Below, piece by piece: positions 1 to 64,000 of a stretch of DNA of 64,000 nt. The position numbers and the translations under genes are program-made. Under the pieces are notes generated by a model. It saw nothing but the letters and a program-made list of their open reading frames with translations. It made no database searches and was not told where the DNA came from. The stretch comes from Branchiostoma floridae. Lineage: Eukaryota; Chordata; Leptocardii; Amphioxiformes; Branchiostomatidae. The stretch lies in the NCBI RefSeq assembly GCF_000003815.2, contig NC_049989.1, positions 14,466,983-14,530,982 on the forward strand. Direction: 5' to 3'. How positions within the stretch are numbered: position 1 is the stretch's first letter; every line of letters starts with the position of its first letter.

Positions 1-196
1 GCTTGATGCACCCTGGATGCATCTACGTTTCATTCATAACAACAATATTTCAATACCACGTATGCAGTAACGGCATACGTAGATGCATGATGCATACAAG
101 ACAAACGACCGATCCCTCAAAAACTTTCATGCGCGACAAATATATGTGTGCACATCAATACCTTATCATTTCCCTTCTGTCCGCCGAACAAAAAGT

Positions 197-826
197 ATGC
201 CTCACGTCTGCGAAATTTGTGATCGAGAATTTGATCGTGCGTTCAACCTCGAGCGTCATCTGGAAAGAAAACACCGAGACGAGTCAGGTGGTGCCTCGGG
301 AGAAGTCGTCGTTGATGCCGAGACGGGCTCTTACCGGGAGCGCGATGTTTTCGACGACTCCGACGTGTCGTCTGAACACGATACGGACACGGTTGGTTCC
401 GAAGATTCGATGGTGTCACAAGATGAAGAAAGCGTCTCAGACGCCGAATCTGTGATGGGCTCCGAGCAGGGAGACTCCACAGAAGAAACCGACAGCGACC
501 AAAGTGGTTCCGAGAGTGATACAGGGACAGATGTGTCCTCAGGGACGGTTTCATCTGATGAAAGTGAACGCACTGGCTACGACAGCGGCTACCACAGCGG
601 TGACGAGGAGGAGTGGACACTCTATCGAGACTTGACCATCGCACTACCTCACCAGCCAGGCGATGTTCCTCAAAGTGTCATCAAACAGACGAAGCGCGCT
701 GGCAAAAAGTTTTATCTAATAGAGTTCGCTGCTTTGCCTCGTTACAGTAATGAGATTGTACACAGCAAGAACTGGGTCTCAGAACAGACATTGATGAAAA
801 AATATGGTTACCTCGTCCTGAAGTAA
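197..826 (+). CDS. Single C2H2 zinc-finger protein with acidic Ser-rich middle
   Basis: A 209-residue single-exon reading frame. The ATG at 197 is preferred over an upstream in-frame ATG at 83 because the zinc finger begins immediately (MPHVCEIC) and the extra 38 residues look like translated flank. The finger spans about residues 4-28 with C-x2-C-x12-H-x4-H spacing. Residues of about 30-145 are very rich in Ser, Asp, Glu and Gly and probably disordered. The last 65 residues are mixed and globular-looking, ending YGYLVLK. I do not recognise the family. One finger is rarely enough for specific DNA binding, so protein binding or a transposon-associated role is equally possible. No intron is visible, and a minisatellite starts about 250 bases downstream, so a retrocopy or mobile-element gene cannot be excluded. 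Confidence 0.55.
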   Translation: MPHVCEICDREFDRAFNLERHLERKHRDESGGASGEVVVDAETGSYRERDVFDDSDVSSEHDTDTVGSEDSMVSQDEESVSDAESVMGSEQGDSTEETDSDQSGSESDTGTDVSSGTVSSDESERTGYDSGYHSGDEEEWTLYRDLTIALPHQPGDVPQSVIKQTKRAGKKFYLIEFAALPRYSNEIVHSKNWVSEQTLMKKYGYLVLK

Positions 827-1084
827 TGTGAGGTCGCCATATCGCCTGCAGTACAGCTTTTCTTTCCTAATGTCATACCATGTTTGACATACAGGATCGG
901 ACGAGATGTACATTGGTTATGAATTCTTTGATACATTTTTTATAGACGTCAAGTGATAGTAAAGTCTTAAAAAACAGGATCACCGTACACTCCTGTCTTT
1001 TGCATTGTTGTGTTGATATATGCCTAGTACATAACAGGCACGTACATGGCAAATACGTATGCGTTACTTAACACGAATATACTT

Positions 1085-1806
1085 ACTCTCTTACTCCGGA
1101 GCAGTTTTTTTTTTAGTCCGGAGCAAAACGTATAGCTACTCCAAAGCAATGTTTCACTGCATGTACATATAGATGGTATATGTTCGTACGTACATGACAA
1201 ATATACATACTTACAACAAATATACTTAGACAAATATACATACTTACAACGAATATACTTACTCACTTACTCCGGAGCATACTCCGGAGTAGTTTTCTTT
1301 TACTCCGGAGCAGTTTATTTTACTCCGGAGCAGTTTTCTTTTACTCCGGAGCAGTTTTTTTTTACTCTGGAGCAACACGTATAGTTACTCCAAAGCAATG
1401 TTTCACTGCATGTACATATAGATGGTATATGTTCGTACGTACATGACAAATATACATTCAACAAATATACTTACTCACTTACTCCGGAGCATACTCCGGA
1501 GCAGCTTTATTTTACTCCGGAGCAATTTTCTTTTACTCCGGAGCAGTTTATTTTACTCCGGAGCAGTTTTCTTTACTCCTGAGCAACACATATAGCTACT
1601 CCAAAGCAATGTTTCACTGCATGTACATATAGATGGTATATGTTCGTACGTACATGACAAATATACATACTTACAACAAATATACTTACTCACTTACTCC
1701 GGAGCATACTCCGGAGTAGTTTTATTTTACTCAGGAGCAGTTTATTTTACTCCGGAGCAGTTTTCTTTTACTCCGGAGCAGTGTTTTTACTCCGGAGCAA
1801 CACATA
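1085..1806. repeat. Higher-order minisatellite (ACTCCGGAGCAG units)
   Basis: Short units ACTCCGGAGCAG followed by a T-rich spacer recur many times. They are organised into larger blocks that each contain the string CCAAAGCAATGTTTCACTGC, at 1141, 1390 and 1601. Block lengths are therefore about 249 and 211 bases. The array ends abruptly where the RRM2-like fragment begins. Confidence 0.85.
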
Positions 1807-1830
1807 TAGCTACTCTAGAATAAAGCAACC

Positions 1831-2242
1831 AATAAGCCTAGTGAGGAGCGGATTCACCAGATTATCGACAATGCTGTTAAGATTGAGCAAGAGTTCCTGA
1901 CGGAAGCTCTTCCCGTGAGGCTGATTGGGATGAATCAAGACCTGATGAAACAGTACATCGAGTTTGTCGCAGATAGGCTGCTGGGGGGAACTCATGTGCA
2001 GTAAGCTTTACACAGCGAGAACCCCTTTGACTNNNNNNNNNNNNNNNNNNNNNNNNNNNNNNNNNNNNNNNNNNNNNNNNNNNNNNNNNNNNNNNNNNNN
2101 NNNNNNNNNNNNNNNNNNNNNNNNNNNNNNNNTCTCTGGAGGGAAAGACAACTTCTTTGAGAAAAAGGTGGGGGAGTACCAGAAGATGGGTGTGATGTCC
2201 TCCTCTGAACAGCAAAAGTTCACGTTGGATGCTGACTTTTGA
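1831..2242 (+). pseudogene. RRM2: 3' fragment of ribonucleotide reductase small subunit (R2)
   Basis: The translation matches the C-terminal ~115 residues of RRM2: NKPSEER, then [17 protein letters not shown], then [13 protein letters not shown], then SKLY/SENPFD, and after the N gap [17 protein letters not shown] ending FTLDADF. That final peptide is the R2 tail that docks on the large subunit R1. Three reading-frame breaks are seen: an extra G after DRLL near 1984, a missing base before SENPFD near 2010, and a missing A near 2149. The 5' edge abuts the minisatellite with no convincing splice acceptor, so most of the gene is absent. It is either a 5'-truncated decayed copy or a real last exon damaged by sequence errors around the gap. 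AATAAA lies just downstream at about 2250. Confidence 0.75.
2033..2132. other. Assembly gap (100 N)
   Basis: A run of 100 N inside the RRM2-like fragment. By comparison with the R2 protein only about 5-10 residues should be missing here, so the gap length is a placeholder and not a measured distance. Confidence 0.99.
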
Positions 2243-2462
2243 AAGTACAGAATAAAAGAACGGGAAAATCAAACGTTGTCATGTTTTCTTTGTTTTTATT
2301 TTGTGACTTAGAGACTTAGAACCATGCCAAATAAGGGTATGTCGTTCACGATTGGGGATGGGGGAGGTTCATTTGGGGTGGAGTGGGGTTGTCATAATTA
2401 CCTTGGTTTCACCCCTGCTCAGATCTAACAAAATACCTATTCCCCTAGATTTTGCCGTCATA

Positions 2463-2612
2463 ACATGACCTCTGACCTGCTCCTGAATAAATTAAATCAG
2501 CAGACGATGACCTCTGACCTGCGCCTGAATACACAATCTGTGACTTCTGACCTCTGACCCGCGCCTGAATAAATAATATCGGCAGGCGATGACCTTTAAC
2601 CTGCACCACCTT
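2463..2612. repeat. Degenerate ~45-bp tandem repeat
   Basis: Three to four imperfect copies of a unit containing TGACCTCTGACCTGCGCCTG followed by an A/T-rich stretch (AATAAATTAAATC, AATAAATAATATC). No coding potential is visible. Confidence 0.6.
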
Positions 2613-2651
2613 GCACCGCCAGAATAATAGGAGTCAGCGTGTCCCTACTAT

Positions 2652-2835
2652 ACTACTAACCTATGTTCGCTGTTAAAAAACAAGGTAATTAGGGATAAGG
2701 TATCAAGTCAACGGACGTTTCAAGTTGCAAGATATTCAATATAAGGTTTGAAACCACCGACTGCTAACCAGTACTATCCTCAGATACCTTATCTTTTTCT
2801 ATAAACAACGGATATAGGTTAACCCGTGGATAAAG
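2652..2835. mobile_element. MITE, family with ACAACGGATATAGG ends (copy A)
   Basis: The right end reads ACAACGGATATAGGTTAACC. The left end has the diverged complement around CTAACCTATGTTCGCTGTT. An internal palindrome around GTTTCAAG / TTTGAAACCACC forms a hairpin. The same family occurs at 56053-56226, at 60604-60790 and as a right-end piece at 38057-38092. Confidence 0.65.
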
Positions 2836-2849
2836 GTGAACTAGCATGG

Positions 2850-4190
2850 GGATCATCATATGGTCACCAAAATGATAATGACTTCACCTATGTAGATATA
2901 CTATCGTTACTTCTTGCATTTTTATACTGAATTAGTAATGTTAAGTCCTTAACAAACAATGTCTATTTTCCCTTAACTACTTGACAAATATTTCGATATT
3001 TACCTTATCGTCTGGCGCTTAGAAAATATAGTGACAAATGACGTGCCATTGTTCTTTATGACATCCATGGATAGGCCATACTGATTTGATTATATGGATG
3101 ACATCCTATGGGCATACCAAAACTGATGCGAGCGTGCGAAAAGAAAAGATGGACAAATACTTTGCCTTTCTTGACCCCTCCCCGTCAAGACTGAATATGG
3201 CGACAGAACACAAGCCATCTTACACAGTACTTGAACAATATAGCAATCTGGCTTGATATGTCAAAGCCCAACTATAATTCTGGGAACCGAATCGTCACAT
3301 TTTCGGCTGCTATTTTTTTTTCTTTATTCCAAAACACATAACAAGGACAATGTGGCGCTGCACTCAAGTTTAACGACTTATTTTAGCAGCGCCACAGAAC
3401 AAAATACAAATGAATTAATGAACTTAGGTAACTTAGGTCAACATATCAGTGCGCCACGTCCCACCACCCCAAGACATACAGTTACTAGTACCAATTAGCC
3501 TAATTTAAAAGTACATATGGAAAGGAAAATTAACAAAAGTAAAGTTGGGATATTCTATATGTACTTGACTGATACAGTCATGTAGAGCTAGAAGCGCATA
3601 GTATCCTCAATGTAAGTTGATGTAAGGCTGTTATTGAATGAAGACCTTTATTGTACGTTTTTGCTTTCTAACAAGCTAAGGACAGGTCAATGTGAATAGG
3701 ATACATCTCCTAGTGATTCTAAGTACAATCTGTGTAAACTGTGATACATGACTGGAACTACAAAGTCTAAAGTATACTAGTACTACTACTAGTATGTACA
3801 GGTTCAACTTCTTCTCGCTTCTTAATACAGTCGTAAATGTAGTTGCAGGTGGAGTTTAGAATACATGGTTTGTCTAATTGCATTAGAAATGTACATTTTT
3901 CAGTGCTATTTAAATGCAGAAAGCATGGAAACTTATCTTGTACACATTTGAAGAAGATATTTGAATCCTTTATATAATCTTAGGCGACAGACGGCCTTCT
4001 TATGTAGTGAAATCCCACCCGTGGCTATTATTTCTTTCAAGTCATCAACCAGTAGCAATGTCGTTATGTATCTTTCATAAATGTAATAGATTTTGTGGTA
4101 AAATAAGCAATGGTGTTGCTTGTAATTTGGTTTATATAAAGTCGTAAAGACTGGCGACAACATTTAGCTGCACATTTCAATGAGAACTTT
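2850..4190. other. Intergenic DNA, no gene recognised
   Basis: No supported reading frame. It contains one arm of the GGATGACATC-type MITE at about 3072-3150 (TTTGATTATATGGATGACAT, then GATGCGAGCGTGCGAA). The rest is A/T-rich single-copy-looking sequence. Confidence 0.6.
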
Positions 4191-4451
4191 GACTTTGACT
4201 TGACTTTATTGACGATGAGACAAGTCATTACAAGGATCTGCCTAGGCAGCTTTGGGCTGGTATAGCGGCAGACCCTACAAAAATGAGGACCAACATAGAT
4301 ACAAAGAATTCACAAAAACATTACAATGTGATACAATAAAAAATAATACAATGTAATACAATAAAAATAATCAATAGCTATAAATTTGTCATGCTACACA
4401 TATCGAATAAAATGGATCTATACCGTATATAGCATACCTAAACAAGAGCTG

Positions 4452-4705
4452 TCTACCGCTAAAAAATTATAGCCGCAGCATGTTCAGAACTCGAGATATC
4501 AAACCAGGAAGTTCCGCTGCAGTACCTTCCCATGCCGTTAGGGGGCCCCAAATCTAATCGTTTCCAGGTCTTATCAAGACCTACACACATACCAAATACC
4601 AATACAAAGCACTCAGGCGTTCTTGAGTTACGGTGGTCTTCTACACACATCCCCACACACGCTACCGAAAACATAACCTTCTTGACGAAGGTAAATATTG
4701 GAGAA
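4452..4705. repeat. Interspersed repeat, 'GCTGCAGTACCTT' family (copy 1)
   Basis: Shares ordered landmarks with 9832-10055 (opposite orientation) and 39385-39655. These are a stretch like ACTCGAGATATC / ACACGAGATAAA, then GCTGCAGTACCTT, then CCGTTAGGGGGCCC / CCGCTAGGGGACCC, then ACCTACACAC / CCTACCCACC, then TTCTTGAGTTA, and an end like AAAACATAACCTTC. The copies are diverged but collinear. No protein is encoded. Confidence 0.65.
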
Positions 4706-4954
4706 GATGAAAGGTACGTGTGAGTTAATTGTAAGATCATGAAAAAAGGTAGGCTCTGCAGCGGGCCGGCTTGAACTATCGACCACTCGAGAGTGGTATA
4801 GAGTCAGTGACATGTTTTGGAAGGCTGTCCCAGAGATGGGAAGTGTAGGGGATGAAGTTGTTTTTGTAAATGGTGGTTCTGCATCGAGGAACGATCGCGT
4901 AATGTACAGTGAGGACCAATAGGTCCCAGGAATGCCCTCAGTACGTTTGCGTTC

Positions 4955-5005
4955 GTACGACGATCGTACGACGATCGTACGACGATCGTACGACGATCGT
5001 ACGAC
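4955..5005. repeat. 11-bp palindromic tandem repeat
   Basis: About 4.5 perfect copies of CGTACGACGAT. Each junction forms the palindromes CGTACG and CGATCG. It lies 20 bases past the stop codon of the minus-strand collagen/C1q gene, so it is probably in its 3' UTR. Confidence 0.9.
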
Positions 5006-5021
5006 GTGTGTGACCTGGCTG

Positions 5022-8000
5022 TTACACATGGTGGATGAGGTACCCTGAGAACGTGACGTAACCCGTGTAGTCCCCCCACATGGAGGAACGAGCGTCCAGC
5101 TCCACCCAAACCTCGTCCCCAGGCTTCAGTAACAAGATGACGCTGTTACTGCTGGAGAGATGTTCTCCCACCGACTTGTCATACAGACTGATCACAGGTT
5201 CTCCGTGCAGTACCAGCCGACTCCAGTAGGCGGAGCCCTTCACGCTTGTCGTCATGCCAGAGTACGTGAACATGTAGTACCCAGGAATTGGAGTCGTGAA
5301 CTTCCCCGTTGCCATATCGTACGCCCTCCCCTCGTTGGTGTGGAGGATGTTGTACTTCACGATGGTATTTTCCAGGACGTTGACGATCCGGTTAGCTAAG
5401 GCGGCGGAGAACGCCACGAACGGTGCATCTGTTAGTCGGCCGTGCGCGCTCAACACGCCGCCTGCACAGCTACACGGCTTCCCTGGTTCACCCTTGTCTC
5501 CTTTGAACCCTGTCCTCCCCTGGCCACCTGTTTGGCCGTATTCACCCGGTGCACCTGTTTTACCTGGTTTTCCTGGCTCACCTTTCGTTCCCTTCATACC
5601 AGCCATACCTTCAGGTCCCGGTGAGCCAGGGTACCCAGGTGTTCCCTGTCCGCCTTCGAATCCCCTGTCACCAGGGAACCCTCTGTCCCCCTTCTCCCCC
5701 TTGTCTCCCGGTACCCCCCTTGACCCAGGAGGTCCTTGTAGAACGTACGACTCACCGCTGACTGTTATGTAACTTGATTCACCAGGTGCACCTGGTGTGC
5801 CGGAATCACCTTTCTGTCCCTTCTCTCCAGGTAAACCGTTCTCACCTGCTGGACCACGCACCTGCGTTTCTCTCATCTCAGCAGGTTCACCTTTGTCTCC
5901 CTTCTCACCTTGCTGCCCAGGTAACCCAGAAGAACCGGTCATTCCTTGTTCACCTTTCTCACCTGATTTTCCGGGTGCACCTGTGGCACCGACTTTCCCC
6001 TCCTCACCTTTAGCCCCCTTCTTCCCAGTCACTCCCACACCTGGCCGTCCTGCGACACCTGGTGGCCCAAGCGCACCTGTTCCCCCAGGTGCGCCTGTGT
6101 CTCCCTTTTCTCCAGGTGGTCCCAGAGGTGATGGCGTTGTAACACCTGTTCCTCCAGGCTCGCCCTTCGCTCCCTTCTGTCCAGGTGCACCCACACCTGG
6201 CGGCCCCTGCACACCTGCTGCACCTGTCTGTCCTGGGTCACCTTTACTTCCTTTCTCGCCACGCCTACCTGGAAGACCCAGCCATCCAGGGGTTCCTCTC
6301 TCACCTGGCGGGCCCTTTACTCCAGGAAACCCTCTCACACCTGTCACACCTGGCTCGCCTGCAGCACCTTTCTGGCCAGATGGTCCGTGTACACCTTGCG
6401 GTCCTCGCTCTCCCTTCTCACCTGAGGCGCCGGCGGCACCTGGTTCTCCTTCAGCACCTGGAATGCCCATCGGACCCACCAGCCCCATGATGCCGCGGTC
6501 GCCTTTCTTTCCCTTTACGCCAAGGGGTCCTTGCGATCCGGGTTCCCCTACAAAAAAAACAAGCAAACTTCAAAGTATGCTTTCAAACTACACTTATGTC
6601 ATGTTAATGTGTTTACTTAGTACTTCATAATTCAGCTAGCCTGTTTACCGCATAATTATTACAGTTGTCGCGCAATAAAGTTCTTACATGTATAATTAAC
6701 TTTCAGTAAAATCCAGCCATATAACGTTATCTAGCTGCAGTCAGTCGGACAAGTAATGATATGACGACAAGAAGAAACTTCTGTGCCATTCGAGGTATGC
6801 TGACTTTGCTTGGGGAGAAAATAAAAGTGGTGAAAGGATTCGCCTTCAAATAGCGAGCCCTTACGACCTCATAAAGCCGTAAAAAGTCTATGGCACTACC
6901 TTCACCCTAGGTCTGTTCGTGGGTATTGTATGTGGCACAACATAAGTTTCCAAAGTTCAGTGCACCGCCACATTGTCCTTGTCTGTCTGAAAGCAAATAT
7001 AAGAGAATCTTTACAAAAAACTGGGCCTAATTTTGACAATGTCTTCGTAGCTCGCGTCAAGAGGAGCACAGCTCTGATCACAGTCCCTTTTTTCGCTTCT
7101 TACCTATATAAGAAGTTACCCGTGTGCGAAAGAACTTGTAATTACTGTACGTTAGATATGGTAGAAGCCGAAACACATTTTATTTCAAACTGCCCCTTCT
7201 ATGATCAAGAACGGAAAGAGCTCTTAAAAGAAGCCACCAAATTCTATCCTAATATCTCCATGTTTATACACAAAAAGAAAACTACTCTCCATTTAACGTC
7301 GCAAAACCTACACATTACAGAAAAAGTGGGATCTTTCGTCTTCCACTGTCTCAGAAAAAGAAGTCAAACCCAATAAGTTACATCTTTAAGTTAGACTAGA
7401 GTAGTCGCTTACTATACTGTTTTAGTGCTTACTATTATTTGTCTGTCTTTTTTTTCTTTTGTCACCTGCAATTAGCCCTCAGGAAAGAATTTGCAATAAA
7501 CTTATCTATTAATTTTCAAAGGGACATCGACTGAAAACGAGCTGGTGACCACAATAATTAATGTTTAGAAATTTGGTTGATATTACGGCTTCTTACTGTG
7601 CCGAAATTTAAGTTGTTAACCTCATTTCTGTGTGAGGCCGTGAACTTGGTGACAATGGTGATCACCCCTCGTACTCCATATTCATCACAGCCATGTAACG
7701 AGGCAGTACACATGTATCAAAACGCTCCCACACAAAGGCCATGTCACAGCTGGAGGATTGCCATACGTATGGCATGTCGGCCCTTTTGATGTGCCATAGA
7801 ATTTAAGGCTTGTGTAGGTTAAGCAGCATAGCGATGATGATACCCATCGATCTTATTGTACACCACGAAATGTTTAAGCCTTGTCCCACAGCTTGCACAC
7901 AGTCCCACATTTAAGGCCTACATGTCATATTTCCAAACCGGGGCCCGGCCGGGCACCCTTCGGGAGCGAAAAAAACTTTAGTCGTGGGCATTGTGTATAG

Positions 8001-11000
8001 TTTTATTTGTGTATATATTTACTATACATTCCTATTTTTCGTCTCCACAAACGAGCCCCAGCTTGGAAATTTGATGTTAAACCTAACTAGTCCCCTTCGC
8101 AGGCTTGTAGAGCGACGGCGTTTATAGTTTTGGGGGGAGTGACGATTCGCGATTTTAACATGGGCTAGGGTTTGGCTCTATACCGGAAAATGTGGGTTTG
8201 CCACACAAAACCCCTACCTACCGACTCTACCTTTTCAGGACTGAAACAGGAAACATAACATCCCCTAGGCCTAAGACCTCTCTGTCTGTCTTGACACCAG
8301 GTACGGAACATATACGTTTCCAGTTTCTATATATTTCTCCGAAAATAGTTTTATCAACTTAGTAAATCATTTCAACATGGTTTTCTTAGGTGCGCCACTT
8401 TATTTTTCTTCATTACAACCTGTCCGCTGTCTTGCACAGTATAAACACTGTTCAGTTTGCACTGCAGACAACGAAACCTCCATGGAGTAGAGAAGCTATA
8501 AAAAGCCACAAGGTTGTGTAAGGTAAAGTGCTTGAACCTCATCATGAGGACAAAGCATGGGTCTTTTTCGTTAACCCGGGTTCACACTTTTTTTATTATA
8601 TTTTTTTTAGTGTTTCACGCTTTTTATTCGCACATGCACAAATGCCCGACACAAACTGTAGTAAAAGTGGTACATAACGTTTTTTGTTTTAAATTAAAAA
8701 CAGCAACAACAATGGTACATTTGTCAACCACTAAGACTAGTGTTTGTACAGTCGAGTACTATTGCACATGGAGGGCTAACATATACTGGTGTGTCTGGAC
8801 GAATTACATGTGTAACTTAACATGCAGTACATGGTCAGTGGAACAGTCAGGAAAGACAAATACATGCAGTACATTTGTCAAAATACTGGGAAACCTTAAG
8901 GAATATGTACAGTCTGTTACTACACTATGATCAAACATGGAGTAGTCTAACAATAGGTGGGGTTCATGCCAAAATATCAATAGTAAATTTGTACAATCAA
9001 TCTACATTGGCTGTCAGTCTACTATTGTACATGTATATCCGTTCTTCGAAGTCCTTTTCAAAGACATTAAAGAGGTTAGTTATGCACAGGTGTGGGTCTT
9101 TTCTATGCCAGATCCAAGTTTTAAAGATTGTCCATTTAGCCACAGTAACAGTAAAGGTTCTATTTTTCTGGTCTTTAGCAGTTATTAAATGATCAATTTT
9201 TCCAAATAAAATCTCCTGAAAAGTGATTTTTATGTTGGGCAAGGGTACATATGCGTTAACTAATTCCCAGAAATTACACAGTCTTTCACATTTAAATAAC
9301 ATATGTTCATAGTCTTCTATGCTTCCATTGCTACAAAGGGTAGCCCGGGGTTCACACTTGCGTCCGTTCGAGGTCCGTATGGAATTAGCCTCGAGCTCTA
9401 CCAGGCTCCGTGACCATAGGTCACTGGAAAAATAGTAGAAATCGGAAAGAATATAGACAGATAACATGTCAGAGTTAGCTGGCCGAGGAGTATATAGTTT
9501 GCGACCAGCTAACTCATCTGGCGTGTTATATCGGCTATATTTGTCCAATTTCCATAAGCTTCCAATTTTCCGTGACCTGTGCCTGGTAAAGGCTAAGACT
9601 CCAACACGACCCACATACGGACTTGAATACATTCACACGTGTAAAATCCACCTGATAATAGCTAGTTGTGCAAAGAGGCTTCCCAACGGCTCGGGTGTTT
9701 TAGCCAAGAACACTAGGCAACCCTACTCTTCTCGATGTTGGGTTGAGTTGGGTTGGGTTCTATTACGTGCAGAGGTGTTACGTTGACGCTCAAGCTAAGG
9801 GCACAACCCGCCGTACGTGCAATTTGTCCGTGCGTTTTTACCTTTGCCAGAATGGCTAAGGTTATGTTTTAGGCTTGTGAGTCTGTGTGTGTGTCTGTGT
9901 GTGTGTGTGTTAACAGCATAACTCGAGAAGCCTTTGATGTATCCCGATTATATTTAGTAGGTGGGTAGGGGTCGGGAAAACGAAGGTCAAGTTCGATAAT
10001 GGGCCCCCTAGCGGCTTGCTAAGGTACTGCAGCAGAACCTCAATTTTTGATAGAAGAAGAAGAAGTTTATTTGCAAGTTCTTGCCCGAGGGCTAATTGCA
10101 ACATGAAACATACAGAGAATATAATAAACATGTATAAAATGAAATACTTTGGTATAGATAACAATGGTGACAAGTGTAAACGAGTGACTATTCTATCAAT
10201 GGTATGGACTGCTGAGAGCTACAATCTACGTATTTAGGGTTTGACTTCTTTTCTGGAAGCAGTGGAAGACGAAGTGTCCCACTTTTTCTATGATGCGTGG
10301 GTTATGTGACGTTAACAGCGTTATAGTTTTGTTTTCGTCGGTAAGCGTTTGGAAATTTTTGTGGAATTTGCATGCCTCTTCAAATAACTCCTTTCTTTCC
10401 TGATCGTTAGAGAGGCAGTTAGAAATAAAATGTATTTCGTCTTCCACCGGTTTTGCCATACAATGGTTACAGGTTCTTTCGCCCACAGGTAGCTTTTTGT
10501 ACCGCCCTCTCTCAATTTCAAGGGGGTGGGCGCTAATTCTAAGTTTGCACATTGCCGATCTGACCTCGAATTTATCTAGTAACGTTAAATAAGTTTCCAT
10601 TGAGTATCCCTTCTTTAGTTTCTTGAAAAATCTTAACTTACCATTATCTGTGGACAGTCTATGAGAAAATGTCTGGATATATATATCTTCTAACCTTTTT
10701 CTTAACGATGTACATATATGCTTATTGTCTAGCTGTGAATTCATAGAGTTCCATAGGTAAGAGTAACCAGTATTGTCTAGAATATCTTTGATATCTCCTG
10801 TTCTGGACATGCTGTGATCATGATTTTTGGAACTGCAGGCGCCGGTTTCCTTTCAAACTTTGGACGAGAATAACTCTACAACGTGTTGACGAATCGTCAT
10901 GATTTTTGGTATGTACATAGAATGAGTGATGACTTACATAATGGTATACTAATTATGCAAATTAGCAGCTAATTTGCATAATTAATTAGGAAAATTTATA

Positions 11001-12959
11001 AAACCACTGCATTCCATGATAGGACTTTCAAACTTGTCACATATGTAGCTGGGAATGAGAGAAATGTTGATAGATATCAATTATGCAAATGATGGCCTCA
11101 TTTGCATAATTAATGAGAAAATATGAACATTTTGGCGGATCATCATGCTTTTTGGTATGTAGGTAGCGTAAGTGAAGACCTACATAATGAGATACCAATT
11201 ATGCTAATCAACAGCTAATTTACATAATTAATGAGGATATTTATAAATTCACTACATTCCATGATAGGACTTTAAAACTTGTCACATATGTAGCTGAGAA
11301 AGAGAGAAATGTCCATACATATTTACCATGCAAATGATGATCTCATTTGCATAATTAATGAGAAAATATGAACGTGTTGACGGATCGTCATGATTTTTGG
11401 CATGTAGATAGCCTAAGTGAAGACTTATATAATGTGATACTTATTATGCAAATTAACAGCTAATTTGCATAATTGATTAGGAAATGTTCATAAATCCACT
11501 GTATTCCATTATAGTACTTTCATCAATGAAAGTTGTCACATATGTAACTGAGAAAGAGGGAAGAGAGTAAGAGGTGTATTTAAAGACTTTGAAAGAGAAT
11601 AAGTCAAGGATGGATCAAAGGATCATCATGATTTTTGGTATGCTAATAGCTTAAGTAATGCTTGCTACAATTTGATATCAATTGATTGTAACTTGGGATC
11701 TAATTTGCATAATCAATGCCAAAATTTTATAAACCAACTCCAAGCATATAATTATAAAGAAAATGAAATGAGTAACGCATTTGTCTACAGACATCATTCT
11801 GCATAACAAACCTGGTTTATTTGGCAAAGGTATGTGTTCGTGGAACTCTAGTTTTTGGGATGCCACGTCCGCCACGTATTTCTGAAAACGTTCAGGCTGT
11901 ACAGGACAGGCGCGTCGCGCGTACGTGGGCGAATCCTCAGCCCGATGGCACACAAAATTCTGCCTGCACGTAAAGTTCTACGGCGTGTCTGTGTGATCCA
12001 AAATCCGTCGGATTCCCTACGGGTTCGTACGGAGGGGGTACTTACCACTTACGGATCCCAAAAGATTGCCCACGTTTTGGCACGTAGACAGCACGTATTT
12101 GCACGTAAGGCGGGTTGTGCCCTTAGCTTTACGCACTCATACACAGGACCGCCAGCAAGCTTTATGTCACCATCCGAAATGATGAATGCAGCCCCTGCAA
12201 CATGTCCGAGCGGAGGCCTAACCTAGACATTGCAAGAATCGAACTCCAGAATTTGATCCAGATGGCCAATAAGCAGTGGGGTTGTGTTAACTTGGGAAGT
12301 ATAGCTTAAAACTAACATTTCTCGTCCTTAAATTCTAACCAGAAGAAACATATCCGGAGCCATGTTAATAAGACAATAAGAAAAGTTCTCAAAGAAGCAG
12401 ATCTGAATCTAGATAAGAGAATCTAGTTTAAATAGTGTCTTATGTATTCCTAGTAGTATTCTTAACTCCGAGTCTGCCAGGAGACATACTCAATAAACGG
12501 CTTAACGAAAAAAAAAAATACTCACATATGCTCTGAGATAGAAAGACAATAAAGAATAAGAAAGACAGTCTCTTAGGCTAATGTCACATTTCCAAACTAG
12601 GGGAAACGAATAATAGAATTGTATACGTAAAAATATACAGAAATAATGCTCACGACTATTCTCGTTACGGCTTTTATAGTTTGTTGTCTTTTATATTGTA
12701 CTTTTCGTTCCCGAAAGCTACCCGGCCGGGCCCCGGTTTGGAAATGTGACGTAGACCATAGATAAGAAACTGCCCGTTCCTTACCTGTTAGTCCCATGTC
12801 TCCCTTCTGACCAGGTGAGGCCACTACGGTGATGTTGGTACAGGGTTCGGAACAAGTCCCATCCTGTACCTTAGATGAGTACAGAACGAAACAACTGTTA
12901 AACAGAAGATAGACTATTGTTAGGAGTTTTACAGTGATTAGCCCAGCGAGCCCGGCCAT
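5022..12959 (-). CDS. Collagen-like C1q-domain protein (secreted or type II membrane)
   Basis: Two exons on the minus strand: 12785-12959 (start ATG) and 5022-6547 (stop TAA). The donor is CAG|GTAAGG and the acceptor TTTTTTTGTAG; both sides are phase 1 and the split codon is the Gly that starts the collagen run. The product is 566 residues. It has an N-terminal hydrophobic segment at about residues 8-30 (signal peptide or membrane anchor), an N-glycosylation motif NIT, and then about 370 residues of Gly-X-Y with a few interruptions (for example around EMRETQVRG and SSYITVSG). A CSC motif follows. The last ~140 residues are a C1q domain starting near FVAFSAAL and including GYYMFTYSG and ending VTFSGYLIHHV. 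Such proteins trimerise and bind ligands or microbes in animal innate immunity. The exact ligand cannot be read. The 6.2-kb intron is full of mobile-element remains. Confidence 0.88.
6960..7376 (+). mobile_element. LINE fragment, C-terminal end of a reverse-transcriptase ORF
   Basis: The last ~130 codons show KKLPVCERTCNYC, then an acidic spacer, THFISNCPFYDQER, and the ending VFHCLRKRSQT. The C-x2-C...H-x4-C pattern is the zinc-knuckle-like tail common at the end of non-LTR reverse transcriptases. A close relative lies at 10226-10810 on the other strand (same LPV-ERTCN-C, HFISNC, ERKEL and KRSQT signatures). It is inside the collagen/C1q intron and inactive, with no polymerase core present. 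Confidence 0.7.
7577..7912. other. Intron stretch, no gene recognised
   Basis: Part of the collagen/C1q intron. I see no conserved coding sequence or clear repeat structure here. Confidence 0.5.
7913..8087. mobile_element. MITE, CCGGGGCCCGGCCGGG family (diverged copy)
   Basis: The left end GGCCTACATGTCATATTTCC leads into AAACCGGGGCCCGGCCGGG. The right end is degraded (AGCTTGGAAATTTGATGTTA). It is the same family as 12573-12757 and the pair at 43432-43830. Confidence 0.6.
8990..9340 (-). mobile_element. LINE fragment (non-LTR RT C-terminal region)
   Basis: On the minus strand the translation contains CSNGSIEDYEHMLFKCER then FWELV, a Cys/His tail like that of non-LTR reverse transcriptases. 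It is followed by about 80 residues including TVTVAKWTIFKTWIWHRK. The longer frame that extends to 9632 does so only by reading into a neighbouring MITE. No catalytic domain remains. Confidence 0.55.
9344..9645. mobile_element. MITE, hairpin type (family shared with 50886-51206)
   Basis: The ends are GGGGTTCACACTTGCG and its approximate complement around CATTCACACGTG. The inner arms contain GTCCGTATGGA / CATACGGACTTGAA, and the centre holds the palindrome CAGTTAGCTGG / CCAGCTAACTC. A second copy with the same ordered landmarks is at 50886-51206. Confidence 0.75.
10226..10810 (-). mobile_element. LINE fragment, C-terminal RT ORF
   Basis: A 194-codon open frame with FFKKLKKGYSMETYL, then SAMCKLRISAHPLEIERGRY, KKLPVGERTCNHC, IHFISNC and an ending near FHCFQKRSQT. 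The order matches the tail of a non-LTR retrotransposon polyprotein. It is paralogous to the fragment at 6960-7376. It starts and ends abruptly and carries no polymerase motif, so it is a dead fragment. Confidence 0.72.
10850..11765. repeat. ~245-bp tandem block rich in ATGCAAAT octamer palindromes
   Basis: About three and a half copies. Each has a 'TGATTTTTGGTATGTA' segment, a palindrome of the form TTATGCAAATTAGCAGCTAA-TTTGCATAA, a 'TTTCAAACTTGTCACATATG' segment, and a second palindrome of the form TTATGCAAATG...CATTTGCATAA. The octamer ATGCAAAT/ATTTGCAT occurs about nine times. The same repeat in inverted orientation is at 38600-39345, with a scrap at 58445-58490. Confidence 0.8.
12573..12757. 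mobile_element. MITE, CCGGGGCCCGGCCGGG family
   Basis: The left end TAGGCTAATGTCACATTTCC and right end CCCCGGTTTGGAAATGTGAC followed by GTAGACC are inverted repeats. The core holds AATAATGCTCACGACTATTC, almost identical to the core of 43432-43634. It sits 25 bases inside the intron next to the C1q gene's first exon. Confidence 0.8.
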
Positions 12960-13034
12960 TTCGACGAGCAGTGCGGGTATGCGAAGAGACTACCTTTACG
13001 TTAACACAATCAACTTTGACTCTCTAAAGAGAGG

Positions 13035-13044
13035 TATATATATA
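13035..13044 (-). promoter_or_regulatory. Candidate TATA box for the collagen/C1q gene
   Basis: TATATATATA on the minus strand, 76 bases upstream of the ATG at 12959. This would place transcription start about 45 bases before the start codon. It is based on position only. Confidence 0.35.
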
Positions 13045-13056
13045 GTTTCCGACTGG

Positions 13057-13812
13057 TTAATAATATGGTCGACTTAACTCCCCAAGGAGCGGATAGACCC
13101 CGGCTGTTTTGCCCTCTTTGGCTGGCGGACAAAAAAACAACAACCAGGGAAAACAGAAAGCCCGACAAAATACGCCTAAATCAAGCAAGAAGACGTCAAA
13201 AACCAACAGCAGTCTTATAACCTCTGCTTGGAGAGTAGATGACTTGAACTTGCCCTCGTGCAGAAAGAACAACTTGTGTGCTGTGTCTGGCATACATCCA
13301 GTGTTAACTTGAGAAGTAAATGGTGTTAAACTTGTTCTGTGGAGAGTTGTACTCGTAAGATATATTGTCTTTGGTTTGAAGATTGTAACCAGATGATGGT
13401 CGCAACTGTACATGTTCAGTTGAGACACTCTGAACTTGAACGAAGAATATCACGGAAAGACTGCAATTTTGCAGCGGTATTCGAAATTTGTCGTCAATGG
13501 CTACCCGACGTAAACTCCCTCCGGGTTTCATTTAGTCGCCGTTTTCTTTATGATTACATATGCGTTATCATTTCTTAGTGCGAGTCAGGGGGAGTCTGTA
13601 TGGACACCAGCATGAAACTCCTGGGGAAAACTCTGGACCCAGGCCAATTGTATTTCCTGCCACCTTTCTGAGACCCTTCTGGATCTCTGACCCAACTTCC
13701 TTTCAGTGTCCCCGACGTGACTAGCGGGGAACTGCAGACACACACGACGACAAACAAACGCGACCTTCGTTTTCAGGGAGGCAAGTAAGGTAAGGGTCCT
13801 TAAGTAAACTAC
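13057..13812. other. Upstream region of collagen/C1q gene, no gene recognised
   Basis: Short open frames exist on both strands but none shows a recognisable domain or conserved motif. It probably includes the promoter of the collagen/C1q gene. Confidence 0.5.
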
Positions 13813-14030
13813 TCTGGGAGCCAGCCGGGATCGGGCAGCTAGGACAGTTTATTCGGTGGCCCAAGACAGCCAGGCCCGCCAATCTCCTGTTAGCACCCGG
13901 GGAGTTTAAGCCCGATTAGGTCCATCTCCTTCCGGCCGGCTTAAACTCCGCCGGAGCGCTAATGTGAGATCGGCGGGCTGACTGCCTTGGGTCCCCGAAC
14001 AAAACTCGCTAGCTACCCGGTCCTCCCAGG
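13813..14030. mobile_element. GC-rich hairpin MITE
   Basis: The two halves are imperfect inverted copies over about 100 bases. Landmarks are CTGGGAG, GGCCCAAGACAGCCAGGCCC and GGAGTTTAAGCC on the left, and GGCTTAAACTCC, GGGCTGACTGCCTTGGGTCC and CTCCCAG on the right. Base composition is clearly GC-richer than the surroundings. Confidence 0.7.
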
Positions 14031-14190
14031 GTAACAGGATAACTCGAGGATTGATTGCATGCATAGTAATGATTTTGGGGTTAGAATGAACAACCCTTCT
14101 GTATAAACTCAAGAGTATAGGGCTGTATAGCTGGTATTTATTGTTGACACACAAATATTAGAATTATTCCTAAATATTATTTTAGGCTAC

Positions 14191-14568
14191 GTTGATTTGA
14201 TTATATGGATGACATCCTTGCGCACATCAATTTTCGGCCACTTCAAAAGAAGAAAAAGTTTTGAACCATACAGCATATCGTACAAAGCAGCTGCAAAATG
14301 AGCAAATGTATGCCGTAGATTGCACAAAAATATTGGGACAAGTATATAATAATGTCCTTTTATATAAGGAATAAGATAGGAAAGCACTAAAATGAAGAAC
14401 CTATTGTGTGGTATATCATATTCCTTGCATTCAGTCATTTGTCCAATCTTCCTGACAACTTAGATTTCATAATGAAGGCAACTTTTATTTTGGGCCAAAC
14501 TTTTTTTATTCGCACGCTCGCATCAGTTTTGGAGTCCAAGAATATGTCATCCATATAATCAAATCAAC
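14191..14568. mobile_element. MITE, GTTGATTTGATTATATGGAT family
   Basis: Inverted ends GTTGATTTGATTATATGGAT + GACATC and their complement at 14545-14568. The interior is A/T-rich non-coding sequence with CGCACGCTCGCATCAGTTTT near the right end. Related copies are at 46409-46585, one arm at 3072-3150, and a cousin at 15226-15766. Confidence 0.85.
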
Positions 14569-14635
14569 ATGAATGAATGAAGTAAAATGAATATACTGTA
14601 AAATTACTTTTTCAAAGTACACGCACATATTAATT

Positions 14636-15010
14636 GGGCTGCGTAGCACAGTGGTAGTGTATTCGGCCCGTGACCGAGAGGTCGCCGGTTCGAATCCGCC
14701 TGCCGTGTTGCCGGTCTTGTGCCCTTGGGAAAGGCACTTTACACGACTTTCCTCAGTGAAAATGAGTCGTCCCTCGGATAGGACGTTAAATGGAGGTCCC
14801 GTGTATGGGGAGAGCCATACCCCATGCACGTTAAAANNNNNNNNNNNNNNNNNNNNNNNNNNNNNNNNNNNNNNNNNNNNNNNNNNNNNNNNNNNNNNNN
14901 NNNNNNNNNNNNNNNNNNNNNNNNNNNNNNNNNNNNTCGTTGTGCGAACATGTGCGAACATGTATATAGGGCTCCCTTGGAAATCAGTTACTACGTTAAC
15001 TGAAGGGACT
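14636..15010 (+). mobile_element. tRNA-derived SINE (interrupted by assembly gap)
   Basis: The head has a type-2 pol III promoter: an A-box-like TAGCACAGTGG and a B box GGTTCGAATCC. It then runs into a tail with GTGCCCTTGGGAAAGGCACT, TTACACGACTTTCCTCA and GTTAAATGGAGGTCCCGTGT. The same tail occurs in the SINE at 18195. The tRNA-like part lacks a proper anticodon loop and acceptor stem, so it is not a functional tRNA. N at 14837-14936 hides the 3' end. Confidence 0.8.
14837..14936. other. Assembly gap (100 N)
   Basis: A run of 100 N in the tail of the SINE, where repeat copies probably stopped the assembly. Confidence 0.99.
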
Positions 15011-15225
15011 ACCCTAAAGATCAATAAATAAAAAAAGGCATTGCAAAATACATCTGTATGATACATGCTTTATTAGATGAGTTACAATAGTCTGACTCAG
15101 AACTTAATTACCATCTCAGCTCTATGTCCATGGAGACATCCAGGTAATAAGATATGCAAGGCAAAAGTTTTAAATTTTAAACAGCTGCTTGAACTAACTG
15201 TTACCTTGTGTATGTCAAGTCTATG

Positions 15226-15766
15226 TAAGGCCACAGCAAGTAAATTTTATGGATGACATCAGTGCTCGCATTAATTTTCGCCTGATTTCAGAAAAAAAAA
15301 ACAATTTTTTTTTTCTGCGGGGATGGTAAACATGACGATAACGTACCAAAATGAGTAAATATGTTGTGTTGTAGCGTAATAATTGTGCTTGTAGAAGTGA
15401 CACTTGCGAGGTACCCAGGACTGTAGTTGTAGAAATAAAACTTATTGATTAGTTGTAAAAGTGCCACCAATATGGAAGCCATGAGTGTGGTTACCAACTT
15501 TGTTGGTGATGCCAGTCTACCACACTAGTGTCACTTTTACTGCACCTGTTCATGTCTTGAATATGGGAATGAATTCCTTGTTGGCTCTGATACCATGTTT
15601 TGTACCTTTAATTCTTGTTACAACATTCATCACAACTAAATGGCACCTATTTTTGAAAATGTAGCCATCTTGTTTTTTTTCACCCATCTTGTGTTTTTTT
15701 CGCCCTATCGCACTATTTTTGCAGTCTGCAGAGGATGTCATCCATAAAATTTACTTGCTGTGGCCT
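15226..15766. mobile_element. MITE with AGGCCACAGCAAGTAAATTT ends
   Basis: Near-perfect ~34-bp terminal inverted repeats: AGGCCACAGCAAGTAAATTT followed by TATGGATGACATC at the left, and the complement at 15733-15766. The inner GGATGACATC and GCATTAATTTTCG match the 14191 family, so the two share a terminal core. No transposase is encoded. Confidence 0.85.
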
Positions 15767-15769
15767 AAC

Positions 15770-16431
15770 ATAAAAAACAACAGATTTTGTGAGAAGCATT
15801 TAAGAATATCATCCACAAACTTGTGTGTTGGAATGTACATTTTTCTCTTATATAAAAACAGAACTGGAAATATTTGATATTACCTATAGTATAACCATGT
15901 GCTAATAGATCACATACAAACAAACCATCCATTCATGAAAGTCAAGTACTGTATATACATCTAAAGAGGTTTCACTAAAATAGATTTTTTACTGATTTAC
16001 AACAAATTGTATATACATGACACTGGTATCTATAGAAATCCTTACATGTATGTAGGACTTACAAAAGTCAAAAAGTGTATTTTTAAATTCTTTACATCCT
16101 TCTTTCTATGGGGCAATGCCAGTTAAAGAACTTGGTTTTCATACTTTTCTTTTCTTTCCGAAACCAGTTTTCCCAGAAAAACAACAACCAATGCATGCAC
16201 ATTACACTCAAATCTCAGAGTCATTCTTTGACTACAAAATGTCACTAGCACAACCCAATTTCAAATGCTATCCATTTTCATTGGAGCTTTGCTTCTAGCT
16301 TTTTGTCCATTGGAACTTCAAAGCCTGTGTATCTAATTTGATGAAAAAACATCAGATCTAAGTAGTTACCCTGGCATTGCCATACACAAAAGAGATACAG
16401 GTATGTACACATGTATGTGTGTTGCTGTGGG
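15770..16431. other. 3' flank of IFT20, no gene recognised
   Basis: A/T-rich sequence with no convincing coding frame. Its right part is expected to hold the IFT20 3' UTR. Confidence 0.5.
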
Positions 16432-19303
16432 CTACTTCTGTAAGATGAACTGCTCCACAAATTCTTGTTGTTCTGCCTCGTCCTTAAGTAAGGCCTCGTA
16501 CTGGACACGGTATCTGATAAAACATCACATCATAGGATTTAACTGGAGAGACAAGACACTTAGGAGTCATCCTCCTACGCAGGGACATCCAACAGCCAAA
16601 CTGCCTGTCTGGATGTACCCTGTTCTTTCAACCGTCACTCTTAGTTCCTGTGGACGTCCCCCCAAACCAGCTGTCAGCCAGTCTGAGAATAGACCTTTCA
16701 GTTTTCAAAAGGGGTCTCGCGTAAATAAGGGTAAGCTCATTAATATGAATAAGCAGGATGGTCAGTAACTAAGAGTGAGGTTGAAAGAGCAGGGTACATC
16801 AAGACAGGCGGTCTGGCTGTTGGATGTCCCTGCGTAGGAGGATGTAAGGAGTCACATGGGAACATTTGCAGAACTGATTGAGTGCATAAGAATTCAATCT
16901 TGCATATGTTGTATCATCAACATCATGGTACATGTACATATTTTTGACTTGACTGCATCTAAAATAGAATAACTTATTTGAATAAATATCCAAATTTGGA
17001 TCCTGGAAATGTAAAGCAGGGCTTGAAATACTTTTTTCTGCATACCTGCACTGGTGCAGGTAACATTGAAAATTACCTGCACCAGACAAATTTTACCTGC
17101 ACCACTCTTAATTTAGGAAATATGGATCATACTAAAATCGTTCAGGAACAATTGCTATTTTCTCTCTTATACTTTATAGGTCGTAACATTCAATGCAGCT
17201 AATAACAATCCACATACACTTACATCATATGACATGTATTTATAAAACCCAGTACATGGACCAGTGCAGGTTAGGTGCAGGTAGACACCAGAAATACCTG
17301 CACAGCTCCAATTTCACCTGCACTATAGTGTATATGCAGGTGGTATTTTGAGCCCTGTAAAGCAAAGCAAGCTCTAATAATTTCAGTGAATCTTGTTCAC
17401 AGCATCCCCCCATCATCAAATTAACCTATTGCATATCAGACTTTTCTTTTACACAACCAGTGATATCAGTGACATCTTCCTCAGAGCTTTAAACTCGAGT
17501 GCAGCAAGCAGGCTTTTAGCTAGGATTTTATTATAGGGAGTCCAAATTTATTGTTGAGTCCCAGTAAGTGACTATTGTAGGGGGGTCCGGGGTCATCCAT
17601 CTTCCATGGTGCAGAGTTTTTGATGATTTTAAATGAAAATAGTGTATTCTCAGGTATCCTAAAGGAGAAAAATGTTGTTACAGAGGTCAAAGTAGAAGAC
17701 TGTGACCAAAGATGACCTGGTAGCATCCCTGGTCAATCAGAATTTCATGCTTCTCAGAGGATTTTGTCCCCAGTGCGAGGGCATCCAAAGATGACGCGTC
17801 AACGCATGCCTGGCTAAAAGCCTGGCAGCAAGAGCACCAGCTACATCAGCTACTTATAGCAGCAAGACGCAGCACTCAAGTTAGAAGCTCTGAGGAAGAT
17901 GTCTGATAGGCATTGAAACATAAGCAGGTGAGACTTTACATGTTCTGTAAAAGAAAACACCAATAGGTGAACCTAATACTTACCTCTCTAGCTGTGTCTT
18001 CTTCTCTGATATAAGGGCCTGTAACTGCTGCTCCTGGGCTTCTCTCTGTTTGGCCATGGACTTCAGCTGATTCCTGTTACCGATTGCCTGTTATCAATAA
18101 GAAGAAATTGATGAGTAAATTATGGTAATAAAAAGGATTTATGTGGTTATACTCCTTCAGAAATGGACATCACATTAATTTGTATAATAAGACAATTACT
18201 GAGTAAGCATCGTGTGGTGTAATCGGTTAGATGTTTGGCCCAAACCTTAGAGGTCCCAGGCTCGAAACTGCTGATGTGCCCCGATGTTGTTAGCCTGAGT
18301 ATCATCCATATTCTACCGGGGCTCCTTACACTCGCTACCCCTAAAAAATACGTCTGAAACTGCACAGGCAGAGACGGTTTGGCATTATTTTTTAGGGAAG
18401 TGAGTGTAAGGAGCCCCGGTAGAAATAGGATGGTACCCAGGCTACGATGTTGTGCCCTTAGATGGGAAAGGCACTTTACATGACTTTCCTCACTTCACTC
18501 AGGTGTACATGAGTACCTGGCTTCAGTTAGGGCCGGTCCTACGATAGGGTGTTAAATGGAGGGCCCGTGTTTGGGACAGCCACAAGTCATGCATGTTAAA
18601 CTTTAAAGAACCCACCACACTTATCAAAAAGTCCTTCCAAGTGTGAGTGGATCAAACCTTACAGTCTGGTCTCGGGGTTGACGTCTTGAAAAGGTGTTAC
18701 AGTGTTACTCACCTGTTATGTATGTCAATCCCTCAACAAATGTGGTAAAACTGAATAAGTACATGTAAATGTGAAAACACGTTGAGACTTAGAAAGTTTC
18801 TCTACCTTCATCTTTTCTTTCTCCACTTCCTTGGCTAGCCGGTCCACCATCTCTATGAAGCTCCCCACTATCTTCTGGAACTCTGCAATTTCTAAAGAAA
18901 CAAAAGAGAAGAATCATACACAAGTTTAATGTTTTGTTTAATTTCACAATGTCAACGTCAACGCAACGTATCTACTATAGCAGTATACATGCCAAGATTG
19001 TGCATTACAGAAATGAATAGATATTCGTAAAAACATACTTTGCCAAACCTAGTTTGGAAGCAAAATTATGAGGTTCACTGTATATTTTGACTACTCCTTA
19101 GCAACAAGCACACCAAATCGGACCCCAAAACATTCGCGCAAACGCTATTTATCAGTGTCTACAAACTAATACGAACTGTCAACAAAGTCCTTGCACTCTT
19201 CCTTCAGCTCTGTTGTAGTTGTAGACACCTCAGGGTCTAGAACTCTGATCTTATTCAGCTCATCGAAGTGGAGTCCCGCTTTTCCCAAAGCTTCGTCCGC
19301 CAT
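16432..19303 (-). CDS. IFT20: Intraflagellar transport protein 20
   Basis: Four minus-strand exons: 19177-19303, 18806-18891, 17984-18087 and 16432-16513. They give 132 residues, the usual IFT20 length. All junctions are GT-AG and in phase (1, 0, 2). The protein begins [20 protein letters not shown] and continues with [43 protein letters not shown] and [20 protein letters not shown], closing with FILQK. This matches the family along its length, including the C-terminal coiled coil. IFT20 is an IFT-B subunit that also sits on the Golgi and carries membrane cargo to the cilium. It is transcribed divergently from the KCTD gene. The introns carry several MITEs and a SINE but the coding sequence looks intact. 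Confidence 0.97.
16564..16846. mobile_element. Hairpin MITE in IFT20 intron 3
   Basis: Long inverted arms: CCTCCTACGCAGGGACATCC, AACAGCC and TGTACCCTG at the left, and GGCTGTT, GGATGTCCCTGCGTAGGAGG at the right. Nearly complementary over about 100 bases with a short A/T-rich loop. Confidence 0.85.
17027..17357. mobile_element. hAT-like MITE with CAGGGCTTGAAATAC ends
   Basis: Terminal inverted repeats CAGGGCTTGAAATAC and GTATTTTGAGCCCTG. Internal ACCTGCACTGGTGCAGGT motifs are repeated in both orientations. The CAGGG terminus is typical of hAT-superfamily elements. Flanks show only a partial duplication (TAAAG), so the target site is degraded. Located in IFT20 intron 3. Confidence 0.75.
17471..17901. 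mobile_element. Hairpin element in IFT20 intron 3
   Basis: The ends CATCTTCCTCAGAGCTT and AAGCTCTGAGGAAGATG are exact inverted repeats. The next segments (ACTCGAGTGCAGCAAGCAGG / GCACTCAAGT) are imperfectly inverted. The interior is non-coding. Confidence 0.7.
18195..18660 (+). mobile_element. tRNA-derived SINE, split by a nested MITE
   Basis: The head has A-box-like TGGTGTAATCGG and B-box-like GGCTCGAAACT. The tail has GTGCCCTTAGATGGGAAAGG, TTTACATGACTTTCCTCACT and GTTAAATGGAGGGCCCGTGT, as in the SINE at 14636. A hairpin element at 18293-18447 interrupts it. It lies in IFT20 intron 2. Confidence 0.82.
18293..18447. mobile_element. MITE nested in the SINE, with target-site duplication
   Basis: Near-perfect ~43-bp inverted repeats starting TAGCCTGAGTATCATCC and ending GGATGGTACCCAGGCTA, both with ACCGGGGCTCCTTACACTC inside. 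It is flanked by CGATGTTGT on both sides; removing the element and one copy restores the SINE sequence. An 8- or 9-bp duplication fits hAT- or Mutator-like transposition. Confidence 0.88.
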
Positions 19304-19714
19304 TTTCACGTCTCTCCTCAGGAATGTGTCTCGCGGTTTCTCGCGAAACGCGAGATCTCTGACGTCATTAGTTGAAAATTTAGGCCGTTCATTTTATTCA
19401 CGAAGTACTGCCTGAAAATACTGAAGGATTAAATATGCAAAATTTCCTTCAAAACTCTAAGTGTTACAATAAATGAGACAACAAAATAGTTTAATTTATA
19501 TGAAAGAAATTTTACAATCTTTATTGTTAGTTTAATGTATTTATGATATCCTTTTTGTGGCATAAAATGTAGGCATTAAATTCCTTAGGGAAGACACCAA
19601 ATGCTATCTTGGGGCTTACTTCCTGTCAAGAGCCAAAAATACTGACGGTGAAGTCGTGACACAACGTTCTTCTTTCATACACCAGGGTTTCTTAAGATTT
19701 CTTTCAAAATTGCG
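19304..19714. promoter_or_regulatory. Shared divergent promoter region, IFT20 / KCTD
   Basis: 411 bases separate the two opposed start codons. Close to IFT20 are TCTCGCGA at 19339-19346 inside the palindrome-like TTTCTCGCGAAA, and a full CRE palindrome TGACGTCA at 19360-19367. These are known core-promoter motifs of housekeeping and bidirectional promoters in animals. The remainder is A/T-rich. The transcription starts themselves cannot be read. Confidence 0.55.
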
Positions 19715-22700
19715 ATGTCTGGCGAGTCCGGGAGTAGAACGTCTAGCTTCAGGAGTGTTAGCCCCAGCAAATATGTGAAGTTAAACGTGGGAGGGGCGCT
19801 GTTTTATACAACCATGGGGACTCTGACCAAACAGGACAACATGTTGCGAGCGATGTTCAGTGGCCGGATGGAAGTTTAACAGATTCTGAAGGTAAATTAT
19901 TTCTTCACTTTTATATCTTACACTCAGTATGACCAAGATAACAAGATTCTTCAGGACAATATATACAATCTTCATCTTATATAAAAGGTAAACATCACTG
20001 TTTATTTTGGGTGTGGGACTCTGCACAATGTGTGTGTCAAAATATTCACATGTATCTTTTGCGAGTGGTAAGTTTTCATTTTTCCAAAATAAATCTGGGT
20101 ATCTCCTTCAAAGTTTTCTTTCTTAAAGAGACAAGATCTACGTCTGTTAAGTTGTTGTTTTTGTCATAAATAGAACAGTAAGTTAATAGTCCTTAGTCAC
20201 ATCCTGTGGAAGTTTAGTGTACCTTGTTTAAGCTACCACAAGCATGTCTAACCGGAAATATGAAGATTCTCAAATCTCAATGAAACCAATGTCTAATACT
20301 AATTCAAGTAGCACGTGGCTAACTTCATGTTGAAAATCAGATTAAGAATACTACTTCTCATGCATTGAATTATCTTTTTTTTTTAATTTAAGAGTTTGAT
20401 TTTAGGCCATATTGTAGTCTCAGAACCGTGGGTGTGGCTCTACTGGTGACTCATACTACTTGTCTTGGCACCCGAGCTATGCAGGGCGGAGCCTTAGCTT
20501 AGCTGTGGTGTACATCTTTGACTAACCCTAGGCATTTTGTGAATATTGTACAGCCATTGATCCTGTATCACTTAAATCTGTTTTCTTGGTTCGTAGTTGA
20601 ATTATCAGCTTTGGTGTGAGATATTTCACATGTGCTCTTCCTATCCTAGCATTCATAAAGCAAGCACTGTGTCTGGTAATCTACATTGTAACTACTTGTA
20701 CGGTTAGGTTGTGCTGCTTGTGCATACATGAAAGTGTTTCTCTCACTTTTGTAACCCGGGCTGTATGATCCAGACTGGTTAAAAGAAACTTCAAGAAGTG
20801 TCTCCAAAACCTTTAGTTAACACACGTTGATGAAGGCTAGACATTAAATAAGATACTAGTACACAAGACAAAAGTTACTGAGTGAATGTATAGATTTTCT
20901 TAAGTTTATGCAGTTGCCTGGGTTACTGGGTTACCAACTATAGTAGTTCATGTAATGGTATTAATGTTTTAGTACAAACATTGAGCAAAAGAATTCTCTT
21001 AGTCTACATAAAGTACATGTACAATGTATACAAAACTGGGTGGTTTCTAGATGCCTTCGCCTGTCGCAATGTACTGAGAATAGAATACCCAAAGTTGCCT
21101 TAGACTGTTGAGCAGTGCTGTTGAGTGTTGACCTGGTCTTGGTGGAAGAAAAAGAGGAAGAGCCAAAACCAAGAAGAGGAGGCCTGTGTCAGATGACCTG
21201 GCATCCATGAGACTCCCCGAGCGATCAGCACAGACTGTGGCTCAGGACAGACTTGGAAGAAAAAAGTCCTGGCCTTACTACATGTACATATGTACTACTA
21301 GTATATGTCTCTCCAGGGACAAAGAGGATAAGTGATTTGTAATACCCCCGTCACATGTAGCAAATATCGATCGGACGACGAGTTTGTGAGCTCTAAATTA
21401 CAAGAGGCATGACCCTGACGGGAAGGGGGGTAGTCTGCCATTTCTTCGTCGGCATCGTGCTCATCATGCCTCCTCGTAATTTAGAGCTTACAGACTCGTC
21501 CTCTGATCGATTTTTGCTACATGTGAGGGGGCTATAAGTAGTGTTAAATGAAGTCTTTTCCAATGATCAATCGTCCATCCTTTCTTTCATTCCTTCTCTC
21601 TCAGGTTGGATCCTGATAGACAGAAGTGGCAAACATTTCAGTACGATCCTGAACTACCTGCGGGACGGCAATGCACCTCTGCCAGAGGGCCGTAAGGAAG
21701 TCCAGGAACTGCTTGCAGAGGCCAAATACTACTGTATGGCTGAGTTAGTAGACCAGTGTCAGGTACGGACCAGTGCAGCTATTTTGTTTGGCTTCTTGAA
21801 GCTTACTCCTTTATTCCTTTATTCTAGATTATTGTGATACCCTTTAGCCCTATTTAGGGTTGGAAGTCCAGACAATTAAAACATACACACATTGTATACA
21901 CGTACATGCAGACACATATCATGTATATTACAGATCAAAAGAAACATACACAGTCATAACGCTAAAGTTGCTTAAATAAATGTACATTTAGTAGCAATAC
22001 AGTTCAGTAACAGTTTACATTCTGAAGTGATTGGTCATCAGTATTGATTCTGAAGAAGGCAACAGTGGACAGTTAAAGATTTGATCCATGCATACCTTTG
22101 TGTTGGAAGAGACTTTATCATTGTACTACTGTACAGTTCCATAACAGTTCTCAAGATATGTTCTTGCTGTCATCTCTTGGTGTAATGTTTACTTAGCATT
22201 CTAAAAATGGAAACAAAACTTAAAGATTCAATTTTTCAGAAATATTAAGATGCTTTTAAGTTATGGTATACTATTGTACATGATAATTACATTTTAGCCA
22301 AGCCGTATGTGCATGATAGTGGAGTTTGGTCCAGTCACAAGTGATTTCACATAATGCACACCACTAACAACATCTGTGTTGTGTTTTTTTTCCATCAGAC
22401 CCTTCTGAAAAGGAAACAGATTGAAGCTGACCCCATCTGTAGAGTACCTGTCATCACATCTGGTAGGGAAGAACAGGCTGTTATAACCACTTCTAACAAG
22501 GTGGGTTCTTTTCTGTTGTCCTTGTTTGTAGCTATAGACATGTAGGTATAGATGTAGATATATTTATAGTACTCAATGGTGGTAGTTGTATGGACTGCTC
22601 GGAAGATACTGTAGATGAAGGTATAGATGCACTGTGCGTGTTTGGTGCAAGTGCAGATGTAATGATAGATATGTGTTTAGATGTACATACCATCATCATT

Positions 22701-23875
22701 ACATCATGTAGGCATTGTGTTCAGGTGTAGTGGTGCATGTCCGTGAAGTTGTGCCAGTTTGTGTAATTGTAGACATAGTTGTAACGGAATGTATGTGTAT
22801 GTGCAAGTGTAGATAAAGATTTGAATGCTGGTCTAGGTAGAGATGTATAAGCATGCATCTGTATTTGTAGAATAGAAGAATAGAAGTTGAATTGCAACAT
22901 AATCTGAATTTCAACTGACTTTCTGGTTATTTTCAGCCTGTTGTTAAACTATTGTACAACAGAGGAAACAACAAGTATTCTTACACAAGGTAAGTAAAGA
23001 CCTCATATCAAACTATTTCTAAAGAGCTACAGAAAAGATGTTGTCATTTTGAATTACCGTATGTGTTAAGATGTTGTTCTTGAATTCCTTTTCTTGATAC
23101 ATTTTTGTTTCAAGAAGTAATGTCTGGTTAAAGGAAGGCCAAATCTTTTGATGGGAAGTTTTTCCTCTGGACTTGAATTACACTTCTTGTACTTTTGAAT
23201 TTCAAGCTGTTTTCAATGTGTTAACTTGTAACAATGATTTTGTTTTCACAGCACGTCAGACGACAACATGCTAAAGAACATTGAGCTTTTCGACAAGCTT
23301 TCACTACGGTTTAACGGACGGGTACTGTTTATCAAGGACGTAATAGGAACCAACGAGATCTGTTGTTGGACGTTCTATGGGCACGGGCGGAAAGTTGCGG
23401 AAATTTGCTGCACGTCAATTGTATATGCTACAGAGAAGAAACAAACAAAGGTGAGGACAGCATTGAACCTCCAACGTTACCCTTTTCCTGTTTTGCATGT
23501 GATTTTATGTACAAATCTTCTGTTGCCGATCCTTGTTACAAGATAGAGCAAAGGTTTTGGTTGGGTTATTTTCTCAAAAGTCAAAGTTAGGTCAATTGTC
23601 CCAAGTTAGGTCAATTTTATAATGAATAAAACAAATAATTCATGGGGGTATAAGATCTTAAATGTTTTGTTTTATACTTTTTCCTACAGGTTGAGTTTCC
23701 TGAGGCGAGAATTTATGAGGAGACGTTAAACATCCTACTGTACGAGAGTCGGGACATGGATCCGGAGAAGGACGTCCTTGCCCGTGCGGCGGAGGTTCGC
23801 AGTCTCCCCAGCAGCTGCTGTGTGAGCGATGAGGAAGAGGAGAGATCAGAGGCTCGCGGCGTACGCAGACATTGA
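19715..23875 (+). CDS. KCTD10: BTB/POZ CUL3 adaptor, KCTD10/KCTD13/TNFAIP1 (BACURD) type
   Basis: Six exons: 19715-19891, 21605-21762, 22399-22500, 22937-22989, 23252-23450 and 23690-23875, all GT-AG. The product would be about 291 residues. The BTB/T1 domain starts at [15 protein letters not shown] and includes [12 protein letters not shown] and [20 protein letters not shown]. The second half has [42 protein letters not shown] and [20 protein letters not shown]. The family feeds RhoA and other substrates to CUL3 ubiquitin ligase; QTKVEFPE is the PCNA-binding motif described for the KCTD13 protein. As written, exon 1 has one T too few after GRMEV (near 19877), giving an immediate TAA; the splice phase into exon 2 works only if that base is present, so an assembly error is likely. 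The C-terminus is about 24 residues shorter than in vertebrates. It looks like the single pro-orthologue of the three vertebrate paralogues. Confidence 0.93.
21120..21290 (+). mobile_element. Possible LINE (RTE/L2-like) terminal fragment
   Basis: The translation contains [12 protein letters not shown], then [20 protein letters not shown] and RLGRKKSW. This resembles the basic stretch and QDR-xxWR ending of some non-LTR polyproteins. It is degenerate and located in KCTD intron 1. Confidence 0.4.
21345..21531. mobile_element. Hairpin MITE in KCTD intron 1
   Basis: Inverted arms: CCCCCGTCACATGTAGCAAA, TCGTCCGATCGA-like and TCTAAATTAC on the left match ATTTAGAGCT and GCTACATGTGAGGGGG on the right. 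A ~70-bp stem surrounds a short loop. Confidence 0.85.
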
Positions 23876-23910
23876 GAACGTTAACTACAACATAGACTAC
23901 GTAAAATAGC

Positions 23911-24400
23911 TGTCACTCAAGCAACTGGATAAGATTTTAGAAATGGTCAGATGTTTCAGGTAGCATACACTATCTTTTATCAGTGACTCTGAGGGTATCT
24001 TTGATGGTGGTATCTCACTGCACTTGGGGCATCGGTGTAGCACTGCGGGGTTCATTCACTGAGGCACTGTTGTGTTATTTTTCCTGATGTTTTATAATTA
24101 AGATATTGCATAACACAGGGCACTGCAGGGTTCGTATACTGCACTGTTCGTATTCGCACTGTTTTGTTACTTACGCTGATTTTTTATATTTAAGATATTG
24201 CATAATGCGTAACAGCATGACTTAGAAAACTACAAAATATACAAAACATAAGAAAGTTCTTTCTTTATCTCTGAAATTCGTTGAGTAATCTTTTGAACCC
24301 CGCAGTGCCGCACTAGTGCCCCAAGTGCAGTGAGATACCACCGTTAAGGTAGTGGATGCTATCTGAAACGTTTGACTGTTTCCAAAATCATATCCACCTG
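23911..24400. mobile_element. Nested pair of hairpin MITEs
   Basis: The inner element (24006-24342) has inverted arms GGTGGTATCTCACTGCACTT + GGGGC and their complement. It splits an outer hairpin whose arms are TCACTCAAGCAACTGGATAA / GTTTCAGGTAGCAT at 23913-23985 and GATGCTATCTGAAACG / CCAAAATCATATCC at 24355-24400. An unsplit copy of the outer element is at 56451-56583. Confidence 0.75.
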
Positions 24401-25553
24401 CATGAATAATTGCTATTTGGCATATATTATTACCTTGGTGTCTAGTCTTCATCAACATACAACCTAGACTGTATATAAAATGATAAATGATTTAATGTAT
24501 TCATAGGACCACAACAATGGGTTCTACGACATTCTTTGGTAGAAATTTAGCAAGAAGATGAAAACAAGGAAGAAATTGTCCCTCCCTTAAGAAACATGTG
24601 TTTAAAGGTACAGTCTTTCCCCTCAGAAGCTGTTTTTATGTTGATCTTCTAGTGTAGCGTTTTTCTTTCCGTCCGCAAACCAATAAGGTGGACTAAATTA
24701 AATTATCATTAAGGAAGAAAGTTATCAAGCAATATGCCTGTGGAAATTCTGCTGTGCTAATTCAAAATGTTAGTTTGTTATGTAGTCTGGTCAGTGCTAG
24801 TATTCTTTACATATTTTCTTTATAAAACTGCAGCATATCTTCTCAAACTTAATGTCAATGACATAATGCTAGTCTTCCATGTTTCTGATTGGAAATTTAT
24901 TTACCACTAGAAGATATGAATAATGAAGTAGGAGAATCAGAGATTTAAGTGATTTTTGCTATAATTATGTGCTGCTCAATTTAATATTTCCAACCGCAAA
25001 AGGTTGTTATACTTCTGATAATTTGTGTGAAAGAAGAAAAGAGATCAGCCCAAGCAGTATTGTGTAGATCAAAATCATCAAGCTTCGATAAATACTTAAA
25101 GTGTACATATATTTTGTATAATTGATTTCAACTTTGGCAGCTTTGACACAACTACACAAGAGAGCCTTCTGTATGTGGAAAAAGTCTCTATGTTTTTTCA
25201 GTCATTTAAGGTTCCTGTCACATTTGTTGTATGATAGTTTTACAGCAGCATATTGAGGATGTTTCCTACAAAATTCATGGCAGTCATCAGAGTTGCATCG
25301 CACTGTAGTACCACGTAAGATACTTGAAAATCCTTGTCATGAAATTTTGGTTGAATGTGGAGACATTTTGGGTAAGAGCAGACATGTAGGGTCTAAGCTT
25401 TCCCATTTTGGTCAACATTTGCTCAGTTCCCCAGTTGGGGTAATGAGGAGAGATTTGAGTTGTCGGGTCCTGTTGATGGATACAGGAGCAAATTGGAGTA
25501 AAATTTGTGGTTTCTTTGATAGAGCTTGCTTTTCTTGGACATTGATCTGAATT
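24400..25553. other. Intergenic, no gene recognised
   Basis: A/T-rich sequence downstream of the KCTD gene, which should include its 3' UTR. No supported reading frame or RNA gene was seen. Confidence 0.5.
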
Positions 25554-25760
25554 CTGTAAATGCAGAAATGTTCGTGGTGGATTAATGTTCGCAGTTTTCG
25601 TGGTGACCACTTCACAGCGAGCTTAAAACCACCGCGAACATTTTTCTATTATGGTATTAGACTGCAGTCTATGGTGCTACCGCGAACTTAAATCCACCGC
25701 GAAAAGTCCTTTTACGGCTACTGCCAAATTAAATCCCCGCGAACTTAGATGCATTTACAG
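25554..25760. mobile_element. MITE with CTGTAAATGCA ends
   Basis: Terminal inverted repeats CTGTAAATGCA / TGCATTTACAG. The interior has repeated TTCGCGGTGG-type motifs in both orientations (GTTCGTGGTGG, ACCGCGAACA, CCACCGCGAAAAG, CCCCGCGAACTTA). Confidence 0.85.
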
Positions 25761-26386
25761 TAACCCACATTTCATTGAATGGTTATAAAGTAGCTGGAAA
25801 AAAAGTTTGAGATTGAAACTTGGTTAAGTACTATAGTGAGGTATTTTTCAGTGCTTCTTATGTCAGGTTTCAATGAGGATGCCCTACTCAGATGTCTGCC
25901 CTTCAGCAGTTTTGTGATGGAAAAGATTATCATAGGTTCTTGTCAACGGTTGATTCTGTCATAACTACAATGAAAACCCTACAACAATTGTGATAGTATA
26001 CAGGTTTATTCATTCAAATGTAATTCAGTATGCTTTTATTAGTTACATTAATTGTCATAAACGTTTTGAATGTTCATTTCATCATCTCTTCCGAGAGAGG
26101 GCTGTGATATACCAAGGAACCATATGTTTCTACTTGAGAATAAACATTATTTTGCAAATTACCCTTGGCCGAAATACATGTATGTACATACTTGTGTGAA
26201 AAAAGAATGATGCTAGATACATTTATGGGTACAGTTTAGGCTACACAGTTTAGCACAATTGCCTTTTCTTGGTTTTTCACTTGTTTTTTTGATACAGTGT
26301 TATGCTACATGTTAATCAGGTAAAAGACATTAGCCAGAAAAGTACAGTCAGAACTCATGTTCAATGATAACTAACGAGAGCAAAAA
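25761..26386. other. Intergenic, no gene recognised
   Basis: Between a MITE and the stop codon of the minus-strand ankyrin gene. It probably contains the 3' UTR of that gene. No other feature was seen. Confidence 0.5.
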
Positions 26387-29300
26387 TCATACCACTTTGC
26401 CCTCCAGTAGTGCTGACACTTTTTCATGTCCCTTTAACCGTGCTTTGTCCAATGGTGAAAGATTGATGTTGTCTTTGGCACTTACTGAGGCCCCATAATC
26501 CAACAGCATCTTTACTGAGTCACAATGGCCTTGTTCAGAGGCCAAGTGGAGTGCCGTGCAGCCAGCAAAGTCTTTCTCATCAACATCAACCTTGCCAGTT
26601 TCCAACACTAACCTAAGGGCGTCCACGTTACCAGTCCACGCTGCAAGGTGTAGTCCAGTCCCCCCATCTTCTGACTTTATACTGGGATCTCCGCCTTTCT
26701 CAAGAAGAAGCTGGGTAACATCAGGGTTTGTGAGCAGTGCAATATGAAGCGGTGTCTCCCCATCTTCACTAGTTACGTTGGGTAATCCCCCCGCCGCCAA
26801 AAGCACCTGTAGTGTTTGGGCTTGTCCTCTCTCTGCAGCATGGTGCACAGCTGTTATACCATTACAACCTTTTGCATTACTGTCCAGGCCTTTGCTGAGT
26901 AATAGCTCTACCACCTTCACATGCCCATGATATGCAGCCCAGTGGAGTGCAGTATCCCCTTGTTTATCTCTTGTATGTGGATCTGCCCCTATGTCTATGA
27001 GGACTTCAACCACCTCAAAATGGCCTTGTTCAGAGGCCAAGTGGAGTGCCGTGCAGCCAGCAAAGTCTTTCTCATCAACATCAACCTTGCCAGTTTCCAA
27101 CACTAACCTAAGGGCGTCCACGTTACCAGTCCACGCTGCAAGGTGTAGTCCAGTCCCCCCGTCTTCTGACTTTATACTGGGATCTCCACCTTTCTCAAGA
27201 AGAAGCTGGGCAACATCAGGGTTTCTTAGCAGTGCGATATGAAGCGGTGTCTCTCCATCTTCATTAGTCACGTTAGGTGATCCTCCTGCCTGCAGAAGCA
27301 CCTGAAGTGTCTGGGCTTGTCCTCTTTCTGCAGCACGGTGCACAGCTGTTCTGCCATAATAACCTTTTGCATTACTGTCCAGGCCTTTGCTGAGTAATAA
27401 CTCTACCACCTTGACATGCCCATGATATGCAGCCCAGTGGAGTGCTGTATCACCCTGTTTATCTTTTGCATGTGGATCTGCCCCTATGTCTATCAGGTAT
27501 TCCAGGGCTTCGTCGTGTCCCCCAAAAGCCGCTGCATACAGCGGTGTTTTGCCATAGCTGTTTGTTGCATTGACTTCAGCACCTTTCTCAGCAAGAGTTT
27601 TCATCATTGAAACATGGCCATAACTTGTTGCAGAATGTAGCGCTGTGTCACCATACTTATCCGTATCGTCGATGGCTGCCCCTGATGAAAGCAAGACTTC
27701 AACCACTTCCAACTGATTGTCACTAGCGGCAAAATGTAGCGCTGAATAGTTATCGTCTGCTTGTGCATTCAGATCTGCTTTGGAATGTAACAAGTCTTTA
27801 ACGATCAGAGGATACCCTTCCCTAGCTGCTATGTGGAGAGCTGTATGGCCCCATATGTCTTTTTTATTTAGGTCTGCTCCATAAACTAAGAGGTCATTCA
27901 CAACATTTGCATGGCCATTCCATGCCGCGAGATGAAGTGCTGTTAGATTATCATTTCCTGTAGCATCAATATTTGCCCCTATCCATAGAAGTAAATGGAG
28001 TGCGTTGGTTTTCCCTTCTCGGGCAGCAAAGTGAAGTGCAGTGTTACCAAGGCAATCAGTTGCAGAGATATCTGCATTGTGTTCCAACAGCAGTTTAACC
28101 ATACGGACATCACCACTGCCTGCTGCCAAGTGAAGTGCTGTCTCATCCATACGGTTCCTTTCATCAACGTTTGCACCTTTATGTAGCAGATATCTTGTAA
28201 TATTGACATGCCTATTTGCTGCAGCTGAATGAAGTGGCGTGGTTCCCGTTTCATCTTCTATGCTTACTCGGAGATGACCCGACTCTATGACATGCTTAAC
28301 AGACTGGAGGTTGCCTTTTTCACAAGCATCTAGGAGTTGTTTGACATTTTCCTTCCATTGTTGTCCTTCACTTGATGGGGATTCGTCTTCTGGAGATGAC
28401 TTTACTGCCTCTGCATACATGAGACTGTCTGCCTGATATGATGTGCCGGTAGCTTTGGCTGGAGATCTGTAATTCAATGTTTACATTGTAAGTGCACCAT
28501 AATCGATGCTGTTATACAAATTACTTTATTACTACATGGTTGCATCTGACAAACTTATTATAGGTAACTGGTTATGTGTGGCAGAGCACCACTGATGTGG
28601 TTTTTGTATTTTTCAGAAGATAACTGTAATGCTTTCCTGTCATTGCAACTTGCTTGCCTTTTGATAAAACAGAAAGGCAATTTTTACAGATGGGTTGGGG
28701 ACATTGCCATGTACATGTACATTGTATACTGATCGAGTATTACCAAAACAAAAACAGTAGTTCTTGACAGCGAGGTCTAACTACTAACGTTACATTTCTG
28801 TAAGTTACAACAGTCTGCAAGTACCTTTCCTGTGTTTCCTCAACAGCATCTTCATGTGCTGAGTGACATGCCTCCAAGCCTTCCGCACCAGAGTCTGTCA
28901 TCAGCTCCTTAGAATTCCCTGAAAGTACAACAATCATGTACATTATAAGTTAAGTTGCAATATTCACATCATTAATGGGACTAGTATATGATAGTTACGA
29001 CCAAAAATTACTCAAATTTATGCCATGAGTCAGCAAAGCTACATGTATCATTAATTTGCAGTAATGCTGTAGTGTCTGTAGACAATATCATTGCAATGTA
29101 TGCAGTTCACTAGCCAATGCATGTTTAAACTGCAACACTATGGGGGCACCAGCACATACAAATGTACCAACACTCCTTTATCTCCATGAATAATGGAGAT
29201 ATAGTTTTGGGTGTGAGTGTGTCTGTGTTTCTGGATTTTCATAGCATAACTCAAGAACCTCTGGTGGTGTACGTTTGCATGTTTGCCCCCCCCCCCCCCC

Positions 29301-31913
29301 AGCAGTTTGCTTTGGATCTGCAGGTGTAGTTTAATCAAAATCTTGCAAGGAGAACAACTATAGCATCACGGATTTCCATGATATACTTACCTGTGGTTTG
29401 ACCTGTGGTTGTTCCCTCAACATTAGGGGTGAGTGTACAGCCTTTGACAACCGTCAGTTTGTTATCATTTCGAATGCCAGGTGTTGTGCCATTGAAATAA
29501 TGTTTCCACGAGAGGTAGTCCTCTTGCAGTGCCACAGTTGATACACAGAGGGTCTTGTCATCTACAAGATCTCTCATCTCATCCGTGATGGCCAAGTCGG
29601 TAAACTGTTTGGAAAGTTTACCTGTTTTATGAGAGGCCCAGAAATTTTCCAAACCTTTTTCATTGTCAAAATGAATGTGGAATATCACACATCCCTCATA
29701 TGCACGAAGAATTTTTGCATCCCAATTAAACATTGTTTCTATGACTTGTTCTGTCTTCTCTCTTAAGAATGAATCGCTCACCATGTTTTTCATGCTATCT
29801 AATAGTTTCAACCTGTCTTCACCCCAGTCTCTACACTGTTTCAGATCTGTTTCTTTCATGTGCTTTTTCAACAGTTGTTTCTTTGTCTCGTCATCTAGAG
29901 CTAAGTGTAACCCTGGTGGCACTTCTATCTTGATTTCATTCCCGTTTTGGTCTGGCATTCCCGCAGTGAGTACAAGCATCATACCTGCAGTGATGAAATG
30001 GAAAATACATAGGGGTTATGAATATATCTTAAAAGTGCCAGAAAGGAAATGTCTTCCTTCCCAGCTTTTCACAAGGACATGGACTTGTTTCATGTCACAA
30101 GCAATGGTTCATTCAAAATGCCTAAACCATAATACTTTAATATGCTTTTGTAGTTAACCAATGAAGCTACCCGGCATGCTACAATAAAAGAGCTTTGTGG
30201 AACTTAACACCATTGTTTTCCTGATTTTTATCACTGATATTCAAGGATGAAATAATTTTTTTGTATTTTCTTGTTTTCATGCCCACAGTCAGTTGTTTGA
30301 TCATCTTTTTGTTACTTGTCTGGTGATTTTTATACTACTGCCAATAATCTTTGCGCACAATGGGTCATGTGACATGTGTAACATTCAAATACATGTACAT
30401 ACTTCGATTTAGTAGGAAATAGAGATCAAGAGGATAAAGCAGAACATAAATATATAACTTATTTCATCAGAATTACATTTTTCACATCATTATATTTTGC
30501 AACAATAAATAATTTAAGATAGTATGTGTCAGTAAACAATACAAGTAATCTTACTGTCAGGTTTAGCATTGTGTGGACGACTGTAAGGTTTTTCCTTGTG
30601 TGTCTTTCCTTTTGATGTTTCTGCACAGACAAAGAGAAGATCTGTTAGTAAAACACTGGTCCTACAGGGGAGAGGATTCTTTTAGTTGCTACGGCTGAAG
30701 ACCTATGTACCATGTTTCTGTAAATATTGATGTCAATGGTATATCGTCCGTTCAGATTTCTAGCCTAATTAATTAATGCGTTTAGAATTTTAAATTTTTA
30801 AATGTTATGTTTTGTTATCAGAGTTTTAACAATTCTTTTTAACCTTGTAATTAAATGCCGCTATACTTACAGTGTGACTGTGTGACCATCCCCTGTTAGA
30901 GTTTAAGGTAAATCAGTTAAGTTACTATCAATTAGCAATGTCTGATTGTTAATAGTTCCATACCAGATGTTGATGACTTTTTGTTCTCCTTTTCCTCTTT
31001 GGTACTTCCATCCTCAAGGGCTACAAAGAAGAATACAAAACATTCAATTATTACTCTCATATTGACATTCATTGTCAAATATTTTCATGAACTCATGACT
31101 GGACCCTCTGTCTTAATCATGATTATTAATTTTCAGCAAATTGATGTACTTTCAAAAACCAGGTAAGGGAGGATGGGTCTTAATGACTTAATTACCCACT
31201 TCATTCTGGTACTAAGGTTCGAGAACATTCTTCATCAAACACTTTGACAATGTCGTCGTAGATGTCATCGCATGACTGGAACTCGACAGACTGGTTAAAA
31301 TACAAACTGAAGCATGAAGTCCACGCACCAAAGGCCGAAAATAAACTTTAACCTTGGACGTCTTCTCAAGACCTACCCGCATGCCATATATTAAGATAAA
31401 CAATAAATATAATCACAATCAATCCAGAGATCCCTTATCTATCAACTTGAAAGTTACTCAAACAAGTTGCGGCCCACAGGTATCCAGAAACACACAAAGA
31501 CAAGCTATACCTCCATTTTTCATGTAGGTAATATAAAAACTAACTGTCGACTATTATTAAACATCTGTAGCATGATTGACTGCCGAGTAAAATGGGTGCT
31601 CAATACTAATAATCCTAGTGATTTATCCCTGACCTTCTTTCTCCTTTTCAGCAAGCTCATTCAGTTCATCCCCGTATCGTTTTCTGCCGATGTCTGTCAT
31701 CAGGTCCGCCAGAAATGAAAGGTCTCCCGTCTTCAGCACTCCTGCCTCCTCTAACTTGTTGAACATTTGGTGGGCCGTGTCATGTTCGATTGTTCCCCCG
31801 TGTAGCTTTTTGCTGCCGGTAATGAAAGTACGAATGCTCTCCACTTCAGTACTCTTTAGATCTTGCGAGATTCTAAGATAAAGAGCCTGACGAGTTTCTT
31901 GACTTTCCGCCAT
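26387..31913 (-). CDS. DED - TRADD-N-like - ankyrin repeat protein (DED gene 1)
   Basis: Six minus-strand exons: 31634-31913, 30964-31020, 30555-30620, 29391-29984, 28825-28918 and 26387-28466. All junctions are GT-AG with matching phases (1,1,1,1,2), giving 1056 residues. Residues of about 3-88 form a death effector domain (YLRISQDL, FNKLEEAGVLKTGDLSFLAD, LMTDIGRKRYGDEL). A charged linker follows. Residues 136-332 contain EGCVIFHIHFDNEKGLENFW then GKLSKQFTDLAITDEM, resembling the TRADD N-terminal fold; this part is tentative. From about 405 to 1050 there are 19 ankyrin repeats (TALHLAA, GHVKVVELLL), of which repeats 9-13 are duplicated as 14-18. DED proteins self-associate with FADD- or caspase-8-like partners. 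The likely role is a cytosolic adaptor in cell death or immunity. No nuclease, caspase or kinase domain is present. Confidence 0.85.
29146..29330. repeat. Interspersed repeat fragment with poly-C run
   Basis: Contains TAACTCAAGAACCTCTGGTG, GTGAGTGTGTCTGTGTTTCT and a run of about 15 C. It resembles the 'TCTTGAGTTA' part of the GCTGCAGTACCTT family in reverse orientation. It sits in intron 4 of DED gene 1. Confidence 0.45.
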
Positions 31914-32755
31914 TTTACCGGAAGAAACACCTGATGAACTCGCACCTACTGTTCACGGTTCACAAGTCTCTCCTGTTTGTTTTGTCAAGGGCAGCTATTG
32001 GCTAAAAGGTGTTGATTCACTACAGTGTATTTGGTCATGCATAGTAACCAATTGCAATCTAGGACATAAGACGGCTTAGTTTTAAGTCCAACATGTTCCC
32101 GTGGTTGACAGTTCGAACCGTGTTCACTTATATATATCTGTGTGTCCTGAAGGTTATTAATATATTCAGGAAAGAACGAACGTTCTTGACAACCTATAGC
32201 TAGAAAATCTAATTCGTATTTGACCAAGGTCTTGGTTTGACTTAAATACTGTCTCTGATAGCACAGAACGTTGTATTTTCCTTAGAACATAACCTTCTAT
32301 ACTGACTAGTACTAATGAGCACAATCATAATTACAGCCTCGGACCGTGAAAGTCTGCATGTACATCCAAGAGACCCAGCTTCTAGCCTTGTAATTGAGAA
32401 CCTGTCATAATCAGTGCAAACATTACATGTAGAAGTCACTACTCTCATACTCGTATAGTAATGAAATGATAATTCAGTACTTGGAGAAGGGGTGTATCCG
32501 CATACTTTATCTTAGGACATAAGTACTAGTATCTTATGTTCCTTACATCCATGATCAAGGGATTACTTCGGACCCTCGCGTGTCATTATGCGCTGGAGAA
32601 TAAAGAAATAACTTGCTAATACTATAAATCTTCTCTGATTTATGCGACCACAAAAAACTACATATGCATATTATACTCGAAATAGACTATGCTGTACCTG
32701 ATGATGATGATGCAACTAAAATTCATCACCAATCCTAATTTGACTGGATATTTCA
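31914..32755. repeat. Upstream duplication, copy 1 (5' flank of DED gene 1)
   Basis: Matches 35638-36478 at a constant offset of 3724 bases. The first ~70 bases next to the ATG differ at about three positions; the remaining ~770 bases appear identical by eye until a one-T difference just before the N gap. The duplication continues into the DED exon (31634-31913 versus 35358-35637), which is noticeably less similar. This region should hold the promoter of the gene. Confidence 0.92.
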
Positions 32756-33364
32756 TCTTTCAGTACCATTGAACCAAGAGTGACGTGGCAAAATAAACAA
32801 TCCAACGATTTTAGTTCAACTCATCTAATCGAATTTTCTGTATTCTACTGTCTTTGTCTTTGCTATCATTGAAGTAAATGCGCCACTTTGCTCTGAATCA
32901 AAGCTAATGCTGAGCCAAAGGTCATACATTTACTAAAGCAAATACTACACTTTGAACAGCTTGGAGACGTCATAGATCCATGAAATAATCAGAGCTTTTG
33001 CAAATCTCTTGTTTCATCTTGTCTCATTGATTATGCACTGAGTAAGGCTGTGATCAATATACTTTATTTCAAATGATTGTAGAGAAAGTCGTTTCCATAC
33101 AGTATTCCTTGTATTTCTTTATAAACTATGAAAGTGACTTCTGTTATTACACGATTTACGTATTGTAATATGCATCATGGCACTTTTGCATCGATTTTGT
33201 AAATTATGTCCTCATTTGCCTAATTATATCTGTAGATGTTTAACCTACCATGCATTACATAGGGTACATGTATCACATCCCTTTACATTTTCCTATGCAC
33301 TATTCCGATTGACTCGACGTCGGTAACCACACGTATGTTCCTTCGATTTCTTCCAGAACCAAAG
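32756..33364. other. Intergenic between DED genes 1 and 2
   Basis: No coding sequence recognised. It should contain the 3' UTR of the minus-strand DED-TIR gene and the distal upstream region of DED gene 1. Confidence 0.5.
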
Positions 33365-35637
33365 CTATTCCTTTAGCCTCTGCTCAAGACTAGTGATAAG
33401 GTCGTTAAGTTTTGCTCCCTTCCAAGGATGTTCCTTGGATTCTTTTGTGAAGTCGATGTACAATAGCTGTGCAAACGGCATGGCCATGGGGCCCTCTGGC
33501 GGCCAGGCCGTTTTCTCCAGCAGGACGGGCACCAGAGGTTTCTTCAGCCTGTACGCAAGTTCGACTTCGTTCTGACAGCTGTCAGACTTGGTGTAATTCG
33601 GAGTGACGCAGCTGATGACGACCTACAGAGAACGCATGGACAAAAACATAGAATTACTTACCTAGGTGTCAGTAATCCTTTATAGAAAAGCATGTAACTC
33701 CTTGGAAATGGTTGTGGTCAGATTTTCAAATACTCCTGAATCAACGGAGTATCCAAGCTAATGTTTTATCTGTGCAGACAGATAAGAACTAAGAATCAAA
33801 TCGTGAAGATGAGGCGGCAATCTTTGGGCATTTTGTAATTCAAAGGAATTTCATTGATGAAGAGTGCATTTTGTATGCTTTGTACGTTTTTTTTTCTTCA
33901 AGATGTTAGTAACAGAATAAGTCAAAACTTGTTATACCTGAATATAAGCCTTCTCACATTAGTTAGGACGCATATGTGCGGCGACAGGAATTCTAGGTAA
34001 TATGTCGAAGGGTAAGGCACACAATAAGTAAACAGTCCTTGTCTTGACCATTGTTTTGATTTGCATAACAACGTCCATACGGGTTTTGTTTACTTTTTGT
34101 GTGCCTTACCCTTTGACATATTACCTAGAACTCCTGTCGCCGCACATATGCGCTCTAACTAATGTGAGAAGGCTTATAAGGCTATAAGGTACACTAATCG
34201 GTACGTTGCTATCTGGTATTTTGACCCTGTACCTTAATGGTTTTCACGGCATTGTAACCAGTACCCAGTACCGGTACACATCCCTACTCTAGAATATACA
34301 GCATTGAAAGTCTAACCTTGGCTTGCCTTATGCCCCTGTCTATCTCCGCATGCAGTTTGTCTCCACCGCCCATCTTCGTAATGTCCATCCAGCAGCTGTA
34401 GCCCTTCTTCTCCAGCACATCACGGAGCTGGATCACCTAATGTAGACATCGTGTGAGAGTGTCCCTTTTTAATTTCGGTTCAAATACAGGTATGGGTGAT
34501 AAGTATTGTATTTGGTAAATGTTTCGTGAGCCAAATGACCCGCTATTTGACACAGCAGTAGAAGGGCCAATACCCCGCGGCTGTTTCATTCTCTATATTT
34601 GCATTTAAAACATTTTAATAAGTTTTTGGCCAAAATCCCGCGCCCTGGTGTTGCAACCAAATGATCTATAATTTGATTTGGGGGTACCGGTACGTTGGAA
34701 ATATGGTCATAGAATTTCATTTAAACACTTGATTAATTTGATTAAATACCCAAATTTTTTATCATACACACAAAATGTTCGTTAGAAAAAAAAGGGAATG
34801 TATATGACGCAGCATATATTCCGAAACGTTATAACGACCAAATGGTATCCTGCGTCTCTGATTGGTCGGACCCGGCCATGTGATCTTAAGTTGGGAATCC
34901 TCCCTTGCGGGCGATTCGAAATTAATATCGTCCTTCACGTCCAACTTAAATTTTCATTTTCACACCTGTCAGTGATAGAACATTATGTTTTTTCCTACCT
35001 GTTTCTGGTGGTCCCACTGGTAGGACAGGAACACTTGCACCGGCCCGGGGTCGGGAGTGCTCTCCATCGTTAGGGTTACTTCCTTCTCGGGAGACTTACC
35101 TACACGGAGACATACACATAGTTACGACTTAGGCCGCAGTCACGTTCATTCGTGCGATCGTCGTATTAAAGATGGCAAACTGACGGCATTTTTGGATAGT
35201 CGCGCATGTGTCGTGGAAAATTCAGCTGTCTTGTTAACAAAATGGCTGTCCTTTCTTTTCTAAACAACGAACCATAGTTCGCTTCTTTTTCCAGCCGGGC
35301 TTAGACTAAGACATCTGCATCTTCATCTGGTTGAATTTTCAAAGAAACCAAACAAACCTCCTTTTTCCCTTTCAGCAAGCTCATTCAGTTCATCCGCGTA
35401 CACTTGTCTGCCGATTTTTGCCATCAGGTCCGCCAAAAATGAAAGGTTTCCCGTCTTCAGCACTCCTGCATCCTCTAACTTGTTGAACATTTGGTGGGCC
35501 GTGTTACCTTCGATTGTTCCCCCGTGTAGCTTTTTGCTGCCGGTAATGAAAGTACGAATGTTGTCTACTTCAGTACTCGTTAGATCTTGCGAGATTCTAA
35601 GATAAAGGGTCTGACGAGTTTCTTGACTTTCCGCCAT
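33365..35637 (-). CDS. DED-TIR fusion protein (DED gene 2)
   Basis: Four minus-strand exons: 35358-35637, 34999-35099, 34317-34436 and 33365-33622, GT-AG with phases 1, 0, 0. They give 252 residues. Residues 3-88 are a death effector domain (YLRISQDLTSTEV, KTGNLSFLADLMAKIGR). After a short linker, residues of about 113-250 are a TIR domain: VQVFLSYQWDHQKQ (strand A, box 1), GYSCWMDITKMGGGDKL (BB loop), VVISCVTPNY, then CQNEVELAYRLKKPLVPVLL. Glu186 in CQNEVE aligns with the glutamate that is catalytic in NAD-cleaving TIRs such as SARM1. Either scaffold or NADase function is possible. The intron joining DED and TIR is only 258 bases, which supports one transcript; the donor GTTTGT is weak. An alternative is two separate genes with TIR translation starting at ATGGAGAGC near 35068. 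Confidence 0.82.
33943..34178. mobile_element. Palindromic MITE in DED-TIR intron
   Basis: Ends TATAAGCCTTCTCACATTAG and CTAATGTGAGAAGGCTTATA are exact inverted repeats, and the arms continue through GCATATGTGCGGCGACAGG. Stem of about 95 bases, loop of about 50. A TA target duplication is plausible. Confidence 0.88.
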
Positions 35638-36478
35638 TTTACCGGAAGAAACACCTGATGAACTGACACCTACTGTTCACGGTTCACAGGTCTCTCCTGT
35701 TTGTTTTGTCAAGGGCAGCTATTGGCTAAAAGGTGTTGATTCACTACAGTGTATTTGGTCATGCATAGTAACCAATTGCAATCTAGGACATAAGACGGCT
35801 TAGTTTTAAGTCCAACATGTTCCCGTGGTTGACAGTTCGAACCGTGTTCACTTATATATATCTGTGTGTCCTGAAGGTTATTAATATATTCAGGAAAGAA
35901 CGAACGTTCTTGACAACCTATAGCTAGAAAATCTAATTCGTATTTGACCAAGGTCTTGGTTTGACTTAAATACTGTCTCTGATAGCACAGAACGTTGTAT
36001 TTTCCTTAGAACATAACCTTCTATACTGACTAGTACTAATGAGCACAATCATAATTACAGCCTCGGACCGTGAAAGTCTGCATGTACATCCAAGAGACCC
36101 AGCTTCTAGCCTTGTAATTGAGAACCTGTCATAATCAGTGCAAACATTACATGTAGAAGTCACTACTCTCATACTCGTATAGTAATGAAATGATAATTCA
36201 GTACTTGGAGAAGGGGTGTATCCGCATACTTTATCTTAGGACATAAGTACTAGTATCTTATGTTCCTTACATCCATGATCAAGGGATTACTTCGGACCCT
36301 CGCGTGTCATTATGCGCTGGAGAATAAAGAAATAACTTGCTAATACTATAAATCTTCTCTGATTTATGCGACCACAAAAAACTACATATGCATATTATAC
36401 TCGAAATAGACTATGCTGTACCTGATGATGATGATGCAACTAAAATTCATCACCAATCCTAATTTGACTGGATATTCA
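35638..36478. repeat. Upstream duplication, copy 2 (5' flank of DED gene 2)
   Basis: The partner of 31914-32755. It runs straight into the 36480 assembly gap, so the true end of the duplicated block cannot be seen. Confidence 0.92.
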
Positions 36479-36479
36479 T

Positions 36480-36579
36480 NNNNNNNNNNNNNNNNNNNNN
36501 NNNNNNNNNNNNNNNNNNNNNNNNNNNNNNNNNNNNNNNNNNNNNNNNNNNNNNNNNNNNNNNNNNNNNNNNNNNNNNN
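36480..36579. other. Assembly gap (100 N)
   Basis: A run of 100 N directly at the end of the near-identical duplication, a place where repeat or haplotype collapse is likely. Confidence 0.99.
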
Positions 36580-37695
36580 AAAAAGTCCATAGAGAGCCTG
36601 CTATGGAGGCTAAGCCATTGGCCATAAGCTATGCTGTTGATTCACTACCGTATTTGGAAATGTTGTAATCTAAGACATTCTAGGACAAACACCTCCTTGG
36701 CAATCGACCCATGTATTCTACACGTGTTTATACATGCATGTGTCATTATAGTGTGTGTTATATTAAGTCCAGGAAGATTAGTGGCATGCCCTAGGGCACG
36801 TCACTGATGGATTTTCAAATAATTTAAAGTCTCAAGGTCTCATTATGTGTCGGAAGAGTAATAGTTCTCGTGTGTGAAAGAACGACATTAATCATCAAGA
36901 TTTGATGCCATAGGTTAATCGAGAAACTAAGCTTTACCTAATAACCAACAATGTAAAATTTAACAGATGGGACCTACCCAAATGTGGCTATAATTTATAA
37001 CGTTATGAAACGCACAAAACTGAAGCAGTCGGATTATGATGCACGTTTTGTGAATGCCTCAAGAAAAGCTGATATGATATACTGATAATTAATTTCACAT
37101 TTGGTTATGTCGACGTCGTACTACAAGGGTTCATCTTCACTACATGGAAAGCAACAAATGATTTCATTCAAGCTCTGAATGTTTTCTGTGCAACATTATA
37201 ACATGTTCACGTCATATACCAAAACGAGCTGACACGGCAAAGAAAATATATTTGATTTCAAGCACTACAGATAAAGTGTTAAATCTCCCAATTCAACACT
37301 CGACTACAAGAACGTAGGAGGCCTTGACAATTGGTGTGAATGTATACAAATTAAGATAATACAACAAAATTGCATTTGTCACAGGTAAGGAAACCATTAA
37401 TTCTATTTAATTTTTCAAAATTCATCTATGCAGACTTGCTCCCGTGAGTTTCTTTGAAATATCACACCTTAACAATCTTCATTGTCGACATGTCAAATAC
37501 TCGTATTTGTAGCTGATTTCTCTCTTTGCTACTATACGTGAAAACACTCGGTACACACGTGCTGGTTTATTCAATGCAAACTTGATCTCTTCTAAAACAT
37601 GGACTGTATTCCAAGTTAACAAAACTTTGCTGAGTCTGTGACTTCTATTTTACAATTCTTCGAGACGATGAACTGGTCTTCCTTTTTTCACGAGT
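36580..37695. other. Intergenic, no gene recognised
   Basis: A/T-rich sequence without a supported reading frame, RNA gene or repeat structure that I could identify. Confidence 0.5.
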
Positions 37696-38033
37696 TTTGT
37701 GTGCTAAGATGATGCCGTGTCTGTAAAGTGTAAAGTGTAAGATTAGGAAAAAGCCCCGTTTTTCTCACTGAGAGTGGTGGGTCATTGTCACAAGCTTTTG
37801 ACAATTAACCCCGGTGGTTAATGAGCAGTGTCTGTAAAGTGTAAATGTAAGCTTTGGAAAAACAGCCTCGAATTTTTCAGGGCCTGTGTGCTAACATGAT
37901 GCCGTGTCTGTAAAGTGTAAAGTGTAAGATTTGGAAAAACAGCCTCGGTTTTTTCTCAGGGACTGTATGCTAAGATAGCCGTGTCTGTAAAGAGTGAAGT
38001 GTAAGATTAGGAAAGGCCTCCATTTTTCTTGAC
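37696..38033. repeat. ~95-bp degenerate tandem repeat
   Basis: Four copies sharing GCCGTGTCTGTAAAGTGTAA, then a variant of GATTAGGAAAAAGCC, a run of T and C, and CTGTGTGCTAAGATGAT. A 38057-38092 scrap of the ACAACGGATATAGG MITE follows immediately. Confidence 0.75.
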
Positions 38034-38109
38034 ATCCCTAAATAACCTTTTTTTTTCACCAACGGATATAGATTACCCCGCGGATAATTGTGAAATAGCG
38101 TTAACACTG

Positions 38110-38599
38110 CCAGCCTGTATTGTATGAGGATACCGATTGGCAAGTACGGTAAGATGATATTGATACAAAACATCTATTTTATTGCTTATAAGTGCAGTTT
38201 GTACAGTATTGGCCGGCTGCAATATGGAATTTAGTCAAATTTAATGTGTCTCAAGCGTGTGGTTTGTGATAACAAGAAAATGATACTTTATTTCACATGC
38301 GGTCACCGTACAAACAATTGAAAGATGACAATGCATTGAAAAGCACAAAGAAGCACGACCTCGTCTATAGTGCAAGAAAACACTATAGATGCAAAAATCG
38401 TAGCTTCTGTAGCAATCTGTGTGATGATGAGAATCCAGTGATCCCATAGACTATACACCATATAATGGCAAGATATTTAACTGTTATTGTGTTCCATATA
38501 TCTTTTATGTAATCAATGGAAAGTGTAATTGTGAGCAGACTGTTCTTGAAGATACTGTGTAGTATTGTCGAATATCATATTGACCATTATTAGTGAAAG
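38110..38599. other. Intergenic, no gene recognised
   Basis: No coding or repeat structure identified between the MITE scrap and the octamer-rich repeat. Confidence 0.45.
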
Positions 38600-39655
38600 T
38601 TGAAACCTATATCATTCAAGAAACTAGACTTCAACGAACACATACCTTTGCCAAATAAACCAGGTTTGTTATATAGAATGATGTCTGTAGACATAAATGT
38701 GTTACTCATTACATTTTATTTTATATGCCTGGAGTTGGTTCATAACATTTCGCCATTGCTTATGCAAATTAGATCCCTATGCAGATTAGATTTACATAAT
38801 AATATTAAATTGTATCAAGCATCATTTGCATAATAAATGTGTATTGATATTTCCTTCTTTCTTAGCTAAAAATGTGACAAGTTTGAAAGTCCTATAAGGA
38901 ATGCAGTGGATTTACAAACTTTTCTCATTAATTATGCAAATTAGCAGTCGATTTGCATAATTATAATTCCATCATGTAAGTCTTCCCTTTGGCTATCTAC
39001 ATACCAAAAACCATGACGATCCGTCAACACGTTTATATTTTCTCATTAATTATGCAAATGAGGCCGTCATTTGCATAATTAATATGCATTGATATTTCTC
39101 TCTTCCTCATCTATATATGTGACAAGTTTGAAAGTCCTATCATGAAATGCAGTGGATTTATAAACTTTCCTCATTTATTATGCAAATTAGTTGCTGATTT
39201 GCATAATTGGTATTCCATTGTGTACATTGTTACTTGGGCTATCTACATACCAAAAACCATGACGATCCATCTACACGTTCTCGAGTTATTCTCGTCCAAA
39301 GTTTGAAAGGAAATCGGCGACTGCAGTTCCAAACAAGCCGCTAGGGGGTCCAAACTTAAAGCACTTACTCTCTGCACTAAGGGCTATCTACCACTCAAAA
39401 ATCATAACCATAGCAGGTCCAGAACACGAGATAAAAAAAATTGAGGTTTTGCTGCAGTACCTTAGCAAGCCGCTAGGGGACCCATTATCGAACTTGACCT
39501 TCGTTTTCCCGACCCCTACCCACCTACCAAATATTATTGGGATCCATCAAAGGCTTCTTGAGTTATACTGTTAACACACAGACAGACACACAGACAGACA
39601 CACAGACTCACAAGCCTAAAACATAACCTTAGCCATTCTGGCAAAGGTAACAAAG
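38600..39655. repeat. Octamer-palindrome repeat plus GCTGCAGTACCTT tail
   Basis: Positions 38600-39345 hold inverted-orientation copies of the ~245-bp block seen at 10850-11765. They contain TTATGCAAATTAGCAGTCGA, TTTGCATAATT, 'GACAAGTTTGAAAGTCCTAT' and 'ACCAAAAACCATGACGATCC'. Positions 39385-39655 are a copy of the tail family also at 9832-10055 and 4452-4705, with CACAGACAGACACACAGAC microsatellite. The same two modules are adjacent in both places, so they form one composite repeat. Confidence 0.8.
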
Positions 39656-39749
39656 GTAATGATGTAGACGTAACTCTGACTTTGACTTCTCGGAAAAGCG
39701 GACCATGCATCTAGTGAGCTCTCGTGATTACTTTGTAAGTTTTCGTTTA

Positions 39750-41854
39750 TTATCGCCTTCTTTCTAATAGGCCAACAATATGTTCATGATTCCCAAGCTT
39801 GAGGATCTCCATGAACACATCAGGCGTGCACTTTCCCTGCCGACTCAGGAGGTCCAGTAGAGCTTCGGCCTTCCCCTGTGTGGTGGTTTTGCTGTTGATG
39901 TCTTCCTTCTCATCAATCAGCAATAATCCCCTCTCGATGAGATGTGGGAACAGGCTCGACACCTGCAGCCTCTTTGTCAGCAATACGCGGTTTCTGGTGA
40001 TCAGAGCTTCTAATTCTTCTGCAGACCCTTTGTCTGAAAAAACGAGAATGTGTTATCGTTGAAGAGATTCACGCAAGTCTTGACCTAGTTCTCGCAACTC
40101 TCGAGAACTAGGTCACTCCGTGAGCAAGATCAAAAATTTGGAGGTACGTTTGCTTACTTTTAATAACAGTCACTGATTGATGAAAAATTATATTAACTGA
40201 GAATGTGTTAGTATTGAAAACTTTATTCCAAAAGATTATGAACAATCATTCCGTGTTGAGGGGTTTCTAAACAGAGAGTGGCAACTTCTATACTAGTAGG
40301 TAACAAACAAACAAACAAAAAAACAACTTCTCCCTAAAGAAGTGGTGGGTAAAATGGAATAAATCTGAATATTCTTACCAGCAGTTGGAGTAATGTTTGG
40401 ACGACCGCAAGGCTTCTTTTCGCGAACCTCCCCCTTTGTGTTTCCTGTATGTATGGACGAAAGAAGACGGAAACTTTGTTTAGTGTATTCCTTTACTCCT
40501 TTTCATTGGTTCGTTTCTGTAATAGTATCACATGTCTCCATGAACAGTTGCATTAGGTTGGTATGTCACTGAATAAAGAGATTCTTTTTACACAACCACA
40601 GCATTATTTTCACGGCAACGTTCATGATAGAAGTTCATAAAATATGGAAATATATGAAAATAAAGCCGTGGTTGTGTAAAGCAGAGTCTCCATATTCAGA
40701 TATTACATGCCATTCACACGACAGCTTCTAGTGTTAACCAGTGATTATTTGCACATTCATTCGCCATCTTACTCTAAAGAATTTGCTACTCTCTGTTCGA
40801 TAGATAAATTCAAGTACATTCTGGGAGGCGATAACCCTCACTGTGTACAAGGAGGCAAATATATCCACGAATGTTTACACCGTAGAACCAATAGTGTAAA
40901 TAACATGCTAAATCCAATATGTTGACTTATTCATACCTATAGATATCCATATATGTCTGTTTAGTTGTAGTGTAAGTAGTTGTTATACATGTAGTCCTTA
41001 CGAAAGTCGCTGTACCTTTGTCGTATCAATAAAGATTTCTATAAGGGACTGCCAAACAAAATGATCACAAAGTTTCCTAATCTTAAGGAAAAAAGAACGA
41101 TCGTTGTTTTTTGCAGCCTTCTCAACAACACCTACAGAAGTCATACAGAACAGTAGACTTACAAAATCTTTAGAACCCTTATAGTCTTGAGAGAAAACAA
41201 ACAAACAACTGAAATCTAGATTCGTAATGCTGTCGACATCAAAAGGTCAAAATCGAGACAAACACACAGAGTGCTGTAGGCAGAGTACTTCCGGGTCTAT
41301 ACTGTGTTTGTATAGTATCAAGTTAAGTTAAATAGTACTTCGTACAGTACTTGAAATGTATGTAAAATATAGAGAAATACTCTTAGACTATATTTTTAGT
41401 AGGTCAACAATCGTCAAACAAGCAAGTTTCGGGTAGTCACGTTGTGAATTTGTGATTTTGAAGTTTCACTTTCATCAGTCAGTTAGTAAATACTGTAAGC
41501 AAGGAACATATACAAATGTACATGATATAGGCTAGCATAACACGCACTAGAAGAGAATTATTTCATCCCACCTTCACTCTCTTGCTCGGCTATCTCATTC
41601 GCTGCCTCGGCAAACTCCTGTCTGTCGATACTTTCCATAAGTTTCACCAAAAACGAAAGGTCTCCCTTTTTTAAGATCCTTTTGCGTTCTAGCATGTTGA
41701 ACATCTCCTGGGCAGTGGCACGCTGGATGGAGCCCGTTGGTAGTTGCTTGCCTCCGATGTAACCGCGAATGTCGCTGACTTCTTCATCAGTGAGTTCTCT
41801 CGAAATTTCCAGGTATAGGTCCTGACGAGTACGTCTTTCGTCTGCTCCCGCCAT
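39750..41854 (-). CDS. DED-CARD adaptor protein (DED gene 3)
   Basis: Three minus-strand exons: 41572-41854, 40379-40444 and 39750-40033. Junctions are GT-AG and phase 1 at both introns; the product is 210 residues. Residues of about 8-92 are a death effector domain (LYLEISRELTDEEVSDIRGY, MLERKRILKKGDLSFLVKLM, ESIDRQEF). A short basic linker follows (TKGEVREKKPCGRPN). Residues of about 121-208 are a CARD: ALITRNRVLLTKRLQVSSLF, PHLIERGLLLIDEKEDINS, KAEALLDLLSRQGKCTPDVF and ILKLGNHEHIVGLL. A DED joined to a CARD would bridge FADD/caspase-8-type and CARD-type assemblies. No catalytic domain is present. It is clearly paralogous to DED gene 4 in its first exon. Intron 1 contains LINE debris and a small hairpin. 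Confidence 0.85.
40573..40698. mobile_element. Small hairpin element in DED-CARD intron
   Basis: Inverted segments GATTCTTTTTACACAACCAC and GTGGTTGTGTAAAGCAGAGTC flank an A/T-rich loop. Confidence 0.55.
40707..40925 (+). mobile_element. LINE fragment, RT C-terminal end
   Basis: The peptide DYLHIHSPSYSKEFATLCSI, then DKFKYILGG and KYIHECLHRRT, resembles the very end of non-LTR polyproteins, where an alpha-helical 'DKF-x-LL...KYI-x-x-C-x-x-R' tail is common. Only the last ~70 codons remain. It lies in the DED-CARD intron on the opposite strand. Confidence 0.5.
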
Positions 41855-42394
41855 TTTTCACTACGGTAGGCGACTGCACACAAAGCACCTGGTGAACGCG
41901 CCCCTGCCAGGGTCACCTGGGCTATTCTATTCTGCCTTGGGGGTGATTTTAAGTGACTTATTTGTTTAACCTCAGACGGCAGTGCTCGTTGTATATATAT
42001 ATAGCTTCATAGAGAAATATATTTTCCTTATATTTCCTTACCTTCTATCTTCTTGATGACTTGAAGACCTAGAATTTCGCATGTTATATATTTCTTGAAT
42101 TGATGGTCCCTATTTCGTCAGTTAGGCATTCCAAGGTCGTTGACCGCACATTCTTCTGGTAGCTCGAAAATGAAACCTTAACTCTGTGATGCTTCTGAAA
42201 AATCTTTTCTAGAGTTAACGCGAAACTCACAGTGCTGATGCTCGATACAAACCTTCTGACTATCTGTTCTGCAGTACAAAAGCCCATAATACTACAGAAC
42301 TTTATTGCATGACACCTGTACGGGATACACTGTATGGCAACTTGTACATACAATACATACAGTCACTCCTGCTCATTGACCCACCTAATCTCCG

Positions 42395-42610
42395 AGCAGA
42401 TGTTAGGAGGCTGAATTGTTACGTTTTCCCAGCTGCCTGTTTCCGTTACAAACTGCCTCCCTAACAAGTTTGTAACCGAAAAAGGCAGCAAGGAAAACTC
42501 TATTTAACCTCCGAAGTGGCGCAGTATCGCCCACCCACTCACTCATAAGGTAGATAAAACCTCCAGTGCTCTCATTCATACCACAGTGTTTCAACGGCAT
42601 GCATTGGAAT
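42395..42610. repeat. Upstream homology block of DED gene 3
   Basis: Diverged but collinear with 45118-45330 upstream of DED gene 4. Shared landmarks are ATCTCCGAGCAGATG, CAGCTGCCTGTTTCCGTTAC, AACAAGTTTGTAAC and CATACCACAGTG. It shows that the gene 3/4 duplication took at least about 1 kb of upstream DNA. Confidence 0.7.
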
Positions 42611-42895
42611 CATCCAGCAGTGACTTTTTCTACAATTATCTTTATTCATATTTCAGAAACAATGAAACATGTGTATACACAAAAGAGTAAAGAATAAAGA
42701 ATAACTTTTAAAGATGTATTCTAAGTGATCACATTTTCTTTTCAAACACGTATATTCATACATAAAGAACCTTATAATGTTTCCTTCCTGTAGGACTAGG
42801 AATGCAGTAATTATATCACTGCTCATGACCATGACAAGACAGACTTGCATTTTGTAAACTCTACAGCAAAGGGCGATGATCAATGAGGAGAATCT

Positions 42896-43331
42896 AATTT
42901 AAAGTCTTTCTTGTGCAAGTGTTCTTCCTTACTTATATGCAAGTGTTCTTCCTTTCTTGTGTAAGAGTTCTTCCTTTCTTGTGCAAGTGTTCTTCCTTTC
43001 TTGTGCAAGTGTTCTTCCTTTCTTGTGCAAGTGTTCTTCCTTTCTTGTGTAAGTGTTCTTCCTTTCTTGTGCAAGAGTTCTTCCTTTCTTGTGCAAGTGT
43101 TCTCTCTTTCTTGTGCAAGTGTTCTTCCTTTCTTGTGCAAGAGTTCTTCCTTTCTTGTGCAAGAGTTCTTCCTTTCTTGTGCAAGTGTTCTCTCTTTCTT
43201 GTGCAAGAGTTCTTCCTTTCTTGTGCAAGAGTTCTTCCTTTCTTGTGCAAGTGTTCTCTCTTTCTTGTGCAAGTGTTCTTCCTTTCTTGTGCAAGTGTTC
43301 TTCCTTTCTTGTGTAAGTGTTCTTCCTTTCA
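42896..43331. repeat. 22-bp minisatellite, open in all six frames
   Basis: About 19 copies of a 22-base unit, GTTCTTCCTTTCTTGTGCAA plus two bases. Variants are AGTGTT/AGAGTT, TTCTTC/TCTCTC and GTGC/GTGT. Because 22 is not a multiple of three, each frame reads the same 22-residue cycle, and none of the six frames contains a stop over roughly 200-400 bases. It directly abuts the last coding exon of DED gene 4. Confidence 0.95.
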
Positions 43332-43333
43332 GT

Positions 43334-44511
43334 TTAGTCGCCAGATGATGGTTTCCTATTGTCGTCTTGTTTGGCCTTTCCCTTCACAAGAGCTGGAAAG
43401 CATACAGAACAGGTGATCACAACAGTAGACTTAGGCTAACATCACATTTCCAAACCGGGGCCCGGCCGGGCTGTTTGTGGAAACGAAAAATAGAAATGTA
43501 TACGTAGAGATATACACAAATAATGCCCACGACTATTCTCTTGACGTCTTGTGTAATTTGGTGTCTTTTATGTCATACTTTTCCTTCCCGAAAGCTGCCC
43601 GGTCGGGCCCCGGTTTGGAAATGTGACGTAGGCCTTCAGCTAAGGTCACATTTCCAAACCGGACCCCGGCCGAGGTGTTTGCGGAAACAAAAAATAAAAC
43701 TGTCTATCAAGGAATATACACAGATTATGCTACAGACTATTTCTTTTACGTTCTGCGTGTTCTGTTGTCTTTTACATCATTCTCTTCGTTTCCCAAAGCT
43801 GGCCGGCCGGGCCCCGGTTTGACCTTAGCCTTACAGATCTTTCAGCAGTTTTGAGTGAAAAACTAAAATCTAGATTAGAAAACTCTGTCAAAAGGCTAGG
43901 TGAAAATCCAGACCATTCATGCACTGTATAGCCAGGTTCCGGATTCGTACCTATGTTTGTTTATATTGATCATCAGTAATATACACATTGAATCCATAAA
44001 GCCATAACTCCTGAGTTTCTTAGAATACTACCTCCGAACGAGACTTGTAGTGTATGTAGAGAAATAAGAAACATTCTATAGTCTGAACAGAGCAACAATC
44101 ATCCAAAAGGAGACGTTCGGGTGAATTTTTTTGCGTAGTTTCACTTTCATTCAATCTAACGTGATCTAACGTTACATGCTGTAGGCTGAAATGAAAAGTA
44201 CTAAAAGAGAACTATTTTATCCCACCTTCCCTCTCCTGCTCGGCTATCTCATTCGCTGCGTCGGCAAAGTCCTGTCTGTCGATACTTTCCATAACTTTCG
44301 CCAAAAACGAAAGGTCTCCCTTTTTGGACACCCCTTTTCGTTCCAGCTTGTTGAACATCTCCTGGGCGGTGGCACGCTGGATGGAGCCCGCCGGTAGTAC
44401 TTTACTGCCGCCGATGTAAGTGCGAATGTCGCAGACTTCTTCATCAGTGAGTTCTCTCGAAATTTCTAGATAGAGGTCCTGACGAGTGCGTCTGCCTTCT
44501 TCTGCTGCCAT
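43334..44511 (-). CDS. Short DED protein, probably truncated paralogue (DED gene 4)
   Basis: Two minus-strand exons, 44226-44511 and 43334-43392 (phase 1), give 114 residues. The first ~94 are a death effector domain close to that of DED gene 3 (LYLEISRELTDEEVCDIRTY, KKGDLSFLAKVMESIDRQ). Exon 2 reads ALVKGKAKQDDNRKPSSGD then stop. That exon is alignable with exon 2 of DED gene 1 (ALEDGSTKEEKENKKSSTS). In gene 1 the donor follows ...TCTG|GT; at the same place gene 4 has TCTG|GC and reads on to TAA two codons later, right beside the 22-bp minisatellite. The likely story is loss of a splice donor and of a downstream effector exon, leaving a DED-only product that could act as a dominant regulator. 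Whether it is expressed is unknown. Confidence 0.65.
43432..43830. mobile_element. Two adjacent MITEs, CCGGGGCCCGGCCGGG family
   Basis: Copy 1 (43432-43634) has ends AGGCTAACATCACATTTCC + AAACCGGGGCCCGGCCGGG and the complement CCCCGGTTTGGAAATGTGAC. Copy 2 (43639-43830) is a diverged copy in tandem (CTAAGGTCACATTTCCAAAC ... GGCCCCGGTTTGACCTTAG). Both cores hold GACTATT and a TTTTCCTTCCCGAAAGCTG-like stretch. They lie in the DED gene 4 intron. Confidence 0.85.
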
Positions 44512-45117
44512 TTTTTAAGGTAGGTGACACACAAAGCACCTGTTGCGTTACCTGATAAACACTCACATGCCACCTGGGATATTCCATTCTACCCGGGGCG
44601 ATATCAAATGACTTAGTTGTTAAATCTCTGAAGTATGTATCAATTGACATTTTTTCAATATATACCTTTATTGGTTTGAATTTCGCTCACTTTCATCTAT
44701 TCAAAATTAATACTTTGAAGACCATTGCTTTTTTAAATATGTTTCTTACCTTTTTTAGTCCCTATCTTGTCGAAGTGGGTAATTCCAAGGTCATTAACCA
44801 CACTCTATTGTTGCGACTAAAAAGTGAAACCAAAATAATGACTGAAAACAAAACTCCTTGGGTCTTATCTTGTGCAAATATTCTGTATTGATATGTAACT
44901 AGCAAGTAGTCTTATACAATGCTTTGCCTTACATTGTGCCTGTTACAATTGACGTGTAAAGGGCTTTGACTTGACCTGTGTGAAACTCAAAATGCTCAAT
45001 ACAGACCTTTAAAACATCTTTCTGGAATGCTTTTCTGGAATACAAAAGAGAAGTGATGTAAATTGACTGTTGTCCAGATTCTGCCCCAAAAGGTATAAAC
45101 TCACGCCCCTCACTCAA

Positions 45118-45330
45118 GCACCAAATCTCCAAGCAGATGTCGAGAGGCTGAATCTCACGTTTTCTCATACAGCTGCCAGTTTCTGTTACAAGCGGCCTCC
45201 ATGACAAGTTTGTAACTGAAACTGACAGACGTGTTGATTTAGACTCACAGCAATGTCACTCACCCACCAGCCGGATCCACTCATCCATACCACAGTGCAT
45301 CCAAGGTATGTATTGGAATGGCTCAGTAGA
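45118..45330. repeat. Upstream homology block of DED gene 4
   Basis: The partner of 42395-42610; see shared landmarks there. Here they read ATCTCCAAGCAGATG, CAGCTGCCAGTTTCTGTTAC, ACAAGTTTGTAAC and CATACCACAGTG. Confidence 0.7.
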
Positions 45331-46408
45331 GACTGTGTATTGAAGGATGTTGCACCCCATTTGTAATAGGAACACCCCCTTGTCATCTAATGAAATAATA
45401 GATGTTAAAGAAGGACATTGATAAAATCCCTGAGCAACCAAAGATTTCACTGATTGCTTAACGAATTTCATACCGAATTGTTTTGTGTTTACATATTTTC
45501 TTCAATGTCTTTTAAGGCACTCGTACCATGCATCATACATGTATTGCAATTATGAATTCAGGGAAATTTCCACTTTTTATTGGTAGACAGTCTTTCAGTG
45601 ATTGCAGTCTTGTGAAAAGTGGGCCAAAGCTAAGTCCATGGAGATCTCACCTTTTCCTATAAAGGTAGAAAGATTAAATAATAAGAAGCCAAGTCGGCTA
45701 TTATAGATACTGGTACAGTTGATACAAATAAGACTCAACAAATGTCTTCACACACACATTTTTTGCCTGATTACGTACATCAATTGTAAAATACAAACTT
45801 CCACAACATCAAAGTTGAAAGCACAGAGTTTTAAACTGAAGAAATACAGTCAGCAAATACAGCAAGTACAGCACAGCTACAGTGGTCATATCAATAAAGA
45901 TATTAATTTTGGATATTCTACCTCGAAATTTTGAGAGGTGATCATGTCATTACAGCTAGCCCCTAAAAGCACCATTGAATTAAATATTCTTCACTTTTTT
46001 CTTCAAACACATGTAGGTATTTAGAAATTTGTAAACTTTGCTGTAGAAATGCTTACATACCGCTCCTAACAAGGCACGCATTTGGGGAAACCAACGGCAA
46101 AAATGAATTCTTTCTCGAGTCTTCTTCCTTTCAGTTTACTCCAATTCCTTTCCTACCTTTTCATTTGATTAGATGTTAATGATTCCCTGCTAATCTTTGG
46201 TCAACTCTCATGACCTTTTGTTATAAAACAAGTCTTGCAACACAAAATGTTAATTATCTTCATAAGGCACAAAGATAGAAAATTGAATATCAACATTTCC
46301 ATGTCAAGATCAGAGCAAGGAATAAAAAGTACTCAAATACATTTGTATATAGATTCTGCTACAAACCTCTTACAGATAATCATATACAATTTTTCTTTCA
46401 TTTAGGCC
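45331..46408. other. Intergenic, no gene recognised
   Basis: A/T-rich. No supported coding sequence. Confidence 0.5.
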
Positions 46409-46585
46409 ATGTTAATTTGACTGTATGGCTGACATCCTTTGAGAATTCCAAACTTGATGCGAGCGTATGAAACAAAGTTTGGCAAAACAAAAATGTTGCC
46501 TTTGTTATGAAATCTAAGTAGTCAGGAAGGTGAAACGAATGAACAGTGATGCGCACTGATGTCATCCATACAATCAAATCAACAT
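46409..46585. mobile_element. MITE, GTTGATTTGATTATATGGAT family (short copy)
   Basis: Ends ATGTTAATTTGACTGTATGG + CTGACATCC and ATGTCATCCATACAATCAAA + TCAACAT are inverted repeats. TGATGCGAGCGTATGAA is shared with the 3072 and 14191 copies. Confidence 0.8.
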
Positions 46586-47759
46586 TTCCCTAGTATAGTA
46601 AAATTACAACAAAGCACCACATTTGGCACAATATGTAAGCTTGTATCCTAGTTGATTTGGAGCAGCACAACTCACTCAAACACACAATATGTAATAGGGT
46701 AACAACTGGCTTCCCCCTAAGGTATTGCCAAAAATGTCGCTAGAATCACCCAAAGACATAATCATCAAATTAATGTGGTCATAAAATCTTTTGCTAGAAG
46801 GCCCTTTAGTACAAACTGTCTGGACAAAGTGTCCAGTTCTGTTTGCATTCTTGAAAGTGGTCGACTGTGATAAGTTAACCCTGCTTATAGCACCAGTGTA
46901 CAAATTTGGCAAAGTTGAGGAACCCAAACCAAGCATGACAAAGGTTAAAGTCAAACTTTGTAGCAAAAACCAAGTCATTAGTGACTAATTGACAGACATT
47001 ATTATGGTGGATGTAGCTTTAACATTTCAACTTCAGATCCAACAGGCTTTTTTATCTGTCTGTCCAAGCCTGAAAGTTGATCTTTGTTGATAAAAATCAC
47101 TATGAAAACTGATTGTTCTTAAATGTACTTATCCAAATTATTGACTGGACAGCACAAGTCGTCTTCAGGGAATGACTTCTTAAACATAACCAGATGCAAA
47201 TTCTTAATGATTGATAATAATCAAATAGGTAGGTTTTTTTTACTTAGTCTGAAATTTCATCTGCGTTGGTACAAGTCATTATAAAATTGATTCTTTAAAA
47301 CTGTTACTTCCAAATTTTCAACTAAACAGCACAAGTCTTCTTTAGGAAGTGATTCATCTTCTTACACATAAACTGATATAGTCAGTAATCAGTAAGGAAT
47401 GTAATTTCACAGACAGCCTCTAATAAAATCAGTGAAATGGAGGTGTGTCCATCCCAATAACCTTCAAGCTCTACCTGCTTCTGTGAATAGCTTCATCACA
47501 TTGGGCAATCCATGGTTAACAAAGTTCTTTACACAAAAACTACTGTAACAGGTTTTCATCTGCCAATCTTTTAGTGGAACCAGTAGAATCCTAGGCAGGC
47601 AGCAGAAGTACATTTTGTACTAATAATAAATGTTGTCATGTAAAACAAAACCCTTGTTTGAGAGTAAAAAACTAATTGTTAACCCTCCCCCTGCTCTTTC
47701 ACCCTGTAGCAAATACAAATTTGAAGCCAGGATGCCTCCTCAGCATGTAGATGGTTAAT
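46586..47759. other. 3' flank of TMEM97, no other gene recognised
   Basis: Downstream of the minus-strand TMEM97 stop; expected to contain its 3' UTR. No other gene or repeat structure was seen. Confidence 0.5.
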
Positions 47760-50544
47760 CTAGTGAGACTTGATGTGAAGGTGAGGTTTGTAATCGTCGC
47801 TGAACACCATGACAAACAGCATGAGCAGGGGGATGACCAGATACGGCATGTAGATGGTGGCGAGCGTCATGCGCTCCTCGAAGGTGGCGGGACCGGGGAC
47901 CGGGGAGTCGGAGAAGTCGTTGAAGAAGACCTGAGTGAGGATGGGGATGAGGGTGGTGGCCGTGTGGGTGGAGTAGATGATCACCGGCAGGCGGATCCAC
48001 TTACACTTACCTGGAGGGGGAAAAGAAGAACATAGTGTAAGGAGGTTCACAATTCTAAGTACTATGTGCAGCAACCTGCATCTTGGGTCAAAGGTGAAGG
48101 TCCCTAAGCCATAAACAAAGCATATCTGAATATTAATTTGCAAATCAAGACAAGGGTCCAGACAAATCTGTTTACAAGTAAAGGGTCTTCACCTTTGACA
48201 TATACCAAAAATGCATTTCACTTTTTCATTCTATCACAGCAGCTAACTTTCTACACCCAAATGGTACAAATGCCTGGGAACCATTTGAAACATGCTTCAT
48301 ATAATATTCTGGCCTGGAGTCCAGCCTTGTTCACTTTAGGCCACTTCTGTAGGTCGCAAGGCAGGGTAGCAGCCTTTGGCAGCAGACTAAAGTGAACATG
48401 ACTGGCTAATATTCAGATATCCTGGTTAATCATGAAGGGCTCCTATGCATATACTCCAAATGTACATTAACAAATATAATCCACAGACCCAACAAGAGGG
48501 CTTGTATACATTTGCCAGACTAAAAAATTTACTACAGTACAAGGTGTTATGTGCATGTGAATGGGCCTTAGACAATATAAACTTACAAAGTGATATTAAA
48601 CACAGAGAGTGTTATTATTGAGGCAGAAATGCAACAAATGAAAATGAAGGGGGTGACACATAGGCTATCATATAAAAGAATGTTGAAGTTATCCACGGAC
48701 GGTATGTGCAGTGTTCAAACAAGCTGGATATGGAGGAGCCACATTGCATATGCTGTTAGTGACATTACAAACACATGTACATGTACATACATACCCACAA
48801 AGAAGGCATACGCTGCCACAAAGAAGAAAGGGAACTGTAGAAGCAGTTCCACACATATAATTCCCTGGAACCACACCGGCGGATCAGCCATCAGCGCGTC
48901 CTTTGCACCGCGGGCATACGTCTCCTTTATCTCACTCAGCTAAAAAAAAACGGGAATAATCAGTGTACAAATGTGTGGCTATGTTTACCTTGGTAGAAGG
49001 CATAGGCAGCGACAAAGAAGAAGGGGAGCTGCAGGGTCATTTCGCACCAGCAGAACGACTTGAACCACATGGGAGGGTCGGCCATGAGGGCGTCTTTGGC
49101 GCCGTGAGCATAGTTAGCCAGCACATCACGCAGCTGTAGGTAACGAAGAGGAGCACACCAAAAAGTTAGTCAGAGCAGAGGAGGGTTTTAGCCAGGTTTT
49201 TAGTTCAGCATAATTTATTATTAACTGTTAAGGCGAGGTAGGGAAGGGACCAATAGGGCATGGTATGGAAGGTAAAACACTTTGAAACTGTAAGTAACAA
49301 TGGTAAAACATTGTATTAAACTTAAACTTGACATCCATGGGGGGGACTTAATTCTTTTCACACCAATGTGATTTTTTGGCCAGTTTGGAGGGTCATATCA
49401 ACATTTTGTATATTTTGATCAGACATTGTTCCACAAATAAATACTAGCAAAGTACCACTACACAAGTTTAGAATCAATGTAATACTAATACCTTATTAAG
49501 TGTGGTGGTCCAAATTATAGGGGCGGTAGGTTGTTACGCTAAAATGCAATACCCTGCAGAGTCAGTTTTTTGCAAGGAAAAAATGTTCATCATAGCCAAA
49601 TGGTCGGATTGAAGAGGTGGTCGCTTGGGCAGGTTTGACTGTTTCATTCAGCATACACATCCCTTTGTTACTTCACCTATGGTAAAATTGGCCTTAGGCA
49701 TCTCTGCCGTACTACATTAATGTAGATCAATCATGACAAAACTTAAGATAATAACCAAGACTGCAAGATTTTGAAGTGCAGCAAGAAAGAGACTGGTATG
49801 CATGCAAATCTGACTGTTAATATTATAAAATTAATGTGTTAATTACTTAGTATAAGAGAGGGTCAATTACATGATTCAAAATGTACATTATAACATAACC
49901 GGCTATTAGTAAGGTTAACGTTATAGGGTTAGAACTCAGAAGTACAAAATAATATACACTTTGACTGAGATACAATCATAGGAATAATAATAATTTAATA
50001 TTTATTAAATCTAATAAAATAAAAGGTGACCCGGCATTGAGTCAGAAGCTACAATGTTAACCATATGTTAGCATATTGAGAATTGAGAATGTCAAAACAA
50101 CAAAATTTTATGGTGTGCCAAATCGACCAAAGTCCACTGCATGTAAAATGCACATTTGACACGTGTGCAGATCTATTCACAATAGTTAAAGCATTGACTG
50201 AAAGTATACTACCGACAGTATGCTATATACAATTTGATGGAAGAAGAAAAAGGGAAAGGATTTGAGTGCTGGCGTCTGTGTGGCACGTTTTGGGAAGAAA
50301 AAACAAATCGTTTTGCTTTGCAGATGACTATGCATTTAGCTGATTGGGCTAAACGCAAGAAAACAGCTGATGTCAAAACGACAAAAACATACGTTTAAAG
50401 ACAAGTAGCGGGACTGGATTTCTGCATACTTACGGCCTGAGGATACAGCTCCTTTGGAAGCAAGGCTTGAGAGTCGAACAGAATGGTGATGGGGATATGA
50501 GAGGCAAAATACAGAAAGAAAACCCACTCTAAAACACGCGCCAT
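47760..50544 (-). CDS. TMEM97: TMEM97 / sigma-2 receptor family membrane protein
   Basis: Minus-strand exons: 50434-50544, then either 48989-49133 (2a) or 48795-48939 (2b), then 47760-48010. Either combination gives 168 residues (human: 176). The start is [34 protein letters not shown] ends exon 1. Exon 3 begins [20 protein letters not shown] and includes [28 protein letters not shown] and FVMVFSDDY. Four membrane segments of the EXPERA fold are evident. Asp24 and the Asp in KDALMADPP correspond to the two ligand-binding aspartates of human sigma-2; the second is present in both exon versions. TMEM97 is an ER/lysosomal protein linked to sterol handling and NPC1 levels. All splice sites are GT-AG with consistent phases (0, 1). 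Confidence 0.95.
48795..48939 (-). other. TMEM97: TMEM97 alternative exon 2b
   Basis: 145 bases, starting in phase 0 and ending in phase 1, exactly like exon 2a at 48989-49133 only 50 bases away. It encodes [20 protein letters not shown] then [20 protein letters not shown]. Exon 2a encodes [20 protein letters not shown] then [20 protein letters not shown]. Using both would break the frame, so splicing should be mutually exclusive. Confidence 0.88.
48989..49133 (-). other. TMEM97: TMEM97 alternative exon 2a
   Basis: The copy nearer exon 1 and the one closer to vertebrate TMEM97 ([10 protein letters not shown] resembles AWFKSFLFCE). Acceptor TACCTACAG, donor CAAG|GTAAAC. Same length and phases as exon 2b. 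Confidence 0.88.
49140..50433. other. TMEM97 intron 1
   Basis: No gene. Contains a right end of the CAGGTTTGACTGT-type element near 49630-49640 and a very A/T-rich stretch near 49985-50025. Confidence 0.5.
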
Positions 50545-53370
50545 GTTGGGACGCTAAATGGTGTGATAACATCGACGCGCAAACAAATAATATGTGAAAT
50601 AGAATATGATACTGGTCTTTAATACATCATATCATACACTGATTACACATAAAAGATACATTGTTGTATTTGTATAATTATGGTATCAATACAAAAGTAT
50701 TCTGATATCGAAAATGATAGAATGTTTAACATCTGCACACTTCCGGGTTACGTTAGTATGCGGTTGTGGGCGTGGTCGCCAGGTGAAGTGGGGTGAGGGA
50801 CGTATGAATGATGTCATCAGTAACTTGTGACTATTCAAGTTTAGCACGTAGCGCCCGCAAGCGATATGATACGATAGGGATAGGGTGGGGTCACACCTGC
50901 GCATATATTCAAGTCCGTATGAGGCGCGCATGAGAGTATTTGCCTCCACCAGGCCCCACAGGTCGTTGTAAAAATAATAGAAATTGGACAAACGTAAACA
51001 GGTAACATGTCAGACGAGTTAGCTGGGTCGTTAACCATGATTCTCGGTCAGCTAACTCATCTGGCATGTTATGTATCTATATTTGTCCAAGGAGCTTTTA
51101 TCAGTGATTTGTCCAATTCGTACTATTTTTCCCGCGACCTGTGGAGCCTGGTAGAGCGTTATACGCACCTCAAACGGACTTGAATATATACGCATGTGTG
51201 ACCCCGCCTTCACGGCGGACGGTTTGCACTCCGACTTGTCTGCAACAGGTCCGAGGTAGTGCGCGGCAAAAAAAGTGATGAAATGGTTTCTATGGTCCAA
51301 GTTTGTCTTGAGTTCATATCATTCATAACGTACGAAAGGGCCGTACTTGTACATATATACAGCAGCAACAACTTAGATATGGCCATAACTCATTATACAA
51401 TAGACTGGATTCTTTCCTGAGCTAAGCGACACTTTTTGTACTGCAGTCGTCCCTCAGTAAGACATCTGGAACCGCATAGTTTCCGTTTAGAACTTTTATT
51501 CAGCCTGGAACCTGGTTAGAAATGTTTTAAGTAAAAGTATATGTTGAGGCAGGAATGAAGATATCTTCATAAACAGGAAAACATGCTCTCTCTGATGACA
51601 CATAAATCAAACTTATATATAGCGTATCTTGTATATAGTTTCCATAAAAAAGTCGTATGCAAAATCGCACAGACTCAAATTATATAGTAGCTCTCACTCT
51701 TAAATATATTTTGTACCACACATGTGTAAAATATGTACATAAACTTATTAGGACTTTGAATTATGTAAACCGTATCTCTGTTAGATAATTTGTTTGATAC
51801 TCTTCCCTCATGCCCTCAAATTAAAGGCTCAATGAAAAGCGGCCTGTAGGTCGATTTGAGCTTCTCATGATAAACAAAGGTTCGAACGAACAAGCAAACA
51901 AACAAACAAGCAAACACACACACACACAAACAAACTCCCGTTAATCTCGGATGCAATATATGCCAGATACAATGTACTGTGTGCGTAGTATGTTATGCGT
52001 ATGTGTTATTGTATGGCACAAACAGACTTTGCAACGTTTTGGGCCTAACTTCGGAACAATCTACTAATAGAACACTTCGTCACTGTATTTATTGATTTAT
52101 TAATTGGCTGCCATTACGTTTATGTCTCTGTGGTGCTCAGTGCAGTAGGCGAGGGTCGACGGGGGGAAACTGCGCCTGCGCTTTTAATCCCCTACTTCCC
52201 TGTAGTCGTATCAGTCTACTGGTATGAACTGTCTGTCTTGTACGTTTCGTATGTCTTTTTTATTTGGATGTGTCAAGTTGGCAGGAGTGGGTTGGTGGGA
52301 GCTCGGCGGACAAGTAACCTGTTGTGGGTAGCTTGACACATCCCTTTTTCTTTCCTTCTTCTCTCGTATGCTCTTTGAAATTATTTTAAAAAAAAATGAA
52401 AACAGTGAAAAAACGTCTCATCCCTCTTGTGTAGTTTTCTTTATTTTTCTTATTTTTTTATACCCCCATTAAAAACGGGCCATTACATGCCATTGCGACT
52501 TAGCTCGGAAACGGAAGAGACCGGCGCTAGACTTGAGGTCAGGCACCCTCCAATTGGTATCCAAAATAAACTTGGGTGTGTCCTCAGGATGAAATAACAT
52601 CTGAAACCTTTGCGCGAAAAGTAACATAGTGGATTAACCTTGGTTCTTCCCCTTGACAGAAACCACACAAAAGTGGTTGCATAACTTAACTCTGACAAAA
52701 TGACACGGCCAACTTCGCACGCGCGCGCACAGAAAAAATAATTGGTATCTTATACAATGGCTTAAAATAACAATGGTTTCATCATGCAGCATATATCCGG
52801 ATTTTCAGTTGGACTACTTCGTGTTTCGGATCTCAAATAAAAGGGTACATTCTTATGAACAGCTATGTGTACCACACAATGATAGCAATTTTCATCAAAG
52901 AAATGGTAGTTGCTCTCCTTGCTTTTATAACATCAATTATTCATACGCAACGTAAACTTTGCGTCTGTTTCCAACAAAACGAACGTATCCTCTTTATGAT
53001 TCTATAGGCGCTACAGAAGCTCGCTAAACAAATGGTGTATACTACACTGTAGCTTTGCTATCAGAAAAGAAGAAAGGAGGCTGTCACGAACGGGTGTTTT
53101 TTTGTTGTTGTTGTAAATCTTGTATCATGTTACCTGGGTGACACTTGTCGGTTACCACCCCAGCTTGACGCAGCAGACATCTTAGACGGTAACGTTTGAC
53201 AAGAATCGCAGCGACGGCGATCATAAGAAACTTCAATTCCGTCGCAGAAAAGATGTAGGAAAGATAAACCAGCAGCAGAAGCAGGCGTAAGGGTTTGAGA
53301 GTTGGAATGCGGGACTCAAAACGCGGTTGTTAGAGTTCACAAGACTTTTCCCGACAGATGATACGTCACT
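50545..53370. other. Region between TMEM97 and the TRAF gene
   Basis: No supported gene. A hairpin MITE lies at 50886-51206 and (CAAA)n/(CA)n simple repeat at about 51893-51940. The divergent promoters of TMEM97 (left) and the TRAF gene (right) are expected at the two edges. Confidence 0.5.
50886..51206. mobile_element. MITE, same family as 9344-9645
   Basis: Ends GGGGTCACACCTGCGCATAT and ATACGCATGTGTGACCCC. Inner arms contain TTCAAGTCCGT / ACGGACTTGAA, and the centre palindrome contains GAGTTAGCTGG / GTCAGCTAACTC. Confidence 0.88.
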
Positions 53371-56300
53371 ATGGATGACTGGGACGAGTTTGACGAATTT
53401 ATCCCGGCCACATCGTCAAAAAACGCCGCTGCAGGTAACAAGAACGACAGAGACAACGTTAGCTCAAGAGCTTCTTCAAGACCGACGTCGTCTTCAAGCA
53501 TTGCTAAGGCGAAGAGACGCCCGGAAGGAGGCAGCGACAACAGGCCGAGGTCGTCTGCGAAGCAGAAGGATTCCAGCGATGATTGGGCTGATGATGAAAC
53601 CTCGTGGAACGGCAGCAAAGCGTCTTCAAAACCAGCCGTGTCCCGTCCCAGCTCTTCTAGTAAGAGTATAAGTGCAGGAGGGCCTAGTGCAGGCAGTAGG
53701 CCCAAGACTTCAGCGGAGGTGAAAGATCCCAGTGCGGAGTGGGGCGACGATGAGGCCGACGTTAGACCAAGGAGCAGCGGGGACAAAGCGCCCGAACGAC
53801 CGGCGAAGTCCCCCAAACCCTCCGCCGCTACCAAACCGCAGGAGAACGGCTGGCTGGACGAGTCCCTGTCCCAATCGACGGTTGACATTTTGCGGGAAGC
53901 AGACATGTGGCTTGAGGATGACGCAGGGCCGTCCAGGTCGGGCTCAGCCGCGAGTAGGAAGGGGTCAGGTGGGAGTGGGCCATCTACGGCGGGATCTAGG
54001 GCTGAGCTGAAGTCACGGCAGGGCAGCAGGGCAGGTGAGTACTGTATTGTAGACTTTGTGGATACTGAGATACCAGCAGTCGTGCTACATATCCGAGTAC
54101 AAGTAGGAATCCCTCTTTTCTCTCTCAGTGGTAGCTTTATTTCTAGTAGTACCCGTAGCCCTATCCATTACGTACATACACGTGGCCCTATCCTGTACCA
54201 TATCCTGTACCTGTAGCCATATCCAGTACACGTAGCCATATCCAGTACCCGTAGAAGAGAGAAATAGAGAGAAAATGGATGTCACCGATAAACTTTAAGT
54301 TTCAATGTCCCTTTCAACAGGGTCCCGCCCGTCGTCCCGATCCCGTAGTCGGGCCAGCCTGCGACCGGAGTCCGCCCGATCTCGGGCCCTCTCCCCTCGG
54401 CCCAACCGCATCGCTCCCGCCGAAGTTCACGTTGTCGACGAAGTCGTCGGAAAGTCGCCCTCCCCGAGTCCGAGGGACATCCAGGAGTACCGGCGCGGCA
54501 GCCAGGACGGTCGGCCATCCTCGCGTCCCAGCCCGAAGCCACCAGACGCCCGGGCGGCCTCAGCAAACTCCAGCAAGAAAGGACTCCTGGGGAAAGTAAT
54601 TGGCAGTTTAGGGTAAGGAAAGTTACAGTGGCACAGAACATATCCGTAGTAATTGCAATGGAAGAATTTATTTACTAGACATATTCATCTGAATTTCATG
54701 CCTTAAATTGTCACAGCGCGAAATCATTTATTGATATTTTTCTTGTTTGATGGAGAAACCAATACTAAGTTAGCTTTGTTTGTATTAGTTTACTTCTAAG
54801 TGATTGGCATAGAATCATTCATTTTCATTTATAATATTAGAAATAATAATGGTACATGTACTTGAGAAACAGATTTTTGGACCCGTCCTTTGTGCTGAAA
54901 AGGCAATCAAACGATGCATGGAACAGATTTACTACAAATCTAGACCTTGATTTTCTCTTTCGTAGCGGGAAAACATCGGTGATGTCTATGCGCGCAGCGG
55001 CGCCAGGAGAAAGCGTGTCGAATCCACGCACGCCCAGTAAGAACAGCGGGGGGAGACCAAGTACCGGGATGTCCGTGATGTCGGCGGTCTCATCCAGCAG
55101 TGGCTGCTCAAGCGCTTCCCAGCGGTCGGAACAAGCAGAGGTATATGAGAATGAGAATGATTTATTCTATAAAACAGCCCTCTAGGTTGTGTACACGTGA
55201 TACATTACAAGTATTTTGTAATACATTACAAGTATAATACAATACCTGCGGGCGCACTTAAAAACGTTAAACAGGCGAATAACATATACCTAAAAGACTT
55301 CATAACAGCATGGAGAACAGTCTATGCTATATAGGTACATGTGTAGGTCAGAATACAGATCTATAGCCTACGCGTTCATCTTTGCTGGTATACAATTGGC
55401 GGTACAATTTTATGGAAAAAGTTATGAGAATGAATTTTGGGCCCACCAAATTTTCCACCTCTGTACGCCACCTTCCAAAAATGTGACGTACTCCAAAGTA
55501 AAAAAAAAAAGGTCGGTAGTACGTAGCGGCCCCCGTCCCGGTTCAATGAACGCTGTTGGGTTCTGACGCAGATAGCTTTTTTTAGTCCCTTCACGAAATA
55601 ACCTATTTAGTGTACAATGTATTGACGGTGTGTTGGATCAATAGTTTAACATTTTTTTCTAAGCAAAATCATCGTATCAACGGCCTACTGACATGCACAT
55701 AGAGAATGCTGTCGATCCTTTTGGTAGCAAGACATAGAGGAGCGAGACACACCTCAATATCAGGTTTCATCTACCGTAAGCCATGTTTGTCACGGAATGT
55801 CTAGCTCCTTTTGTCGGGGCCATTCTATAAATTCTAGCGATCTGACGTAATGCTGTAGCTGTATACAGAAGTATATTATTGACTATTCTATTCTTTAATA
55901 TGGTCCATTCAAAATACCTTAAGCTTGTCATTTCGCCATGTCATATTGTGCATTGTCATTGGTGGCATCGGCCGGATATCATCAATTCAATGATAGAATC
56001 CTATCTTTTGCACTCTAGTTAAGGACGCTTTAAAATGAGAAGAAGCATTTTTGTGGGGTAACCTATATCCGTTGTCTTAAAATGCACAGTATCTACTTAG
56101 GGATACTAAGTTGGCGGATGTGGTTTCAAACTACAATATTTTCAAAACGTTTGAAACCACCATCAGTAGACTGATTGCGAAATCCCTAAGTACCCTTTTG
56201 TAAACAACGGATATAGGTTACCTCGCAGATAAAGGTTGACACTTTACCATGGTGTAAAAATGGGTTCCTGACTTTAGTCGGTGAGGTATAAAAGCCGTTG

Positions 56301-59300
56301 GAAAGAGAGGGTTTGGCTCCGCCTTTCAATACTATGCCCTAGACACAGAAGATAAGAACCAACTGTCCCTACTTCCTCAAAAGGGCTATGGCATATAGGA
56401 CTACTTTCATCTTACTTCAATTAAATGGCGTTAGACATCCACAGAAAGCAGCTACTCAAGCAACTGCATATGATTTTGGAAACGGTCAGGCGTTTCAGGT
56501 AGCATCTCCTACCTTTCGTCAGTGACACTGAACAGATCTGTTGAAGAGCGATTCCAAAATCATATCCAGTTGCTTGAGTAGCTAGTATATCGCGTACCTT
56601 GATCTTTCACCCTTTTTTTATGCAGGTGCATTTTGAGGTGCCCCTGGATAAGCGGTACGAGTGTCCCGTTTGTCAGCAGGTGCTGAGGTTCCCGGTGGAA
56701 TTCCAGGAATGTGGGCATCACGTGTGCTCACAGTGTGTACCGGAATTGGTCAGGTGAGCCTTGATCGAGGATCTGTTGGTAGTACTGGTAGTGCTACAAG
56801 CTCTCAGGTGGCTGAACAGACCTATACACCTTTCTCACGCGGCGGCCATGATAGATCTAAAACGAGTTCATTGAGGCAAACAAAAGACTGTCCATCATAA
56901 TTAGCAGCTCAACCCATTATAGCATGGAAATTAGGAAATTGACCAATAAGAGAATGGCTGTATGTCCTTCAAATATTTGCATTATTATGTTTTTATTTTT
57001 CTCTTAAGGGACTATGGGATCAATACGGGAGTCTAAATTGCTACATATTTCGCTGCATAACACTAGTTATGATACTTAGTATTTGTTCTTATATTGTGAA
57101 AACTTGTGTGGTCTGGGGAAAAAACTAAATGGGAGCTGATTTTAGAAATAAGTTCTGTCTTTTTGCCTCATTGACCTCGTCTTCAATCTATCATAGCCGC
57201 CGCGTGAGAAAGGTGTATATTCGGCCTGCATACTCTGTAAGGCTTAGGTACCAATTGCAGCGGCTTCGAAGCCACAAATTTGTCTTGGTAGACTTCGGTG
57301 CCACTCCATGTTCCCCATAGGTCACAGTGTCTATTTGTTACCGGGACCCGGGTCAAAAGCTCCCCAAATAGCAAACTTTGCTACTTTTGACGAAATATTG
57401 ATTTTGACGAAAACCAATTTCACACAACCTTTACCTGCATGAAAATGTTGAGTAATTGGGACTGACGTCGACCATACACAAATAAGAGTGAACTTGTAGT
57501 TTACACGAAATACATCTTCTAACCTCAATTCAGCATTGAGTTACAAGTTATGGTTACTAAACAAACCCTTGCTTAGTTACGTAAACTATTTCTTACTTTC
57601 CCTCCCCACTTCCAGAACATCCGGTGTCTGCCCCATTGACAACAAGACAATTTCCAGGGACCAGGTAAGAAATCTTCCATCATTAAGTGGGTATCTTACT
57701 GCAATGCGCCGAATTGCGAAAAGCCTTTGACGCTTATTTGTTGCCTTAAATTTTGATTTTCGGAAAATAAAAAGAAAAGAAATCGCAATTTGTAAAATGA
57801 CGTAAAGCGGCATGAAACAATAACAAAAATTTATCACTACAGATATCATTTTGATGATTTTTAAAAGAATTGTACATTGGTTTTTAATTCAATAACAATA
57901 CTGCAATTTTCAACAAAGTTATCTTGTATCGAAAATGAGAATGTGGCATTCCGGGTGCGGCCATTTTGTTGGGTCTTCTCTAGTCTTTATTTGCAAATGT
58001 GACGCACTCCTGTCTGACCGAAAGGAAAAAATTGGCACAAATTCGCAATGCTGCCGCAATTTCCTATTGCGCACTTTGGCGCATTCTCGCGAGATACCCC
58101 TTTTTGCATGTATCAGAAATCAGGTATTGTATTTGCTTAAATGGCGCTTGGTGGATAATATGCAAATGCTTACTTGTGTCTATTCCTTCGTCTGATGCAT
58201 TTTTCAGCACCAAGGACAGCCCTAATGTGTGCATACCACCTAGAAAGTGTTCTCGATAAGAACTAGAATTCCATGATCGCATACCTTAGTGAAATGATGT
58301 TAACCATTTTGAGTGACATTTATATTCCAATAAGGTCATTGTGTGCATGAATCGTATCAGTTGATCATTTTCTTCACCCAAATAACACAAGTTGCTCAAA
58401 GTGTGATAGACTCATCTAGGCAAGGAAGCATGTTGGATAATATCTTCGATAATTATGTAAATGACGCTCTGATTTGCATAATCTATGTCTGATATGATGG
58501 TCGCTTTCATAAATGCTTACCCAACAGGCGTACCCCAACAAGAGCCTTCAGCTGGAGATTGCAGCGTTAGCAGTGCGCTGTTCGAATGCAGTTCGTGGTT
58601 GTAACTGGAGGGGGCGCTACGACGAACATCAGGTGAAGTTTTAATCCCTGTATGCACCAAGATATAAACTGTCGTACTTTTGATAGAGATGGGTGTAAAG
58701 ACTCAAACCCCTGTAGAATACTAGTGAATCATGCGACAGATGTGCGATGTCCCAAAATGTTCCAACAAACAGTATTTACATACCAATATATGTAGAAGTG
58801 ATACTGGTCATGTTAGGTCGATGTTCATGTGACTAAATGCTTAATATATCATCCTCATCATCGTCATCGCATGTCAGTGGGTAGTACTGAAGCGGGCCAT
58901 CAACATTTTGTTGTCCGTCGCCCTCAACCCCAGACCCACCCCCACCCTCACCCCACCCCCTTCCTTGCCGCAACCCATCTCTGCATGTCTTGAAGGTTTC
59001 GATAGATTGACCTTCTCCAGGTCATTACTACCCCCCCTCCCATTTTTCCTGTCGGGCGCCACACCACAAGTTTAGTGCCACTCTGGTAAGCCCTATGTGC
59101 GAATGTATGCAACTTTATCAATTCTGTTCTTGGGTGCAACTTTTCACGGATTTCCCCAGACTCACCTTGCACCCTCCCCCCACAAAAAATGTATTAGTAA
59201 CTTGAAAGAGACGATAGGTCATAAACTATCATTACTATTCAGCCCCAAAACAAGCCTGATAGAAGCTACAGTACAAAATGGCCTAACTAGAAAAGAGCAC

Positions 59301-62300
59301 TCAGAACTTTTAATAATTCATGAGCAAAGTCAATAAACTTCGGTCCACGTCACAGAACTGTTTTCGTCGACGATGCGAGTGTATGTTTTGCAAAATAAGG
59401 TGCGCTGCTATGCCAGATCCATGCATTATTGATAAGGAGTCCATTGTGATGATGAGCAATTAACGACCTTGCACGGAGAAATTTCAAAAGAACGACGCAA
59501 CAGGCAGTGTTTTTTATCGTCGTGGTAATGCGAAGTGTTCATAGCGTATGTCGTCGAAAACCATGGAATTTTTGGTGGACTAGTGGCACTGGATTACTGA
59601 CAAATTACTTTGAAATCTTCCGTTAGTTGTTGGAGATCAGTTTTAGAGATAGATACAGAGAGAACAGTACGTTTTTGGCTGGAGAAGAAGAAGAGAAGGT
59701 TGAGCTAGCATGGCGGACGCTGAGGCCCCGCTGCTACCGGGAGAAATACAACAAGCAGGCGACAACGTGGGAGATGGAACCAAAACTGTGACCCAGTCGG
59801 GATCAGTAGATCGGCCGGATTCGGGGAACGGGAGCAGCACACATGGAAGTCAGACTTCCATCGGGTCAGGTTCACACAAGGCCGATGGAACACCGGGTAA
59901 AAAGGGCGGGGAGGACAGTGGAAATCGGGCGGACTCACAGGGCATGGGCGTGGAGAGAAATGGAACGAAAGAGCCAAGATCGGGAAAGGCTAAGGATAAA
60001 ACTAAGGGCGCTGAAGTAAGTGTCAGTCAAATACTATCTTACACCTGAAGACCTCTCTGTAGCGGTATAATGTTTACAAGAAGTTGTTTCGATACTAGTA
60101 TTCTTTTCTTCAAGATAGGCTGAAGAGTTTTCAGTGGACGAAAAATGGCGTGCGTACTGTGGTCTTTTTAGTAATGTGTCGCTCTAATATCATGTGGGGG
60201 TGATCAATCTCGCGTCAGGACCGCAAAGTTGCGGGTTCGAATCCCAGTCTCAAGTCCGATTTGCACGGTGTTGGTGGTGAAGTTCAATCGATCCAATGCT
60301 TGGAAAGAGCCACAACTAGAGCATGTGTATCACTTGTGAATCATATGCTATAATGTGTTATCGCTCAAACCATCAACGCGACACCTACTCAACTAAGTAT
60401 TAGTACAGTCAAACCTGTCTATAGTGGCCACTCAAGGGACCGGACAAATTTGGCCACTATAGACAGGTGGCCTCTGTATAGAGGTGGCAACTTGTAGATA
60501 AAATACCCAAGGGACCGACAAAAAGTGGCCACTATGGACAGGTGGCCCCTCTGTAGAGGTGGCCCCCAATACAGGTTTGACTGTATTAGTATTAGTAAGC
60601 ATGTAAGCAATCCGTTGTTTGTAAAAACAGTGTATTTAGAGCTATCGAGTCGACGGACAGTGGTTTCAAGCTGTGTATTTTGTGCGTATTTTGAAAACAC
60701 TGCAGTTTGAAACCACCGTCGGTCGACTTGATATCCACAAATCACCCTGTTATTTTAAACAACGGATATAAGCTACCCCGTGGATAAAGGTGAACTAGCG
60801 TTTCAGAACGGGTGTGTTACCTACGTTACGGTTTCCCTGCAGTGGATTAGTTAAACGGAAAATCGACCGACTTGTTTTCTTTTCTCAGAACAAGATGTTG
60901 TTCAGACCACGTATTGCCGTGTACGACTTTTTTTTTTACACAATTTTGTCCGAAAAAATAGTCGTGTCTTCAAGTACCAGAGTTATCAACCCAGGATTGA
61001 GACGTTCAAAAATTCGTATTCCATAGAAGTATTGTATAGTGCAAATCGTTCAGTAGGTCGTCCTCATTGGATAGCTTTAAACAATACTGTTAACTAAATA
61101 TGGAAAGGTTATGTGTGGCAGCTTGACTGTACAAAGCAGGCATTTTATGCCAAAGATCTGTTATACGTATACCGGCGATATAGATGCAGATACAGAGAAT
61201 CTACAAAGGTAAAATAGGAGTTCTTGGTACAATGTTCCAGGTTACCTTCCTACCAAAGAAAACATCATATAGCCTTGAGACTAGGGCGTGGCGCCCACAG
61301 GCAGGTGTTTGTTCCTTTGCAAGGGACGGAAGACAAGTGCCAAATAATTTAAGACAAAGTATCTCCCTTTCCTCATATGGGGAAGGGGAAGGTAAATACA
61401 TGTATTGAAACGGACAAGGGACTTTTTATTGTGTCCAACCCTTGTGGATTTCAAAGGATTGGAACACTTGCCCATCTTGGCCCCCAAAAGGACAACAAAG
61501 GCTGTACAATATTGGAGTCACACAAACGAAAGACTGGTGCTATTCACAGTTCCACCTACTGAACAAAATCCTCTCTCTGCATTAAGGTTTGCCTGGCGAT
61601 TTTATCTCTTTACAGGTACTCATGGCGTTCTTTTGTGTGGTGGTGATTATTATAACACTGATTCTGTCAAGCTTTGTTTCCTAGTCGCACGCGAGAATAC
61701 CTGGATAAAGTAGCCTGGAATTCAGAATATTGCAAAGGGCTACAAATGACAGCTCTTCGGCACATGCGCTATACTAGAGTCACATTGGGAAAAGGGAACC
61801 CGCCTAGTACTTTGAGAGACACCTTGCGACTGCCTGGCTATTTGGGGCACAGCGGGGCCGTTGCTTTTTTTTAAGTCGTAGTTTAAGTCAACCCGGGGCC
61901 CGGTGACCCCAATCACCTAACAATCACCGAGAGCGCTGTAGTATCCCCCCCCCCCCCCAACGGCTTCAGAACCTAACCGGGGTTACGCCCCCGACGGGCT
62001 CCGGCGTAAATGTGACCATAGAACAAGAAGGCTCCATTAGTCATTTTCTTCTGCGGGTACGGTATATCGGTTCTCTTGCAATTGGTTTCCATTGCACTCT
62101 GTTGCGTGTGACCTGAAATATATTTGTCATCGTTTCTTGCTTTAAGTAGAGTTACAACAGTCTTTACAGGTCAGGCTAGATAAAGCCGCGTGCAACAAAT
62201 CTGATATACCGTCAGAAAAAAGCTCGACTCGAAAATCAGGAGGTGAGGAAGGCTACAACATTCCCTCTGTCGACTTAAAGGTACATTTTGCACATTTGAC

Positions 62301-64000
62301 TTTGCACTAGAGTAAAGCTAGGATAGACAACAGTTGGTAACTATCTGTTCTTGTATCTAGGGCCATGACGAGTCCTGTGAGCACGCCACCGAGCCCTGTC
62401 CGAACGGCTGCGGGGCGGACATCCAGAAGCGCTTTCTCCAGTCCCACGTCACCAACGACTGCCCCAAGCGGGGGAGCGCCTGCGACTTCTGCGGGCAGAA
62501 CGTGCAGCAAGAGGACGAGATAGAACATCTCAAGGTAAAATGTCTCCGTATTTTTCTCCCCAGATTATCATACTATTGCCCTATCCTTCGAGCGAACGTT
62601 TTAACACACTATATTAGCGTTACCCAATACGTGTAGATAGCAGTTTATTGTACCTACGCGAGAACGGATGTATTGGTTTCGGTCTATGTGTTTCTTTATC
62701 TTGGTATGTGTATCTAGTTATGAGGATATTCTATAGTGACAGAATGTGAGGCGGAAGATGGTGTAAGCGGAGACTGGCAGGATGGGAAGGTTATTGGCTT
62801 GGCCCGGGTCCAAAGTTGTTCCCACAGGCTGGTATAACTATATGAATAAGCAAGAAATTCAAAACAATGAATGAAACAAGAGGTTCACGAAAACTCTTAA
62901 GTTTGAGATCTTTGATTTCTTGTTTGTACATGTTGTAGATGATAATCACGAATTTAAGACGTGAACGTGAAGAAGAGGGAATATTGTCATATCACAGTTT
63001 TAAGTTTGACTATGACGATTGTTGCATCCCAGGTGTGCGAAAAGTTCCCCATGTCGTGTCCGAACGGTTGTGACGCCAAGGAGCTGCCACGGCAAGAGGT
63101 GAGGGGAATTTCGCACTTAGTTTTGTTGATTCAGTAAATGGATATTTCCTTTCCCCCGCAGACAGGCATTGTGTTAACGGCCGCTCTGAAGAACTCTTAA
63201 CAATTTATCTTACCAACAGTAGACTTTTTAATGCTCACCAGTAAATATCCTACTTACAAGCATAGAAAAGTGATACTAAAAGTAATAGTAGCTCTATTGA
63301 CGCAAACTGTGCAGTTGCAATGGAATTTTCTGTTCGCACCGTTATCCGAATCACCAATGTATTATAACGTGTTTTACTCTACCGTTACCCCAGCTCGTCT
63401 ATCACACCGCCCAAGAGTGCCCCAAAGCGATCATACCCTGTCCGTTCCGGGGAGCTGGCTGCGCCTTTGAGGTACCCTAAGCTCCTTATGTCACTGATAT
63501 CGATGGTACATGCCGCAATAATACATTAGAATTCAAAATCAGACCCGGATGTACGGAATATGGGCTTTTTGTGCGTAGCATTCGATGAATCAGCACCAAG
63601 GGCAGGAGCTTAGAAAACATTCGAAATGTGGAAAAACAAGTAATATCGCATGTCGATTTGCGAAGCATTGTATGTAGAAGACTTGATGAGGCTCTCCATG
63701 TTTTCTTATATTTTGTTTTAAAGATGATAACAAAAATTCCAAAAGTCTGTTATACAGTCAACACTCCGCAAGAAGACCACCCAAGAGACTAAAAAATTGA
63801 TCTATATGGACAAGATACTTGCTACATGTATCGATGGGATAATTATCTAATGGCCACCAAAAATTGGTCACATTGGCCGGGTATATATAGGTGGTCACAT
63901 GTAAAGGTTTGACAAAGTATGAACATATGAATCAGCGCAAACGAGCTGTTTACTCATGTTCCCACCAGGCGGAGAGACAGCACATGGTGGTGCATCTGGA
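53371..64000 (+). CDS. TRAF-family protein with long disordered N-terminus (3' end outside window)
   Basis: Exons 53371-54034, 54321-54612, 54966-55140, 56626-56753, 57616-57664, 58528-58632, 62361-62534, 63033-63098, 63394-63471 and 63969 onward. All are GT-AG with matching phases. Residues 1-377 are low-complexity, rich in Ser, Arg, Pro and Asp, with acidic-Trp motifs (DDWDEFDEF, DDWADD, EWGDDE). Residues 390-428 form a RING of C3HC3D type (CPVCQQV, ECGHHVCSQC, GVCPID), as in TRAF6. Five TRAF zinc fingers follow, e.g. C454-x6-C461-x11-H473-x3-C477, C484-x3-C488-x11-H500-x4-C505 and C512-x2-C515-x11-H527-x3-C531. The TRAF/MATH domain should lie beyond the window. TRAFs are ubiquitin ligases and adaptors for TNF-receptor, IL-1R/TLR and death signalling. 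Assignment to TRAF4, TRAF6 or TRAF2/5 is open; human TRAF4 is in the same chromosomal band as TMEM97 and IFT20. Confidence 0.88.
56053..56226. mobile_element. MITE, ACAACGGATATAGG family (copy C)
   Basis: Clear inverted ends: GTGGGGTAACCTATATCCGT + TGT at the left and ACAACGGATATAGGTTACC at the right. The inner palindrome is GTGGTTTCAAAC / GTTTGAAACCACC. It lies in the TRAF intron. Confidence 0.85.
56451..56583. mobile_element. Hairpin MITE (unsplit copy of outer 23911 element)
   Basis: Ends AGCTACTCAAGCAACTGCAT and CCAGTTGCTTGAGTAGCT; inner arms ATGATTTTGGAA / TTCCAAAATCAT. It lies in the TRAF intron 40 bases before the RING exon. Confidence 0.85.
59710..62280 (+). CDS. Alternative first exons of the TRAF gene (RING-less isoform)
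   Basis: Exon 59710-60015 (ATG, ends GAA|GTAAGT, phase 0) and exon 62161-62280 (acceptor TTACAACAG, donor AAG|GTACAT, phase 0) are both open and in frame with the zinc-finger exon at 62361. The 142 residues start MADAEAPLLPGEIQQAGDNV and are Ser/Gly/Lys-rich and disordered. A TGA at 59701 is in frame nine bases upstream of the ATG, so the first exon is a real start rather than a cassette. Joined to 62361 they would give a TRAF lacking the RING and the first half of the first finger. Including them in the main form would destroy that finger (the H-x3-C half lies in 62361). Alternatively they belong to an unrelated nested transcript. Confidence 0.55.
60190..60330 (+). mobile_element. Possible tRNA-derived SINE fragment
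   Basis: Contains a B box GGGTTCGAATCCCA after AGGACCGCAAAGTTGC. No credible cloverleaf or A box was found and no tail shared with the other SINEs. Confidence 0.35.
60404..60585. mobile_element. MITE with TACAGTCAAACCTGT ends
   Basis: Inverted ends TACAGTCAAACCTGTCTATA and CAATACAGGTTTGACTGTA. Internal repeats of GGCCACTATAGACAGGTGGC in both orientations. Related degraded copies are at 63753-63914 and, as an end only, near 49630. Confidence 0.88.
60604..60790. mobile_element. MITE, ACAACGGATATAGG family (copy D)
   Basis: Left end AGCAATCCGTTGTTTG, right end AAACAACGGATATAAGC + TACCCCGTGG. A long inner hairpin is formed by ATCGAGTCGACGGACAGTGG / ACCACCGTCGGTCGACTTGA. Confidence 0.85.
60800..62160. 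other. TRAF intron stretch, no gene recognised
   Basis: Several open frames of 60-100 codons occur (for example 61405-61713 on plus) but none shows a domain, conserved motif or splice support. A run of about 14 C lies near 61948. Confidence 0.45.
63753..63914. mobile_element. Degraded MITE with TACAGTCAA ends
   Basis: Left end TACAGTCAACACTCCGCAAG, inner GGCCACCAAAAATTGGTCAC and right GTAAAGGTTTGACA. A diverged relative of 60404-60585 in the last complete TRAF intron. Confidence 0.65.

What the first reader, a model, noticed from the sequence alone, without database searches (positions are those of the whole stretch)
26387..44511. Cluster of four DED genes built from one phase-1 N-terminal exon joined to different effectors
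Seen: four minus-strand genes whose first exon (280, 280, 283 and 286 bases) encodes a death effector domain and ends in phase 1. Downstream exons encode ankyrin repeats with a TRADD-N-like region, a TIR, a CARD, or a stop. Known: phase-1 symmetry lets exons be shuffled without frame damage, and amphioxus has many novel death-fold combinations. Inferred: the cluster is a modular set of DED-tagged adaptors that could feed one DED filament with different outputs, possibly an undescribed local immune or cell-death module.
Basis: partly seen in the sequence, partly recalled or inferred. Interest (0 to 1): 0.87.

Follow-up and report, generated by a model that had tools for sequence, protein, structure and literature searches.

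The report
Shuffled DED adaptor gene cluster, lancelet
Four neighbouring genes, probably from a lancelet, begin with copies of the same death-effector-domain exon and at least three continue into different immune-type domains, a real but largely expected case of the gene-part shuffling already known in these animals.

Summary
Four minus-strand first exons (280, 280, 283, 286 b) encode DEDs and end in phase 1. Pfam (each just below cut-off), a PDB profile search and a fold search agree on DED. In-frame models give DED–TRADD-N–ankyrin (1056 aa), DED–TIR (252 aa) and DED–linker–CARD (210 aa). The fourth (114 aa) runs into a stop and looks decayed.

Added here: the four DEDs form one clade (98/96) inside a genome-wide family of phase-1 DED exons; members lie upstream of NACHT-LRR, TRADD-N, Death, OTU or GT4 domains. 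Gene C's TIR exons are 81-85% identical, with the same internal intron borders, to a TIR gene on another contig; the CARD has 75-76% kin elsewhere. Parts were copied in or out, probably through phase-1 introns.

Caveats: no transcript evidence; gene C's upstream block, 787 bp identical to gene D's, ends at an assembly gap. Amphioxus ASC proteins with a DED replacing PYD, and DED–TRADD-N proteins with variable tails, are in print. Likely function: adaptors recruited through their DED (inferred). New variant of a known kind.

The parts
44226..44511 (-). Gene A exon 1, DED4 (286 b, ends phase 1)
43334..43392 (-). Gene A exon 2 by in-frame splice model; placed by me opposite gene D exon 2 although the alignment is weak; GT donor absent there (gcgact), reads to TAA; 114-aa protein
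   Evidence: by eye
41572..41854 (-). Gene B exon 1, DED3 (283 b, ends phase 1)
41016..41131 (-). Possible alternative exon of gene B; ends phase 0, so out of frame with the linker and CARD exons; read on, it reaches a stop
40379..40444 (-). Gene B linker exon (66 b, phase 1-1), similar to gene D linker (39 of 66 b identical)
39750..40033 (-). Gene B CARD exon with stop; DED-linker-CARD of 210 aa
35358..35637 (-). Gene C exon 1, DED2 (280 b, ends phase 1)
34999..35099 (-). Gene C TIR exon 1 of 3 (phase 1 to 0)
34317..34436 (-). Gene C TIR exon 2 of 3 (phase 0-0)
33365..33622 (-). Gene C TIR exon 3 of 3 with stop; DED-TIR of 252 aa
31634..31913 (-). Gene D exon 1, DED1 (280 b, ends phase 1, weak donor GTCAGG)
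30964..31020 (-). Gene D exon 2 (57 b, phase 1-1)
30555..30620 (-). Gene D linker exon (66 b, phase 1-1)
29391..29984 (-). Gene D TRADD-N-like exon (594 b, phase 1-1)
28825..28918 (-). Gene D linker exon (94 b, phase 1 to 2)
26387..28466 (-). Gene D ankyrin exon (18 Ank stretches) with stop; includes a near-duplicate 495-b unit 26520-27497
31914..32752 (-). Upstream block of gene D, 836 of 839 b identical to that of gene C
35638..36476 (-). Upstream block of gene C, ends 3 b before the 100-N gap 36480-36579

Best explanation
Shown by sequence: local duplication of a gene with a DED first exon gave four copies, and three sit in frame before different bodies (CARD, TIR, TRADD-N plus ankyrin). 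The DED joins all fall at phase-1 junctions. Close kin of the TIR and CARD lie at other loci where no DED match was seen (3 kb upstream and the DED lists for the TIR; the DED lists alone for the CARD). Inferred: the proteins are adaptors. Their DED would be recruited, by DED-DED contact, onto upstream DED proteins (the same DED subfamily lies upstream of NACHT-LRR exons in this genome), and each tail would give its own output: CARD bridging to CARD proteins as ASC does, a TIR resembling NADase-type TIRs acting as scaffold or NADase, and TRADD-N with ankyrin repeats as a binding scaffold. Gene A is a truncated copy, possibly a DED-only decoy, more likely decayed. Likelihood: structure and origin about 0.7; adaptor function about 0.4; one shared DED partner about 0.2.
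For: DED identity. Open reading frames through all joins in C and D and B. One local clade, 98/96 support, pairs 100/99 and 96/91. Linker shared by B and D, 39 of 66 b, the best non-self offset on that strand of the window (next 33). TIR kin on contig C2 (L048): 71% aa, 81-85% DNA over three exons with internal introns at the same places, first exon entering in phase 1, dN/dS 0.45. No hit to the ten window query proteins (four DEDs, two linkers, CARD, TIR, TRADD-N, ANK) below E 0.1 in 3 kb upstream of that TIR. CARD kin on contig C158, 75-76% aa, dN/dS 0.14-0.18. Phase-1 GT near the end of 21 of 22 other DED exons: two of them read by eye. Downstream domains. Amphioxus DED-bearing ASC proteins bind a caspase through the DED: PMC3196919 passages.
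Against: No RNA evidence for any join. Gene D's donor GTCAGG is weak. Gene A is truncated. DED1/DED2 evolve at dN = dS = 0.087, fitting relaxed as well as adaptive change. They lack the acidic residue of R-x-D[YFL], which 21 of 21 subfamily relatives keep as D or E (the two more distant DEDs, in L043 and L024 at 6442, also lack it). The identical upstream block abuts a gap. At the other loci the domains are only downstream on the same strand; splicing was not modelled there. The direction of TIR and CARD copying is not determined. In print, the prodomains of bbtCaspase-8 and bbtCaspase3-like did not bind the ASC DEDs, so DED contacts are selective.
Confidence: 0.6

Rival explanations
1. Birth-and-death debris: tandem copies of a DED exon landed beside other immune exons, and several fusions are non-functional or decaying.
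For: Gene A reads into a stop where gene D has a donor. DED1/DED2 show dN/dS of 1. One of 22 related DED exons elsewhere shows a frame break. Lancelet dispensable genes are enriched for death and death effector domains (PMC12373286 passages).
Against: Open frames across 6, 4 and 3 exons in D, C and B; dN/dS 0.45 for the TIR and 0.14-0.18 for the CARD against outside kin.
Confidence: 0.25
2. Part of the cluster is an assembly product: gene C's upstream block, perhaps with DED2, is a misplaced or homogenised copy of gene D's next to the gap.
For: 787 b without a difference, then 23 of 280 differing in the exon and no alignable intron; similarity ends 3 b from the gap 36480-36579. A perfect 787-b run has probability about 6e-30 at a divergence of 0.082.
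Against: The exon sequences differ, so DED2 is not simply DED1 reread. The block was found only at these two places in the assembly. Recent gene conversion gives the same pattern.
Confidence: 0.2
3. The four DED exons are alternative first exons with separate promoters of one or two transcription units, since many acceptors downstream of them in the cluster fit phase 1.
For: Same strand, 1.5-4.1 kb between models, phase-1 acceptors at linker, CARD, first TIR and TRADD-N exons.
Against: Genes B and C each have a complete in-frame end with a stop before the next DED exon.
Confidence: 0.08

Closest known systems
Amphioxus bbtASC-S and bbtASC-L (PMC3196919; passages seen)
   Same: Reported as ASC homologues with an N-terminal DED in place of PYD; gene B has DED-linker-CARD
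   Different: The passages seen do not state the CARD, which I take from the name ASC. Orthology of gene B not tested; another DED followed by a CARD lies on contig C15 (L043), which the DED tree does not place with the window DEDs, though joining them is not rejected (p-AU 0.17)
DED-TRADD-N proteins of Branchiostoma and other marine animals (PMC8195603; passages seen)
   Same: Constant DED plus TRADD-N with a variable C-terminal part; ankyrin tails are described for cnidarians and the sponge Amphimedon
   Different: Gene D's TRADD-N is divergent, below Pfam's cut-off, and absent from the 69 genome matches to that model
MyD88 (death domain plus TIR; recalled)
   Same: Short adaptor with an N-terminal death-fold domain and a C-terminal TIR
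   Different: Gene C has a DED, and its TIR matches TIR_2 best; its 5 PDB matches up to E 0.01 are Cat1, AbTIR and three others named TIR, which I recall as bacterial
Amphioxus domain-shuffled 'direct connection' proteins (PMC2575513; passages seen)
   Same: Novel joins of DED, TIR, CARD and NACHT with other domains in the same genus; DED-NACHT confirmed there by cDNA
   Different: The passages seen do not name DED-TIR or this cluster

Membership tests
Death effector domain | Sequence match to PF01335 | tested here: inconclusive
   4 of 4 match at E 1e-8 to 2.4e-7, but 0 of 4 reach the curated cut-off of 35.9 bits
Death effector domain | Six-helix death fold closest to DEDs | tested here: met
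   Model pLDDT 84, six helices; the 50 printed Foldseek rows of 105 are all DED proteins, TM to the FADD-DED chain 9u6e_B 0.72/0.77, best E 0.013
Death effector domain | R-x-D-L-like motif (recalled as a DED hallmark) | tested here: inconclusive
   DED4 RQDF, DED3 RQEF; DED1 RKRY and DED2 RQVY lack the acid
Vertebrate ASC (PYD-CARD) | N-terminal PYD | tested here: not met
   Gene B has a DED
Amphioxus ASC | N-terminal DED with CARD | tested here: met
   Gene B model: DED, 66-b linker exon, CARD E 1.4e-15; splicing not shown
Amphioxus ASC | Orthology to bbtASC and binding to caspase-1/2 | not testable with these tools
   bbtASC sequences not at hand; no binding assay
TRADD-N | Sequence relation to known TRADD-N domains | tested here: met
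   hhalign A2 (3 rows) against A3 (4 rows, 2 of them above Pfam's cut-off): 97.5%, E 5e-12; direct Pfam match weak, 0.0036, and none for its closest kin in L046
TRADD-N | RRM-like alpha+beta fold | tested here: inconclusive
   Single-sequence model unusable, pLDDT 38
TIR NADase | TIR fold with the catalytic glutamate column (recalled) | tested here: inconclusive
   TIR_2 E 1.5e-28; a Glu aligns with Cat1 and 3h16 at that place; activity not testable
MyD88 | Death domain plus TIR | tested here: not met
   The N-terminal domain matches DED and not Death at E up to 1

The most novel reading that the evidence does not exclude
The cluster is an adaptor hub for the lancelet's DED-NACHT-LRR receptors: one DED type serves as a shared address on sensors and adaptors, and CARD, TIR and TRADD-N tails give parallel inflammasome-like outputs, with a DED-only copy as brake. 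Recent copying or conversion of a promoter-plus-DED block would place new bodies under the same control. The DED-for-PYD swap on both NLRs and ASC is already remarked in PMC3196919 (passage), so the new part is the several-output hub.
Probability: 0.15. Interest if true: 0.65.

Novelty: new variant of a known kind. Interest (0 to 1): 0.42.

Why it matters
It is a compact natural case in which one N-terminal adaptor exon stands before three different signalling tails, with the outside kin of two tails still visible at close range. If transcribed, it would show how lancelets rewire death-fold signalling, and it offers a direct test of whether DED-bearing receptors and adaptors pair. The DED-TIR join did not appear under six fixed phrases in one open library, which is weak evidence that it is unreported.

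Tried and rejected
Single-sequence folding of the TRADD-N exon gave pLDDT 38 and was dropped. The first DED tree held a row, L001, translated on the wrong strand, and gave the window clade 94/83; that row was left out and the tree rebuilt with 31 rows. A tree with L043's DED joined to the window clade is neither supported nor rejected (p-AU 0.17). A gene B model using exon 41016-41131 breaks frame and was replaced by DED-linker-CARD. Another copy of the duplicated upstream block elsewhere in the assembly was sought and not found. The intron between DED2 and TIR carries a dispersed repeat (35 of 38 matches); repeats are common and no mechanism is claimed from it. Pfam named no domain in L046's TRADD-N-like exon, so gene D's assignment rests mainly. 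Of the 20 stretches fetched (L023/L040 and L029/L038 overlap), I sent ORFs of only some to Pfam: 20 chosen ORFs from L023, L025, L026, L027, L029, L031, L032, L033, L034, L039, L042 and L043. No ORF of L024, L028, L030, L035, L036, L037, L038, L040 or L041 was sent, so their downstream domains are unknown. Huang et al. 2008 on amphioxus immune genes could not be read.
Full report
WHAT IS THERE. The window is part of contig C11 of a 513-Mb genome held as 431 contigs. That it is Branchiostoma floridae is my inference from size and content, not a tool result. On the minus strand four exons encode DEDs: 44226-44511 (gene A), 41572-41854 (gene B), 35358-35637 (gene C), 31634-31913 (gene D). Each starts at an ATG and ends one base into a codon before a GT. 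Each matches Pfam DED at E 1e-8 to 2.4e-7 but stays below the curated cut-off. The four-row profile has 11 PDB matches at E up to 1, of which the 9 best are caspase-8 chains. The AlphaFold model (pLDDT 84) has six helices, and the 50 printed Foldseek rows of 105 are all DED proteins such as FLIP, caspase-8 and FADD (best E 0.013, TM to the query up to 0.76). tblastn of the four against the window found no fifth copy; the only other hit is 20 residues at E 0.98.

GENE MODELS. With GT-AG introns and the reading frame kept, gene D is DED, two short phase 1-1 exons, a 594-b phase 1-1 TRADD-N-like exon, a linker and a 2080-b ankyrin exon: 1056 aa. Gene C is DED plus a TIR over three exons: 252 aa. 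Gene B is DED, a 66-b phase 1-1 linker and a CARD: 210 aa; the exon at 41016-41131 that I first placed between them breaks frame. Gene A reads from its second exon into a stop. I place that exon opposite gene D's exon 2, where D has a GT donor and A has GC, but the alignment is weak. The domains are TIR_2 E 1.5e-28, CARD 1.4e-15, ankyrin 4.7e-137 and TRADD-like_N 0.0036. TRADD-N is strengthened by profile-profile comparison of gene D and two kin (A2) with four loci matching TRADD-like_N, two of them above its cut-off (A3): 97.5%, E 5e-12.

ORIGIN OF THE PARTS. In a tree of 31 DED rows the four window DEDs are one clade (98/96), with C+D (100/99) and A+B (96/91) as pairs. They belong to a larger set: DED1 finds 59 matches among 73 candidates at E up to 0.01. 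Of 22 DED exons examined outside the window (21 of the main set plus L043), 21 have a phase-1 GT within 13 b of the end of the DED match; the 22nd, L042, shows a frame break. Two of the 21 use GTTTGT, which the script's filter missed and I read from its output. A further, more distant DED in L024 is ambiguous. Downstream on the same strand lie NACHT with LRRs (L025, L027, L033, L042), OTU and GT4 (L023), TRADD-N (L034 and L039 above cut-off; L026 and L032 below), Death (L029 and L039; L031 below cut-off) and CARD (L043). Splicing was not modelled there, and no ORF of nine of the stretches was sent to Pfam (listed under Tried and rejected).

Gene C's last TIR exon is closest to TIR exons on contig C2 (71% and 74% aa; 20 matches among 25 candidates, itself included). 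The copy in L048 keeps all three exons at 81-85% DNA identity, with internal introns at the same places and a phase-1 entry read by eye (dN/dS 0.45, dS 0.36). Its first exon begins further upstream than gene C's, and no hit to the ten window query proteins with E below 0.1 lies in the 3 kb before it. Gene B's CARD is 75-76% identical to CARDs on contig C158 (48 matches among 105 candidates, itself included; dN/dS 0.14-0.18), whose coding sequence fits a phase-1 entry, as read by eye. No DED match on C158 is listed, of which one search is a capped list. Gene D's TRADD-N has 35 matches among 66 candidates, itself included; several lie near CARD or TIR matches. The B and D linker exons share 39 of 66 bases, the best non-self offset on that strand of the window (next 33). 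Copying of parts is thus well supported; its direction is not known.

THE ODD DUPLICATE. Upstream of DED1 and DED2, 836 of 839 bases are identical, with 787 perfect; the exon differs at 23 of 280 bases, and the introns do not align. By codon the exon shows 5 synonymous and 18 non-synonymous changes (dN = dS = 0.087). Differences rise from the upstream end to the exon's 3' end. The identical block ends 3 b from a 100-N gap and was found only at these two places in the assembly. Recent gene conversion or an assembly fault would both explain it; I cannot choose.

HOW IT WOULD WORK. Shown: DED-fold N-termini and the attached domain types in open frames. Inferred: recruitment by DED-DED contact, then CARD, TIR or TRADD-N/ankyrin output. 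In print, two amphioxus ASC homologues with a DED in place of PYD bind the prodomain of bbtCaspase-1/2 through their DED, while the prodomains of bbtCaspase-8 and bbtCaspase3-like did not bind (PMC3196919, passages). The same passages say that amphioxus NLRs also have DED for PYD. Gene C's TIR has 5 PDB matches up to E 0.01, Cat1, AbTIR and three others named TIR, with a Glu at the place I recall as catalytic. Against one shared filament: the R-x-D[YFL] acid is D in 20 and E in 1 of 21 subfamily relatives, D in DED4 and E in DED3, but absent in DED1 (R) and DED2 (V); the two more distant DEDs (L043, and L024 at 6442) also lack it.

KNOWN OR NEW. Zhang et al. 2008 (PMC2575513, passages) describe amphioxus joins involving TIR, DED, CARD and NACHT, and report a DED-NACHT cDNA. 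Kaur et al. 2021 (PMC8195603, passages) describe DED plus TRADD-N with variable tails in Branchiostoma, and ankyrin tails in cnidarians and the sponge Amphimedon. Six fixed phrases for DED-TIR and DED-CARD returned one irrelevant paper (listing). 'Exon shuffling' with amphioxus, phase 1 and death returned three, none on these genes by title (listing). Phrase searches of one open library are weak evidence of absence. I therefore call the cluster a new variant of a known kind.

Noticed in passing
31914-32752 and 35638-36476: Upstream regions of genes D and C are identical over 787 b while the adjoining DED exons differ at 23 of 280 b; the block abuts a 100-N gap. Gene conversion or assembly fault.
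   Followed up: partly
35122-35259: The short intron between DED2 and the TIR holds a dispersed repeat found at 35 other places.
   Followed up: partly
42906-43330: A 22-b minisatellite of about 19 copies lies just downstream of truncated gene A, open in several frames.
   Followed up: no
5025-6569: Minus-strand collagen plus C1q-domain protein.
   Followed up: no
62361-62636: TRAF-type zinc finger exon on the plus strand, about 18 kb from the DED cluster.
   Followed up: no
L045, L046: On contig C12, TIR-like exons precede TRADD-N-like exons on the same strand (Pfam TIR_2 tested in L046 only), and CARD matches lie nearby; Pfam names no domain in L046's TRADD-N-like exon.
   Followed up: partly
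G000 C19:8165283-8178454: Four TIR and four DED matches alternate in tandem on one strand, suggesting TIR-DED genes.
   Followed up: no
G000 C17:18.28-18.90 Mb: Very large tandem array of DED and TRADD-N matches; possibly the DED-TRADD-N-WD40 expansion described in PMC8195603.
   Followed up: no
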